From Desulfuromonas sp. (lineage in GTDB: Bacteria; Desulfobacterota; Desulfuromonadia; Desulfuromonadales; Geothermobacteraceae), in NCBI GenBank assembly GCA_002868905.1, contig PKUA01000077.1, positions 1 to 48,797 of the forward strand: a DNA stretch of 48,797 nt, given 5' to 3'. A program made the translations under genes and the position numbers. The notes below the pieces were generated by a model that saw only the letters and a list, made by a program, of their open reading frames with translations, was not told the origin of the DNA and made no database searches. Position 1 is the first letter of the stretch. Each line of letters opens with the position of its first letter. Of this stretch, positions 1 to 48,797 are shown piece by piece.

Positions 1-99
1 GAAGTCAGGGTCGAGCTCGAGACCCGCGGACCCGAGCATATCAAGGATATTCTTGAGGCGTTGCCAGCCGCCGGTTTCGATACGGAGTTGGAGCCGTAG
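1..99 (+). CDS. ilvA: C-terminal end of threonine dehydratase (threonine ammonia-lyase), partial
   Basis: Only the last 32 codons are present, open from base 1 and ending in TAG at 97-99. The residues read as the final strand and helix of an ACT-type regulatory domain, with an ETRGPEHI motif followed by a helix and AAGF. This closely resembles the end of the short catabolic/biosynthetic threonine dehydratases, which deaminate threonine to 2-oxobutyrate for isoleucine synthesis. The catalytic PLP domain lies outside the window, so the call rests on the tail alone. Another ACT-domain enzyme is possible. Confidence 0.55.
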   Translation, partial: EVRVELETRGPEHIKDILEALPAAGFDTELEP

Positions 100-138
100 A
101 CCCGGTTTCGAAAACCTCAACGGCGTGTCGTCGAGGGC

Positions 139-262
139 GTAGAGACGCATTGCAATACGTCTCTACCCGGTTAAATATCAACACCGTAGAGACGTGCCGC
201 TGGCACGTCTTCCGAACATTTCGTGCCGCCAATAAAAAGACGCCCGACCCGGGCGTCTCTAC
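139..262. repeat. Cluster of three palindromic GTAGAGACG repeats
   Basis: Three hairpin units lie in 124 bases. Unit 1 (139-166) is a near-perfect palindrome with GTAGAGACG and CGTCTCTAC ends around an ATTGCAAT core. Unit 2 (186-210) begins GTAGAGACG and folds as agacgtgcc/ggcacgtct (190-198 with 202-210). Unit 3 (238-262) folds as agacgcccg/cgggcgtct and ends CGTCTCTAC. The shared outer sequence with different stem centres looks like a dispersed REP-like or MITE-like family. No copy was noticed elsewhere in the window's gaps. Confidence 0.75.
234..258 (-). terminator. Rho-independent terminator of ettA, made from a palindromic repeat
   Basis: Read on the minus strand, the third repeat unit forms a 9-bp GC-rich stem (250-258 with 238-246, three-base loop 247-249). 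It runs straight into five T (complement of A 234-238). It lies 24 bases past the ettA stop codon and in the correct direction. On the plus strand no T-run follows, so it should not stop ilvA transcripts. Confidence 0.75.
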
Positions 263-281
263 GTTAATGGTACATTCTCGC

Positions 282-1958
282 CTACTGCCTTGTCAGAGAG
301 CGGTACCTGATCCGGTGCGGGGTATCGGCTTCCCGACCGAGCCGCTTCTTCCTGTCCTCCTCGTAATCCGAGTAATTCCCTTCCATCCAGACAACTTCGG
401 AATTCCCCTCGAAGGCGAGAATGTGAGTCGCGATCCGGTCGAGGAACCAGCGGTCGTGGCTGATGACGACGGCGCAGCCGCCGAAATTCTCGAGCGCTTC
501 TTCCAGGGCGCGCAGCGTGTTGACGTCGAGGTCGTTGGTCGGCTCGTCAAGCAGCAGGACGTTCGCCCCTTCACGCAGTATCTTTGCAAGGTAGACCCTG
601 TTTCGTTCCCCGCCGGAGAGGACGCCGACCTTCTTCTGTTGATCCGAACCGGAGAAGTTGAAGCGGGCGACATATCCGCGGGAGTTGACCAGGTGTGTGC
701 CGAGCTGGATCTGTTCCTGGCCTCCGGTAATCTCCTCCCAGATGGTTTTGTCCGGGTCGAGTCCCCGGCTCTGGTCGACGTAGGCGAGTTGGACCGTCTC
801 GCCAACCTTGATCTCACCCGCGTCTGGCTTCTCCTGGCCGGTGATCATGCGGAACAGGGTCGTTTTGCCGGCCCCGTTCGGTCCGACTACGCCGACGATC
901 CCCCCGGGGGGAAGTTTGAAAGTCAGGTCGCCGACCAGCAGGCGCTCTTCGTACCCTTTGCTGACTCCATCGGCTTCGACTACGGTGTTGCCGAGGCGCG
1001 GACCGGGGGGGATGAAAAGTTCCAGCTCTTTTTCCTGTTTATCCGTCTCGGCACCAAGCAGTTTCTCGTAGGCGTTGATGCGGGCCTGGCTCTTGGTCTG
1101 CCGGGCCTTGGGTGACATGCGAATCCAGTCCAGTTCGTGCTGCAGGGTTTTCTGTCGGGCGCTTTCGGCCTTCTCTTCCTTGCGCAGTCGATCTTGTTTC
1201 TGCTCCAGCCAGCTCGAGTAGTTCCCTTTCCACGGGATACCGTGGCCTCGGTCGAGCTCCAGGATCCAGCCGGCGACGTTGTCGAGAAAATAACGGTCGT
1301 GGGTGACGGCGATGACCGTGCCGGGATACCGCTGCAGGTGTTGTTCGAGCCAGGCGACAGTTTCGGCGTCAAGGTGGTTGGTCGGCTCGTCGAGCAGCAG
1401 GATGTCCGGTTTTTGCAGCAGCAGGCGACAGAGTGCCACCCGGCGTTTCTCGCCGCCGGAGAGGACCTTGACCGGAGTGTCGGGCGGTGGACAGCGGAGA
1501 GCCTCTTCGGCGAGGTCGAGGCGTGAGTCGAGGTCCCAGGCTTCGAGGGCGTCGAGCTTGTCCTGTACGATCGCCTGCCTTTCACACAGCTTCTCCATGT
1601 CGGCGTCCGGGTCGGCAAAGGCCGCGTTAATCTGTTCGAACTCTTCCAGCAGGTCGACTGTCTCCTGAACCCCTTCCTGTACGATCTGCCGGACGGTCTT
1701 GGTCTCGTCGAGTTGCGGCTCCTGCTCCAGGTAGCCAACGCTGTACCCTGCGGAGAGAACCGCCTCTCCGTTAAACTCCTTGTCGACCCCTGCCATGATG
1801 CGCAGCAGAGTCGATTTTCCCGAACCGTTGAGCCCCAGGACGCCGATTTTCGCGCCGTAAAAGTAAGAGAGGGAGATGTCCTTGATGATCGGTTGCTTGT
1901 TGTAGTGCTTACTGACCCGCATCATCGAGTAAATGATTTTCTTGGTGTCTTCGCTCAT
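282..1958 (-). CDS. ettA: Energy-dependent translational throttle protein EttA (ABC-F ATPase)
   Basis: 558 aa, the usual length for EttA. It has two ABC nucleotide-binding domains on one chain and no membrane segment: Walker [10 protein letters not shown], signature LSGGEKRR and Walker [12 protein letters not shown] in the first; [18 protein letters not shown] and [11 protein letters not shown] in the second. A charged arm (PtIM linker) rich in W/R/K/E lies between them. ABC-F proteins bind the ribosomal E site and gate early elongation according to ATP/ADP level. The ATG at 1958 is preferred over an upstream non-ATG codon at 1985 because GAGGAG sits five bases before it and the [12 protein letters not shown] start matches the family. 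It is a single-gene unit ending in the repeat-derived terminator. Confidence 0.95.
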
Positions 1959-2111
1959 GAGCTCCTCGATTTGTAAAATTTTCAAGAGATATACACCATG
2001 GCGGCGTTCAGGGCAATGCGTACGCGTCGCCGTTGGGCCAGCTTGATAGATTGCCTTTTGACCTGTAGCGCGTATTTCCGTATAGTGATCCGTTCATCCG
2101 AGGAGAAATCA

Positions 2112-2696
2112 ATGAGAAATATTTGGATCGCCGTATTGTTTTGCTTCACCATCGCCCTGTTGGGCGGTTGTTCTGATTCGACCGAGTCAACCAGGGTGGC
2201 GGAGAATCCCGCTTCTCCTCCACCGGTTTTTGCCACGTTCGACGACCCGAAAGCGTTTTTCGATTCGTACCTGAAAGAGCTTTCCGGCGATGACTTCTTT
2301 CCTCCCGCCCTGGTGGAAGAGTTGCGTGACAGGACGGTTCTGCCCAAGGCCTCAGCCCTGATAAAAAAACATCATACAGTCGCTTTTCTCGAGCACTATT
2401 TCAGTGGTGATTACCTTGAGAAGTTGAAACTGGTTGTGCAGGCTGAAATCGACAAGATGGATTACCAGCTTCAGGTCATGGACCTCCGGCCCGAGGTAGC
2501 GGCTGCTGTCATCATGATCGATAAATCTGCCTTGAAAGAGCACAAAAGGGCTTTGGCAAATGGAACGATCGAACAGGAGTGGATTGAACGGGGCGAGAAC
2601 AATTACGAGGTGCGGCTTACCACCGGACAATGGCGCCAGGCCTTAGGCGTTTATAGAGAAGGTGAAAACTGGAAAATAGGGGAACTGAAACGCTAA
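2112..2696 (+). CDS. Small predicted lipoprotein, unknown function
   Basis: 194 aa. The N-terminus MRNIWIAVLFCFTIALLGGC is a type II signal peptide with a lipobox (LGGC), so the mature protein should be lipid-anchored at Cys20 with an acidic, Ser/Thr-rich tether. The rest is a single globular domain with alternating helices and a final GQWR...GENWKIGEL strand pair. This resembles the NTF2/DUF4878-like fold of small lipoproteins, but that is a loose impression only. The ATG at 2112 has GAGGAG nine bases upstream. The open frame extends back to 1998 but that part is not protein-like. It faces the 2753-3205 gene across a shared terminator. Confidence 0.8.
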   Translation: MRNIWIAVLFCFTIALLGGCSDSTESTRVAENPASPPPVFATFDDPKAFFDSYLKELSGDDFFPPALVEELRDRTVLPKASALIKKHHTVAFLEHYFSGDYLEKLKLVVQAEIDKMDYQLQVMDLRPEVAAAVIMIDKSALKEHKRALANGTIEQEWIERGENNYEVRLTTGQWRQALGVYREGENWKIGELKR

Positions 2697-2700
2697 TCAG

Positions 2701-2730
2701 AAAAGGCCCGATCCAATGATCGGGCCTTTT
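2701..2730. terminator. Bidirectional rho-independent terminator
   Basis: Arms aaaaggcccgat (2701-2712) and atcgggcctttt (2719-2730) form a perfect 12-bp stem with a six-base loop. The stem has A-run and T-run ends on both strands. It sits between convergent genes ending at 2696 (+) and 2753 (-), so it can serve both. Confidence 0.85.
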
Positions 2731-2752
2731 CACGATTGTTTCATGGTGGAGA

Positions 2753-3205
2753 TTATTTCCCGATATTTGCTACCTTGCCGCGTATGGCAACGTTGGCCAC
2801 CATGCCTCCCACCAGACAGGAATATTGATCTGAACTCTCGAATTTTTTATCTTTGGTAATGGAGTAGAGATCGATCGCTGCATTTCGCCCTTCTTTGTCG
2901 GCTCGTTGCTGGAAGGCGATCAGGGCGGAAACGAAGGCGTACTGGCATGCCTCTTCTTGTGACCTGCCAAATTTCCGTGCCCGCTTGTTGGCCGTAAATT
3001 CCCGTGTCTCGTCACTCGCTCTGGGGTGGGACTGGCCTTTCATGAAAAAGGAAATGCCGGAGTCGAGTTTGTCTTTGGCCAAGTCACTCTGGAGAGCGTC
3101 CTTGACTGACATGTAAAGCCAGTTGTCTGCGGCTGAAGCGATTGTTGCCGTTATAGCCGTCATGACGAAAATTGTGGTTGTGAACAGAAAAATCATTCGA
3201 ACCAT
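2753..3205 (-). CDS. Small secreted protein of the family often misnamed 'excinuclease ATPase subunit'
   Basis: 150 aa with a Sec signal peptide (about residues 1-25, ending ASAAD). The mature part has an alpha/beta pattern: NWLYMSVKDAL, an EEACQYAFVSALIAFQQRA helix, then AAIDLYSI and a Cys-containing VGGMVANVAIRG strand near the end. I recognise this as the small periplasmic family annotated in many proteobacteria as excinuclease subunit by propagated error. It has no Walker motif and cannot be UvrA. Two cysteines (in EEACQY and YSCLVGG) could pair in the periplasm. The ATG at 3205 has GGAGAG eight bases upstream; the longer frame to 3265 is not signal-like. True function unknown. Confidence 0.8.
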   Translation of the reverse strand: MVRMIFLFTTTIFVMTAITATIASAADNWLYMSVKDALQSDLAKDKLDSGISFFMKGQSHPRASDETREFTANKRARKFGRSQEEACQYAFVSALIAFQQRADKEGRNAAIDLYSITKDKKFESSDQYSCLVGGMVANVAIRGKVANIGK

Positions 3206-3279
3206 AGGGCATTCTCTCCGTGGATTCAGGTTAGTGATACATCGATTATAGCCTGAACATTCCAATTCACAACCAAGAA

Positions 3280-3293
3280 CACAACTTGTTGTG
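3280..3293. promoter_or_regulatory. Short palindrome in the divergent control region
   Basis: cacaac-tt-gttgtg is a perfect 6-bp inverted repeat between the divergent genes starting at 3205 (-) and 3441 (+). It has the size of an operator half-site pair. No regulator can be assigned. Confidence 0.3.
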
Positions 3294-3440
3294 ACGCAAT
3301 ATCTTGCCCTTCCGGTCGAGTTGTAAATCTGCTATTCTAATCTGCTTCCCAAGGGGTGTTTTGCTGGGAAATGGCTTAATCAATCGTACTTTGGTGTTTG
3401 TCCTTGTGGGGGGCATTTCAACAAAAGAGCCGAAAAGAGA

Positions 3441-4427
3441 ATGACGACGTCAGAATTTTCCAAAATATTTTCCAGGAAGTTTGCGCTGGCGGGGCAGACT
3501 TTCGAGTTGAAGTTCGAGCCTTTTCCGAACAACCCGAAACCTCTTGGGCTTCGGGCCGGGCTCAAAAGGTCGAAGGGGGGAGACTGGGCGCTGATCGAGC
3601 TTGAAGGGCAGGCCGAAGAGACGCAGAAAAAGCTCATGTTCGGCAAGGTCAAGCTTGGGTACAGCGAGGAAAAAGGGTTTTCCGACCCGATCATGCAACC
3701 CGAAGATCTCGGTTTCCTCGGGATTGAATCAGACCGGGATCATATGCAGTTGATGATCACCGTCGGCAAAAAGGATTCTTACCGTTTCTGGCTCGATCTT
3801 GCCCTGATCCCTAAGGAGGAGCAACCTCCCGAAACTGATGGTTCGGAAAAGGCCGACAAGGTCGTCGAGCCCAAGAAAGAGACGACACCCCAACCTAAGC
3901 CGGCACCCAAGAAAACCCAGAAAAAGCCGGAGCCGCAGCGGAAAACGGTGATGTCCTACGGTATAGGGAATGGCAATTACGCAATCCCCAAACTTTTTCA
4001 TCTCGAGTTTGCGCCGGACGGAGCGGTCAGGTTTGAGGAAGGGTTGGCGCGATTCCGGCGGATGTCGCAAACTTATCTGACGCACAAAGCGGGGGCGAAC
4101 AGGATCCCTCTGGTTTGGTCTGCGCTGGAATTCCGTTATACCCCTCTGATCAGGGAGGATGTGTCGAAGGTTCGAGCGAAAAGCGGTCAGACCGTTTCCA
4201 TCCATCGAAAACCGAATCAACTCTGGATTATCTACCCGGCTGACAAAGGGTCTGATGCCGGGAAAGAACAGGCTGAGAAATTGCTCAGGCAACTGGCATT
4301 CCTGGAGACAGCCGACAAATTGAAACTTTTCTTCTCGAAATTGGCCAAGCAGCCGACCAAACTCAAAGAGACGGCCAAGTACACTCTTGCGGTCGTCGAG
4401 ATCCCCGAGAACAAAAAGACCTTCTGA
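3441..4427 (+). CDS. Hypothetical cytoplasmic protein with Lys/Pro-rich linker
   Basis: 328 aa, no signal peptide or membrane segment. Two folded parts are joined by a low-complexity linker rich in Lys, Pro and Glu (about residues 130-165). The N-terminal part (1-128) is strand-rich with WALIELEGQAEE and YRFWLDLALIPKEE. The C-terminal part (about 170-328) has a long basic helix and ends LAVVEIPENKKTF. No catalytic motif is recognised and I cannot name the family. Only a weak purine-rich ribosome site (aaaagaga) precedes the ATG. It is convergent with aroK, 14 bases apart. Confidence 0.7.
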   Translation: MTTSEFSKIFSRKFALAGQTFELKFEPFPNNPKPLGLRAGLKRSKGGDWALIELEGQAEETQKKLMFGKVKLGYSEEKGFSDPIMQPEDLGFLGIESDRDHMQLMITVGKKDSYRFWLDLALIPKEEQPPETDGSEKADKVVEPKKETTPQPKPAPKKTQKKPEPQRKTVMSYGIGNGNYAIPKLFHLEFAPDGAVRFEEGLARFRRMSQTYLTHKAGANRIPLVWSALEFRYTPLIREDVSKVRAKSGQTVSIHRKPNQLWIIYPADKGSDAGKEQAEKLLRQLAFLETADKLKLFFSKLAKQPTKLKETAKYTLAVVEIPENKKTF

Positions 4428-4441
4428 GAACCCTTGCCAGG

Positions 4442-4963
4442 CTAGTGTGAACAGTGTTGGCAGATCGTTTCGACGACCTGTTCAAGGTTGATGTCCCTCG
4501 TTTCGATTGTGATATCCGCCCAGCCCCGGTATAGGGGTAGCCTTTCGTCGTACAGGTCGGCCAGCGTGGCATTTGGATCAATAACCAGCCCACGGGTCGC
4601 CATGTCCTGCAGACGCTGCTCAAGCTCAGCAAGCGGCAGGTCGAGAAATATGATCGTGCCGATCTGTCCCAGGTGTCGCATCGCAGCATCACTGTAGACG
4701 GCTGATCCCCCGGTGGCGATCACCGTATTGCAAACGTCGAACTCGAGCAAGGCCTGCTCCTCAAGCCGACGGAACTTTTGCAACCCTTCCTTGTCAATGA
4801 TCTCTTGCAGTTGTTTACCTGCGCGCAATTGAATCAGCAGGTCGGTATCGACGAAACCGAGCCCGAGACGCTTTGCCAGAACGACGCCGACTGTACTTTT
4901 GCCGGCTCCCGGCATGCCGATCAGGACCAGATTTTTTTGCAGACAGTTCTCTTTCGTATGCAA
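4442..4963 (-). CDS. aroK: Shikimate kinase family protein
   Basis: 173 aa, the normal size. It has Walker A GMPGAGKST near residue 16, the shikimate-site DTD, the FRRLE arginine/glutamate pair, and a lid with ATRGLVIDPNATLADLYDER. Shikimate kinase phosphorylates shikimate at O3 in the chorismate pathway. The usual GGG of the shikimate-binding loop reads GGS here (ATGGSAVYS), and the lid lacks the common RPLL. It could therefore be a divergent shikimate kinase or a relative with another small-molecule substrate. No other aro gene is in the window. Confidence 0.75.
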   Translation of the reverse strand: MHTKENCLQKNLVLIGMPGAGKSTVGVVLAKRLGLGFVDTDLLIQLRAGKQLQEIIDKEGLQKFRRLEEQALLEFDVCNTVIATGGSAVYSDAAMRHLGQIGTIIFLDLPLAELEQRLQDMATRGLVIDPNATLADLYDERLPLYRGWADITIETRDINLEQVVETICQHCSH

Positions 4964-5044
4964 CCGGGAGTCTCCAGTCGTTTGGCCAAAAGGGGCTCGC
5001 CATGGTAAGATTCAGATCTACATGGTCGATGAGGAGAGTCTATC

Positions 5045-5248
5045 ATGTTGATTCAAGTGAAATATCACAACGGTCATAAGGATGCCGTGACACCCAAATG
5101 GCTTGATCGTATGATTGCGGCCAGAAAAATAAAGGCATTCAGGCGATCATCCGGCTGGGTGACCCTCGGCGTCGATCCGGTCCGGACCAAAAAGTCGGAC
5201 AATTATCAGGGAACCGAGCGGCGGAGGAAACGGGACCTTTTTGTTTGA
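5045..5248 (+). CDS. Small basic protein with terminal ERRRKR motif
   Basis: 67 aa, predicted pI high. GAGGAG lies shortly before the ATG. It starts as a short beta hairpin (MLIQVKYHNGHKDAV), then a helix (LDRMIAARKIKAFRRS), then WVTLGVDPVR, and ends NYQGTERRRKRDLFV. The Y-x-G-x-ERR ending is a recurrent tail of small Geobacter-group proteins, so I take the gene as real, but no function is known. It is followed by a weak GGAGGAG/CTCCTCC hairpin (5255-5276) without a T-run, and is convergent with the oxidoreductase gene. Confidence 0.65.
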   Translation: MLIQVKYHNGHKDAVTPKWLDRMIAARKIKAFRRSSGWVTLGVDPVRTKKSDNYQGTERRRKRDLFV

Positions 5249-5295
5249 GTCAGAGGAGGAGCATAGCCCCTCCTCCATTCCCCGGGCATTCCCGA

Positions 5296-6282
5296 TCAGC
5301 TAATTTTCAATACAATCTTCCCAAAATGCTTGTCTTCTTCCATCATTCGGTGGGCGTCGGCCACCTGGTCCATGGGAAACACTTTTTCGATAATCGGAAC
5401 TATGCTGCGGTCGGCAAACTTCGGCAGGGCGCGCCGGGTGAACTCGGCCGTGATCTCTGCTTTTTCGCTGACGGGCCGGGAGCGGAGCACCGAGCCGATG
5501 ATCTGTTGCCGTTTGACCATCATCAGTGCCAGGTTGAGCTCGGCCTTGATCCCAGAAATAACCCCGATGATGACCAGCCGACCCTTGTAGGCGAGTGAGT
5601 TCATGTTCGGTTTCAGGTAGGCGGCCCCGACATGGTCGAGGATCAGGTTGACCCCCTTCTTGGCCGTGAATTCTTTCACCACATCGGTAAAGTCGGGAGT
5701 TTCGGTGTAGTCGATCAGCAGGTCCGCACCGAGTTCACGAACGCGGTCCAGTTTGGACGGGTGAGCTGTGACGATCAGCTTGCTGGAGGGAGTCAGCGCC
5801 TTACTCAATTGCAGGGCGGCCGTATTGACGCCACCGCCGCCGCCGTGGAAGATTCCGGTCTGCCCGTCGGAGAACTCTCCGATCATGAAGACATTAAGGA
5901 AGGCGGTGATGTATGATTCGCAGACACAGGCAGCTTCTTCGAAGCTCATCGATTCAGGGATCGGCATCAGGTGGTCGGCATAAGCGACAGCATACTCGGC
6001 GTAGCCGCCTCCGCCGACCAGGCCCATGACCCGATCGCCCACTTTCCAGTTATCGACGCCAGGCCCTAGCTCGGCAACTGTGCCAGCAACTTCGAGACCA
6101 AGGATGTCCGAATCACCTGGAGGGGGTGGGTATTTCCCCTCCCGCTGAACGAGGTCAGGACGATTGATCGATGTCGCCACGACCTTGATCAGGACTTCTC
6201 CCTGCTTTGGTTTCGGAGCCTCGACCTCACCGATGTTGAGGACATCGACGCCGCCAAATTCTTCCATCAGAACTGCTTTCAT
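5296..6282 (-). CDS. Zinc-free NAD(P)H quinone oxidoreductase (QOR/PIG3-like MDR family)
   Basis: 328 aa. GroES-like N-terminal domain (NRPDLVQREGKYPPPPG, LGLEVAGTV) and a Rossmann domain. The medium-chain dehydrogenase zinc ligands are missing, as in quinone oxidoreductases. The NRPD...Q.G.Y.PP.G pattern is typical of the PIG3/TP53I3 branch, which passes electrons from NADPH to quinones. The dinucleotide loop reads GIFHGGGGGVNTAA, where the family usually has HGGASGVGTAA. The middle Ser is Gly here but the turn is kept. It appears to be a single-gene unit; no clear terminator follows. Confidence 0.9.
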   Translation of the reverse strand: MKAVLMEEFGGVDVLNIGEVEAPKPKQGEVLIKVVATSINRPDLVQREGKYPPPPGDSDILGLEVAGTVAELGPGVDNWKVGDRVMGLVGGGGYAEYAVAYADHLMPIPESMSFEEAACVCESYITAFLNVFMIGEFSDGQTGIFHGGGGGVNTAALQLSKALTPSSKLIVTAHPSKLDRVRELGADLLIDYTETPDFTDVVKEFTAKKGVNLILDHVGAAYLKPNMNSLAYKGRLVIIGVISGIKAELNLALMMVKRQQIIGSVLRSRPVSEKAEITAEFTRRALPKFADRSIVPIIEKVFPMDQVADAHRMMEEDKHFGKIVLKIS

Positions 6283-6411
6283 GCCATTCTCCCTGGTAAT
6301 GATGTTGTTGATTGCAAACTTGGTCGATCAGATTCGCCTGTCGATTATAGGGGTTCATGTCAAAGGTGCAAGTTTTTCTCTGCTCCCGGCGGGGTCAACC
6401 GAAGTGTGCTG

Positions 6412-7119
6412 TTATTCGAATGTCTTGTCGGGATTGAGGCGGAAGCAGTAGCCCTTACCCCGGATTGTCTGGAAATGCCGGGGCTCGGACGGATTGGGTT
6501 CAAAATATTTCCGCAACCTGGCGACAAAATTGTCCAAGGTTCGGGTTTCGGTCCCGGGGTCGACTCCCCAGGCTCGTTGCAACAAGGGACCACGTTCGAT
6601 GACTTCATCGTGATGCTCGACAAAAACCTGGAACAATTTCAACTCCTGTTCGGTCAGGTCGAGGTCTCCATGGATGGACTTCGCTTTGCCGTTCCCGAGA
6701 TTGACGAGGTTTCCCCCGAAGGTGATTTCCGGTCCGAGGTCAGGGCGATACCAACCGGAGCGTTTCAGTATGCCGGCGATTCGGATCAGGAATTCGTCCA
6801 ATGAAAACGGCTTGGTCAGGTAGTCGTCGGCGCCCATTGCGAGTCCGGCGACTTTGTCCTGCGGCTCCCCTTTGGCGGTCAGAATCAACACGGGAAGACG
6901 TTCCCAGCGTTCCCTGATTTTTTGACAAACATCGAACCCGGATATGCCGGGCAGCATCAGATCGAGAACGACCAGGTCGAATTCCCCGGATTCGAGCAGG
7001 GCGAGTGCCTCCTCACCCGTCTCAGTGTGATGAACCGAATACCCTTCCTGTTCCAGGTTGAAAATCAGGGCCTGGGCGATATGGAGTTCGTCCTCAACCA
7101 CCAGGATGCGATTTTTCAT
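6412..7119 (-). CDS. OmpR/PhoB-family response regulator
   Basis: 235 aa. Receiver domain 1-115: acidic pocket VVEDE, phospho-acceptor Asp53 in LDLMLPG, conserved Thr in LTAKG and Lys in TKPF. The C-terminal winged-helix DNA-binding domain (about 130-228) includes LDLTEQELKLFQVFVEHHDEV, and ARLRKYFEPNPSEPRHFQTI with the GKGYCF wing. The start codon overlaps the end of the kinase gene by four bases (ATGA), so the two are co-translated partners. No target gene is evident. Confidence 0.93.
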   Translation of the reverse strand: MKNRILVVEDELHIAQALIFNLEQEGYSVHHTETGEEALALLESGEFDLVVLDLMLPGISGFDVCQKIRERWERLPVLILTAKGEPQDKVAGLAMGADDYLTKPFSLDEFLIRIAGILKRSGWYRPDLGPEITFGGNLVNLGNGKAKSIHGDLDLTEQELKLFQVFVEHHDEVIERGPLLQRAWGVDPGTETRTLDNFVARLRKYFEPNPSEPRHFQTIRGKGYCFRLNPDKTFE

Positions 7120-8078
7120 CGGTTGCTCCCTGAGGATGTTTTACCGATGGCCGGGAAGCGGATGTGGACAGTCGTCCCCTGGCCGCTTCCGGCACTCTCT
7201 ATCCAGATCTTCCCTTTATGCAGCCGAACGATGGCGCGGACGATGAACAGGCCGAGGCCCGAACCACGCACGGTTTTTCCCGGTTTGCTTGTTCGATAAA
7301 ACATCTGAAACACCTTTTTTATCTCTTTTTCTTCAATCCCGCGTCCCTGGTCGGCAAAGGCAAGATGCACTTCGTCCTTCTCCCGGTGGAGAGAGACTTT
7401 GATCACGGGCGGCCCTTCCGAGTAGAGCAGGGCATTTTCCAGAAGGTTGCGAAAAACCGTCTCTAAAGATTCCCGCTCAAGTAGGACCATGATATCCGGT
7501 TCGATGTCGAGGTCGAGTTGACCGGCGTGGGGAAGGGAGAATTGCAGATCCTTGAAATAGTCGTTGACGAGGAGAGAGAGGTTTGACGGCTTGAGGGAGA
7601 GACGGAACCCCTTGTGTTCCAGTTTATTGGTGGTCAACAGGTTGCTGGTCAGGTTGTCGAGCCGGCTGGTGTCGGAAAGCATGGTGTCAACGAACTCGGT
7701 CAACTTCTCCGGGCTTGGCTGTTGTCTCCTGACCGTCTCCAGGTGGAGACGGATGGAGGCGATGGGGGATTTCAACTCGTGGGTGACCTGGGCGATAAAA
7801 TTACGTTGTGCCCGATTAAGGGCGAGTTGTCTCCGCCAGTAAAGAAATATCACATAGACGCCAGCCAGGATTGCAACCAGCAGAACAATCCCTTCCACCA
7901 GAATCAACCAGTCGAGCCCTTCAAGGGCGAGGTCCGGACTGTACCTTTCTGCTATCTGCCGTAATTGACGGTGGCGGCCCATGAACCACCAGATCCAGGC
8001 GACCAGAACTGTCAGCCAGGCAATCTGGATGCCGATGAAAGCCATCAACGGATTTATGATACGACCGAAAAGTTTCAT
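7116..8078 (-). CDS. Membrane sensor histidine kinase
   Basis: 320 aa. Two N-terminal membrane helices (about 8-33 and 57-80) flank only a 24-residue periplasmic segment, too short for a normal sensor domain, so the signal is probably sensed in or at the membrane. There is no clear HAMP domain. The DHp domain has the H-box HELKSP (His100). The ATPase domain has NLLENAL (N box), DQGRGI (G1), and GSGLGL (G2). It is the first gene of a two-gene operon with the regulator at 6412-7119 and divergent from the flavoprotein gene at 8225. Confidence 0.93.
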   Translation of the reverse strand: MKLFGRIINPLMAFIGIQIAWLTVLVAWIWWFMGRHRQLRQIAERYSPDLALEGLDWLILVEGIVLLVAILAGVYVIFLYWRRQLALNRAQRNFIAQVTHELKSPIASIRLHLETVRRQQPSPEKLTEFVDTMLSDTSRLDNLTSNLLTTNKLEHKGFRLSLKPSNLSLLVNDYFKDLQFSLPHAGQLDLDIEPDIMVLLERESLETVFRNLLENALLYSEGPPVIKVSLHREKDEVHLAFADQGRGIEEKEIKKVFQMFYRTSKPGKTVRGSGLGLFIVRAIVRLHKGKIWIESAGSGQGTTVHIRFPAIGKTSSGSNR

Positions 8079-8224
8079 CTTTTCTGTTTACCATTGGCGT
8101 GTTGCTGAAACAAGCGGCAACTTCATCAGTCTGGACGATACAGGTTTTACAAAAGTTTGACAAAGATGATCAACCGGTTCTGTTAGATTAAACGGGTTAA
8201 TTCAGGAAAGTGAGGATTTGTACT

Positions 8225-9307
8225 ATGAGCCAAAGTCTGACCATCGGATGTCATACGGTCCCTTTTCCCGTCATCCAGGGAGGGATGGGGGTACGGGTCT
8301 CAGCCGGAAATCTTGCGGGTCATGTGGCTCGTTGCGGCGGAATCGGTATCGTAGCTTCGGCCGGGATCGGTGTCGGCAGTCGTTTTTACGACGGCGGTAA
8401 TTATTTTGTCGCCGAGCCGCTCGCTTTGCAGGAGGAGATCCGCAAGGCCTACGCCATCGCACCCGAAGGAGTGGTCGGGGTCAACTGTATGGTGGCAACG
8501 ACCGATAGCGATACCCTGATCAAGGCCGCCTGCGAAGCCGGAGCCAAGATCATTATTTGTGGTGCGGGTCTGCCGATGAACCTGCCCGGTCTGACCGTCG
8601 ACTACCCTGATGTCGCCCTGGTTCCGATTGTCTCTTCCGTCAAGGCGGCAGAGTTGATTGCGCGGAAGTGGTCGAAAAATTTCAAGCGTCTCCCCGACGC
8701 CGTTATCGTCGAAGACCCCGAAACTGCCGGCGGTCACCTCGGTGCCAAACCTGAGGAGATCGGTGACGGCAGTTACGATCAAATGGCGACCGTCCGCGGC
8801 GTCAAGCAGATGCTGCGGGAAAAGTTCGAGTGCAATTCTCCGGTCATTACCGCCGGCGGGATCTGGGATCGGGGTGACCTGCTCGAAGCTCTCGAGGCCG
8901 GTGCCGACGGGGTGCAGATGGGTACCCGGTTTGTTACGACGGCCGAGTGCGACGCCGATGATGCCTTCAAGCAGGCTTATCTCAATTGTTCGAAAGAGGA
9001 CATCGGCCTGATCATGTCTCCGGCCGGCCTGCCGGGAAGAGCCCTGGTGAAAAACGTACCGGCCATTCAGGAACGGGAGCGGCGTCTCGATACGAATTGC
9101 CCTCTTGCCTGCCTGAAAAAATGCAGCTATCGGCAAAACAAGGAGCGCTTCTGCATCATCAATGCTCTTGACCGTGCGCAACGGGGTGATGTAAAGACCG
9201 GGCTGATTTTCTGTGGCAGTAATGCCTGGCGCGCCGATCGGATCGAAACGGTCCAGGAGGTTTTTGACGATCTGTTTGAACTCAAGGCCGCAGCAGTGAA
9301 CCAATAA
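8225..9307 (+). CDS. Nitronate monooxygenase-like FMN protein with C-terminal cysteine cluster
   Basis: 360 aa. TIM-barrel flavoprotein of the 2-nitropropane dioxygenase/FabK family: IQGGMGVRVS at the N-terminus, CGAGLP, the catalytic-region AGGHLGAK, ITAGGIWDR and ADGVQMGTRF for FMN phosphate. After the barrel (about residue 285) comes a Cys-rich tail, NCPLACLKKCSYRQNKERFC, seen in a subgroup of anaerobe proteins. It could bind a metal or an Fe-S cluster. Substrate unknown: nitronates or an enoyl thioester are the family options. The ATG at 8225 is chosen over the in-frame GTG at 8210, with AGTGAGGA upstream of the ATG. Confidence 0.85.
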   Translation: MSQSLTIGCHTVPFPVIQGGMGVRVSAGNLAGHVARCGGIGIVASAGIGVGSRFYDGGNYFVAEPLALQEEIRKAYAIAPEGVVGVNCMVATTDSDTLIKAACEAGAKIIICGAGLPMNLPGLTVDYPDVALVPIVSSVKAAELIARKWSKNFKRLPDAVIVEDPETAGGHLGAKPEEIGDGSYDQMATVRGVKQMLREKFECNSPVITAGGIWDRGDLLEALEAGADGVQMGTRFVTTAECDADDAFKQAYLNCSKEDIGLIMSPAGLPGRALVKNVPAIQERERRLDTNCPLACLKKCSYRQNKERFCIINALDRAQRGDVKTGLIFCGSNAWRADRIETVQEVFDDLFELKAAAVNQ

Positions 9308-9408
9308 GGTTCATCTGGTAACCACAAGAAGAGCATTCTACCGTATTTCGTCCGGTGATTTTCGCCCTGCAAAAGGTCGGGTGTGTAATTCCGATCTTGG
9401 GGATTGGC

Positions 9409-10638
9409 TCAGGGGATATATTTGGAGAAGGTCTGCCTGATCTCGTCCACGCTAACGGCGAAATTGAGTCCCTCGGCAATGTCTTTACGTATCCCGAATG
9501 TGTTAACTCCCACAACCTTTCCCGACTCAAGAGAAATTAATGGGCCGCCGCTGTTGCCATGGTTAATGGCGGTATCGGTTTGAATAAGGATCGATTTTTC
9601 ATTTGATCTGATAGCGCTGACAACGCCCTTGGAGACGCTCCAGGACAGGCCTTCCGGAGCTCCGATGGCCATGACTTCCGAACCGATGCCGGCATCTTCA
9701 ATCTTTCCGAGTCCCAGCCAGGAATGTTGAAAGTCTTCAACCTCGATGAGGGCGAGATCCCTGTCGCGGTCAACGGAAACGACTCGTCCCTCTTTTTTCG
9801 TCTCATCCCTGAGCCCAACCACGACCCGCGTGTTGCCTTCGATGACGTGGTGGTTGGTGACGATAAGACCACCCCGGTCGAAAAAAAAGCCTGAACCCAA
9901 AGAATTCCCCGCCTGAATAACGACGACCGAATTGAGGAAATCGTCGTATTTCGAGGGGGGCAGCTTGGGAGCGACTTTTGCCATGAGTTCAGCTTGTTGA
10001 TGACGATTTTTTATGATGACGCTGTTTTGGCCGTAGGCGGAAGCGATTTGTCTGTTGTTGGTGAAGAGGGTGGTGGATTTCTCTATGCCGGCGGAGTTGT
10101 TGGGCCGGTTCAATTGGACAGCATTGCCAACCCGGTGGACAGGTTTTTTTGAGGTTTGATTCTTGCTGACGCTGATTGAGGTTGAGGGAGGCCTGAACTT
10201 CCAAGGCGGGATCGGGTTTGTCGCACTCCAAATTCCGGATTTTTTCCTTTTTGCTTCCCGTGCAGCATCCTTGAGCCAGCTTTCGTTGGTCATGTAACAC
10301 CACGCATAGCCTTTGATGAGAATCCTGTAGCGGATATCGGAGCCGTTGACAGTGACTTTGGCGACCCAGGTTCGGTCGATTTGCCGAAACGAAGGTGTGA
10401 GGGTCACGCTCTTTCCCAGCAAGAGTGATTCTGTATAGCGCTTAGCTTCTTCCGCCACTGGTTGCCCCAATACCGGGCTCGCAATGCCGAGCAGAGAATA
10501 TTCGGTTTCATTTCCGTCGATCGAAACAGTGATGGTGTCGCCATCAAGGACTTCGGTTACGGTCCCCTGGAGATGCTCAGCGAATGTGGTTGTTCCCCCG
10601 CAAAGAAAAATCAGAACAAATAGCAAGGTCCGGGTCAT
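9409..10638 (-). CDS. Secreted SNase-fold / trypsin-like serine protease fusion
   Basis: 409 aa. Signal peptide 1-20 (ending TFAEH). Residues 22-138 are a staphylococcal-nuclease-like domain (VLDGDTITV, LLGIASP, closing AAREAKRKKSGIW). A Pro/Ser/Asn-rich linker covers about 139-225. Residues 230-409 form an HtrA-like S1C protease with the triad His264 (TNHHVIEG), Asp294 (DRDLALIEV) and Ser363 (HGNSGGPL), but no PDZ domain. Positions matching SNase catalytic Arg35, Glu43 and Arg87 are Ser48, Val56 and Val92, so the nuclease looks inactive and may act as a binding module. The protease looks intact. Monocistronic and exported. Confidence 0.88.
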   Translation of the reverse strand: MTRTLLFVLIFLCGGTTTFAEHLQGTVTEVLDGDTITVSIDGNETEYSLLGIASPVLGQPVAEEAKRYTESLLLGKSVTLTPSFRQIDRTWVAKVTVNGSDIRYRILIKGYAWCYMTNESWLKDAAREAKRKKSGIWSATNPIPPWKFRPPSTSISVSKNQTSKKPVHRVGNAVQLNRPNNSAGIEKSTTLFTNNRQIASAYGQNSVIIKNRHQQAELMAKVAPKLPPSKYDDFLNSVVVIQAGNSLGSGFFFDRGGLIVTNHHVIEGNTRVVVGLRDETKKEGRVVSVDRDRDLALIEVEDFQHSWLGLGKIEDAGIGSEVMAIGAPEGLSWSVSKGVVSAIRSNEKSILIQTDTAINHGNSGGPLISLESGKVVGVNTFGIRKDIAEGLNFAVSVDEIRQTFSKYIP

Positions 10639-10864
10639 GGTCGTTCGCCCCTCTCGAAGAATTTCGGAAACGTTGAAAAATAAATTCTAAACATTTCCCG
10701 ATCGGTTTTCCAGCAATTCCTTTACGGATATATTCGCATTCAGGTCGTTCTTGAAGTGCATCCGTTTCAGGCGAGATCCATTATGGTTGGGAACGACATG
10801 ATTTTTTTTGGGTCGGGTGTGGATCAATGATGTTCTATTCTGTCGATCTGCTATCATTGCAGGC

Positions 10865-13321
10865 ATGGAAAAGAACCCGAAGAAGAAAATACCGAATCGT
10901 TACCTGTGGATCGCCGGTGTTCTGGTGGGTGGAAGCCTGTTGGTCCTGATCAGTCTTCCTTTGGCTATCGAATGGGGGGCAGAATATGTTCTGACCGACC
11001 TCACTGATGGAGAAGTGAGAATCGCCGATGTCGATTTTAATCCCTTTACGGGCAGGTTGAACGTCACCGCACTGGCGGGAGATGAACGGCACCCGGTTCT
11101 GGAATTCGGTTTGGCCACGATCAAGGTCGCCTGGATCCCTCTTTTGCGGCGGGAGATCAAGCTGGTCGAGGTCGAACTGGTGGACACCACAATTGTTGTC
11201 CACCGTCATTCCGAAGGGGAGACCCAGGTCAGTGGTTATCGGCACCAACCGGTGTCGTCTCCGGAACCGCCAGGCGAGGAGGAAAGTGAGCCGTGGGGGT
11301 TCGTTCTGAACCGACTTGCGATGAGCAACGTCCGCATCGAATTTCACGATGGGGACCTGGTGGTCAATACCACGGTGCGAAATCTCGAACTGACCGATTT
11401 CGGGAATGTCGAGCCGGAAAAGGCGGCACACCTCAGGGCGAAGTTGGACCTCCAAGGAGGAAAAGTCGACTGTGACATTTCCATGCAACCGTTTCTCGAG
11501 CAACCCGCCTTGAAGGGGCGGATTGACATTTTCGCTCTCCCTCTGTCCTGGGTGCAGCCGTTGGTTCAAAATAACCTGGAAGAGCTGGACGGTGCGTTGA
11601 CAGCCGGCATTAACTTTGATCTGAAGGCTCCGGCTGAATCGTCACCCCTGGCGTTGTCGGCTGACGGAGAGGTTGGGTTTGCCGGGGTGGAGCTGTTCCC
11701 GGTCGATCAACCGTACCGCGTGCAGAACGAATCGTTCTCCTGGCAGGGGAGTCTTCGCGTGACCGGGGAGACATCCGAACTCTCGGGAAACATCGAGTTG
11801 GGAGAACTTGGGATCGAGGATCTGACCCATGGAAGCAACGTCCTGCAGTTCGCTTCCCTCAAGGTGAACGAACTCTCCCTCAAGGGTGACGATGGTCAGG
11901 TCGCAGGCTTGGCTCTCGACGGCTTGCGGTTGCTTCCGGGAGATCTGGACGACAAGGACATGCTGTCAGTTCAGCATTTGAAACTGGACGAGCCGCGCTG
12001 GGGGAAGCAAAGTTTTCAACTGGCGAACGTTGAAATTGACGGCCTCATGGGGCGGCTGGTGCTTCAATCGAACGGCGAGATCGCCGGGGTCGACCGATTG
12101 CGGCCGGCATCCTCCCAAATTGAGCAGGACGAGCTCAAAACGGAGTCTGAGGTCGCGGATGGGAAGCCGGAGGGCCAGGCGGAAAACCCGTTCTCCTGGA
12201 CGGTCGGCGGTCTCTCCTTGCGACGGGGGCATGTCTTCTTTATCGATGAGACGTTGGCCGAGCCGTATCGCCTCGACCTGGATAAAATCATCCTCAATAT
12301 CGGAAAGATCTCTTCCACAGCAGTCAACGCGGCAACCTCGGTCAAGTTGGAAGGGAGTTTCGACAAGTTTGCCACTCTCAAGCTCGGTGGGGATATCCGA
12401 CCATTGCTGGAGAAACCCGGCGTTCAACTCGAGGGGGAAATTCGCAATTTCAACCTGCCGCCGGTCAGCCCCTATACCCAAAAGGGGATGGAAATGCGCA
12501 TCACCCAGGGACAGCTTGACAGCGATATAGAACTGACTCTGATTGACAACCAGCTGGATGCCGACATCGGTCTGCTGCTGCGCCGGTTTGAAACAGCCCA
12601 GTCGAGGGCATTTGAAGCCGGCAAGGAAAAACCGCCCGGCAGCCTGGTCAATATGCCGCTCAACTTGTTGAAGGATCGCAAAGACGAAATCCATCTGAAT
12701 CTGCCGATTTCAGGCGACATCTCCAGCCCCGAATTCGGCGTCGCCTCCGTGGTGAATCAGGCATTGGCCAAAGCAGTGCAGAACGCGGTGATGGGACAAC
12801 TGGCGCCGCTCGGGGTGACGCTGCTGACCGGTGCCGTCCTTCCTCCCGGTTCGACCTGGCTTGCTTCTACCCTGTTTGACATGTTGACCCATGTCGATTT
12901 CCCGGCGGTGACCTTTGCTCCGTTGCAGACGGACCTGCCGTCGGATAGTGAAAAGCAGATGAAAAAGACCGTTGCCCTGCTGAAGGAACGTCCGAAACTG
13001 CGCCTTCGCCTTTGTGGGGTAGCCGCCGTCAATGATCTGTCGACCTTGCAGCAACAACAGTTAGAGACGTGGGACTCCGAACAACAATCCAGGCGGAAGA
13101 AGGGGGAAGCACTTCCGGCAGTTCCGGATTATCTTCTTGAGCTTGAGCCGGGTGTTGAACACTTCAAAACAGACCTTCTGACCTTGGCTCAGCAGCGAAG
13201 CGAAGCGGTGAAGTTGTTGCTGGTGTCTGAGCACCAGGTCGAGGCCAATCGTTTGTTTCTGTGTGACCCTGACATCGACATTCTCAGCGCCGAACCTCCC
13301 AGGGTCGAGGTCGCTCTGTAA
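10865..13321 (+). CDS. DUF748 / AsmA-like envelope protein
   Basis: 818 aa. Basic N-terminus and one membrane helix (about 14-36), then a very long strand-rich periplasmic domain in the AsmA/DUF748 style: repeated amphipathic strands and 'LSLKGDDGQVAGLALDGL'-type repeats. The C-terminal DUF748 block has QALAKAVQNAV, a short hydrophobic stretch LLTGAVLPPGSTWLAS and an OmpA-like end with LKERPKLRLRLCGVA. Related proteins bridge inner and outer membranes and are linked to lipid transport. The ATG at 10865 is preferred to a TTG at 10808 because the signal anchor begins right after it, though its ribosome site is weak. 18 bases precede the DUF2270 gene, so they are likely one operon. Confidence 0.85.
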   Translation: MEKNPKKKIPNRYLWIAGVLVGGSLLVLISLPLAIEWGAEYVLTDLTDGEVRIADVDFNPFTGRLNVTALAGDERHPVLEFGLATIKVAWIPLLRREIKLVEVELVDTTIVVHRHSEGETQVSGYRHQPVSSPEPPGEEESEPWGFVLNRLAMSNVRIEFHDGDLVVNTTVRNLELTDFGNVEPEKAAHLRAKLDLQGGKVDCDISMQPFLEQPALKGRIDIFALPLSWVQPLVQNNLEELDGALTAGINFDLKAPAESSPLALSADGEVGFAGVELFPVDQPYRVQNESFSWQGSLRVTGETSELSGNIELGELGIEDLTHGSNVLQFASLKVNELSLKGDDGQVAGLALDGLRLLPGDLDDKDMLSVQHLKLDEPRWGKQSFQLANVEIDGLMGRLVLQSNGEIAGVDRLRPASSQIEQDELKTESEVADGKPEGQAENPFSWTVGGLSLRRGHVFFIDETLAEPYRLDLDKIILNIGKISSTAVNAATSVKLEGSFDKFATLKLGGDIRPLLEKPGVQLEGEIRNFNLPPVSPYTQKGMEMRITQGQLDSDIELTLIDNQLDADIGLLLRRFETAQSRAFEAGKEKPPGSLVNMPLNLLKDRKDEIHLNLPISGDISSPEFGVASVVNQALAKAVQNAVMGQLAPLGVTLLTGAVLPPGSTWLASTLFDMLTHVDFPAVTFAPLQTDLPSDSEKQMKKTVALLKERPKLRLRLCGVAAVNDLSTLQQQQLETWDSEQQSRRKKGEALPAVPDYLLELEPGVEHFKTDLLTLAQQRSEAVKLLLVSEHQVEANRLFLCDPDIDILSAEPPRVEVAL

Positions 13322-13339
13322 GGGCGAGGGCAAGAAAGC

Positions 13340-14017
13340 ATGGCGGAAACCAGACAGAAGTTGAACAGGACGGAAATCATCACGGCCATGTCACACTATT
13401 ACCGGGCCGAGGTGCAGCGGAGCCTTGCCTGGCGGGAGCGGCTCGATCGTACCACCAACTGGGCGGTGGCCGGAAGTGCGGCCTTTCTCGGCTTCGGCTT
13501 TGCGCACCCGGAAATTCACCACTCCCTGTTCTTGTTCAGTTTCGCCATCGTCTATATCCTGCTGGCGGTCGAATCACGCCGTTACCGGTTTTACGATGCC
13601 TACGAGTATCGGGTTCGTCTGCTGAATGAGCATTTCATGTACGGGATTCTGGCCGATGGAGACCTGAATATGGACCCGGATGACGAGAATAGCCGTTTCT
13701 GGCGGGCCGAGGTCGCCTCCGATTTGCGCTATCCTCAGTACAAAATGGGTTTTCGCCAGGCCCTTGCCCGGAGAATGAGGGCGAATTACGTCTACCTGTT
13801 CGGCATCCTGTTGCTTGGCTGGCTGGTCAAGATCATGATCCATCCCCGCCCGGCCGGGTCCCTGGCCGGAATCGTCGAACACGCGGCCATCGGTGATATT
13901 CCCGGTTACGTGACTTTGGTGTTTATGCTACTGTTCGCCGGGCATGTCGGGGTGATTCTCAGCAGCAAAAGATCGCGAAAACCAGCCGGAGGTGGCGAGT
14001 TCCTCCACCGCCGCTGA
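13340..14017 (+). CDS. DUF2270 integral membrane protein
   Basis: 225 aa. The N-terminal HYYRAEVQRSLAWRERLDRTTNW block and ESRRYRFYDAYEYRVRLLNEHF are hallmarks of DUF2270. Hydrophobic helices at about 43-78 (two passes), 145-165 and 190-210 suggest four membrane segments. The function of the family is not known. Translation probably couples with the DUF748 gene 18 bases upstream. Confidence 0.85.
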   Translation: MAETRQKLNRTEIITAMSHYYRAEVQRSLAWRERLDRTTNWAVAGSAAFLGFGFAHPEIHHSLFLFSFAIVYILLAVESRRYRFYDAYEYRVRLLNEHFMYGILADGDLNMDPDDENSRFWRAEVASDLRYPQYKMGFRQALARRMRANYVYLFGILLLGWLVKIMIHPRPAGSLAGIVEHAAIGDIPGYVTLVFMLLFAGHVGVILSSKRSRKPAGGGEFLHRR

Positions 14018-14082
14018 CACCACCCTCATTCCTTCAATCAGATTTGTCGACGCCGGCGAGGTCTGGCGCTTCCGGAGAAAAT

Positions 14083-15372
14083 ATGCAGATTTATCAAGAT
14101 CAGCTGGCCAACGGCCTGCGCCTGGTGACAGTTGATATGCCCCATCTCCACAGCGTGGAGATGGTCTGTTACATCGGCGCCGGAGCGCGTCACGAGTCGC
14201 ACCGTCACAGTGGAATCTCCCATTTCCTGGAGCACATGTTGTTTCGCGGCAACGACCTTCATCCGAGCAGCCTCGCCCTGGAACGGGCTTTCGAGGCGGT
14301 CGGCGGTGCAGTTAACGCCGCGACCGATTCCGAGACGACATGCTATTTCAGCCGCTTGCATCCGGACGCACTGGCCGAAGGAACGAAATTGTTCGCGGCC
14401 TTGCTCCGTACGCCGCATTGGAACGATATCGACATCGAGCGGCGGGTCATCCTGGAAGAGGCGCTGGAAGATCTGAGCGAGTCCGGTGAGATGATCAATC
14501 CCGACGTGTTGACCAACCGGCTGTTCTGGCCCGGGCACCCGTTGAGTGAGCCGACCGTCGGGCGGAGCGACTCCCTCGCCAACATCGATCGTTCGGCGCT
14601 CGCTGCTTATCATCACCAGCACTACGTACCGTCTAACACGGTAGTGACCATGGCCGGACGCATCAGCCATGAACAGGCCCTCGCCGCCATCGGGAGCGGC
14701 TTTTCCGATTGGACCGGAGAGAAACCGGCGCCGCCCCTGGCCGCACCTGAACTCCCCGAGGGCGGGCACCCTGCGTCGGTCTGGGTCTCCGATTCATGTT
14801 CTCAGGTCAGCTTGCAGCTGGCCGTACAGCTTCCCGGACGGCGGAATGATGACGCCTTTCCGATGCGAATCTGGCGGCGAATTCTCTCCTGGGGCGGGGC
14901 TTCACGTCTGATGCTGAAGCTGCGGGAAGAGCTGGGATTGACGTATCACGTCGAAGCGAACCTCAGTCTGCTCGACGAAGTCGGTTGTCTCACGATCGAC
15001 CTCGCCTTGCAGCCCGACAGTCTGGCTGTCGTGGTGGAAGAGGTCCTGAAGCAGCTCTCTATCATGGTTCGTGAAGCGGTCCAGGAGGAAGAGCTGCAAC
15101 GGGTCAAGAGGAATTTCCGTTTCGATATCGACTACAGCCGTGATCATGCAGAGGACTTGGCCGTCCGTTACGGCTGGGGGCAGCTGGTCGGTTACGTTCG
15201 GACCCTGGAAGACGAGCTGGCCGATATCGATTCCATCACCTCCAGCGACCTTCAACGGGTGGCTGAACGCTGTCTGGTGCCAGGACGGGTTGCCATGGCC
15301 GTGGTCGGTCCGTGGCGGGAAAAGGAGCGGATTGTGGTCGAGGAGTTGTTGGCCGGTTGGCAGCCGAGCTGA
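14083..15372 (+). CDS. M16 (pitrilysin/MPP-like) zinc peptidase
   Basis: 429 aa. Insulinase-family half-unit with the inverted zinc motif HFLEH (in SHFLEHMLFRGN) and the downstream Glu in RRVILEEALEDL. ANGLRLVT opens the domain as usual. The C-terminal M16C domain (about 170-400) carries SRLMLKLREELGLTYHV. This size class forms dimers that degrade peptides and resembles the mitochondrial-processing-peptidase beta-like bacterial enzymes. The ATG at 14083 has GGAG seven bases upstream and is preferred to a TTG at 14044. Convergent with the sigma-54 activator gene, with no clear terminator between. Confidence 0.9.
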   Translation: MQIYQDQLANGLRLVTVDMPHLHSVEMVCYIGAGARHESHRHSGISHFLEHMLFRGNDLHPSSLALERAFEAVGGAVNAATDSETTCYFSRLHPDALAEGTKLFAALLRTPHWNDIDIERRVILEEALEDLSESGEMINPDVLTNRLFWPGHPLSEPTVGRSDSLANIDRSALAAYHHQHYVPSNTVVTMAGRISHEQALAAIGSGFSDWTGEKPAPPLAAPELPEGGHPASVWVSDSCSQVSLQLAVQLPGRRNDDAFPMRIWRRILSWGGASRLMLKLREELGLTYHVEANLSLLDEVGCLTIDLALQPDSLAVVVEEVLKQLSIMVREAVQEEELQRVKRNFRFDIDYSRDHAEDLAVRYGWGQLVGYVRTLEDELADIDSITSSDLQRVAERCLVPGRVAMAVVGPWREKERIVVEELLAGWQPS

Positions 15373-15475
15373 TGTCATGACTCACGGCAGAGTTGATTTG
15401 TTCGACCTCTCCCAAGTTTATTTAGAAGATGATCGCACCCCTTAATACCCAAATCGCATCGACGGTTTCACGACC

Positions 15476-18292
15476 TCAGCTGATCTTGATCGTCTTGTAA
15501 AGAAAATTCTTGAACTTGAAAAAGGTCCGGGTCTCGTCCGGGTCGTCGCTGCCGGGGTCGCAGACCTTGAGCAGGCGGGCGAGCTTCGGCATGGTCGTTC
15601 CGCCGTGGTTACGCGCGACCTCAATGGTTTCGACGACGACCTGGCGGGAGATTGTCTTTTCGCTGTAAGGGATATGCAGCCCGGTCCAGAAATCATCCTC
15701 CCCGGTGCGGATACGCTCGAATATCTCGTCGGCGACCTGGCGAGTCAATTGTTCCGTTGATGTCGATCCGCCCTTTTTCGGGGCCTCAGAAAGCGCCATG
15801 TCGATGTCCTCGGCGCTGATCCGGTTCGGTTGTCGGCGGAAAAAGAGGGCTCGAACCAGGATGGAACGGAGTTCGCGCATGTTACCGCTGTAGTGGTGCT
15901 CGGTGAGAAGATCGGCTGCTTCCCGCATCAGCCTGGGCGGGTCATCCAGGTCTTCGGGGCGGCGGTAGACCGAGTAGAGACGACCGAGGAAGTGGGTCGC
16001 CAAATCGGCGATGTCTTCACGGCGCTCGTTCAGAGAAGGGACCTCGATGGTCAATTCGGAAAGACGATGGTAGAGGTCTTCCCGGAAGGTTCCTTCGCGG
16101 ATCAGGCTGTTGAGGTCTTTATTGGTCGCCGCGACCAGCAGCACCCGGGCGTAACGGGTCTGGTTCTCCCCGAGGCGGATAAAGCCACCGTTGTCGAGAA
16201 AGCGGAGCAGCTGCACCTGGGTTTTCGGGTCCGCGTCGCCGATTTCATCCAGGAACACCACTCCACCATGCGCTTCCTCGAGGATGCCGCGCCGATCGGT
16301 GTGGGCGCCGGTGAAAGCTCCCCGCTTGTGACCGAACAGTTCCGAGTAGGTTAGCTCGCCGCTGTAGGCGGCGATGTTGGATTTTTTAACCGGCAGTTCA
16401 CCACGGGGGTCGATGTGGGCACGGTACATCTCGTTGAGTCGTGAAAAGAGGTTGTTGAAGACAAACTCCTTGCCGCTGCCGGTTTCACCGGTCATCAGCA
16501 GTGACGGCAGCCCGAGGGTCGCCTCCTGGATATCGCTCCGCGCCCAGAGGGAAATCCGGTTGAAGACAGGCGGGGTGACGGTCTGGATGAATTTGACCAG
16601 CTGCTTCGCCTTGGGGGAGTTGCCGATGATGTTGCCGAGTCGGTAGGAGCTGATTGTCGGATCCTTGTAACCGACATCGCTTCGCAGTTGCTCGATTTCC
16701 GTTGTGAGCTGTTCGATGCGGTGCAGGTCGAACAGGCGACGCGCAATCAGGCGCTGGATGATCTGCAGGATATGTTGGTGCTCGTCGGTAAAATAGTCGG
16801 GCAGCAGTGAGTCGAGGCAGATGACGGCAAGCACCTCGTCGTCGTGGATGATCGGAACCGCGAGTTCGCTGCGGATTTCCGGGGTGATGGCCCGGTAGAA
16901 GCCTTGATGACGCTGTTCTCCTTCGACATCGGCGATCAGTTGCAAGTTTCCCGTGGCGGCAGCCAGGCCGGTCAGGCTTCGTTCCTCGCTCTGAAGTTCC
17001 TGACCACCGACCCGGATCGGCGGGATGTTCCGTTTCAGCCACTCCTTGCTTTTGGCCCCGACCAGCTTGCCGTCCTGTCGTTCCACCACCAGCCAGCGTT
17101 CCCCTTCCCTTTCCTCCACCAGGGCGATTGATCCGGTCTCCGCGCCTATCAGGTCGGTCGCTTTCGAGAGAATACGGCCCAAAAAGGGTTGCAACCCTTC
17201 GAATCGTTCCTGCAGCAGGTCGTTGATTTCTGCCAGGACCTGGATCTCCATGTGCTCGCCGCCTATTTCCTGAATCACCCGTTGCGCCATTTCGGCGTGG
17301 GCCTCGAGCAGTCGCCGTTCGAAGTCGCTGAACTGGTAGGCTTCCCGTGTGTAATAGTTGACCAGGCAGATGACACGCTTGGTCTGGCGATCGTAGCGCG
17401 GCACCATGTAGAGAGAGTGAAGCCCCATCTGCTTGGTCAGATACTCCTTCTGCAGGGTCTGGGTGGTGAGGTCGGGGAGATAGATCGGTCGCAGGAGTTG
17501 TTCGTCGGTGATGATACCGTCCCGGTTGATGAAGTTGGAGAGCAGGGAGCGGCCGCTGCCAAGATCGATGACCGAGTCGGTTTCATAGCTTCTCAGCAGG
17601 TTTTCGTCCGGCGAGTAGGAGGCGAGAATGCACAGGCCGCCCCCTTCGGTCCCGGAGGGAAGCGGGACGAGCACCGAGGCGAGGGCGAGTTTTTCGATCA
17701 GGTCGACCGCTGATCGGACCATAAAGGTGGCAGCCTGTTTGTCCTTTTCGGCGTTAATGCGACGGGCGAGCTTGATCTGCTGGTGGTATTTGCGGGCCTG
17801 GTTGAGATGGGGAACCACCTGGTCAAGAAATTCCCGGAGCTGGTTCCGTTCGTCTTCGCTCGGCAGTTGATCGGGGCGACCACTGTCGATGCATAGGACG
17901 CCGATGGAGTGGTCGGCATGGACCAGTGGCATCTGGCTGGTTGCGCCGAGGGAAAAACGTTCGGCCATGGTGCGCGCCGTCCCTGCAGGCAGGTCGGAGG
18001 TGTCGGTGATCATCCCCTCTTCCTGGGTGAGGTAGACCCTGGAAACGAGGAAGTTGCGGTCGGTCAATGGGAAGGTGATCTCGCGGATCAAATCCGCCTG
18101 TAAACCGCTGGCGCTGGCACAGGTGAGGCAGCCGGCCGTCAGGTCCTCCAGGTAGATTCGACAGCGATTGCGGTGCGTCACGGAGGTAACCGCCATCATG
18201 ATTTCATGCAAAATGTCGGTCAGGTTCTCTTTGCCGAAGCGGTCTATTTTCCTGACCAGCTCTACCAGTTGGGGGGGGAGGATCTCGGCCAT
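15476..18292 (-). CDS. Sigma-54-dependent transcriptional activator with multiple GAF domains
   Basis: 938 aa. GAF-like sensory domains cover about 15-165, 190-340 and 345-530, joined by helical linkers. The AAA+ domain (about 560-800) has Walker A GETGSGKE near 600, the sigma-54 contact loop GAFTGA near 657, Walker B VVFLDEIGD and the FREDLYHRLSELTIEVPSL sensor region. About 20 extra residues (around FNRISLWARSDIQEATLGL) lie just before Walker A. The C-terminal end is a helix-turn-helix candidate (TTMPKLARLLKV...FKFKNFLYKTIKI) interrupted by CDPGSDDPDETRTF, unlike the compact Fis-type HTH. There is no receiver domain, so a small ligand is the likely signal. No target promoter is visible nearby. 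Confidence 0.9.
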   Translation of the reverse strand: MAEILPPQLVELVRKIDRFGKENLTDILHEIMMAVTSVTHRNRCRIYLEDLTAGCLTCASASGLQADLIREITFPLTDRNFLVSRVYLTQEEGMITDTSDLPAGTARTMAERFSLGATSQMPLVHADHSIGVLCIDSGRPDQLPSEDERNQLREFLDQVVPHLNQARKYHQQIKLARRINAEKDKQAATFMVRSAVDLIEKLALASVLVPLPSGTEGGGLCILASYSPDENLLRSYETDSVIDLGSGRSLLSNFINRDGIITDEQLLRPIYLPDLTTQTLQKEYLTKQMGLHSLYMVPRYDRQTKRVICLVNYYTREAYQFSDFERRLLEAHAEMAQRVIQEIGGEHMEIQVLAEINDLLQERFEGLQPFLGRILSKATDLIGAETGSIALVEEREGERWLVVERQDGKLVGAKSKEWLKRNIPPIRVGGQELQSEERSLTGLAAATGNLQLIADVEGEQRHQGFYRAITPEIRSELAVPIIHDDEVLAVICLDSLLPDYFTDEHQHILQIIQRLIARRLFDLHRIEQLTTEIEQLRSDVGYKDPTISSYRLGNIIGNSPKAKQLVKFIQTVTPPVFNRISLWARSDIQEATLGLPSLLMTGETGSGKEFVFNNLFSRLNEMYRAHIDPRGELPVKKSNIAAYSGELTYSELFGHKRGAFTGAHTDRRGILEEAHGGVVFLDEIGDADPKTQVQLLRFLDNGGFIRLGENQTRYARVLLVAATNKDLNSLIREGTFREDLYHRLSELTIEVPSLNERREDIADLATHFLGRLYSVYRRPEDLDDPPRLMREAADLLTEHHYSGNMRELRSILVRALFFRRQPNRISAEDIDMALSEAPKKGGSTSTEQLTRQVADEIFERIRTGEDDFWTGLHIPYSEKTISRQVVVETIEVARNHGGTTMPKLARLLKVCDPGSDDPDETRTFFKFKNFLYKTIKIS

Positions 18293-18356
18293 ATCTGCTC
18301 CTGTGTAGTCAGTTTACTCAGATGCTACACAGGTACGGTCTGGAATGCAAACTTCG

Positions 18357-18548
18357 TTAGTCGCCGGAGCAGCCCGGTCGTTGAGAACAAGGGTGATTGA
18401 GTTCTTCGTACAGGGCGATCTGTTCGGCCATGGACAATTTCTTGCGGCAGCCGGTTCCGGTCGCCAGGCAAAGTCGGCAGCGATCGTCCGAGCACCACTG
18501 GCACATGCGGCAGTCGGGGCAGGGGTGTTTTTTTCTGGTTGCGTCCAT
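18357..18548 (-). CDS. Small cysteine-rich putative zinc-binding protein
   Basis: 63 aa with ten cysteines. The first half reads CPDCRMCQWCSDDRCRLCL, a dense set of CxxC pairs able to bind one or two metal ions; the second half is a helix (SMAEQIALYEELNHPC). I recall similar tiny proteins in the Geobacter group but cannot name a function. No Shine-Dalgarno is visible; instead TATAAT (complement of 18555-18560) lies six bases before the ATG, so the mRNA may be leaderless. It lies between the flippase and the sigma-54 activator on the same strand. Confidence 0.6.
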   Translation of the reverse strand: MDATRKKHPCPDCRMCQWCSDDRCRLCLATGTGCRKKLSMAEQIALYEELNHPCSQRPGCSGD

Positions 18549-18596
18549 AAACCCATTATACCCGGTTTTAGACCGCAGTATGCATAACCGGGCTGG

Positions 18597-19904
18597 TCAC
18601 AGCGGGACGAGGGTGCGGTCTTTTTCCGGCTGGCGGTTGCGCTGTAGCAGCAGGTAGCCGGCTTCGACGCTTTCTGCCGCCATCAGCAGTGCGATGGCGA
18701 TGACAACGCCGGGGAGTGAAGGGTTTAACCAGGCGATCGGCCCCCAGCAGAGCAGCAGGAACAACGCTTTGACCAGGGTTGAATGACCGAGCCGCGAGGT
18801 GAGATGAGCCCCGGCGAACCAGCCGCGCAGCAGGTTGCTGGCACTGTAGAGAGCAGGAAACAAGGCACAGGCTGCCAGCGGCCAGGAGAGGTATTGTCTC
18901 AGGTCCGTTGCGACACCGAGCCATTGGCCGAGCACCAGCCGGTTGCCGGGACCGGCGATCAGCAGCACGATCAGCCCCATGACGAGAGAGGTCCAATAGG
19001 CGAAACGGACCAGCTGAGGGTAGTCCCCTTCCTGCCGGACCAGGGTCAGGTAGGCTTGTTGGAGGTTGCGCATCGGGCCGGCGAGAAGAAACAGGAATCC
19101 GCGGATGACGCCGAAGCCGGCCAGGGCGAATGGTCCGTCAGCGAGCCTGCCGACAATTGCGCAGATCAATAGAGGAATGGTCTGCTGCAGGCAGGATGAG
19201 TAGGCGAGGGGAAATGCGTAACGCAGGATTTCGACCCGCCCCTTTTCGGGAATATCGTTGTCGAGGGGGGGATGGACGCGCCAGGCGAAAAAGAACATGA
19301 AGAGGGTTTCGGTAACGACACAACCGACCAGGGCGAAGGCGCCGAGCTGAGCGCCGACAAACCAGTACGATCCGATCGAGAGAAAGATCAGCAGGCCGAC
19401 AACCCTGATGCCGGTCGCTACCGAAACAAGCGAGGTGCGGCGAGCCCGGATGACCAGCCCCTGGCAGAAACCGCGCAAGCCGGTGAAGAACGGCAGCAGG
19501 ACCAGGATGTAAAGCGCCTCGCGCGCCGCCTCGGCAACCTCCGGCGGAGCTCCGAGGACCCTTTCCAGCACCAGATCGCCGACCGGGGTAAAGGCGATCA
19601 GGGAAAGCATCAGCGCGACGTATCCGGCGACCAGGGCGACGAACAGCAGGACCGAGCGCAGGGAGCGATGTCCCCGGACCATCGCGATGGTGACAGTATG
19701 ATTCTGATAGCTGGGAGACGCGATGAAGAGATGAACCACCATCGCCACGGAGAAGCCGGCCAGGGCGGTGACGTAATTGTCGAGTCGGGCCAGCGCGCCG
19801 TTGATAATGGTGTGGGAGAGGCTCATGAGCTGCACGTTGAGCACCAGGGGGAAAAAGAACAGGGCGATTTCCCTCTGACGTAACAGCGGCTGGATGTTGG
19901 TCAT
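18597..19904 (-). CDS. MOP/MATE-type multi-pass membrane transporter
   Basis: 435 aa, about 12 hydrophobic helices with short loops, no signal peptide. The pattern of paired six-helix halves, with PLVLNVQLMSLSHTIINGAL at the start and charged connector loops (EKGRVEIL), fits the MOP superfamily (MATE drug/Na+ antiporters and lipid or polysaccharide flippases). I cannot tell the substrate from the sequence; an ANKH-like subgroup is possible. Its ATG overlaps the end of the phosphatase gene by four bases, making it the last gene of the topA operon. Confidence 0.75.
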   Translation of the reverse strand: MTNIQPLLRQREIALFFFPLVLNVQLMSLSHTIINGALARLDNYVTALAGFSVAMVVHLFIASPSYQNHTVTIAMVRGHRSLRSVLLFVALVAGYVALMLSLIAFTPVGDLVLERVLGAPPEVAEAAREALYILVLLPFFTGLRGFCQGLVIRARRTSLVSVATGIRVVGLLIFLSIGSYWFVGAQLGAFALVGCVVTETLFMFFFAWRVHPPLDNDIPEKGRVEILRYAFPLAYSSCLQQTIPLLICAIVGRLADGPFALAGFGVIRGFLFLLAGPMRNLQQAYLTLVRQEGDYPQLVRFAYWTSLVMGLIVLLIAGPGNRLVLGQWLGVATDLRQYLSWPLAACALFPALYSASNLLRGWFAGAHLTSRLGHSTLVKALFLLLCWGPIAWLNPSLPGVVIAIALLMAAESVEAGYLLLQRNRQPEKDRTLVPL

Positions 19905-20548
19905 TCCGCCCCCAGTAATTGACGGAGTTCCATGACGCTCCCGGCGCGCAGATCATACGGTTGCCCGCCGTGTTCACCATACCCCCAGCTGCAGAAACAG
20001 GTCCGGGTGCCGGCCGCGCGTCCGGCCCGCAAATCTGTGTGATGGTCCCCGATCATCAACGCCTGTTCCGGTCGGCACTCCAGTGCTGCGAGTGCGGCAT
20101 TGAGCGGTTCTGGAGACGGTTTTTTCTGCGGACAGCTGTCTCCGCCGATTACAATTTGAAAGCAGCCGCTCAGCCCAAGTTGGTCCAACAGGAGGCAGGT
20201 CAGGTCGTGCGGTTTATTGGTGACGACAGCGAGTGGCAGATGGCGAAGCTGGTCCAGCATCGGTCGGACACCGTGGTAGGGAGTGGTGCCCTCTGCCAGG
20301 TGCTCTGCGTAGTAGGCGAGAAATTTTTGCAGGCGGTGTTCGGTAAATTCGCCGGTTGGGAGCGCCCGCTGCACCAGCATCCGCGCCCCGTCGCCGACAC
20401 AAGACTTGACGGCCTCCAGGTCGAGCGGTGGTAGTTCGAGATCGGATCGCAGCAGGTTGGCCGCGGTCCGCAGGTCGGGGAGCGAATCGACCAGGGTTCC
20501 GTCAAGATCGAACAGCAGGGCGTCGTACGGCGGATCGGAAAGCGGCAT
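19901..20548 (-). CDS. gph: HAD-family phosphoglycolate phosphatase
   Basis: 215 aa. Motif I DLDGTLVDS near residue 15, a helical cap, motif II region VVTNKP, the conserved Lys in KKPSPEPL and motif IV IGDHHTDLRAGRAAG. This fits Gph-like phosphatases that dephosphorylate 2-phosphoglycolate formed after oxidative DNA damage. Its ATG shares one base with the yggS stop (TGATG) and its stop overlaps the transporter start, indicating translational coupling. Confidence 0.88.
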   Translation of the reverse strand: MPLSDPPYDALLFDLDGTLVDSLPDLRTAANLLRSDLELPPLDLEAVKSCVGDGARMLVQRALPTGEFTEHRLQKFLAYYAEHLAEGTTPYHGVRPMLDQLRHLPLAVVTNKPHDLTCLLLDQLGLSGCFQIVIGGDSCPQKKPSPEPLNAALAALECRPEQALMIGDHHTDLRAGRAAGTRTCFCSWGYGEHGGQPYDLRAGSVMELRQLLGAE

Positions 20549-21234
20549 CAGCGCTCTCCGAAAATTGCGGTGCCGATCCGGATCAGCGTCGCCCCTTCTT
20601 CGATGGCTATTTCGAAATCGTGGCTCATCCCCATGGAGAGATGTTTCATCTCAACCCCGGGGATGTTGCTGGTGGCGATGGTGGTGGAGAGCTCCCGCAG
20701 GCGGCGGAAATAGGGTCGAACCTCTTCCGGGTCGGCGGCATACGGCGGGAGGGTCATCAGACCGCGGATTTTGAGGTGGTTCAGGGCGGCAACCTGGCGA
20801 ACCAGGTCAAGAGCCCCGCTCTCGTCGGCACCGCTTTTGCTCTCTTCTCGGCCGAGGTTGAACTGCAACAGGATGTCGGCCCGGGCGTCGATCTTTCCCC
20901 ACTGTCGATCGATTTCGGTGGCGAGGGAGAGGCGATCGACGGAGTGGATCAGCTCGGTTCGGCCCCTGAGGTACTTGACCTTGTTGCTCTGCAAGCCGCC
21001 GATGAAATGCCAGCTGACCGGCTGAGTGACCAGGTCGAGTTTTTCGGCGAGTTCCTGGACGTAGCTTTCACCGAAAATGCGCTGGCCGGCGGCGAAAGCC
21101 TGTTCGATATCGGTCGCCGGTTTTTTCTTGCTGACCGCGACCAGTTCGACGTCGGCCGGGTTGCGGTTGCAGCGCCGGCAGACCCGGTCGATCTGGTCGT
21201 GAATCCGCTGCAGGTTGTCTGCAATGTTCGGCAT
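20548..21234 (-). CDS. yggS: YggS/PROSC pyridoxal-phosphate homeostasis protein
   Basis: 228 aa. Fold-type III PLP-binding barrel: the PLP lysine is in LVAVSKKKP, followed by FGESYVQEL, WHFIGGLQSNKVK, RGLMTL, HLSMGMSHDFEIAI and the terminal VRIGTAIFG-type RIGTAIFGER. These proteins have no catalytic activity of their own and buffer intracellular PLP. A clear GGGGGTAAG ribosome site precedes the ATG. It lies in the middle of the operon, 28 bases after maf. Confidence 0.93.
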   Translation of the reverse strand: MPNIADNLQRIHDQIDRVCRRCNRNPADVELVAVSKKKPATDIEQAFAAGQRIFGESYVQELAEKLDLVTQPVSWHFIGGLQSNKVKYLRGRTELIHSVDRLSLATEIDRQWGKIDARADILLQFNLGREESKSGADESGALDLVRQVAALNHLKIRGLMTLPPYAADPEEVRPYFRRLRELSTTIATSNIPGVEMKHLSMGMSHDFEIAIEEGATLIRIGTAIFGER

Positions 21235-21262
21235 AACTTACCCCCGGGAACACGGTTGTTTT

Positions 21263-21865
21263 CTATGGACCGGTCGGCCGGAACGGGGTCGGCACCCCGA
21301 GATCCTCCAGCGCCTTGATGACAGCGCAGAGCGGCAGACCGACCACGCTGGTGTAACTGCCGTCAATTTTCTCCACCAGGGCCGCTCCGATCCCCTGAAT
21401 GCCGTAGGAGCCAGCCTTGTCATCTGGTTCTCCGGTGGCAATGTAGCCAGCAATCTCCCCCCTTGTCAAATGTCGGAACGTGACCTCGGTGACGACCGCG
21501 CCGCTTTCGATCCGTCCCGTCTGCCGGTCGATGACGGCAAAGCCGGACCACACCTCATGCTGGCGCCCCTGCAACCTTTGCAGCATCTTCATCGCATCGT
21601 CATCGTCTTCGGGTTTGCCGAGGATCTCGTTGTCGATCACCACCACCGTGTCGCTGCCGAGGACGAAGCGTCCTTCCAGGTCTGTCCGGCCGGCAACCTC
21701 GCTCGCCTTGGCGCGGCTGAGCCGTTCGACATGAACGGCCGGGGTCTCATCGGGAACAACGGTTTCGTCGACATCGCTCGGGACGACTTCAAGTGTCAGG
21801 CCGATCCGTTCCAACAGCTCTCGCCGTCGCGGGGACGCTGAGGCAAGGATCAGGTCAGGTGTCAT
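21263..21865 (-). CDS. maf: Maf-type nucleoside triphosphate pyrophosphatase
   Basis: 200 aa. The signature [16 protein letters not shown] opens the protein, followed by [18 protein letters not shown], the central [16 protein letters not shown] and the late [26 protein letters not shown] block. Maf enzymes hydrolyse non-canonical or methylated NTPs (dTTP, UTP and related) to monophosphates and influence septum formation. The ATG at 21865 is chosen by family alignment; it overlaps the end of trmFO by 11 bases, while the longer frame to 21907 has no homology-like residues. Confidence 0.93.
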
Positions 21866-23174
21866 GGGCGATCTCCGGCAGCCAGCTGTCGAGGTCGGCG
21901 AGGGCACGTTCCGCCATTTTCAGACGGCGGTCCCGTTTTTTGAACCGTTTCTCGAGTGGGGGGAACAGTCCGTAATTGATATTGCTCGGCTGAAAATGGG
22001 CGGCGTCCGACTCGGACAGGTGGCGCAACAGGGCCGCGAGACCGGTTGTCTCCGGTGGTAACGGCAACGGTTGGCCATTGACCAGGGCGTGGGCGAACAG
22101 TCCGGCGAGCCAACCGCAGGCGGCCGATTCGACGTATCCTTCGACCCCGGTGATCTGACCGGCGAACAGGATTCGCGGATTGTTTTTCAACTGCAGGGTC
22201 TTGTTGAGGCAGGACGGGGCGTTGATGAAGGTGTTGCGGTGCATGCTGCCGAGCCTGGCGAAGACGGCGCTCCCCATCCCCGGCAGAGATCTGAGCAACC
22301 GCTTCTGCTCGGGATAGGTCAGCTTGGTCTGGCAGCCGACCAGATTGTAGAGGGTCCCCTGGCGGTTTTCCAGCCGCAGCTGGATAACGGCGAACGGGGG
22401 TTTCCCGGTGCGCGGATCGTTCAACCCGACCGGTTTGAGCGGACCGAAGGCGAGGGTCATTTCCCCCCGTTCGGCCAGCGTCTCGATCGGCATGCATCCC
22501 TCGAAATGGATCGCCTTTTCGAATTCGCGGGTCGGTACCTTCTCGGCGTTTTTGAGCTCGGAGACGAACCGGTGGTACTGCTCCTTGTCGAGGGGGATGT
22601 TCAGGTAATCGTCTCCCCCCTTGTCGTAGCGGGAGGCTTCGAACACGATGTCGCGGTCGATGGAGTCGGCTTCGACGATCGGGGCGATAGCATCGTAGAA
22701 ATAGAGCTGGTCATCACCGGTTAGCGCGGCGATGGCCTCAGCCAGAGGTTCCGAAGTGAGTGGGCCGCTGGCGACGATAACCGGTCCGGACTCCGGAATG
22801 GCGGTCCCCTCTTGCCGTAACAACTCGATATCGGGGTGTTTCGATATTTTTTCGGTGATCCAGGCGGCGAAATGATCCCGGTCGACCGCCAGGGCGCCAC
22901 CGGCGGGAACTTCAGTGGCATCCGCGCCCTGGATGAACAGGCTGCCGGCTCGGCGCAACTCCTCCTTGAGCAGGCCGACGGCGTTGTTCATGCCGGCGCC
23001 CCGCAGGGAGTTGGAACAGACCAGTTCGGCCAGATCGTCGGAGTGGTGGGCGGGAGAGAAACGGGACGGTTTCATCTCCAACAGGCGGACCGGAACGTTG
23101 CGTGTGGCAAGCTGCCAGGCTGCTTCGCAGCCGGCGAGGCCGCCGCCGATAATGGTGACAGGTAATCCGGACAT
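21855..23174 (-). CDS. trmFO: FAD/folate-dependent tRNA (uracil-54-C5) methyltransferase TrmFO
   Basis: 439 aa. The FAD-binding motif [11 protein letters not shown] starts at residue 10, then [45 protein letters not shown] and [16 protein letters not shown]. TrmFO methylates U54 of tRNA to ribothymidine using methylene-tetrahydrofolate and FAD. The usual catalytic cysteines appear in the C-N-S and GCMP blocks. It starts 21 bases after topA, an arrangement common in Gram-positive and deltaproteobacterial genomes. Confidence 0.96.
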
Positions 23175-23195
23175 GGGTCAGGGTAACCGGACGGG

Positions 23196-25493
23196 TTACT
23201 TCTTTTCGCTCTTTTTTTCGGCCGGAGGCGCGATCTGGACCTTATAGTCGCACTCCTCCTGCGGACAGCGCCGCACCGTACCGAACCGCTTGGTGGTTTT
23301 CTCTACGGTGATCGGGAAGTTGCAGGTCGGGCACGGTTCCGGCAGCGGCAGGTCCCAGAGCGCAAACTTGCACTTCGGGTAGCGGCTGCAGGAATAGAAG
23401 ATTTTTCCCCGTTTGCTGGTCTTCTCCATCAGGTCGCCCTCTTTACAGGCGGGGCAGGTGATGCCGAGATTTTTCGGCTTGACCAGCGGCTGGATATTTT
23501 TGCAGTCCGGGTAGGCGGAGCAGGCGAGGAACTTGCCGTAGCGGCCCTGCTTGATCAGCATCTGCGCGCCGCACTTTTCACATTTCTCTTCGGAAAAGAC
23601 CGGTTCTTCCGGTTCCTGTTGTTCGCCGTTGCTGAGCGGCTCGGTATAGCGGCAATCGGGGAAACCGCTGCAGGCGAGGAAGCGCCCGCGTCGGCCGAGC
23701 TTTATCACCAGGTCTTTGCTGCATTCGGGACAGGTGCGGTCGGTCTTTTCGGTGGTGACGTCCGCTTTGCTGACCTCCTTCTCCTTTTGCTTCAGGAGAC
23801 TGATGAACGGGTCCCAGAACTGGCGCAGAACCGGGCGCCACTGCTCCTCGCCGCGAGAGATGGCATCGAGATGTTCTTCCATCTGGGCGGTAAAATCGTA
23901 GTCGACGTATTGCTCGAAGTGCTTGACCAGAAGGTCGCTGACGACCATCCCGACATCTTCCGGGAAGAAGGTCCGTTTTTCGAGACGGACGTATTTTCGC
24001 TGAACCAGGGTCTGGATGATGCTGGCGTAGGTTGAAGGACGACCGATGCCATGCTCTTCCAGGGTCTTGACCAGGGTCGCTTCGGTGAAACGGGGAGGGG
24101 GCTGGGTAAAGTGCTGTTCAGGCAGCAACTGGTGCAGACCGAGCTCTTCTTCCTCTTTGAGAGGGGGGAGCATCCCTTCCGGCTCTTCTTCCTTGTCGTC
24201 TCGTCCTTCGATATAGAGCTGCATGAACCCGGGGAAATTGACCACCTGCCCGGTAGCGCGCAATTCGAACCGGTCACCTGCGGCGATATCGACGGTGGTG
24301 GCGTCGAGTCGGGCACTCGCCATCTGCGAGGCGACTGTTCTGAGCCAGATCAGGCGGTAGAGCTTGAACTGGTCAGGAGTCAGGTGGCGTTTCAACTCCT
24401 CGGGGGTCCGGGTGATCGCAGTCGGCCGGACCGCCTCGTGGGCCTCCTGGGCATTTTTCGCCTTGTTGCGGAAGACCCGCGGCTTGTCCAGGGCATACTC
24501 GGCACCGAATTTTCCGGTGATCCATTCGCGCGCTTCATCGGTCGCCATGCTGGAGAGGACAACCGAGTCGGTACGCATGTAGGTGATCAGGCCGACAGTC
24601 TCCTCGCTGATGGCGATTCCTTCGTAGAGCTTTTGCGCGACCTGCATGGTCTTGCGGGCCGAGAAGCCGAGTTTGCGACTCGCCTCCTGTTGCAGGGTAC
24701 TGGTTGTGAACGGGGGAGCCGGGTTCCGTTTTTTCTCCTTCTTTTCCAGCTTGGCGACAGAGAATGTTTGTTGCTGCAATCCGGCCACCAGTTCATCGGC
24801 TTCTGTCTGGTTTCCGATAGCGAGCTTGTCGAGTTTCTTGCCGTCGAGCCGGTTGAGCTTGGCTTCAAACTTCTGCTCGGTGCTTCCGGTCAACTCGGCC
24901 TTGATCGACCAGTACTCCTGCTGGACGAAGGCCTTGATCTCCTGTTCCCGATCACAGATCAAGCGCAGGGCGACCGACTGGACCCGACCGGCCGAGAGGC
25001 CGTAACGGATTTTTTTCCAGAGAAACGGCGAGAGATTGAAGCCGACCAGGTAGTCGAGAATCGAGCGGGCCTGTTGGGCATCAACCAGTTCCTGGGAGAT
25101 TTCTCCCGGGTGCGACAGAGCGTGGGAAATGGCCGGCTTGGTAATTTCGTGGAAGGTCACCCGCTTGACGATGGGGTCCTTTTTCCCTCCTTTGATTCCG
25201 AGAGCCTGCAGCAGATGCCAGGCAATCGCCTCGCCTTCGCGGTCGGGGTCTGTCGCGAGGATCAGCTCTTCGACTCCCTTGGCCGCTTTTTTCAGTTGGG
25301 TGATATGTTTCTTGCTGTCCGCCAGCACCTGGTAGAGGGGTTCAAAGTCGGCGTCGATATCGACCGATCCCTGTTTGCTCGGCAGGGCGCGGACGTGGCC
25401 GTAGGAGGCGACCACTTCATGATCCTTGTCGAGAAATTTCGCGATGGTTTTTGCTTTTGCCGGAGATTCGACAATTACCAGATTCTTTGCCAT
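23196..25493 (-). CDS. topA: DNA topoisomerase I (type IA)
   Basis: 765 aa. N-terminal Toprim domain (LVIVESPAKAKTIAKFL, ATDPDREGEAIAWHL), the catalytic tyrosine in GLITYMRTDSV near residue 300, then the central toroid with GIGRPSTYASIIQTL. Four C-terminal Cys4 zinc-ribbon units follow (CPECSKDL, CEKCGAQM, CPACKEGD, CPTCNFPI), ending in a Lys-rich tail. It relaxes negative supercoils by single-strand passage. The ATG at 25493 gives MAKNLVIVES, the family's start; a TTG at 25514 is less likely. It is the first gene of a six-gene operon, separated from smg by that gene's terminator, so it needs its own promoter. Confidence 0.97.
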   Translation of the reverse strand: MAKNLVIVESPAKAKTIAKFLDKDHEVVASYGHVRALPSKQGSVDIDADFEPLYQVLADSKKHITQLKKAAKGVEELILATDPDREGEAIAWHLLQALGIKGGKKDPIVKRVTFHEITKPAISHALSHPGEISQELVDAQQARSILDYLVGFNLSPFLWKKIRYGLSAGRVQSVALRLICDREQEIKAFVQQEYWSIKAELTGSTEQKFEAKLNRLDGKKLDKLAIGNQTEADELVAGLQQQTFSVAKLEKKEKKRNPAPPFTTSTLQQEASRKLGFSARKTMQVAQKLYEGIAISEETVGLITYMRTDSVVLSSMATDEAREWITGKFGAEYALDKPRVFRNKAKNAQEAHEAVRPTAITRTPEELKRHLTPDQFKLYRLIWLRTVASQMASARLDATTVDIAAGDRFELRATGQVVNFPGFMQLYIEGRDDKEEEPEGMLPPLKEEEELGLHQLLPEQHFTQPPPRFTEATLVKTLEEHGIGRPSTYASIIQTLVQRKYVRLEKRTFFPEDVGMVVSDLLVKHFEQYVDYDFTAQMEEHLDAISRGEEQWRPVLRQFWDPFISLLKQKEKEVSKADVTTEKTDRTCPECSKDLVIKLGRRGRFLACSGFPDCRYTEPLSNGEQQEPEEPVFSEEKCEKCGAQMLIKQGRYGKFLACSAYPDCKNIQPLVKPKNLGITCPACKEGDLMEKTSKRGKIFYSCSRYPKCKFALWDLPLPEPCPTCNFPITVEKTTKRFGTVRRCPQEECDYKVQIAPPAEKKSEKK

Positions 25494-25559
25494 AGATTTC
25501 TTCGCTTCAATCAACCCGGCAGTGGAGTGTTGGTGCTCGGCCGGGATTCAGGTGAATTC

Positions 25560-25586
25560 AAAAAGGCTGCGGGGTTGCCCGCAGCC
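25560..25586 (-). terminator. Rho-independent terminator after smg
   Basis: On the minus strand, 25578-25586 and 25565-25573 form a perfect 9-bp stem (ggctgcggg/cccgcagcc) with a four-base loop. It leads into five T (complement of A 25560-25564). It lies 12 bases past the smg stop and about 70 bases before the topA start. Confidence 0.85.
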
Positions 25587-25597
25587 CGAGAGGCAAC

Positions 25598-26062
25598 TTA
25601 ATGAAAGAGTCGCGTCCAGTCATCGTCCAGGAGGAAATCGAGATCGGCCAGGCAGTCTCCCTCCAGGTGGTTAAACAGGACGAGTGCGGTCAAGGCTTTG
25701 ATCTCTTTAAGTGAAATTCCATCCTCCGCCATCTGCAAACTCTTTTCAATAATATTCTCGAACAGTGAATCGTCGAGGATGCCGAGACTGCGGAGTCGGA
25801 TGAGAAAGCCGCGGGCGTCGGAAGGAATCAGATGGTTTTCTTCGCTGGTAAAAACCCGGTAACTGCTTGGAATGCCTAACGTCTGCTGAGTCCCGAGTTG
25901 AGTCTTGAGGTTTTCCAGCCAGTAGAAGGCGGCATCGATCTCCTCGGCCTCATAGCCTTCCTTCAGCAACTCCTCGATCATGTCGCGGTCAGTAATGCCC
26001 GGACTGTTTTGCAGGGCATACTCAGCAAGGATGTGGACGATTGCCAGAATTCGTTCGCGCAC
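25598..26062 (-). CDS. smg: Smg family protein (DUF494)
   Basis: 154 aa, all-helical. MRERILAIVHILAEYAL opens it, with LLKEGYEAEEIDAAFYWL and ending LEGDCLADLDFLLDDDWTRLFH. Smg lies next to dprA and topA in many proteobacteria, as it does here; its biochemical role is unknown. The start is GTG, 18 bases past the dprA stop, with GGAG rather far upstream, suggesting coupling to dprA translation. Confidence 0.88.
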   Translation of the reverse strand: MRERILAIVHILAEYALQNSPGITDRDMIEELLKEGYEAEEIDAAFYWLENLKTQLGTQQTLGIPSSYRVFTSEENHLIPSDARGFLIRLRSLGILDDSLFENIIEKSLQMAEDGISLKEIKALTALVLFNHLEGDCLADLDFLLDDDWTRLFH

Positions 26063-26080
26063 TTGGAAAACGGCTCCGAT

Positions 26081-27181
26081 TCAGGGTGTGCCGGCAGGTA
26101 GTTGGGTTCGTGCGTAGCGTCCTCCCGGATGCTGTGCTACCCGGCCTGCCAGTTCTAAGTGCAGTAAAATAGCGGAAACCTCCATAGGTGTCAAGGCACT
26201 CAAACGGACCACCTCGTCGATGGAACGCGGCGTAAAATCGACGTTTTTGTAGACGATTGACTGGTTGTGGTCAAGTTGGCCGACAAACTTGTTCTCAGCC
26301 TCACGCTCGGAGACGGGTGGGCACCCGGGCCAGAGAACGTCAAGAATGTCCCCCGGTTCGGTCACGACGTGGGCCCCATCCTTGAGTAGCCGGTTGACGC
26401 CGCCGCTGGTTTCGCACATCACCGAGCCGGGGACGGCGAACACCTCCCGTCCTTGGCGGAGGGCGAAATCGACGCTGATCAGTGAGCCGCTGCCGTGGGC
26501 CGCCTCGACCACCAGCAAGCCGCGACAAAGCCCGGAGATGATGCGGTTGCGACCGGGGAAATGCCCGGGGAGGGGTGCCGCACCGGGAGGATATTCTGTG
26601 ATAATGGCTCCCCGCTCGAGGATTTGTTCGGCCAGTCGGTCGTGTTCCGGAGGATAGATTCGGTCGATGCCGCTGCCGAGTACGGCGACGGTGGCTCCAT
26701 CCCCTTCCAGGGACCCGTGATGGGCCGCCGCATCAATCCCGCGTGCCAGTCCGCTGACCGTGGTGATGCCGTGTCGTCCGAGGTCCTGGCAGATGAGGCG
26801 GGTCAAGGCGAGACCGCCGGTCGAGGCGCGACGGGCTCCGACGACTGCGAACATGTCGGTTTGCGGGATAGAACCGCGAACGAACAGCAGTGCCGGCGGA
26901 TCATCGATCTGGTTTAAAAGGGAGGGGTAACTCTCCTTATCCCAGCGGTGAATAATGCGGGTGTCATGTCCTTCTAGAATTCTCTGTGCTTTGGAGACAG
27001 CCGGGTCATCCGCAGACAGCACCGCTGTCGCAATCCGTTCAGGCACGCCGTGGGCGTTCCATTCCCCTTTGGCCTCCAGGGCCTTTTCCGGTGTGTGATA
27101 GTGTTGAATCAGGCGATTAAGGCGACGATTGCCCAAGCCGTCGGTCAGCTTCAGCCGCAGCCAGGCGGATCTGTCCGGCAT
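26081..27181 (-). CDS. dprA: DNA-processing protein DprA
   Basis: 366 aa. Helical N-terminal domain with LTDGLGNRRLNRLI, a Rossmann-like core (VVGARRAST, VSGLARGIDAAAHHGSLEG, VLGSGIDRIYPPEH, FPGRNRIISGL, VEAAHGSGSLISVDFAL) and a C-terminal winged helix (about 295-358). DprA loads RecA on incoming single-stranded DNA during transformation. GGAGGGGG precedes the ATG. It is co-directional with smg 18 bases downstream, and follows the lysM terminator. No other competence gene is in the window. Confidence 0.95.
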   Translation of the reverse strand: MPDRSAWLRLKLTDGLGNRRLNRLIQHYHTPEKALEAKGEWNAHGVPERIATAVLSADDPAVSKAQRILEGHDTRIIHRWDKESYPSLLNQIDDPPALLFVRGSIPQTDMFAVVGARRASTGGLALTRLICQDLGRHGITTVSGLARGIDAAAHHGSLEGDGATVAVLGSGIDRIYPPEHDRLAEQILERGAIITEYPPGAAPLPGHFPGRNRIISGLCRGLLVVEAAHGSGSLISVDFALRQGREVFAVPGSVMCETSGGVNRLLKDGAHVVTEPGDILDVLWPGCPPVSEREAENKFVGQLDHNQSIVYKNVDFTPRSIDEVVRLSALTPMEVSAILLHLELAGRVAQHPGGRYARTQLPAGTP

Positions 27182-27208
27182 GGTTCCCCCTCCATGTCGT
27201 GATCGAGA

Positions 27209-27237
27209 AAGGGCCGGTCAGATGGTGACCGGCCCTT
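27209..27237 (-). terminator. Terminator-like hairpin between lysM gene and dprA
   Basis: Perfect 12-bp inverted repeat aagggccggtca (27209-27220) and tgaccggccctt (27226-27237) with a five-base loop. On the minus strand it is followed by only TTTCTC, so termination may be partial. It sits 9 bases past the lysM gene stop. Confidence 0.65.
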
Positions 27238-27245
27238 GGAATGAT

Positions 27246-28277
27246 TTATTCGGTTCGGGTCGTGACCCAGTCTCCCCGGAACAGGGCGTCGGCCGATTTG
27301 ATAACCAGAGCAGCAGACGTCTGTGGCCGGGTGGTAACGATGACGGCTGCTCCCACCAGGACTTCTGGAAGTTCAAGATCGGTGCGATCACTGATCACTT
27401 CGGAAGGTTGGCGCTTACGGGTGATGTTGACCACGTTTCCGACTTCGACGCCGGCTTCGGTGCCGAGGTCAAGGTAGATGATGTCGTTCTGTCCCAGACC
27501 GATCTTGCCGCCGCGGGCGTCAATCAGGAAGCCGCGCTGTTCGGCAGAGGCTTGTTTCAATTCGATTTCACGAACAGGCGGGGAGAAGGGGAGCAAAAGA
27601 TCCGTCCGCTGGATCTCTTCCGCGCTGTTGGTGATGGTTGCGGTGGCAACCTGTTCGTTGATACGAGTGATGACGATAGTTCCGACCTGGCTGACGCGGA
27701 ACCCGAACGGCTTCTGGGTGGCGGGATGAATAATCTCTTCCCCTTTTCGGTAGATCGCCAGCGCATCACCCGGCATATAGCTCCTGAGATCGTCCAGCTC
27801 GACAAAGATCGTATCGCCGTCAGCCATCATCAATCGGTTGTCAACGGTATCGACGATCTTACCGACCGCAGTGATGTCCTCCATGCCGATAAAACCTTCA
27901 CTGCCACCATAGGTCGTAATGGTCACCGCATCCTGCGGTTCGGGCTGAACGGCTAGCTCCCCATCCCGGGATGCCTGAACTTCGTCCCCGGATATGTCGC
28001 CGGCTGCGTCCATCGACTGCTTGGGTACCAGATGGATCTTCCCATCGTAGATGTAGAGTTTTTGTCCAGGGTAGATCAGGTGCGGGTTGGTGATGTCAGG
28101 GTTGTTTGACCAGAGACTCGGCCAGTAATTGGGGTCCTTGATGAAGCGATCGGAAATACCCCATAAAGTGTCACCCTTTTTGACCACGTAGGCGGTTGAA
28201 CCATCTCCTGCCAGGGCCAGGCCCGGAGTCAACCAAAGCGTAGCCATGAAAACGAGCAGAAATTTTTTCCAGAGCAT
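27246..28277 (-). CDS. Exported LysM-domain protein
   Basis: 343 aa. Signal peptide (MLWKKFLLV... ending ALAGD), then one LysM domain (about 27-80): YVVKKGDTLWGISDRF and IYPGQKLYI, which binds peptidoglycan glycan. The remaining 260 residues are strand-rich and contain repeated short barrels resembling flagellar or outer-membrane beta modules; I assign no enzyme activity. Proteins of this type are the usual neighbour of dprA in the Geobacter group. The ATG at 28277 has a GGGGG ribosome site; an in-frame start at 28295 would spoil the signal peptide. Confidence 0.88.
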   Translation of the reverse strand: MLWKKFLLVFMATLWLTPGLALAGDGSTAYVVKKGDTLWGISDRFIKDPNYWPSLWSNNPDITNPHLIYPGQKLYIYDGKIHLVPKQSMDAAGDISGDEVQASRDGELAVQPEPQDAVTITTYGGSEGFIGMEDITAVGKIVDTVDNRLMMADGDTIFVELDDLRSYMPGDALAIYRKGEEIIHPATQKPFGFRVSQVGTIVITRINEQVATATITNSAEEIQRTDLLLPFSPPVREIELKQASAEQRGFLIDARGGKIGLGQNDIIYLDLGTEAGVEVGNVVNITRKRQPSEVISDRTDLELPEVLVGAAVIVTTRPQTSAALVIKSADALFRGDWVTTRTE

Positions 28278-28329
28278 AAAACCCCCTATCCTCAATCCGT
28301 TGAGTCGGGCAGATGAATATTGCCGGCCA

Positions 28330-28992
28330 TTAGTTGAAAATTGCCCCGGCGCGCTTGACGGCCGGACTGTCAGGATAATTCATTTGAAGCAAGGATAATG
28401 CCTGCATGGCCTTTTCGTTCTGACCAAGTTGCCGATAGATCGTTGCCAGCTTCAGCAGGGCTTCCGGAGCCTTGCCCGCTTCAGGGTACCGTTCCGGGAC
28501 CTGCCGAAATGTGTCGGCGGCGGCCGTCAGTTCACGTTGTGCCAGCTGGCACTCGCCGAGCCAGAAAAGAGCATTGCCTGCATACTGGTTCTCGGGATAT
28601 GTTGCCATGAACTGTTGGAAACCTCCGGCCGCTTCCGGGTAACGCCCACGGCTCAGCTCGGTGAACGCGGCCAGGTAGTCGCGGGCCGCCTGCCGGTTTC
28701 GCTCCTCCAGCAGGCGTTCCTCGGGCGAGATGTCCGGTTCGGAGACCGAGTTGTCCGGCGGTAACGTTCCGGTGGTTTTCTCGGCAATCTGGCGGTCTAG
28801 GTTGGCAAGAAGAACCGATTGGTCTTCCATCTGGCGCTGAAGAACCATCATCCCCTGCTCGAGGGTCTCAATGCGACGTTGCAACAGTTCGAGCCTGCCA
28901 TCGGCCGTCGGGGCAGAGGTGGCGGTCCGTGGCGCGGGGGCTGAACACCCGGCAAAGATCAAAATGAAGCTGAAGAGTAAGGCAATTCGCAT
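28330..28992 (-). CDS. cpoB: YbgF/CpoB-like TPR lipoprotein
   Basis: 220 aa. Lipoprotein signal with lipobox FAGC, a coiled coil (about 38-75, LLQRRIETLEQGMMVLQRQM) like the trimerising helix of YbgF, a linker, then tetratricopeptide repeats (about 105-220: YLAAFTELSRGRYPEAAGGF, NALFWLGECQLAQ, EALLKLATIYRQLGQ). CpoB works with Tol-Pal to coordinate outer-membrane constriction with peptidoglycan synthesis. E. coli CpoB is periplasmic; this one looks lipid-anchored. The tol-pal genes are not in this window. It is 52 bases upstream of the lysM gene. Confidence 0.8.
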   Translation of the reverse strand: MRIALLFSFILIFAGCSAPAPRTATSAPTADGRLELLQRRIETLEQGMMVLQRQMEDQSVLLANLDRQIAEKTTGTLPPDNSVSEPDISPEERLLEERNRQAARDYLAAFTELSRGRYPEAAGGFQQFMATYPENQYAGNALFWLGECQLAQRELTAAADTFRQVPERYPEAGKAPEALLKLATIYRQLGQNEKAMQALSLLQMNYPDSPAVKRAGAIFN

Positions 28993-29056
28993 CGGCAATA
29001 ACAGTCAATTCGTCGAGATGATTCTAAATTCAGTAAAAAATATAAGGTTTTAGCCA

Positions 29057-30325
29057 ATGTGTCAAGATTTCCGCGATATGGTGCCCGGTGCGGTGGGCAG
29101 AGGTCGGAAACCGGAGTTGCTGGTGCCGGCCGGTGATCTGGAGAAATTGCGAACGGCGTTACGTTTCGGAGCCGACGCGGTCTATGTCGGCATGTCCCGC
29201 TTCGGTCTGCGGGCGATGGCTGGCAATTTTTCTCCGGAGCAACTCAAGCTGGCCAGAAAACTCTGCCGGGATGCGGGTTGCAAGTTGTATCTGACCCTCA
29301 ACGCCTATCTTCAGCCAGACGAAATTCCGTTATTGGAGCAAACGCTGGAAGAGCTTCGGCCTTTGGAGCTCGATGCCTATATTGTCTCTGATCCGGGCGT
29401 GCTTGCCACTGTAGGCAGGATCGATCCCGAGCGGGTGATCCACCTGTCGACGCAGGCGAATACCTGCAACCCGGCGGCCGCAGAATTCTGGCGTGAGCAG
29501 GGAGTCTCCCGCATCAACCTGGCGCGGGAGTTGTCTCTGGATCATGTCAGGAAGTTCCGGGCCGGGACCAAAGTCGAACTGGAGATGTTCGTGCATGGTG
29601 CCATGTGCGTTGCCATTTCCGGCCGCTGCCTGCTTTCGGCGGCCCTGACCGGGCGCAGCGCCAACCGCGGGGCCTGCACCCACCCCTGTCGTTGGAGTTA
29701 TCGACTCACCGAAGCGACCCGCCCGGACGCTCCTCTCACCCTGGAAGAAGACGAACGAGGTAGTTACCTGTTCAATAGCAGAGATCTCTGCCTGTTGGAG
29801 AATGTTCCGGAGATTCTCGCAGCCGGGGTTAACAGCCTGAAAATCGAAGGACGGATGAAAAGCCGCTATTACGTGGCGGCTGTCACCCGAGTCTATCGAG
29901 CAGCGCTCGACCGGTGGCTGTCTGATCCGGATCAGTGGCAGGTCGCTCCCCTCTGGAGAGAGGAACTCGACCGGGTGAGCCACCGACCCTACGGTACCGG
30001 GTTCCTCACCGGCACGGGGGATCCCCAGGTGCATGCAGCCGACAGTCATTATCAACGAATCTATGATTTCATCGGCGTGGTCCTGGAGCGGTTTGCTGAT
30101 GGACGTTGTCTGGTGGAAGGGCGCAACCGGTTTTTCCCCGGTGAGGCCATCGAAGTAATCGGGCCCGAAATGCGCCAGGAGCAGCTGAGGGTTGGCGAGG
30201 TGAAGCGGGAGGACCGGAGTCCTCTGGAGGTCGTACAGCCGAATGCCAGATGTGTCATGGCGCTGCCGGACTGGGTCGGGGAGGGGGATCTGTTGCGGAG
30301 AGAAAAACCGGCAGAGGATTGTTGA
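29057..30325 (+). CDS. trhP: Peptidase-U32-family tRNA hydroxylation protein TrhP
   Basis: 422 aa. The U32 barrel is clear: PELLVPAGDLEKLRTALRFG, GADAVYVG, HLSTQAN, INLARELSL, and the signature ELEMFVHGAMCVAISGRC with LLS, then GRSANRGACTHPCRW and NSLKIEGRMKS. The four cysteines (MCV, GRC, GAC, HPC) match the Fe-S ligands of this family. TrhP-type proteins hydroxylate U34 of tRNAs using prephenate-derived oxygen; the older label is collagenase. Start uncertain: ATG 29057 is used, ATG 29078 is also possible; neither has a strong ribosome site. Confidence 0.8.
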   Translation: MCQDFRDMVPGAVGRGRKPELLVPAGDLEKLRTALRFGADAVYVGMSRFGLRAMAGNFSPEQLKLARKLCRDAGCKLYLTLNAYLQPDEIPLLEQTLEELRPLELDAYIVSDPGVLATVGRIDPERVIHLSTQANTCNPAAAEFWREQGVSRINLARELSLDHVRKFRAGTKVELEMFVHGAMCVAISGRCLLSAALTGRSANRGACTHPCRWSYRLTEATRPDAPLTLEEDERGSYLFNSRDLCLLENVPEILAAGVNSLKIEGRMKSRYYVAAVTRVYRAALDRWLSDPDQWQVAPLWREELDRVSHRPYGTGFLTGTGDPQVHAADSHYQRIYDFIGVVLERFADGRCLVEGRNRFFPGEAIEVIGPEMRQEQLRVGEVKREDRSPLEVVQPNARCVMALPDWVGEGDLLRREKPAEDC

Positions 30326-30360
30326 CTGTCCTATAGAATAAATATCGAAAGCCTGATTCG

Positions 30361-30410
30361 GTAGGGGCGCTGCTTGCCGCACCCCAGAGCGGAGCGAGCT
30401 CCGCCCCTGC
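30361..30410. repeat. Imperfect palindromic GTAGGGGCG repeat element
   Basis: gtaggggcg (30361-30369) is answered by cgcccctgc (30402-30410), one mismatch from its complement, and encloses a perfect smaller palindrome ggagc-ga-gctcc (30391-30402). It fills the gap between the convergent trhP and glycosyltransferase genes. It is similar in style to, but different in sequence from, the GTAGAGACG units at 139-262, and could act as a transcription stop despite lacking a T-run. Confidence 0.55.
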
Positions 30411-30420
30411 AGTTCAATGT

Positions 30421-31443
30421 TTAAGCATCGGTGTAATAACTGCAACTCTCCAGGAGAAACCGTTCGAGCTGTAACGCCTCCCGGATTGTCGCGTCCGTGG
30501 CGGTTTTCGCATCACCGAGGCGACTCCGGAAGTGGTTGTCGTTCGCCAGACGGGTCGCAAGGGCGACGAATTCCTCTTCGTTCGGGAACAGCAGTCCGTT
30601 TCGGTTGGTGACGACGATTTCCCGGTTGCCGGGAATGTCGCGTGCCAGGATCGGCACCCCGAGAGCATCTGCTTCCAGCAAGGCATTGGAAAGCCCCTCG
30701 CTTTTCGAGTTGTTGACGACGATATCGCTATCGCGGATCGCTGCCGCCATCGCCGCGTGGGGGATGACCCCCAGATAAACGACTCTCTCCCGCCGGTCGA
30801 TCCCCTCCTGCAGTACGGTGGCATACTCCGGGTCGAGCACCGGACCGGCAAAGGCAAGTAAGGAATTCCCGCTGTCGGCAACAACCCGGTCGAACATCTT
30901 CAGCAACTCCAGCTGCTGTTTCACCGGCCGCAAACCCGCGGGGCAGAAGAACAGGATGTCATTGTCTGTCGCTCCGCTCGAATAGCGTATGTCGAAGCTT
31001 TCCTTCCCGAGCTGTATCCCGGGGGGAAGATAGCGGAGTTTGTCTCCGAATTGCGGCATGCATTGTTTCAACTGTTCGAGTTGCAGCCTGTTTTGCAGGA
31101 GAATCCCACTTGCCGCCCTGAGGACCCGCTGGATGACGGGGCGCTGGATGGAATCATCCAGTCCGACGTTCAGGTCGGTCCCGGTTAAAAGGACCAGGAA
31201 AGGAATCTCTCTGCCCTTGATCGCTTGGAGCCAGGGGGCCCCTGATCGATAGGCGTGTAACAGGATCGCAATGTTCGGTTGAAAGGTGTCCAGGGCTTCC
31301 AGCAGGGATGCTGAGGGATTCAGTCCGGTTGGCCGGATCTCCACCCGGTGACTTAGCCCCTGCAGGCCGTCGGCCAGGCGGCGTGCGGTGACCCAGTTGC
31401 CGGTCGCGACATTCTGCTCCGGGGTGACGATCAGGACGCGCAT
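30421..31443 (-). CDS. GT4-type glycosyltransferase
   Basis: 340 aa. GT-B fold: N-terminal Rossmann domain (MRVLIVTPEQN, TARRLADGLQGL, LLTGTDLN) and C-terminal donor-binding domain with FFCPAGLRPVKQ, VYLGVIPHAAMAAAIRDSDIVV, SEGLSNALLEADALGVPILA and DIPGNREIV, the usual GT4 E-x7-E region. The product and acceptor cannot be told. The ATG at 31443 overlaps the YdjC-family gene by 13 bases. It is third gene of a probable operon with the deacetylase and phosphatase. Confidence 0.88.
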   Translation of the reverse strand: MRVLIVTPEQNVATGNWVTARRLADGLQGLSHRVEIRPTGLNPSASLLEALDTFQPNIAILLHAYRSGAPWLQAIKGREIPFLVLLTGTDLNVGLDDSIQRPVIQRVLRAASGILLQNRLQLEQLKQCMPQFGDKLRYLPPGIQLGKESFDIRYSSGATDNDILFFCPAGLRPVKQQLELLKMFDRVVADSGNSLLAFAGPVLDPEYATVLQEGIDRRERVVYLGVIPHAAMAAAIRDSDIVVNNSKSEGLSNALLEADALGVPILARDIPGNREIVVTNRNGLLFPNEEEFVALATRLANDNHFRSRLGDAKTATDATIREALQLERFLLESCSYYTDA

Positions 31444-32261
31444 GCCAGGTCTCCAAAGGAGATCAGCCGGATCGCGCACCGGCTGATTGTTGCTTTCACT
31501 TCAGTTGACAGCAGGGCTTCAAGTTCCAGCTGGCGCTGGCGGCCGCCAAACCCTTCCCCCGCGGGATAGCCGGGATGCACCATCAGTTCCCATCTCCCCG
31601 GTGGGATGTGTTCGAGCAGATCGCAAAGTCTCTCGGTATCAAGGTTGGTCAGGTTTGGCATCCCCCACAGTCCGTCAGGCATGGCGATGTCGGAGGCCCC
31701 CGCAATCAATGCTGGCGTCTCGTGAGCGAGGCTTCGATAGAGGCGCATTTCCTTGCCCAATACATCGTGGGGATCGGACTCCGCCGGTTCGGCCGGAAGC
31801 GAACGGCGAACAGCGGGGATCCCCTCCTCCCTTGCCAGGTCGAGAACGATTCTCAGCATGGCCGGGAAGAGGTGGAAATGCTGGTGGCTGTCGAGATGAT
31901 CAGGATCAATTCCAAATTCCCTTGCCCGGTTGACTTGTGTCCGAAGTTCATCTCGAATCCCCTGGCCGTCGACCGCGCTCCTTTGCAGGGCGTCCCGCAA
32001 ACCTTGTTTTCCCGGAAATTGGCCTCTGGTGTCGGTGAGCCCGGGGATGGTTCCGGTCAGGCTCTGCCCTTCGGAGAGGTTAAGGTGGATACCGACCGGC
32101 AGTCCGCTGGTGATGGCTCGCTCTGCCGCCTGGCGGGCCGAGACTCCGTTGACGATCAGTGAGGCGCTGCAGACAATTCCCCTGGCGTGGGCTTCGAAAA
32201 TGCCCCGGTCCCTCTCCGGGTGGATTCCGAGGTCGTCAGCGTTAACGATCAACAATGTCAT
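31431..32261 (-). CDS. YdjC/ChbG-family carbohydrate deacetylase
   Basis: 276 aa. Begins LLIVNADDLG with the metal-binding Asp pair, then GIHLNLSEGQSL and DSHQHFHLFP, which supply the His ligands, and the C-terminal WELMVHPGYP. Members such as ChbG remove an acetyl group from N-acetylated sugars. Together with the glycosyltransferase downstream this hints at sugar or glycan processing. The ATG at 32261 starts exactly at the family's first strand; the longer frame reaching 32318 overlaps the phosphatase gene and is rejected. Confidence 0.88.
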   Translation of the reverse strand: MTLLIVNADDLGIHPERDRGIFEAHARGIVCSASLIVNGVSARQAAERAITSGLPVGIHLNLSEGQSLTGTIPGLTDTRGQFPGKQGLRDALQRSAVDGQGIRDELRTQVNRAREFGIDPDHLDSHQHFHLFPAMLRIVLDLAREEGIPAVRRSLPAEPAESDPHDVLGKEMRLYRSLAHETPALIAGASDIAMPDGLWGMPNLTNLDTERLCDLLEHIPPGRWELMVHPGYPAGEGFGGRQRQLELEALLSTEVKATISRCAIRLISFGDLACAS

Positions 32262-32271
32262 GGTCGTTGGT

Positions 32272-32931
32272 TTATTCCGGGTCGGGGTAATGCCAGAATG
32301 TGCGTTTTTCAACATCACAGCCGGTCAGGTAGCGGCCGTAAACCGCACCGGTGTCAATAGCAATACGATGCGGTGTCAGGGTGGGTTTATCGACCGGAGA
32401 ATGACCGTGAACCACCACTTTGCCGAAGTCGATGTCCCGGTTGAGAAAGTCCTCCCGAATCCAAAGCATGTCCTGCTCCTGCTGCTGAGCCAACTCGACG
32501 TCCACCTTCAAACCGGCATGCACGAAAATATGGTCCTCGGTTTCGTGCAGCAGGGGGAGATTGCGGATAAAGTCGATATGGTGCTGGGGTATCCGGACCT
32601 TCTCCTCCTCCTGGTAACTCTTCAGGGTCATGGTGCCGCCATTGATCATGAAGGTGAGGCGGTCGATATCGTCAAGGAAGTCGAGAAACATCCGCTCGTG
32701 GTTCCCCATCAGGTATATGGTCCGGGGGAAGTCGCGCTTCAGGTCGAGGAGGTATTCCACTACGCCGCTGCTCTCCGGTCCCCGGTCGATGTAATCCCCA
32801 AGAAAGACAAGTTGATCGTCAGGTTTTGGATCGATGCGGTGCAGCAGCCCGATTAACTCTTTAAGGCAGCCGTGAATGTCGCCGATGGCAATCAGTCGTG
32901 ACGGCTGCCCGTTATTTTGCGTTTCGGTCAT
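32272..32931 (-). CDS. PPP-family serine/threonine or dinucleoside-polyphosphate phosphatase
   Basis: 219 aa. The three metallophosphoesterase motifs are complete: GDIHGC, GDYIDRGPES and MGNHE, with later His in VHAG and VVHGHS. Bacterial members of this group hydrolyse phosphoproteins or Ap4A. The gene lies 10 bases upstream of the YdjC-family gene, first in a three-gene unit; divergent from the Nudix gene across a region with a long AT-rich hairpin. Confidence 0.9.
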   Translation of the reverse strand: MTETQNNGQPSRLIAIGDIHGCLKELIGLLHRIDPKPDDQLVFLGDYIDRGPESSGVVEYLLDLKRDFPRTIYLMGNHERMFLDFLDDIDRLTFMINGGTMTLKSYQEEEKVRIPQHHIDFIRNLPLLHETEDHIFVHAGLKVDVELAQQQEQDMLWIREDFLNRDIDFGKVVVHGHSPVDKPTLTPHRIAIDTGAVYGRYLTGCDVEKRTFWHYPDPE

Positions 32932-32985
32932 GACGTTTCATTCCCGGTATCAACTGAAGAATATGAGCATGAGTCTGAATCGTAA

Positions 32986-33033
32986 TTCATTATTCTATTT
33001 TGCCGAACAAATGGCAAATAGGAATAATGAATG
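32986..33033. promoter_or_regulatory. Long AT-rich inverted repeat in a divergent promoter region
   Basis: Arms of 20 bases, attcattattctattttgcc (32986-33005) and ggcaaataggaataatgaat (33014-33033), pair almost fully with single-base bulges across an eight-base loop. They lie between the divergent starts at 32931 and 33103. There is no adjacent T-run, so an operator, a palindromic insertion or a cruciform-forming site fits better than a terminator. Confidence 0.6.
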
Positions 33034-33102
33034 GTTGAAATAGGGTAGGCCAAACGCTTCCGGATTGAGTTTTTTCTCCCGTCTCTGCTAAGCTCCATTC
33101 CC

Positions 33103-33639
33103 ATGAAGACACTTTATGCAGGTCGGATATTGACGCTCAATCTCGAAGAGCACTCCCTGCCGGATGGGAGGAAGGGAACCTATGAAATTGTCCGCCATCC
33201 GGGTGGTGCGGCGGTTTTGCCGATCTTGGCCGATGGACGGGTGTTACTGATCCGCCAATTCCGTCCGGCAGCGGGTGGCTGGGTTGTTGAGCTGCCAGCA
33301 GGTCGACTGGAGGAGGGGGAGGAACCTGCCGCGACGGCCGGTCGGGAGTTGGAGGAGGAGACAGGGTATCGGGCCGGCGGCCTTGAACCCCTCGGTTCGG
33401 TGCTCAGTTCCGTCGGGTTCTGTGATGAGCGAATACATCTGTTCGTGGCTCGGGACCTGACGGCCGGTGAGTGCCGTCGTGAGCCGGATGAGGCGATCGA
33501 GCTATTCGCCCTCCCGTTGCAAGAGGCCCTGGCGCAGATCGCCGCTGGAGCGATTGACGATGCCAAAACCCAACTGGCGTTGTTGCGTTATGCCGGTTTG
33601 TCGGCAGCGCAATCTGCCGGGGTGACCCCTTTCCTCTAA
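33103..33639 (+). CDS. Nudix hydrolase, ADP-ribose pyrophosphatase type
   Basis: 178 aa. The Nudix box is intact: G-RLEEGEEPAATAGRELEEE-TGY (about residues 67-89), preceded by RQFRPAAGGWVVELPAG, the adenosine-binding strand typical of ADP-ribose pyrophosphatases, with VGFCDERIHLF after. It probably cleaves ADP-ribose or related nucleoside diphosphate sugars. It lies 17 bases upstream of nudC, so both Nudix genes are probably co-transcribed for nucleotide clean-up. Confidence 0.9.
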   Translation: MKTLYAGRILTLNLEEHSLPDGRKGTYEIVRHPGGAAVLPILADGRVLLIRQFRPAAGGWVVELPAGRLEEGEEPAATAGRELEEETGYRAGGLEPLGSVLSSVGFCDERIHLFVARDLTAGECRREPDEAIELFALPLQEALAQIAAGAIDDAKTQLALLRYAGLSAAQSAGVTPFL

Positions 33640-33656
33640 ATGTGTAGGACTCTGCC

Positions 33657-34514
33657 ATGATGCAACTCCCCGAGAGTTTCGACCATCCGGTTGATCTCCC
33701 TTTCAATCATGCCGCGTTGCAGCGATATTTCGTGTTGGAGTCGCCCGACCATGATCCGGGGGGAAGCGGGTATCGCCTGCTGTTGCAGGGGGGGCGATTG
33801 CTCCTCTTGGCAGGAAACGGCAGCTTGCCGGAGGATGGAATCTCCGTTGCGGATACCAGCCCGCCACTCTATCTCGGCCGGTGGGATGGTCTCCCGCTAC
33901 GGGTTTCGACCCTCGCGAAGGAGGCGGATCTGCCGGAATCGCTGATTGCTGTCGACCTGACGGCCCAGCATCCGATGTTGTCGATTGAACTGCTCTCCAT
34001 CGGCGCCCTCGCCCGGCACATTCTCCACTGGGAGAAGAACAGCCGTTACTGCAGCCGCTGCGGCGGTGCCACAACAAGAGTTTTGCGGGAGTGGGGCAAA
34101 AGATGCGATGCCTGTGGCGCGCTGCACTACCCGCATCTCCACCCCTGTGTCATCGTATTGGTCCGGCGCCCGGGAGAGGTGTTGCTAACCAGAAAAGCGG
34201 AGTGGGCGCCGGGACGCTACAGCCTCGTCGCGGGCTTCCTCGATTTCGGCGAGTGCCTGGAGGAAGGGGTGAGGCGCGAGGTATTCGAGGAAACCGGGGT
34301 CGAGATTGACAATATCCGCTATGTCGGCAGTCAGGCCTGGCCGTTCCCGAGCCAGGTCATGTGCGGCTTCGTGGCCGATTATGTCAGTGGGGAGGTACGG
34401 GTCGAGGAAGACGAACTGGAGGATGCCCGTTGGTTTTCTCTGGATGACCTGCCCAAACTCCCCCCCCAACGCTCCATCGCACGGTTCATTCTCGATCGCT
34501 ACCTGGCTGGTTGA
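33657..34514 (+). CDS. nudC: NAD(H) pyrophosphatase / NAD-RNA decapping hydrolase NudC
   Basis: 285 aa. N-terminal domain, a four-cysteine zinc ribbon (CSRCGG and CDACGA, residues about 131-149), then the Nudix box with GFLDFGECLEEGVRREVFEE. The NudC hallmark SQAWPFPSQVM follows, where the family usually has SQPWPFPxS. It hydrolyses NADH and decaps NAD-RNA. Its 3' end overlaps the convergent DUF2141 gene by 16 bases. Confidence 0.93.
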   Translation: MMQLPESFDHPVDLPFNHAALQRYFVLESPDHDPGGSGYRLLLQGGRLLLLAGNGSLPEDGISVADTSPPLYLGRWDGLPLRVSTLAKEADLPESLIAVDLTAQHPMLSIELLSIGALARHILHWEKNSRYCSRCGGATTRVLREWGKRCDACGALHYPHLHPCVIVLVRRPGEVLLTRKAEWAPGRYSLVAGFLDFGECLEEGVRREVFEETGVEIDNIRYVGSQAWPFPSQVMCGFVADYVSGEVRVEEDELEDARWFSLDDLPKLPPQRSIARFILDRYLAG

Positions 34515-35056
34515 CCGAGCTGAGACTTTCTTTTCCCAAACGTGTCGTAACTTAGGGCAATTGCCAAGGGATGCAGTGATCTTACCAGCAGGATTCTCAC
34601 CTCCTGGAATTCCGGTGGACCAAACGTCACATCCGCCTTGCCGGAAAAACCGAAACCTTCGGTCGGTAGTCCCAGCAGGTTGCGGTCCATGATGCCGTTG
34701 TTGTTCTCATCGTGCAGGACACTGATCCCGTACCGTCCGTAAGGGAGTGGCTCGGTTGACAATGTCGCTTTGCCTTCGCTGATCGGGACTTCCAGGTTCG
34801 CGACGGCTCGATCCGTGTTGTCGGGAAAACCGTCGCTTCCGGCAAAGATGGAAACCAGTGCGGTCCCCTCGTCGCTTCTAAAACCGAAAATTTCAAATTG
34901 CAGTATCCCTTCGCCTTCGGGAAGGGTGTGTGGTTGCAAAGAAGGCGATGAATGGGCGCAGGCGGCCAGGAAGGAAACCGGCAACAGAATGAGAACGGTG
35001 CGCCAGATCGTGATGTTGCAATGGGTTTTAATTTTTGTCCATATTGAATTCAGCAT
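34499..35056 (-). CDS. DUF2141-family lipoprotein
   Basis: 185 aa. Long basic N-region, hydrophobic core and lipobox (FLAAC) place the lipid at Cys33. The mature DUF2141 domain has the family's VSIFAGSDGFPD, LPYGRYGISVLHDENNNGIMD and GLPTEGFGFS signature; the D-E-N-N-N-G turn could bind calcium. Exported, role unknown. The ATG at 35056 lacks a clear ribosome site and a shorter start is possible. Tail-to-tail overlap of 16 bases with nudC. Confidence 0.85.
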   Translation of the reverse strand: MLNSIWTKIKTHCNITIWRTVLILLPVSFLAACAHSSPSLQPHTLPEGEGILQFEIFGFRSDEGTALVSIFAGSDGFPDNTDRAVANLEVPISEGKATLSTEPLPYGRYGISVLHDENNNGIMDRNLLGLPTEGFGFSGKADVTFGPPEFQEVRILLVRSLHPLAIALSYDTFGKRKSQLGQPAR

Positions 35057-35167
35057 ATCGGCCTGATAGATTTGTAATCGTTCTGCCCAGTCCTGCCACC
35101 TTTAGGAAATTTGATAACAGGGGGGATGTTCCGCGTCGGTTGCCCCTGCCTGAAAAGAGGTTGTACC

Positions 35168-35377
35168 ATGCAAAAAATGATACTGCTGATTCCGCTGTTG
35201 TTGTTGGGTTGTACCATGCGGATGGCTGCGTTTGCGCCTCATCCCCCCGACAACGACGCTCATCGAAACCTCGCGGAAAATAAAGCCTGCTTCTCATGCC
35301 ACGATCCCGCCGCACTTAATAATCACCAGGCGAACGATAATTGCCTGCGTTGCCACCGTGTTGTCAAGGGGAGATGA
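35168..35377 (+). CDS. Small dihaem c-type cytochrome lipoprotein
   Basis: 69 aa. Signal MQKMILLIPLLLLGC with a lipobox cysteine at 15, then two CXXCH motifs, CFSCH and CLRCH, and additional His residues (HPPDNDAH, NNHQAND) that can serve as axial ligands. The mature protein would be one of the smallest dihaem cytochromes, anchored in a membrane and able to pass electrons to larger multihaem partners. AGAGG precedes the ATG. The next lipoprotein gene starts two bases after its stop, so they are co-translated. Confidence 0.8.
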   Translation: MQKMILLIPLLLLGCTMRMAAFAPHPPDNDAHRNLAENKACFSCHDPAALNNHQANDNCLRCHRVVKGR

Positions 35378-35378
35378 A

Positions 35379-35948
35379 ATGAAAACGAGATTGAGTATTG
35401 TATTGACGGCCCTTCTGTTAACGGCGTGCGGTCCGATAATCGGGGCCGGAATGGTAGCGGGTAACGGCGTCAAGGATTTCAAGGTCGTCTCCGGCGATCT
35501 GCAGGATTTGCAGATCGGCAGCCGCCTGGTGCTGCTCAGCCCATTCGCCAAGACGTCCCAGTCGTTTTATATCTGTCGCGGTGAGGACGCCTCCGAGTTT
35601 GCCGATGCATTTAACGCAGCAGGCCTGTTTGTCGCCGAGGTCGCCTTCGGCGAACCTGAAGGACGGAATCTGCGCGAGGTTGAAAAATTACAGGCACTGT
35701 CGCCGGCGGACCTGCAGAGTCAATTGGCGTTGTCTGCCGCGCCCCAGGTTCTGCTGACAGGAACCATACTGAAGCGCGAAACAGTGGCGGCTCCGGTTCA
35801 GGGTGTGCTGATGAAGGTTGCCTATCGTCTCGAATTCCTGCGGCTTGATGACGGGATGAAGACCGTGGTCGAGGTCGCTGTTCAGGACCACTTCCAGGAT
35901 TGTATTGCCACTGCGGTCAAGGAATTGCTGCGGCGGAAGGGCATTTGA
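35379..35948 (+). CDS. Predicted lipoprotein, unknown function
   Basis: 189 aa. Signal MKTRLSIVLTALLLTACGP with lipobox LTAC. The mature part reads as a mixed alpha/beta domain: DLQIGSRLVLLSPFAKTS, FYICRGEDASEFADAFNAAG, VLLTGTILKRE and a C-terminal FQDCIATAVKELLRR helix. This resembles lipoproteins that assemble at the outer membrane (a CsgG-like TolB-N type layout), but I do not claim the family. The ATG at 35379 follows AAGGGGAG. The open frame to 35232 overlaps the dihaem gene in another frame and is not real. Confidence 0.8.
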   Translation: MKTRLSIVLTALLLTACGPIIGAGMVAGNGVKDFKVVSGDLQDLQIGSRLVLLSPFAKTSQSFYICRGEDASEFADAFNAAGLFVAEVAFGEPEGRNLREVEKLQALSPADLQSQLALSAAPQVLLTGTILKRETVAAPVQGVLMKVAYRLEFLRLDDGMKTVVEVAVQDHFQDCIATAVKELLRRKGI

Positions 35949-36006
35949 GAAAAATGGTCGACGATCACCGACGTTGGCACCTTTCCTTTCTGAGCCGGAA
36001 TTTATT

Positions 36007-36246
36007 GTGACATCGTTTAACCATTGCTGCTATCGACTCCCTCCCGAGGAGATCGCTTACGTCCGTTTTGTCCTGGAAAGCTACGACGGGATCGGATGGA
36101 TTCGGACCCTCGATCCGCGAGTTGGACTGGTCGAGATTTCCTATCCCGCCTGCCAGGCCGCTGATGCGGACAGGCTGTTAAAGGCAATTGCGGACGAAAC
36201 CGGCATGTCTCCGGTCGATTTTCCTGGCGATTATCATCCCCTTTGA
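36007..36246 (+). CDS. DUF4911 domain protein
   Basis: 79 aa. RLPPEEIAYVRFVLESYDGI and VGLVEISYP are the DUF4911 signature seen in Geobacter-group and clostridial genomes; the fold is a small alpha/beta sandwich of unknown role. The start is GTG at 36007 (a weak GGA site lies upstream); the in-frame codons before it read through the intergenic gap and look random. Confidence 0.7.
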   Translation: MTSFNHCCYRLPPEEIAYVRFVLESYDGIGWIRTLDPRVGLVEISYPACQAADADRLLKAIADETGMSPVDFPGDYHPL

Positions 36247-36812
36247 ACCCCTCCCCCTGAAAGTTTATTTTACGAAGGCTCCGCTGTTGAACCGACTGGA
36301 AACCCGTGGTGATGGTTGGGTATCGGTTGCAAGGGCGGGATTCCCGATTTGCCCCCCGAGTCAGGAGATAAAAAAACCCCCGACTGGGGAGAGCCGGGGG
36401 GTCGCAAAGTGATCTCTTTTATTGCTTTGGGGTATCAGCCTGCTCTGGAGGAGGTTTGACGGCTGAAAAAAGAGATACCGCGAAAGAAATCGAAGATGAT
36501 GGTTTTTGTTTCGCTATTTTAGTCGAGCTAAAATTTATTTAGTAAAAATAATGATGATTGTGGGTCGCGTCAAGAAAAAAATGCCCAGACCAGTGTGAGT
36601 CCATTAAGTGGTCTGACCGGTTTTGTGCCTCGTCCTTTGGCCGGGTGCCTCTGTCTTCGCTGGTGTGGAATTCGCTTGTTTCACCTTTATCAAAACGGGT
36701 TGCCTAAACCCTGACGGTGGACAGTTATGACAACATGTCCAGCGGCAGGCAAATAATAGAAATTGGCGGTTCGAACCATTTCCTTAAATGTTCGGCAGTC
36801 CTGAACAATGGT
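36247..36812. other. Non-coding region, AT-rich in the middle
   Basis: 566 bases without a gene I can support. It holds the minus-strand terminator at 36370-36400, a pair of complementary blocks around 36411-36478 (atctctttt with aaaaagagat; cagcc with ggctg), and an AT-rich stretch 36510-36560. Any transcript ending at that terminator starts somewhere in this region or beyond. Confidence 0.6.
36370..36400 (-). terminator. Strong minus-strand rho-independent terminator without an upstream gene
   Basis: On the minus strand, 36392-36400 pairs with 36377-36385 in a 9-bp GC-rich stem. The only non-Watson-Crick position is a G-U on the minus strand, while it would be an A-C mismatch on the plus strand. 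Seven T follow (complement of A 36370-36376). The nearest gene, DUF4911, is on the other strand, so the terminator implies a minus-strand transcript. Confidence 0.75.
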
Positions 36813-37024
36813 AATGCCATCTCTGCTGTTGCCATCACCGCAGCGGCAAGCCCGGCCTTGCCGCCGACCCTTTCTTCAGCAGTAGCATTAACGGAGACTG
36901 TCCTCTCGAGTCGATTTCACCAGTAGTCGATTCCGGCATCACAGGCGGGGCTCCAAGCGACGATCTTGACGGCAATATCCGTTGCGACGGATGGCCCGAC
37001 ATGGTTTCGGTCGGGGCCGGCTGA
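36813..37024 (+). pseudogene. Remnant of the C-terminal end of a beta-helix protein
   Basis: Open frame of about 70 codons ending TGA at 37022-37024, with no start codon. It reads GKPGLAADPFFSSSING, then SPVVDSG, then PSDDLDGNIR and PDMVSVGAG. This is the same closing pattern as the beta-helix ends of the large downstream gene (DPLFVDA, SPVIDQ, PADDLDGNLRP, DDMGAYEY). In-frame stops interrupt it upstream (36728, 36783, 36810), so only the tail survives. It lies 0.5 kb upstream of, and on the same strand as, its intact relative. Confidence 0.7.
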
Positions 37025-37553
37025 TCGGCATTCGAGTGGTCTCTACAAGAGAGGCCCTTCCTGATTTTTCCCCGGTGTTTCACAGGTTTTTTCTTTTTAC
37101 CTTCAGCACCTCACCGTCTTTCGTTTCTCGTCAACCGCCCCCAATCGCATACCCTTTCATGCACAGCAATTTAAATTGACATATGGGCTAATATGTTGTG
37201 ACAAGGGTTTCCCTCTGCAGGGGGTTAGTGTTGAATTGACCGGCGCGCAAATTGCAAATTATTGGTTATTATTGGACGTAAGCAGTTGATTTACTGTTGT
37301 AATATATTGGATTATTTAGAAATGTATATAGTCTGTGGAGGGGGGAGTTGGTGAGGCCTGAGGGGTGGTAAAATAGCAAGCAATAATAATTTACCGTAAG
37401 TTAGTATTGTTTTCTGATGGCGCTTGCGGTATAAAGTCTTCGTCAAATGACGTGAATCCGGCGGGAATTCAGCCAAATGGCAATTTTTGGAAGGTAGGTC
37501 AGAGACGGTTTTAGGTGGAAGACAAGTTGGGATTCGGCGAACTGGTACCTAGA
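37025..37553 (+). promoter_or_regulatory. Long AT-rich leader and control region of the megacytochrome gene
   Basis: 529 bases without a gene. It contains a sigma-54-like element at 37241-37256 and two short hairpins or operators, cgtca-aa-tgacg (37441-37452) and gcca-aa-tggc near 37470. I looked for GEMM (c-di-GMP) riboswitch landmarks, common before Geobacter cytochromes, and did not find them. If transcription starts near 37270, the leader is nearly 290 bases, long enough for RNA-level control. Confidence 0.45.
37241..37256 (+). promoter_or_regulatory. Candidate sigma-54 (-24/-12) promoter
   Basis: CGGCGCG-caaa-TTGCA fits the TGGCACG-N4-TTGCA consensus with two mismatches and keeps the invariant GG-N10-GC spacing. 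It lies about 300 bases before the cytochrome start codon. A sigma-54 activator gene exists at 15476-18292, but no link to it is shown. Confidence 0.35.
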
Positions 37554-40500
37554 ATGAAAAAGATATTAATCAATATAATTCTAATAAGTTGCCTGACATG
37601 TTGTTTGGCCGCAGCGGCAGAGCGGGTTCATAATTTCGAGTGCCAGGGGTGCCACCGGAGCGGGGTCTCTCTGGTGACCATGACCAGCAACCTCTGCCTC
37701 GACTGTCATGACATCTCCGGTGGCCCCATAACCATGCTTGACGGGAGTTCGGTTTCCCCTTCAGGCCGCTTCAATATAGGGGATGCAAGTAATCTTTACG
37801 GAAATAATTCGCTTATGGCGAGGCAGACTTCGCACAACTGGATCGCATGTGACTGCAATGACTCTGCGGGAGCCGCTGCCCCGGTCAGCCGTTACTTTTA
37901 CGGTCGCATCGCTTATTCGCGCGGTTACGTTGCCTGCAGTCGTTGCCATAACCCGCATGGCTTTAAAGAGACCGACCCGACCCTGCTGAAACTCCCCCCG
38001 ACGGTGACCAACCCGGAGGACGGCGAACCTTATGGGCCGGAGGATCTCTGTCTCGACTGTCATCGTGAATGGAATGTGACCGGTAACCATGGGCTCGAAA
38101 CACATCCACTGGTTGACGATTACGCTGCCGTCGCCGCCACGCGTGCGGGTTGGCTGAAGCCTTTACCGGAGAGCGGCGGTGATGGCAACGAAGGGGATAT
38201 TCGCCTGCTTGACGGTGGGGTGACCTGCACCAGCTGCCACGGGATTCATCACACCGACTCAGATTCCACCACCTGCGACGATCTCGGATCGAGCATGAAC
38301 AACGCTGATGGTCGCATCCTGCGGGCTGACGGTCCGGAAAACGAATGTGTCGACAACTCCCTCTGCCAGGCATGCCATACCTACGAAAAGCATGGCAGTG
38401 ACGACGGTAGTCCGATCGGTTGCATGGTCTGCCACGGTAGTCACGAACATGATTCATCTGGTCTGCCGAATTACTTCATGCTGAAAAAGCAGGTCACGCT
38501 GGTGACGCCGAAATCTGGAGTCGAAGAGACCGTCAACCTGAATTACACGAGTTATCCGCCGCCGGATAACTTCAATCTGGTCTGCCTCAGTTGTCACAAC
38601 ATGCCGGGTGCACACGATGTCGGTGCATCCTGCTCGGGTTGTCATTCTCACACCGACGGTTTCGGCCATGGCAGTGGTGGCAGCGGTGTGGGGTGCGTCG
38701 AATGCCACGGGCACGATCTCGGAACTCAATATGATCCGGATATGATGCTCCCTTATTCCGCCGGAGCGCAGGCGAGCCAGGGCCGAGGGACCGCCCAGAG
38801 CCACTCGACCCATACCGAGGTCGACAGCGATGATCAGCGCGGACCCGGCATCTATTGCGACAGTTGTCACGACACCGCCAATTTCCCTTATTTCAAGTCG
38901 GGGACAGACGGCAACGGCGACGGCAAGTACGATCTGGCCGAAACCGACGTCTGCGATACGTGTCACTCCCCGGGTGGCAGCTATGACGGTTTGGACGATG
39001 CGGCGGTTGGCGCCAAGGTCAACTGGGAGACTGGAATTTACGCCGGAGACGGCAGCTTGCAAAGCGGCAAGGAGAAGTGGTGCGCGACCTGTCACGACGA
39101 GTCGCCTTCGGTCGTAGAGAGCATTTCGGCACCGAACGTGATCGGTGCCGAGGAAGGTTCCTACATCTACGGTTCCGGCTGGGGTTACTACAAGACCGGA
39201 CATGGTCTCCCGGCAGGTGAAACATACGCCTCCAAGGGCGGCATCGAGTCTGTTTCCGGGCGGCCGATCGAATGCGGCGAATGTCATGATCTTTCGACGG
39301 CCCACGTCGACGGTCTCGCCAGGACCTTCGATGACGTTAACAGCAGCGATACCGACCCGAGCATGTATCGCCAGGGCTACCGGCTGAAACTGGTTGACGG
39401 CGAAGAGCCGATGCAGATCCCCTGGAAACCGGGCTCCCAGCCGAATGAACCGGACACCTACAAGTTATGCGCAGAATGTCATAACACCCGGCCGTTTACA
39501 GGCGGCGCCAAGGACGAGACCAACTTTATCTCGACATCTTCAGACGGTACCCGCAACAGGCATTACACCCACATGATCATGAATAGCGCCTGGTGGTCGC
39601 CGGATTATGAAGTCCTTGGTGGGGTCAATACGAGCCGGCCCATTTGCGTCACCTGTCATAACGTGCACGGTTCGACCCAGCTTGCCATGGTCAGAGACGG
39701 CAAGCTCATTGGCCAGGAGCCGGGCCTGAAGGTGTGGTATTACAATGACGACACAACCCTGGTCAATGAAGCTAACTCGGATCCGCCTGACCCTGAAGAC
39801 ACCCCCCTTGCCGCTAGTGATGGCTCAGTAAGGCGAGCCTGGACCTCCAGGTATCTCTGCAACCATTGTCACAGTAATAACAATACGATCAAAGAGCCCT
39901 GGAGCCCCGTCCAGGAAACCTCGGTGGCACCCACCCTTGAGTGGAGCGGTGAGAGCGGTTTCACGGCAGACGGCGCCAACCCTGACAGTGGCCCTTCGGG
40001 AAGTTCATATGCCTTCCGGGTCAAATACGCCGATCTGAACAACGAAGGCCCAGTCGCTCCCGGCTATATCAACCTCCTGATCGATGCCGACAACGACGGC
40101 GTGGCAGACGCAACCTATTCGCTGGAGGGGATCGAAGATGGTGATGTCAATTATCTGAATGGAAAGATCTATTCCAAGACCCTGACCCTGACAAAAACCG
40201 GGAGCAGTTCGATCGGTTATAAATTTGCAGCCCGGGATGAAACGGGCCTCGATGCAACCGGCCAGCCGACAAACTGGAGCACAGTCACGTTGTTGAACAA
40301 CGCCCCGGTTCTCGCCTGGACCGATGAGGAGGACTACGAAAGTGACGGTGTCAACCCGGATCGAGGGGCCAACGGTTCAGATTTCACCTTCCGGGTTCTG
40401 TACTCGGATGCGGACGGCGAATGTCCGGATACCGACGGTGTTGATGTCGTTGTCGATGGAACAAGCTATGAACTGACCCAGAATGACGGTGCATCCTGCG

Positions 40501-41423
40501 CAACGGGGCGGATTTATTACCAGCCAGTTACCCTGGGCACCACCGGTGACCTCGATTACCATTTCCTCGCCAGAGATGCCGCGGGTACAGCAGCTACAGG
40601 CGAGCCGACGTCTCCCCATACGGTCACGGTCCTCGGCACCTCCAACAATCCCCCGTCACTCGCATGGGCGCCCGATACCTGCCGGGCGGAAGGTGTGAAG
40701 CCGGCCTACGGGGCGATAGGCGCCGACTTCGAGTTCGTTGTCCAATACACAGACCCTGACGGTGGTTGCCCCGCTGCGGCCGATGCGGTCCAGGTTACAA
40801 TCGACGGCAGCACGAGCAATATGGTTGAAGTCGACTCCGGCGACAACGATTGCTCCGATGGCAAATTGTACACCTACACGACGGCTTTAAGCAGTGTGGG
40901 GACCTTCTACTACAACTTCTCGGCGACCGATGACGGTGGAGCCGCGGCGTTTGGTGAGCCGACGGCTGTATCGACCTACCAGGTTGAGGTTGTCGATGCT
41001 TACAAAGTCAGACCTGCCGGTGGCAGTGGGTGGTACACAACGATTCAGGCCGGTGTGGACGCAGCAATTGACCCAAGTCCTGTCAAGGAAGTCCTGGTCT
41101 ATGAGGGGGACTACAACGAGCGACTCAATCTCTGGACCGGGACGTATTCCAACATTGAAGTACGCTCGGTCTGTGGTCCGGATGCAACCACCATGAGATA
41201 TGACGGCAATGAGGTTGTCTTCCTGCAGAACGTATCGGGTGTCGTCATTGACGGTTTCGATATCACCAGTGTCACCGCCGATGGTTCCCTGACCGGAGTC
41301 CGCTCAAACTCCGGCAGTGTAACGATCAATGACTGCAGGATTCACGGCCACCACAATACCGGGCGCGGCGGAGCCATCGTGGCCGGTACCTCCACATCGA
41401 TTTTCACGGTCACCAATTCATAA
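37554..41423 (+). CDS. 17-haem c-type cytochrome with Ig-like modules, N-terminal part of an interrupted megaprotein
   Basis: 1289 aa before the TAA at 41421. Signal peptide 1-22 (MKKILINIILISCLTCCLAA). Residues 30-773 hold 17 CXXCH haem sites, from CQGCH to CNHCH, with many spare His for axial ligation. Three copies of an Ig-like module follow (about 39930-41000; pattern W-x(4-7)-Y-x(2)-DG-x(2)-P...F-x-FRV-x-Y), then KVRPAGGSGWYTTIQ opens a right-handed beta-helix at residue about 1151. The chain stops inside that helix at TVTNS, where sister repeats continue with V or T. The exported protein probably acts at the cell surface in electron transfer. The ATG at 37554 is chosen for the signal peptide; its ribosome site is weak, and an in-frame GTG lies at 37515. 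Confidence 0.88.
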   Translation: MKKILINIILISCLTCCLAAAAERVHNFECQGCHRSGVSLVTMTSNLCLDCHDISGGPITMLDGSSVSPSGRFNIGDASNLYGNNSLMARQTSHNWIACDCNDSAGAAAPVSRYFYGRIAYSRGYVACSRCHNPHGFKETDPTLLKLPPTVTNPEDGEPYGPEDLCLDCHREWNVTGNHGLETHPLVDDYAAVAATRAGWLKPLPESGGDGNEGDIRLLDGGVTCTSCHGIHHTDSDSTTCDDLGSSMNNADGRILRADGPENECVDNSLCQACHTYEKHGSDDGSPIGCMVCHGSHEHDSSGLPNYFMLKKQVTLVTPKSGVEETVNLNYTSYPPPDNFNLVCLSCHNMPGAHDVGASCSGCHSHTDGFGHGSGGSGVGCVECHGHDLGTQYDPDMMLPYSAGAQASQGRGTAQSHSTHTEVDSDDQRGPGIYCDSCHDTANFPYFKSGTDGNGDGKYDLAETDVCDTCHSPGGSYDGLDDAAVGAKVNWETGIYAGDGSLQSGKEKWCATCHDESPSVVESISAPNVIGAEEGSYIYGSGWGYYKTGHGLPAGETYASKGGIESVSGRPIECGECHDLSTAHVDGLARTFDDVNSSDTDPSMYRQGYRLKLVDGEEPMQIPWKPGSQPNEPDTYKLCAECHNTRPFTGGAKDETNFISTSSDGTRNRHYTHMIMNSAWWSPDYEVLGGVNTSRPICVTCHNVHGSTQLAMVRDGKLIGQEPGLKVWYYNDDTTLVNEANSDPPDPEDTPLAASDGSVRRAWTSRYLCNHCHSNNNTIKEPWSPVQETSVAPTLEWSGESGFTADGANPDSGPSGSSYAFRVKYADLNNEGPVAPGYINLLIDADNDGVADATYSLEGIEDGDVNYLNGKIYSKTLTLTKTGSSSIGYKFAARDETGLDATGQPTNWSTVTLLNNAPVLAWTDEEDYESDGVNPDRGANGSDFTFRVLYSDADGECPDTDGVDVVVDGTSYELTQNDGASCATGRIYYQPVTLGTTGDLDYHFLARDAAGTAATGEPTSPHTVTVLGTSNNPPSLAWAPDTCRAEGVKPAYGAIGADFEFVVQYTDPDGGCPAAADAVQVTIDGSTSNMVEVDSGDNDCSDGKLYTYTTALSSVGTFYYNFSATDDGGAAAFGEPTAVSTYQVEVVDAYKVRPAGGSGWYTTIQAGVDAAIDPSPVKEVLVYEGDYNERLNLWTGTYSNIEVRSVCGPDATTMRYDGNEVVFLQNVSGVVIDGFDITSVTADGSLTGVRSNSGSVTINDCRIHGHHNTGRGGAIVAGTSTSIFTVTNS

Positions 41424-44400
41424 CTCTACGAGAACCGGGCCGATGATGACGGCGGCGCTGTTAACCTGAACGATGGTAACGGGCATTCCTTTACCAACAC
41501 TGTCATCAGGGACAACCAGGCCACCGACAGTGGCGGTGCTGTTTGGGCCCAGAACGCGTCCGCAACCTTTACTGATGTGACCATCAAGGACAATACGGCG
41601 GGATCCGGCGGAGCCATCTACTCTCTCAATGCAGATGCCGACTTTGTCCGCTGTACGGTCACTGGCAACGTGGCCACCAGTGGTAACGGCGGGTTCTCAG
41701 TGCTGGCGAACGGTGGAGAAAACTTCTCTCTGGAAAACTGCATCGTGGCAGACAACCAGGCTCTCGCAGGCGGCGTCTCTTATGTCAACGGCGGAGAGTT
41801 CATCGCGATCAATTCGACCTTTGCCAACAACCGGGCGACCGGCGGCGAGGGCGGGGTCCTCTGGCACCAGAACGCAACCGCCATATTCCGTAATTCGATC
41901 CTCTGGGGAAACAACGCCAGCGACGAGGGGCACAACGCCTATATCAACGGCGGGACCGTAACCATCGGGGATTCGATCCTGGCCAGCGGCGGCGACGGTG
42001 TGCTCGACAATGCGCCGTACTTTACGACAAGCGGTGCCGCACACACCCTGACGATCGGAGCTGAAACCACGGAAAACGACCCGATGTTCGTTGATGCTGC
42101 TGGCGGCGATTACCATATTCAGGTTGTTTCACCGGCTGTGGACAACGGTAGCGCCACAGATGCACCCGCCGAAGACATCGACGGCGACAGCAGGCCCCAG
42201 GGGATTGCCGATGACATCGGGGCTGATGAATACCTGTCCGGTTTGAACAGCGGGCCGGTACTCTCCTGGACAGGAGAAACGGGATACGAGAACGACGGGG
42301 CAGACCCTGACAGTGGTGACGAAGCCTCGACAGCCTTTGTGCTCCGGGTGAAATACACGGATGACGACAACGACCCGCCCCTGCTGATTCAGGTCTGGAT
42401 CGATGAAGACGACAACGGCGCATACGGCTTCGATGAGAAGTTTGATATGGCCGAGGTCGATGCGGGTGATACGGATTATACGACGGCCGGCGACGGGAAG
42501 ATTTATCGCCTTGACAGGGTTATCGATTTCGCAGGTGACGGCACTCTGAATTCCAGATTCTACGCCCGGGATGTTGCTGTGGAGGCGATCGGCGACCCGA
42601 CAGAAGACCAATCGGTCAACCTGACGAACAGCCTTCCGCTTCTGTCATGGACGGGAGAGGCAGAGTATGCCAGTGACGGTGTTTACCCTGACTCCGGCCA
42701 GGGCGGCGTTGCTTTCACCTTTCGGGCGACTTATACCGATGGTGACAATGTCGCCCCAGATCCGATCCAGGTCTGGGTCGACACCGATAACAGCGGCTCC
42801 TATGACGTCCATGAGAAGTTTGACCTGATCTGGGTGGACGACGGGGGGCAAGACTTTAGCGACGGCGAGACGTATACCCGGACCCTGCAAATCCCCTATG
42901 CCGGCAATGGCCTGGATCCCGTCAATATGACGTACCGTTTCTACGCCACGGACGGCGCCGCTGAGGCGACAGGTGATCCTGTTGCGGATACCCCGTTGAC
43001 AATCGATATCGAGCCATCTGAGAACTCCGCCCCGTCCCTCTCCTGGTCAGTGGCCGAATGTCTCGATAACGGGGTGAGACCTCCGGTCGGAGACGTCGAG
43101 GCTGCTTTCGAATTCAAGGTCCTCTATACGGATCTGGACGGCACCGGACCGGAGGGGAACGGGATCTACCGGAGCGAGTGCGCTGTCGACATCCTGCTCA
43201 TGCTTGACAAGGATAACAACGGCACGTACGACTCGGATGAAAAGTACGTTCTTACCGAAGCTGATCCGGGAGACGTGGATTGCACCGACGGCAAACTCTA
43301 TGAAACAACCCTGGTCCTGGAAGGAGCGGTCGAGGGTGAGCTGGGTTACAGCTTCTATGCCACGGACAGCTTCGCAGCCGCAACGGGAGAGCCGACAGTT
43401 GACAGCACGGTTATGGTGTATGCGAATGCGCTCAAGGTTAGGCCATCCGGAGGAGCCGGCTGGCTGACAACAATCCAGGCTGCTGAAGACAGCTCTTTCG
43501 ATGGCTCCGCTATTCTGGTCTACCCGAATGATGATTTCACGGCAGCGATCTATACCGAAAACATCGAAGCGCGCACCACCAACCTGACCATACAAGCGGT
43601 TTGTGGACCCGACCTGACCATCGTCGATGGCGGCGGCAGTGGTGTCGGCTTCATGTTGAGAGCTGACAACCAGGTTCTGGACGGTTTTGGCGTCACCAAC
43701 GCTGGGGACGGGCTCTATATCAATCCCTCCCCGGAGAACATAACGATAAAGAACAACAAGATATACGGGAACACCCAGTACGGCATCAATGTGAATCCCG
43801 GGTTCAATATACATATCGATAATAATGAAATTTACCGTAACGACAGCTCGGGAATTCGCACAAACGGCTCAACCGTTGAAATTACAGACTGTGACATCCA
43901 CCATAACTACGCGGCTTGGGGTGGAGGAGTCATGTTTAATGGCAATGTCCATACCATAACCGATTCCGTAATCAGGGATAATTCGGGCGTTGACGGTTCA
44001 GGGATTGTCTTCAATGTTGTTGGTGAAGGGACCACGGTTACAAACAGTGTGATCAGCAATAATCACGGTATTGGTCGTGGTGGCGGTATCTATAATGCCG
44101 GCGGCAGCCAGTTGACTCTTGATAAATGTACGATTACCGGCAATCAGACAACATCCGCCGGAGGTGCGATCTATTCTCAGAGCGGTTGGAGTACATCTGC
44201 CCTTGTCAGGATGAGTAATTCCATCGCTGCCGGAAACAGTGCGGCCGGCAAAGGGGGTTTTGTATATCATCATTCGGGCCTGGGTGAATATTACAACAAT
44301 ACCTTTGCCGATAATCATTCTTCGAGTTATGGCGGTGTTTTTGGTGCCTGTACTATCCCGGAACAGCTTGAGGTCAGGAACTCCGTATTCCGGGGGAATA

Positions 44401-47400
44401 CAGCCGTCGACGGAACGATCGGTTCCAGGTATATGTGCAATGGTAACGGTCCGTTAATCCATGTCACAGATTCTTATTTCTCAACAGACCCGGCCCTTTC
44501 AAACTTTTCCTGGGGCAGCGTAACATCTGAAAACAATATCGACTGTTGTGAAGACCAAGACCCCGCAGACCCTGACAAACCTGCAGGTTTTATAGAGTTT
44601 AACGTTGGAGCTCCCGGGTTTTCCGGTGATGGTAGCTATCACATCGATTCTGCTTCGCCACTCATTGACAGGGGCAACGCGGCCTATGCTCCGGAAGATG
44701 ATATCGACGAGAATGGACGAATTGTCGGACTCGGTGGTGACGGTTCTCCGGACATGGGTGCAGATGAATATGAAGCTCCTGCTGACAGCACGACTGCCGG
44801 CTATGTGACAGCCTATGCCAGTGATCCCGCCAACAATACCTCGATGACTGTCACCATGCCCTACCTGGGTGATGCTGATGAGGACAACTCCTGTACGGTT
44901 GATTACAAACTGAGTTCAGCTCACACTTCGGTTTGGACCAATTGGGTCACCGATGCAGACTGTGGAACAAGTCCATACACCACAACAATGACCGGTCTTG
45001 TTGCTGATGAAAAATATGATGTGCGTGCAATCTTTGCTGACCCGGATGGTGTGGATGGTAAGGCCCGGCGAATCGTCTCCTCTGTTGACCTGAATTGGTA
45101 TGTTGACCTGACCGCCCCAACCAGGTCGACCGCCGAGAGTGCAGGAACTGTAACCGTGACCGCAACGCTCTCAAGGGTCAGCGATCAGGATGTAACCGTT
45201 CCGTTTACCGTCAGTGGCACGGCAACCGCAGAAGGTGATGACCCCATCAACTACGATCATGACCTGTCCGACGGCAGCATTATCGTCCCCGCAGGGAGTT
45301 TGACCGGAGAAACAAGCTTTACACTGAATGATGATGCCCTGGATGAAGCAAGTGAAACCATTGTCATCACCATGGGCGCCCCTGTGAACGCCCTTGCAGA
45401 CAGGTACGATACCCAGACGATCACCATCACAGATAATGATTCTCCGGTCTTGGTTGATTTTACCAGTGCTTCTGAGACCACACTGGCTGAAAACGGGAGC
45501 GTTACGATTACGGCTCAACTCTCAGAAATAAGCGGCCTGGATGTAGAAATACCCTTCACCGTTAACGTTAACAGCACAGCCCTGGGTGAGGGCGTGGACT
45601 ACTCCATTACTGAAAGCCCGGTCACCATTGCTGCAGGTTACAACACAACCAATATAACAATAACGGTTAATGCTGACAGCAGTCATGAAGGTAATGAAAC
45701 CGTCATTGTCGACATGGGCACACCGGTTAATGCCACTCAGGGCACGACCACCACGCACACGACAACCATTACCGATGATGACCCCGAACCGAGTGTGACC
45801 TTTGCCAATGCATCTCAGTCCGTATCTGAGAATGCAGGAGCTGTAACAATGACCGCTGAACTGAGCGCAAGCAGTGGTTTGGAAGTGACCGTTCCGTTTT
45901 CCATCAGTGGTACTGCAACCTCAGGTGGCACCGATCACGACCTTGTAGACGGAAACATAATCATTCCTGTCGGTCAGACGAGTGGGACAACGACTTTCAC
46001 AGTGACGGATGATGCCATCGTTGAAAATGACGAGACGGTGATTGTCACGATGGGGTCACCGATCAACGCGACCGTCGGTGCGGAGAGCGTCCATACCGTC
46101 ACCATCTTCGATAATGACACCGTGACCTTTGCAGAAGCATCACAGTCGGTGAGTGAAAGTGGTGCCGCCACGGTTACGGTTCAACTCAACGCGGCAAGTT
46201 CCAGTGATGTGATCGTGCCCTTTAGCATCAGCGGCTCAAGTACGGCAACCGGCGGTGGCGCAGATTACTCCATCACCGCCAGCCCGGTTACGATCCCTGC
46301 AGGCAGTACCTCGGCAGATATAACGGTCACCATCACCGATGATGCTGACGCCGAGAGCTCTGAGACGGTGATTGTCGATATGGGCACGCCGACCAATGCG
46401 AGCCAGGGAGCCATCACCACACACATCTTGACGATTACCGATAATGATTCGGGTGGTAGCAACACGGCTCCGGTTCTTGCCACGGTAAACGATAACTGCC
46501 TCGTTGATGGTGCCCGCCCGAGAGCCGGAAAAACGGGCGAAAGTTTTGAGTTCATCGTCGAATACACAGATTATGACAACCAATGCCCGACATCAGGCAG
46601 CAGCGCTATCCAGGTCTGGATCGATCTGGACGGTGACGGCTACGAGGCGGGAGAGACGTTCAGCCTGAACGAGGTTTCCGCAGCAGACACTGATTGCAAT
46701 GACGGCAAGCTGTACAGTATCAACCAGACCCTGAGCACTTCCGGCTCGATCAACTATCGCTTCTATGCCTCGGATGGCATTGATGAAGCCAGCGGCGAAC
46801 CGACTGCGGACAACAGTGTCGAGATATATTCGACGGCAACAGTGGTGCGCCCATCCGGAAGCAGCGAGGCTTACGACTACACGTCGGTCCTCTCGGCGAT
46901 CAACGCTGTCAGCGGCAATATCCTGGTCTATCCGAACGACGACTTCACGGCCGTCACCTACACCGAGAACGTGGCCATCTACAACAAGGATGACCGAACG
47001 GTTGTCTCGGTCTGCGGCGCCGAAAGCACGATCATTTCGAGCGCCAGCACTGGCCATACCGTCACCGTACAGGACAGCTCCAATTTCGTCATGGACGGCT
47101 TCTCGATCACCGGGGCGACCAACAGCGGTGCTTCTGCCTCTGGGTTCTATATCAACCGGGTCGATATGACGACCGCCACGTTCCGCAACAGCAAGGTGTA
47201 TGGCAACTACTACGGCGTCTACATCAACGATGCTGACGACACCCCGCTTCAGCTCCAGAATCTCGAGATCTACAACAACAGCGGTCGTGGAATTTACGCG
47301 GTCAACGCGGATGACGATTTCAACCTGATCGATAGCACGATCCACTCGCACAACACGGCCCTTGCCGGTGCCGGGATAAGAATCAACGATGGAGCGGCAG

Positions 47401-48002
47401 TCACCATCACCGGATCGGTGATACGGGATAACATTTCCTCCGGAGAGGGCGGTGCGATCTTTGCCAACAAGGGTTCTCTGACGGTCACCAACACGATCTT
47501 CGCCGACAACCAGGGCTCTAACGGCGGTGTGATCCGTTCGAGCAACGGGCCGACCATCAATCTCGTCAACAATACCTTTGCTGACAACACGGCGACCAAC
47601 CAGGGTGGCGTTCTCTATATCTGCCAGCCCGGATCACATACAGTAAGGAACAGCATTTTCTGGGGCAACAGCGCGGCCTCCTCCGGAGACATCGCCTACA
47701 AGGCCTGCAGCGGTTTTGCCACCGGATTCATGACCGTGACCGACTCCGACATAACAACGTCGGGCAGCAGTTTCGGCAACGGCACGCCAATCACAAGCAA
47801 CAACATCGACCCGGCCCAGGATCCTCTCTTCGTCGACGCAACCAATGACAACTACCATATTCAGTCCGGCTCGCCGGTGATTGACCAGGCCAATTCAACC
47901 TATGCACCGGCTGATGATCTCGATGGCAATCTCCGCCCGGTCGACGGTGACGGCGCTGGCGGTGCTGCCGATGACATGGGGGCCTATGAATACCAACCTT
48001 GA
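41424..48002 (+). CDS. C-terminal part of the interrupted megaprotein: beta-helices, Ig-like modules and four Calx-beta domains
   Basis: Same frame as the upstream cytochrome, 2192 codons after the TAA. A GTG at 41577 could start a 2141-aa protein, but no ribosome site or signal peptide precedes it, so it is not an independent gene. Order: rest of beta-helix 1 (to about 42240, ending DIGADEYLSG), three Ig-like modules (42247-43420), beta-helix 2 (KVRPSGGAGWLTTIQ, 43430-44775), an FN3-like stretch (44781-45110), four Calx-beta domains (45110-46455, each closing TITDND-like), a seventh Ig-like module (46465-46830) and beta-helix 3 (46845-48000, ending DDMGAYEYQP). Several modules carry EF-hand loops (DEDDNGAYGFDE, DKDNNGTYDSDE). 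Segments near 43741-43860 are AT-richer than the rest. Confidence 0.85.
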   Translation, partial: LYENRADDDGGAVNLNDGNGHSFTNTVIRDNQATDSGGAVWAQNASATFTDVTIKDNTAGSGGAIYSLNADADFVRCTVTGNVATSGNGGFSVLANGGENFSLENCIVADNQALAGGVSYVNGGEFIAINSTFANNRATGGEGGVLWHQNATAIFRNSILWGNNASDEGHNAYINGGTVTIGDSILASGGDGVLDNAPYFTTSGAAHTLTIGAETTENDPMFVDAAGGDYHIQVVSPAVDNGSATDAPAEDIDGDSRPQGIADDIGADEYLSGLNSGPVLSWTGETGYENDGADPDSGDEASTAFVLRVKYTDDDNDPPLLIQVWIDEDDNGAYGFDEKFDMAEVDAGDTDYTTAGDGKIYRLDRVIDFAGDGTLNSRFYARDVAVEAIGDPTEDQSVNLTNSLPLLSWTGEAEYASDGVYPDSGQGGVAFTFRATYTDGDNVAPDPIQVWVDTDNSGSYDVHEKFDLIWVDDGGQDFSDGETYTRTLQIPYAGNGLDPVNMTYRFYATDGAAEATGDPVADTPLTIDIEPSENSAPSLSWSVAECLDNGVRPPVGDVEAAFEFKVLYTDLDGTGPEGNGIYRSECAVDILLMLDKDNNGTYDSDEKYVLTEADPGDVDCTDGKLYETTLVLEGAVEGELGYSFYATDSFAAATGEPTVDSTVMVYANALKVRPSGGAGWLTTIQAAEDSSFDGSAILVYPNDDFTAAIYTENIEARTTNLTIQAVCGPDLTIVDGGGSGVGFMLRADNQVLDGFGVTNAGDGLYINPSPENITIKNNKIYGNTQYGINVNPGFNIHIDNNEIYRNDSSGIRTNGSTVEITDCDIHHNYAAWGGGVMFNGNVHTITDSVIRDNSGVDGSGIVFNVVGEGTTVTNSVISNNHGIGRGGGIYNAGGSQLTLDKCTITGNQTTSAGGAIYSQSGWSTSALVRMSNSIAAGNSAAGKGGFVYHHSGLGEYYNNTFADNHSSSYGGVFGACTIPEQLEVRNSVFRGNTAVDGTIGSRYMCNGNGPLIHVTDSYFSTDPALSNFSWGSVTSENNIDCCEDQDPADPDKPAGFIEFNVGAPGFSGDGSYHIDSASPLIDRGNAAYAPEDDIDENGRIVGLGGDGSPDMGADEYEAPADSTTAGYVTAYASDPANNTSMTVTMPYLGDADEDNSCTVDYKLSSAHTSVWTNWVTDADCGTSPYTTTMTGLVADEKYDVRAIFADPDGVDGKARRIVSSVDLNWYVDLTAPTRSTAESAGTVTVTATLSRVSDQDVTVPFTVSGTATAEGDDPINYDHDLSDGSIIVPAGSLTGETSFTLNDDALDEASETIVITMGAPVNALADRYDTQTITITDNDSPVLVDFTSASETTLAENGSVTITAQLSEISGLDVEIPFTVNVNSTALGEGVDYSITESPVTIAAGYNTTNITITVNADSSHEGNETVIVDMGTPVNATQGTTTTHTTTITDDDPEPSVTFANASQSVSENAGAVTMTAELSASSGLEVTVPFSISGTATSGGTDHDLVDGNIIIPVGQTSGTTTFTVTDDAIVENDETVIVTMGSPINATVGAESVHTVTIFDNDTVTFAEASQSVSESGAATVTVQLNAASSSDVIVPFSISGSSTATGGGADYSITASPVTIPAGSTSADITVTITDDADAESSETVIVDMGTPTNASQGAITTHILTITDNDSGGSNTAPVLATVNDNCLVDGARPRAGKTGESFEFIVEYTDYDNQCPTSGSSAIQVWIDLDGDGYEAGETFSLNEVSAADTDCNDGKLYSINQTLSTSGSINYRFYASDGIDEASGEPTADNSVEIYSTATVVRPSGSSEAYDYTSVLSAINAVSGNILVYPNDDFTAVTYTENVAIYNKDDRTVVSVCGAESTIISSASTGHTVTVQDSSNFVMDGFSITGATNSGASASGFYINRVDMTTATFRNSKVYGNYYGVYINDADDTPLQLQNLEIYNNSGRGIYAVNADDDFNLIDSTIHSHNTALAGAGIRINDGAAVTITGSVIRDNISSGEGGAIFANKGSLTVTNTIFADNQGSNGGVIRSSNGPTINLVNNTFADNTATNQGGVLYICQPGSHTVRNSIFWGNSAASSGDIAYKACSGFATGFMTVTDSDITTSGSSFGNGTPITSNNIDPAQDPLFVDATNDNYHIQSGSPVIDQANSTYAPADDLDGNLRPVDGDGAGGAADDMGAYEYQP
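45110..46455 (+). repeat. Four tandem Calx-beta domain repeats
   Basis: Four protein-level repeats of about 110 residues. Each has a start like VTFANASQSVSENAG, a VPFSISGTAT-like strand, an (I)IPAG-x(4)-T-like turn, a DDA-x(3)-ETVIV-like strand and an NDxP or NDS linker. Calx-beta domains bind calcium between adjacent units and stiffen extracellular adhesins. The copies differ in codons, so they are old duplications. Confidence 0.85.
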
Positions 48003-48126
48003 GATTCGAAGGCCGATATGGTTTTTAGGCTTAAAGATTGCTAATATTAAGGACCGGGCTGGATGGTCCTTGTACACCCAACGTCTTGGTGCCCTGGACG
48101 GGTGCCGGAAAGGACAGGTGGCGGAT

Positions 48127-48516
48127 ATGACCATGTGGGAATCAGAACCACGAGGACTCAAGCCTTCCTCCCTGCAGAGAGCAGCGCGCAATGCCGGCAG
48201 CTGCCCGACCGATGCCTCTTTTTCCCTCTGTTTTCAGGCTCCGGACCTCGAATGTCGCAACTGCCTCACGGCCCACCTTGAGCTGATCTACCGGGTTCTG
48301 CCGGACATCAAGGCCCAGTTCGGAAAGAAAGGGGTTCAGCCCAAGGCAGTGCCACAATCATTTCAGGAGCAAGTGGTGATCCCCGTGGCGCAGCCGAAGG
48401 GCCTCTCGACGGTTGAAAAGCTTTCAACCTTCTGTTTGGGGTGTGAAAATTATCATTCCGCTCGCGACAGAATGGCGTCAAAGCAGAATAAGAGGGCGGC
48501 CAAGGCCCATTCCTGA
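48127..48516 (+). CDS. Small cysteine-containing cytosolic protein, unknown function
   Basis: 129 aa from the ATG at 48127 (AGGTGG a few bases upstream; ATG 48133 is the alternative). No signal peptide. Cysteines lie in SCPTDASFSLCFQAPDLEC with RNC next, and again in FCLGCENY, enough for a metal or Fe-S site of the C-x7-C-x2-C kind. A helix TAHLELIYRVLPDIKAQF separates them and the tail is very basic (KQNKRAAKAHS). I do not recognise the family. It begins 124 bases after the megaprotein stop; a 7-bp hairpin without T-run (48049-48071) lies between, so cotranscription is possible. Confidence 0.6.
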   Translation: MTMWESEPRGLKPSSLQRAARNAGSCPTDASFSLCFQAPDLECRNCLTAHLELIYRVLPDIKAQFGKKGVQPKAVPQSFQEQVVIPVAQPKGLSTVEKLSTFCLGCENYHSARDRMASKQNKRAAKAHS

Positions 48517-48686
48517 CATGCAGGTTGAGTCTGCGTACTGTGTTGATTCACGCATTGCGATGGCCGTATTTCAGTTCCCGGGGAACCGATGCCCCTGGAA
48601 AGCGGCCGAACTGATCTTGGCACGATGCAAAACTGAATGGTTGAATTGTTTTTTTGGAGGGCGACCAGCGCAAAGGGTTTTAGCAT

Positions 48687-48797
48687 ATGACACAGACTGC
48701 CATGCAAAGGATCAGGGACATCATCAGCAAGATCGATTGTCCACACGATTTCAAGTGCACCCAGCAAGGTTTGCCCGAATTGCTTCGCTCCTGCCTA
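48687..48797 (+). CDS. Start of a small conserved protein, cut by the window edge
   Basis: 37 codons from ATG 48687 to the window end. MTQTAMQRIRDIISKIDCPH is an amphipathic helix followed by Cys-Pro, then DFKCTQQGLPELLRSC. The C-P-x2-DF-x-C spacing resembles a conserved cytosolic Geobacter-group protein with Cys pairs, name unknown. Ribosome site weak (AAAGGG). The rest of the gene lies outside. Confidence 0.6.
   Translation, partial: MTQTAMQRIRDIISKIDCPHDFKCTQQGLPELLRSCL

What the first reader, a model, noticed from the sequence alone, without database searches (positions are those of the whole stretch)
37554..48002. Megaprotein joining a 17-haem cytochrome to beta-helices, EF-hand Ig-like modules and Calx-beta repeats
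One reading frame would give about 3480 residues: Sec signal, 17 CXXCH motifs in the first 773 residues, seven copies of one Ig-like module, three right-handed beta-helices each introduced by an x-VRP-x-G motif, an FN3-like stretch and four Calx-beta domains. Haem-rich domains are normally compact electron carriers, and beta-helices and Calx-beta domains are adhesin scaffolds. Joining them suggests a surface-anchored, calcium-stiffened conductive adhesin, possibly for contact with minerals, electrodes or partner cells. The role is inference; the domains are visible in the translation.
Basis: partly seen in the sequence, partly recalled or inferred. Interest (0 to 1): 0.85.

Follow-up and report, generated by a model that had tools for sequence, protein, structure and literature searches.

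The report
Modular 17-haem cytochrome with beta-helix tail
A metal-breathing-type bacterium carries a gene for an exported electron-carrying protein whose far end is built from surface-binding folds; the same end piece is found on different front pieces in other bacteria, but in this genome the gene is cut short by a stop signal.

Summary
The fusion is real, but the frame is not open. From 37554 to 48002 one frame encodes a signal peptide, 17 CXXCH motifs, seven Ig-like modules, three beta-helices and four Calx-beta domains, interrupted by one in-frame TAA at 41421-41423 inside the first helix. As written, this genome makes at most a 1,289-residue protein. Relatives with one unbroken frame show that haem head and helix tail belong together. 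The head has two parts: a 10-haem cap (residues ~25-400) and a 7-haem module (~430-775). The 7-haem module, Ig modules and a helix-type tail recur together in 7 genomes (8 proteins), two genomes outside the window's class. The caps differ: in G076 and G040 the cap resembles other cytochromes of the same genome (AU p 8e-67 against one cap clade). Best reading: a portable haem-plus-binding cassette joined to local cytochrome caps, for electron transfer at a polysaccharide, mineral or cell surface. Secretion, haem loading and binding are inferred; in most relatives the helix is assigned by likeness to the window's, not by Pfam. Multihaem plus beta-helix fusions are already in print for ANME archaea, so this is a new variant. 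Among the frames compared, Calx-beta and the extra helix units occur only in the window.

The parts
37554..37619 (+). signal peptide (residues 1-22), judged by eye; exact start codon not settled (GTG at 37515 also in frame)
   Evidence: sequence; relatives have different signal peptides before the conserved mature start
37626..38753 (+). cap module A, residues ~25-400, 10 CXXCH (30-381)
38841..39878 (+). module B, residues ~430-775, 7 CXXCH (435-769); start of the portable cassette
39930..40985 (+). Ig-like modules 1-3 (residues 793-1144)
   Evidence: own profile; GEVED-type match in relatives, above cut-off in one G101 frame only
41007..41021 (+). VRPxG motif 1 (residues 1152-1156), directly before beta-helix 1
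   Evidence: same motif in G076, G040, G101 (two) and G295, VRTTG in G442, none found by pattern in the G084 frame
41004..42083 (+). beta-helix 1, interrupted by the stop
41421..41423 (+). in-frame TAA stop
42084..42236 (+). choice-of-anchor-Q segment 1; the G040 and G101 proteins end at this point
42255..43421 (+). Ig-like modules 4-6, each with a 12-residue EF-hand-like loop
43434..44597 (+). beta-helix 2 (model built on 4 sequences; 10-residue pLDDT means 81-96 over model residues 131-380)
44598..44774 (+). choice-of-anchor-Q segment 2 (modelled at low confidence)
44781..45083 (+). FN3-like module, similar to modules of related cytochrome frames
   Evidence: not called by Pfam at E 0.1
45072..46424 (+). 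four Calx-beta domains; the FN3-like plus Calx block has GC3 0.52 against 0.60-0.72 elsewhere in the gene
46470..46829 (+). Ig-like module 7
46842..47825 (+). beta-helix 3, beginning with VRPxG motif 3
47826..47999 (+). choice-of-anchor-Q segment 3; the frame ends here with no anchor after it
36848..37021 (+). relic of a choice-of-anchor-Q end upstream of the gene (probable decayed neighbour of the same kind)
   Evidence: 46% identity over 41 residues to the gene's own last segment, E 8.8e-8 in a small local set; NCBIfam 17.0 bits, below the 25 cut-off

Best explanation
Shown by sequence: the gene encodes a signal-peptide-bearing protein with 17 c-type haem motifs, made of a 10-haem cap (A) and a cassette of a 7-haem module (B), Ig-like modules and a right-handed beta-helix. 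In this genome further Ig/helix units and four Calx-beta domains follow behind a stop codon. Inferred: the protein is exported by Sec and then across the outer membrane, probably by type II secretion. Cap A takes electrons from the organism's own extracellular cytochromes, since in two genomes it resembles them. Module B passes electrons to the far end. The Ig stalk, perhaps stiffened by calcium, and the beta-helix hold that end against a polysaccharide matrix, mineral or partner cell. The cassette has spread between lineages and been joined to local caps. The window copy has been extended by further units and then, recently or through a sequence error, cut at residue 1290.
For: All 34 motif Cys and 17 motif His are invariant in three proteins, with 19 of the 22 other head His (18 in five proteins), enough in number for two His on every haem. 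Cytochrome_C7 and MtrC/MtrF II/IV models above cut-off. Unbroken fusions in four other genomes and contig-cut ones in two. Similarity switches near residue 400-440: the G076 protein is 73-87% like its own genome's paralogue before that and 15-47% after, but 35-55% and then 53-76% like G040's protein. AU rejects one cap clade of the three capped fusion proteins (p 8e-67) and, for module B, one clade of the G076 heads (p 7e-4). Module B + Ig + helix recurs behind another cap in two genomes outside the class. Cap A begins the protein with exactly 69 CX2-3CH in G016, whose single contig has 3,958,620 bases, as reported for 'D. soudanensis' WTL with a 69-motif protein predicted extracellular (PMC4914508, passages read). 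Own genome has GspD above cut-off, ResB and 21 Cytochrome_C7 matches besides the window's frame. The beta-helix 2 model matches polysaccharide-acting helices, AlgE6 Z 34.2.
Against: The in-frame TAA means the complete protein is not encoded as one frame here. No anchor, no binding assay, no expression data. The head could not be modelled (pLDDT 24.8). Pfam Beta_helix is not called in five of the six relatives' genomes. The helix fold is shared by enzymes, spikes and transport proteins, so it does not prove binding. 'Cap matches its own genome' is shown for G076 and G040 only: in the window's genome no second cap A was found, and its cap is at best 49-51% identical to other caps. The AU groups were chosen. 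Window, G076 and G040 as one clade for module B has 95/90 but only 60/58.
Confidence: 0.5

Rival explanations
1. In this genome the gene is already broken, and only a truncated 17-haem, three-Ig protein (1,289 residues, helix unfinished), or nothing, is made. The tail is dispensable or is being lost.
For: In-frame TAA; the first starts after it (41577 GTG, 41629 ATG) lie inside the helix, with no export signal seen by eye; relic of a second such gene end upstream; another family member in G084 has two in-frame TAA in its tail without frameshift.
Against: Over 2,192 codons behind the stop there is no second stop; neutral divergence since the stop is under about 1.8% at 95%, so the break is recent or a sequence error. 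The G076 and G040 proteins have a sense codon at this place, read off by eye.
Confidence: 0.35
2. The beta-helix is an enzyme (epimerase or lyase type) acting on matrix polysaccharide, and the haem head merely accompanies it.
For: Best fold matches include mannuronan epimerases, alginate lyases and the matrix lyase RbmB.
Against: Listed matches have 11-17% identity; the AlgE DPHE and PL6 NEEG motifs (recalled) are absent from the frame; no catalytic site was found, and none was searched for beyond these two motifs.
Confidence: 0.1
3. The fusion is an assembly artefact joining separate genes.
For: Draft genome, gene near the end of a contig.
Against: Same module B-Ig-tail order in single frames in six other genomes; no exact repeat of 20 nt or more in the gene. 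For the extra units 42255-47999 no other frame compared shows the same order, so a misjoin there is only unlikely, not excluded.
Confidence: 0.03
4. The TAA is read through or recoded, so the full protein of about 3,482 residues is made.
For: The rest of the frame stays open for 2,192 codons; the three tail stops found (G000 one, G084 two) are all in-frame TAA.
Against: I looked for no readthrough signal; relatives have an ordinary sense codon; three cases are too few, and a head match in G006 has a TGA instead.
Confidence: 0.05
5. The cap likeness within genomes comes from homogenisation among paralogues rather than from moving cassettes.
For: G076 caps form one clade at 100/100.
Against: Caps within G076 differ at silent sites as much as old duplicates do (dS 1.2-1.6, dN/dS 0.10-0.20), so recent conversion is unlikely. 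Other front ends before the same cassette in f50 and G084 need module joining anyway.
Confidence: 0.3

Closest known systems
ANME MHC type C (PMC9012536, passages read)
   Same: Very large multihaem cytochrome fused to a pectin-lyase-like (beta-helix) domain; partner recognition proposed there
   Different: Archaeal; helix at the N-terminus; no Ig-like or Calx-beta modules are named for it in the passages read; sequence not compared here
Giant extracellular cytochromes of Desulfuromonas: the 69-motif DSOUD_0664 (PMC4914508, passages read) and the 86-motif protein of D. acetexigens (PMC12133095, passages read)
   Different: The G016 protein has haems to within about 10 residues of its end and no such cassette; the D. 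acetexigens protein was not compared
OetF with fibronectin domains (PMC10553843, passages read)
   Same: Bacterial extracellular-electron-transfer cytochrome carrying adhesion-type domains
   Different: Different domains; sequence not compared
OmcA/MtrC family
   Same: MtrC/MtrF II/IV Pfam model hits residues 358-517 (40.8 bits, cut-off 30)
   Different: 17 haem motifs and a long non-haem tail

Membership tests
multihaem c-type cytochromes | several CXXCH motifs and a family model above cut-off | tested here: met
   17 motifs; Cytochrome_C7 46.9 against 24.8 bits
multihaem c-type cytochromes | enough conserved further His for a second axial ligand on each haem | tested here: met
   19 non-motif His invariant in three proteins, 18 in five, for 17 haems; actual pairing not tested
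multihaem c-type cytochromes | covalent haem in the mature protein | not testable with these tools
   needs haem stain or mass spectrometry
OmcA/MtrC | domain II/IV model | tested here: met
   40.8 bits, cut-off 30
OmcA/MtrC | decahaem protein | tested here: not met
   17 motifs
OmcA/MtrC | lipoprotein anchor | tested here: inconclusive
   LISC at residues 10-13 looks like a lipobox by eye; the G076 and G040 proteins show none by eye; no predictor run
cytochrome nanowires OmcS/OmcE/OmcZ | sequence or fold relation to the solved filaments | tested here: inconclusive
   no PDB sequence match at E 0.01 for residues 1-1289; fold not testable, head model failed
[quoted passage not shown]
   helices are C-terminal
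autotransporter adhesins | C-terminal translocator barrel | tested here: not met
   no such Pfam or NCBIfam match at E 0.1; the frame ends in the Q segment
choice-of-anchor-Q proteins | Q domain | tested here: met
   61 bits, cut-off 25, three stretches
choice-of-anchor-Q proteins | an anchor after the domain | tested here: not met
   nothing follows; no LPXTG; no CTERM model hit at E 0.1
Calx-beta domains | family model and relation to NCX1 | tested here: met
   92.3 bits, four stretches; NCX1 E 1.4e-12
right-handed beta-helix proteins | helix model and predicted fold | tested here: met
   window: Beta_helix 118.6 bits, model and fold matches. Relatives: called by Pfam in G084 only

The most novel reading that the evidence does not exclude
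Bacteria of this phylum share a portable 'tip' cassette (seven haems, Ig stalk, beta-helix) that is joined to lineage-specific multihaem caps. It is one of several interchangeable tails (beta-propellers, LamG, HYDIN-type Ig, Rha78A-type Ig, beta-helix) carried on one kind of cap, in one genome as a tandem array: a plug-in system in which the tail chooses the surface that the cell wires itself to.
Probability: 0.4. Interest if true: 0.8.

Novelty: new variant of a known kind. Interest (0 to 1): 0.6.

Why it matters
How extracellular cytochromes find and hold their targets is largely unknown. A cassette that pairs seven haems with a defined binding-type stalk, kept together across classes while the front end changes, points to the part that may meet the target and makes it testable by removing or exchanging tails. 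It also warns that giant 'single' cytochromes can be mosaics whose parts have separate histories, so naming them by best match misleads.

Tried and rejected
Head structure prediction from three sequences gave pLDDT 24.8 and was dropped. Sequence search of residues 1-1289 against solved structures found nothing at E 0.01. Autotransporter, LPXTG and sortase-type anchors were considered; no support. Repeat-driven misassembly was considered; no exact repeat of 20 nt or more, three families of short diverged repeats. Recent gene conversion among caps was considered; silent sites are too diverged. A general pattern of stops was considered: 2 of the 31 match rows and 2 match rows (one with a TGA, one with two TAA) carry stops, too few to claim a mechanism. 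The module-B tree had one very long row (G084 L031:8152); one search was built without it. Frames that repeat the same DNA were dropped before the trees: L029:17312 (part of the L002 gene) and L002:4461 (same as L029:11835). The search for a second cap A in the own genome was repeated with the cap alone and with the G001 cap: only the window's. The six-frame Cytochrome_C7 search of the own genome did not list the window's own frame, although Pfam calls it there, so such searches can miss. Paper searches (listings seen, passages of some papers read) turned up no bacterial haem plus beta-helix fusion; they cover only the held open-access library. PMC11475568 (abstract and passages) reports modularity in multihaem pathways in general; PMC12977616 (passages) reports high mutation rates of outer-surface cytochromes.
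Full report
What is there. The + frame from 37554 to 48002 reads as 3,482 positions, one of them an in-frame TAA at 41421-41423, that is 1,289 + 2,192 residues. Before the stop lie a signal peptide, 17 CXXCH motifs (residues 30-773), Ig-like modules 1-3, a VRPxG motif and the first 140 residues or so of a beta-helix. Behind it lie the rest of that helix, Ig 4-6, helix 2, an FN3-like module, four Calx-beta domains, Ig 7 and helix 3. Each helix ends in a choice-of-anchor-Q segment. Seventeen CXXCH is far above chance (shuffled mean 0.10). The window is one whole contig of a draft genome of 84 contigs, 99.98% complete, so what lies beyond 48797 is unknown.

The stop. Read off by eye, the G076 and G040 proteins carry a sense codon there. 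Behind it 2,192 codons stay open. With 512 of 19,728 possible single changes leading to a stop, the absence of a second one limits neutral divergence since the stop to about 1.8% at 95%. So the break is recent or a sequence error; I cannot tell which. As the sequence stands, the product is at most 1,289 residues from the ATG at 37554.

The fusion is real. The cytochrome part (782 aa query) matches 52 of 147 related genomes, own included. Unbroken frames with module B, Ig modules and a helix/Q tail stand in G040 (1,612 aa), G084 (1,809 aa, 10 haem motifs, four Ig), G442 (1,530 aa) and G295 (1,526 aa). Frames cut by contig ends stand in G076 (L002, ends inside the helix) and in two contigs of G101 (begin inside module B). 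With the window this is 8 proteins in 7 genomes. The query of module B plus Ig 1-3 matched 9 of 136 genomes of the order and 14 of 395 drawn from the phylum; the matches outside these seven genomes cover only part of the query. The tail query (Ig 4-6, helix 2) matched 16 of 147; its four matches better than E 1e-100 outside the own genome (G101 two, G040, G076) all lie in haem frames. G040 and G101 end just after Q segment 1, so the window's units from 42255 on look like an extension. The FN3-like plus Calx block differs in third-position GC (0.52 against 0.60-0.72), which suggests separate acquisition.

A caution on the helix in relatives. Pfam's Beta_helix is called in the window (118.6 bits) and in G084 (72.7 bits), but not in the G040, G076, G442, G295 and G101 proteins even at E 1. 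There the helix is inferred from 41-43% identity to the window's Ig 4-6 plus helix 2 in G040, G101 and G076, from a profile built on the window's helices (G442 1.7e-29, G295 2.9e-33), and from choice_anch_Q above cut-off in G040 (34.6 bits), G442 (42.1), G295 (38.2) and the G101 frames (35.9, 28.2). VRPxG stands before the helix in the window, G076, G040, both G101 frames and G295; G442 has VRTTG, and none was found by pattern in G084.

The head is a mosaic. Sliding identity shows that in residues 21-400 the G076 protein resembles its own genome's paralogue (73-87%) and not G040's protein (35-55%). From about residue 440 on this turns round (15-47% to the paralogue against 53-76% to G040). G040's protein shows the same switch against its own paralogue (61-79%, then 25-31%). 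Trees agree: caps of G076 form one clade (100/100). One clade of the three capped fusion proteins is rejected for the cap (AU p 8e-67). For module B a clade of the five G076 heads is rejected (p 7e-4), and the window, G076, G040, G084 and G143 group at 100/99; window, G076 and G040 alone have 95/90 but 60/58. The groups were named, which weakens the p values. Silent sites in the G076 caps are near saturation (dS 1.2-1.6, dN/dS 0.10-0.20), so the joins look old and the caps are under purifying selection. In f50 (G442, G295) no cap A is detected before the same cassette; in G084 an FN3-like stretch and other haems stand there; in G143 module B stands in a 795-residue frame without a tail. In the window's own genome no second cap A was found, so whether its cap is 'local' cannot be tested.

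Tails in general. In G076 six heads stand in tandem over 35 kb of one contig, and a seventh on another. Pfam tails of the six are SBBP propeller with TSP3 (two), LamG with SBBP and TSP3, HYDIN-type Ig with propeller, TSP3 and LamG, Rha78A-type Ig, and the Ig/helix type. Pairwise the heads keep 48-71% identity. Two pairs of tails are also close (57% over 524 and 59% over 900 residues), others share shorter pieces, and the Ig/helix tail has no match at E 1e-3 to the other five.

What the parts suggest. All 34 motif Cys and 17 motif His are invariant in three proteins, with 19 further invariant His, enough in number for bis-His haems. Among the eight cassette proteins, haem 5 of module B is CX2CH or CX4CH, the last CX2CH or CX3CH, G084 has lost one His, and the first two lie beyond the contig ends in G101. 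Cap A also begins many giant cytochromes of this order, with up to 62 CXXCH. D. acetexigens expresses high-molecular-weight cytochromes of up to 86 motifs in electron-transfer growth (PMC12133095 passages); I did not compare their sequences. The helix 2 model matches AlgE epimerases (Z 34.2), phage tailspikes, NosD and the matrix lyase RbmB, without the AlgE DPHE motif. Nine of 18 Ig modules carry an EF-hand-like loop against 0.32 expected, three of them in the window. The genome has a GspD above cut-off and ResB. From this I infer an exported cytochrome held at a surface or matrix by its tail. Export route, calcium, binding and electron path are not shown.

Known or new. ANME MHC type C already joins a pectin-lyase-like domain to many haems (PMC9012536, passages read), and OetF carries fibronectin domains (PMC10553843, passages read). 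So the kind is known. I found no description (searches, open-access library only) of the bacterial C-terminal version, of the Ig/helix cassette shared across classes with changing caps, or of the Calx-beta extension.

Noticed in passing
L087:11868-11870 and 12558-12560 (G084): A related cytochrome (11 haem motifs, propeller, Ig, LamG-type tail) has two in-frame TAA stops in its tail with no frameshift, as in the window.
   Followed up: partly
window 36848-37021: Relic of a choice-of-anchor-Q end upstream of the gene; probable remains of a second gene of this kind.
   Followed up: partly
L033:1-6141:-, L040:10091-15208:+, L046:9680-14500:+: Directly after the giant 57-58 CXXCH genes of G001, G016 and G049 stands a second frame with an FN3-like stretch and 10-17 haem motifs (two of the three cut by the stretch fetched): perhaps a conserved pair.
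   Followed up: no
L036:6111-17636:- (G062): A 3,842-residue frame with no CXXCH in its first 239 residues and 24 after that; the front might be an N-terminal beta-helix as in ANME MHC-C. Not tested.
   Followed up: no
L028 and L029 (G076 C150): Six tandem cytochrome heads with different tails, preceded by a PKD-bearing 12-haem frame open at its start.
   Followed up: partly
window 27246-35948: The upstream neighbours tested are ordinary genes (LysM, YbgF-type, U32 peptidase, glycosyltransferase, YdjC, phosphoesterase, NUDIX, NAD diphosphatase, DUF2141; one frame without a match); no cytochrome among them. Of the frames before 27246 only topoisomerase I (23196-25514) was tested.
   Followed up: partly
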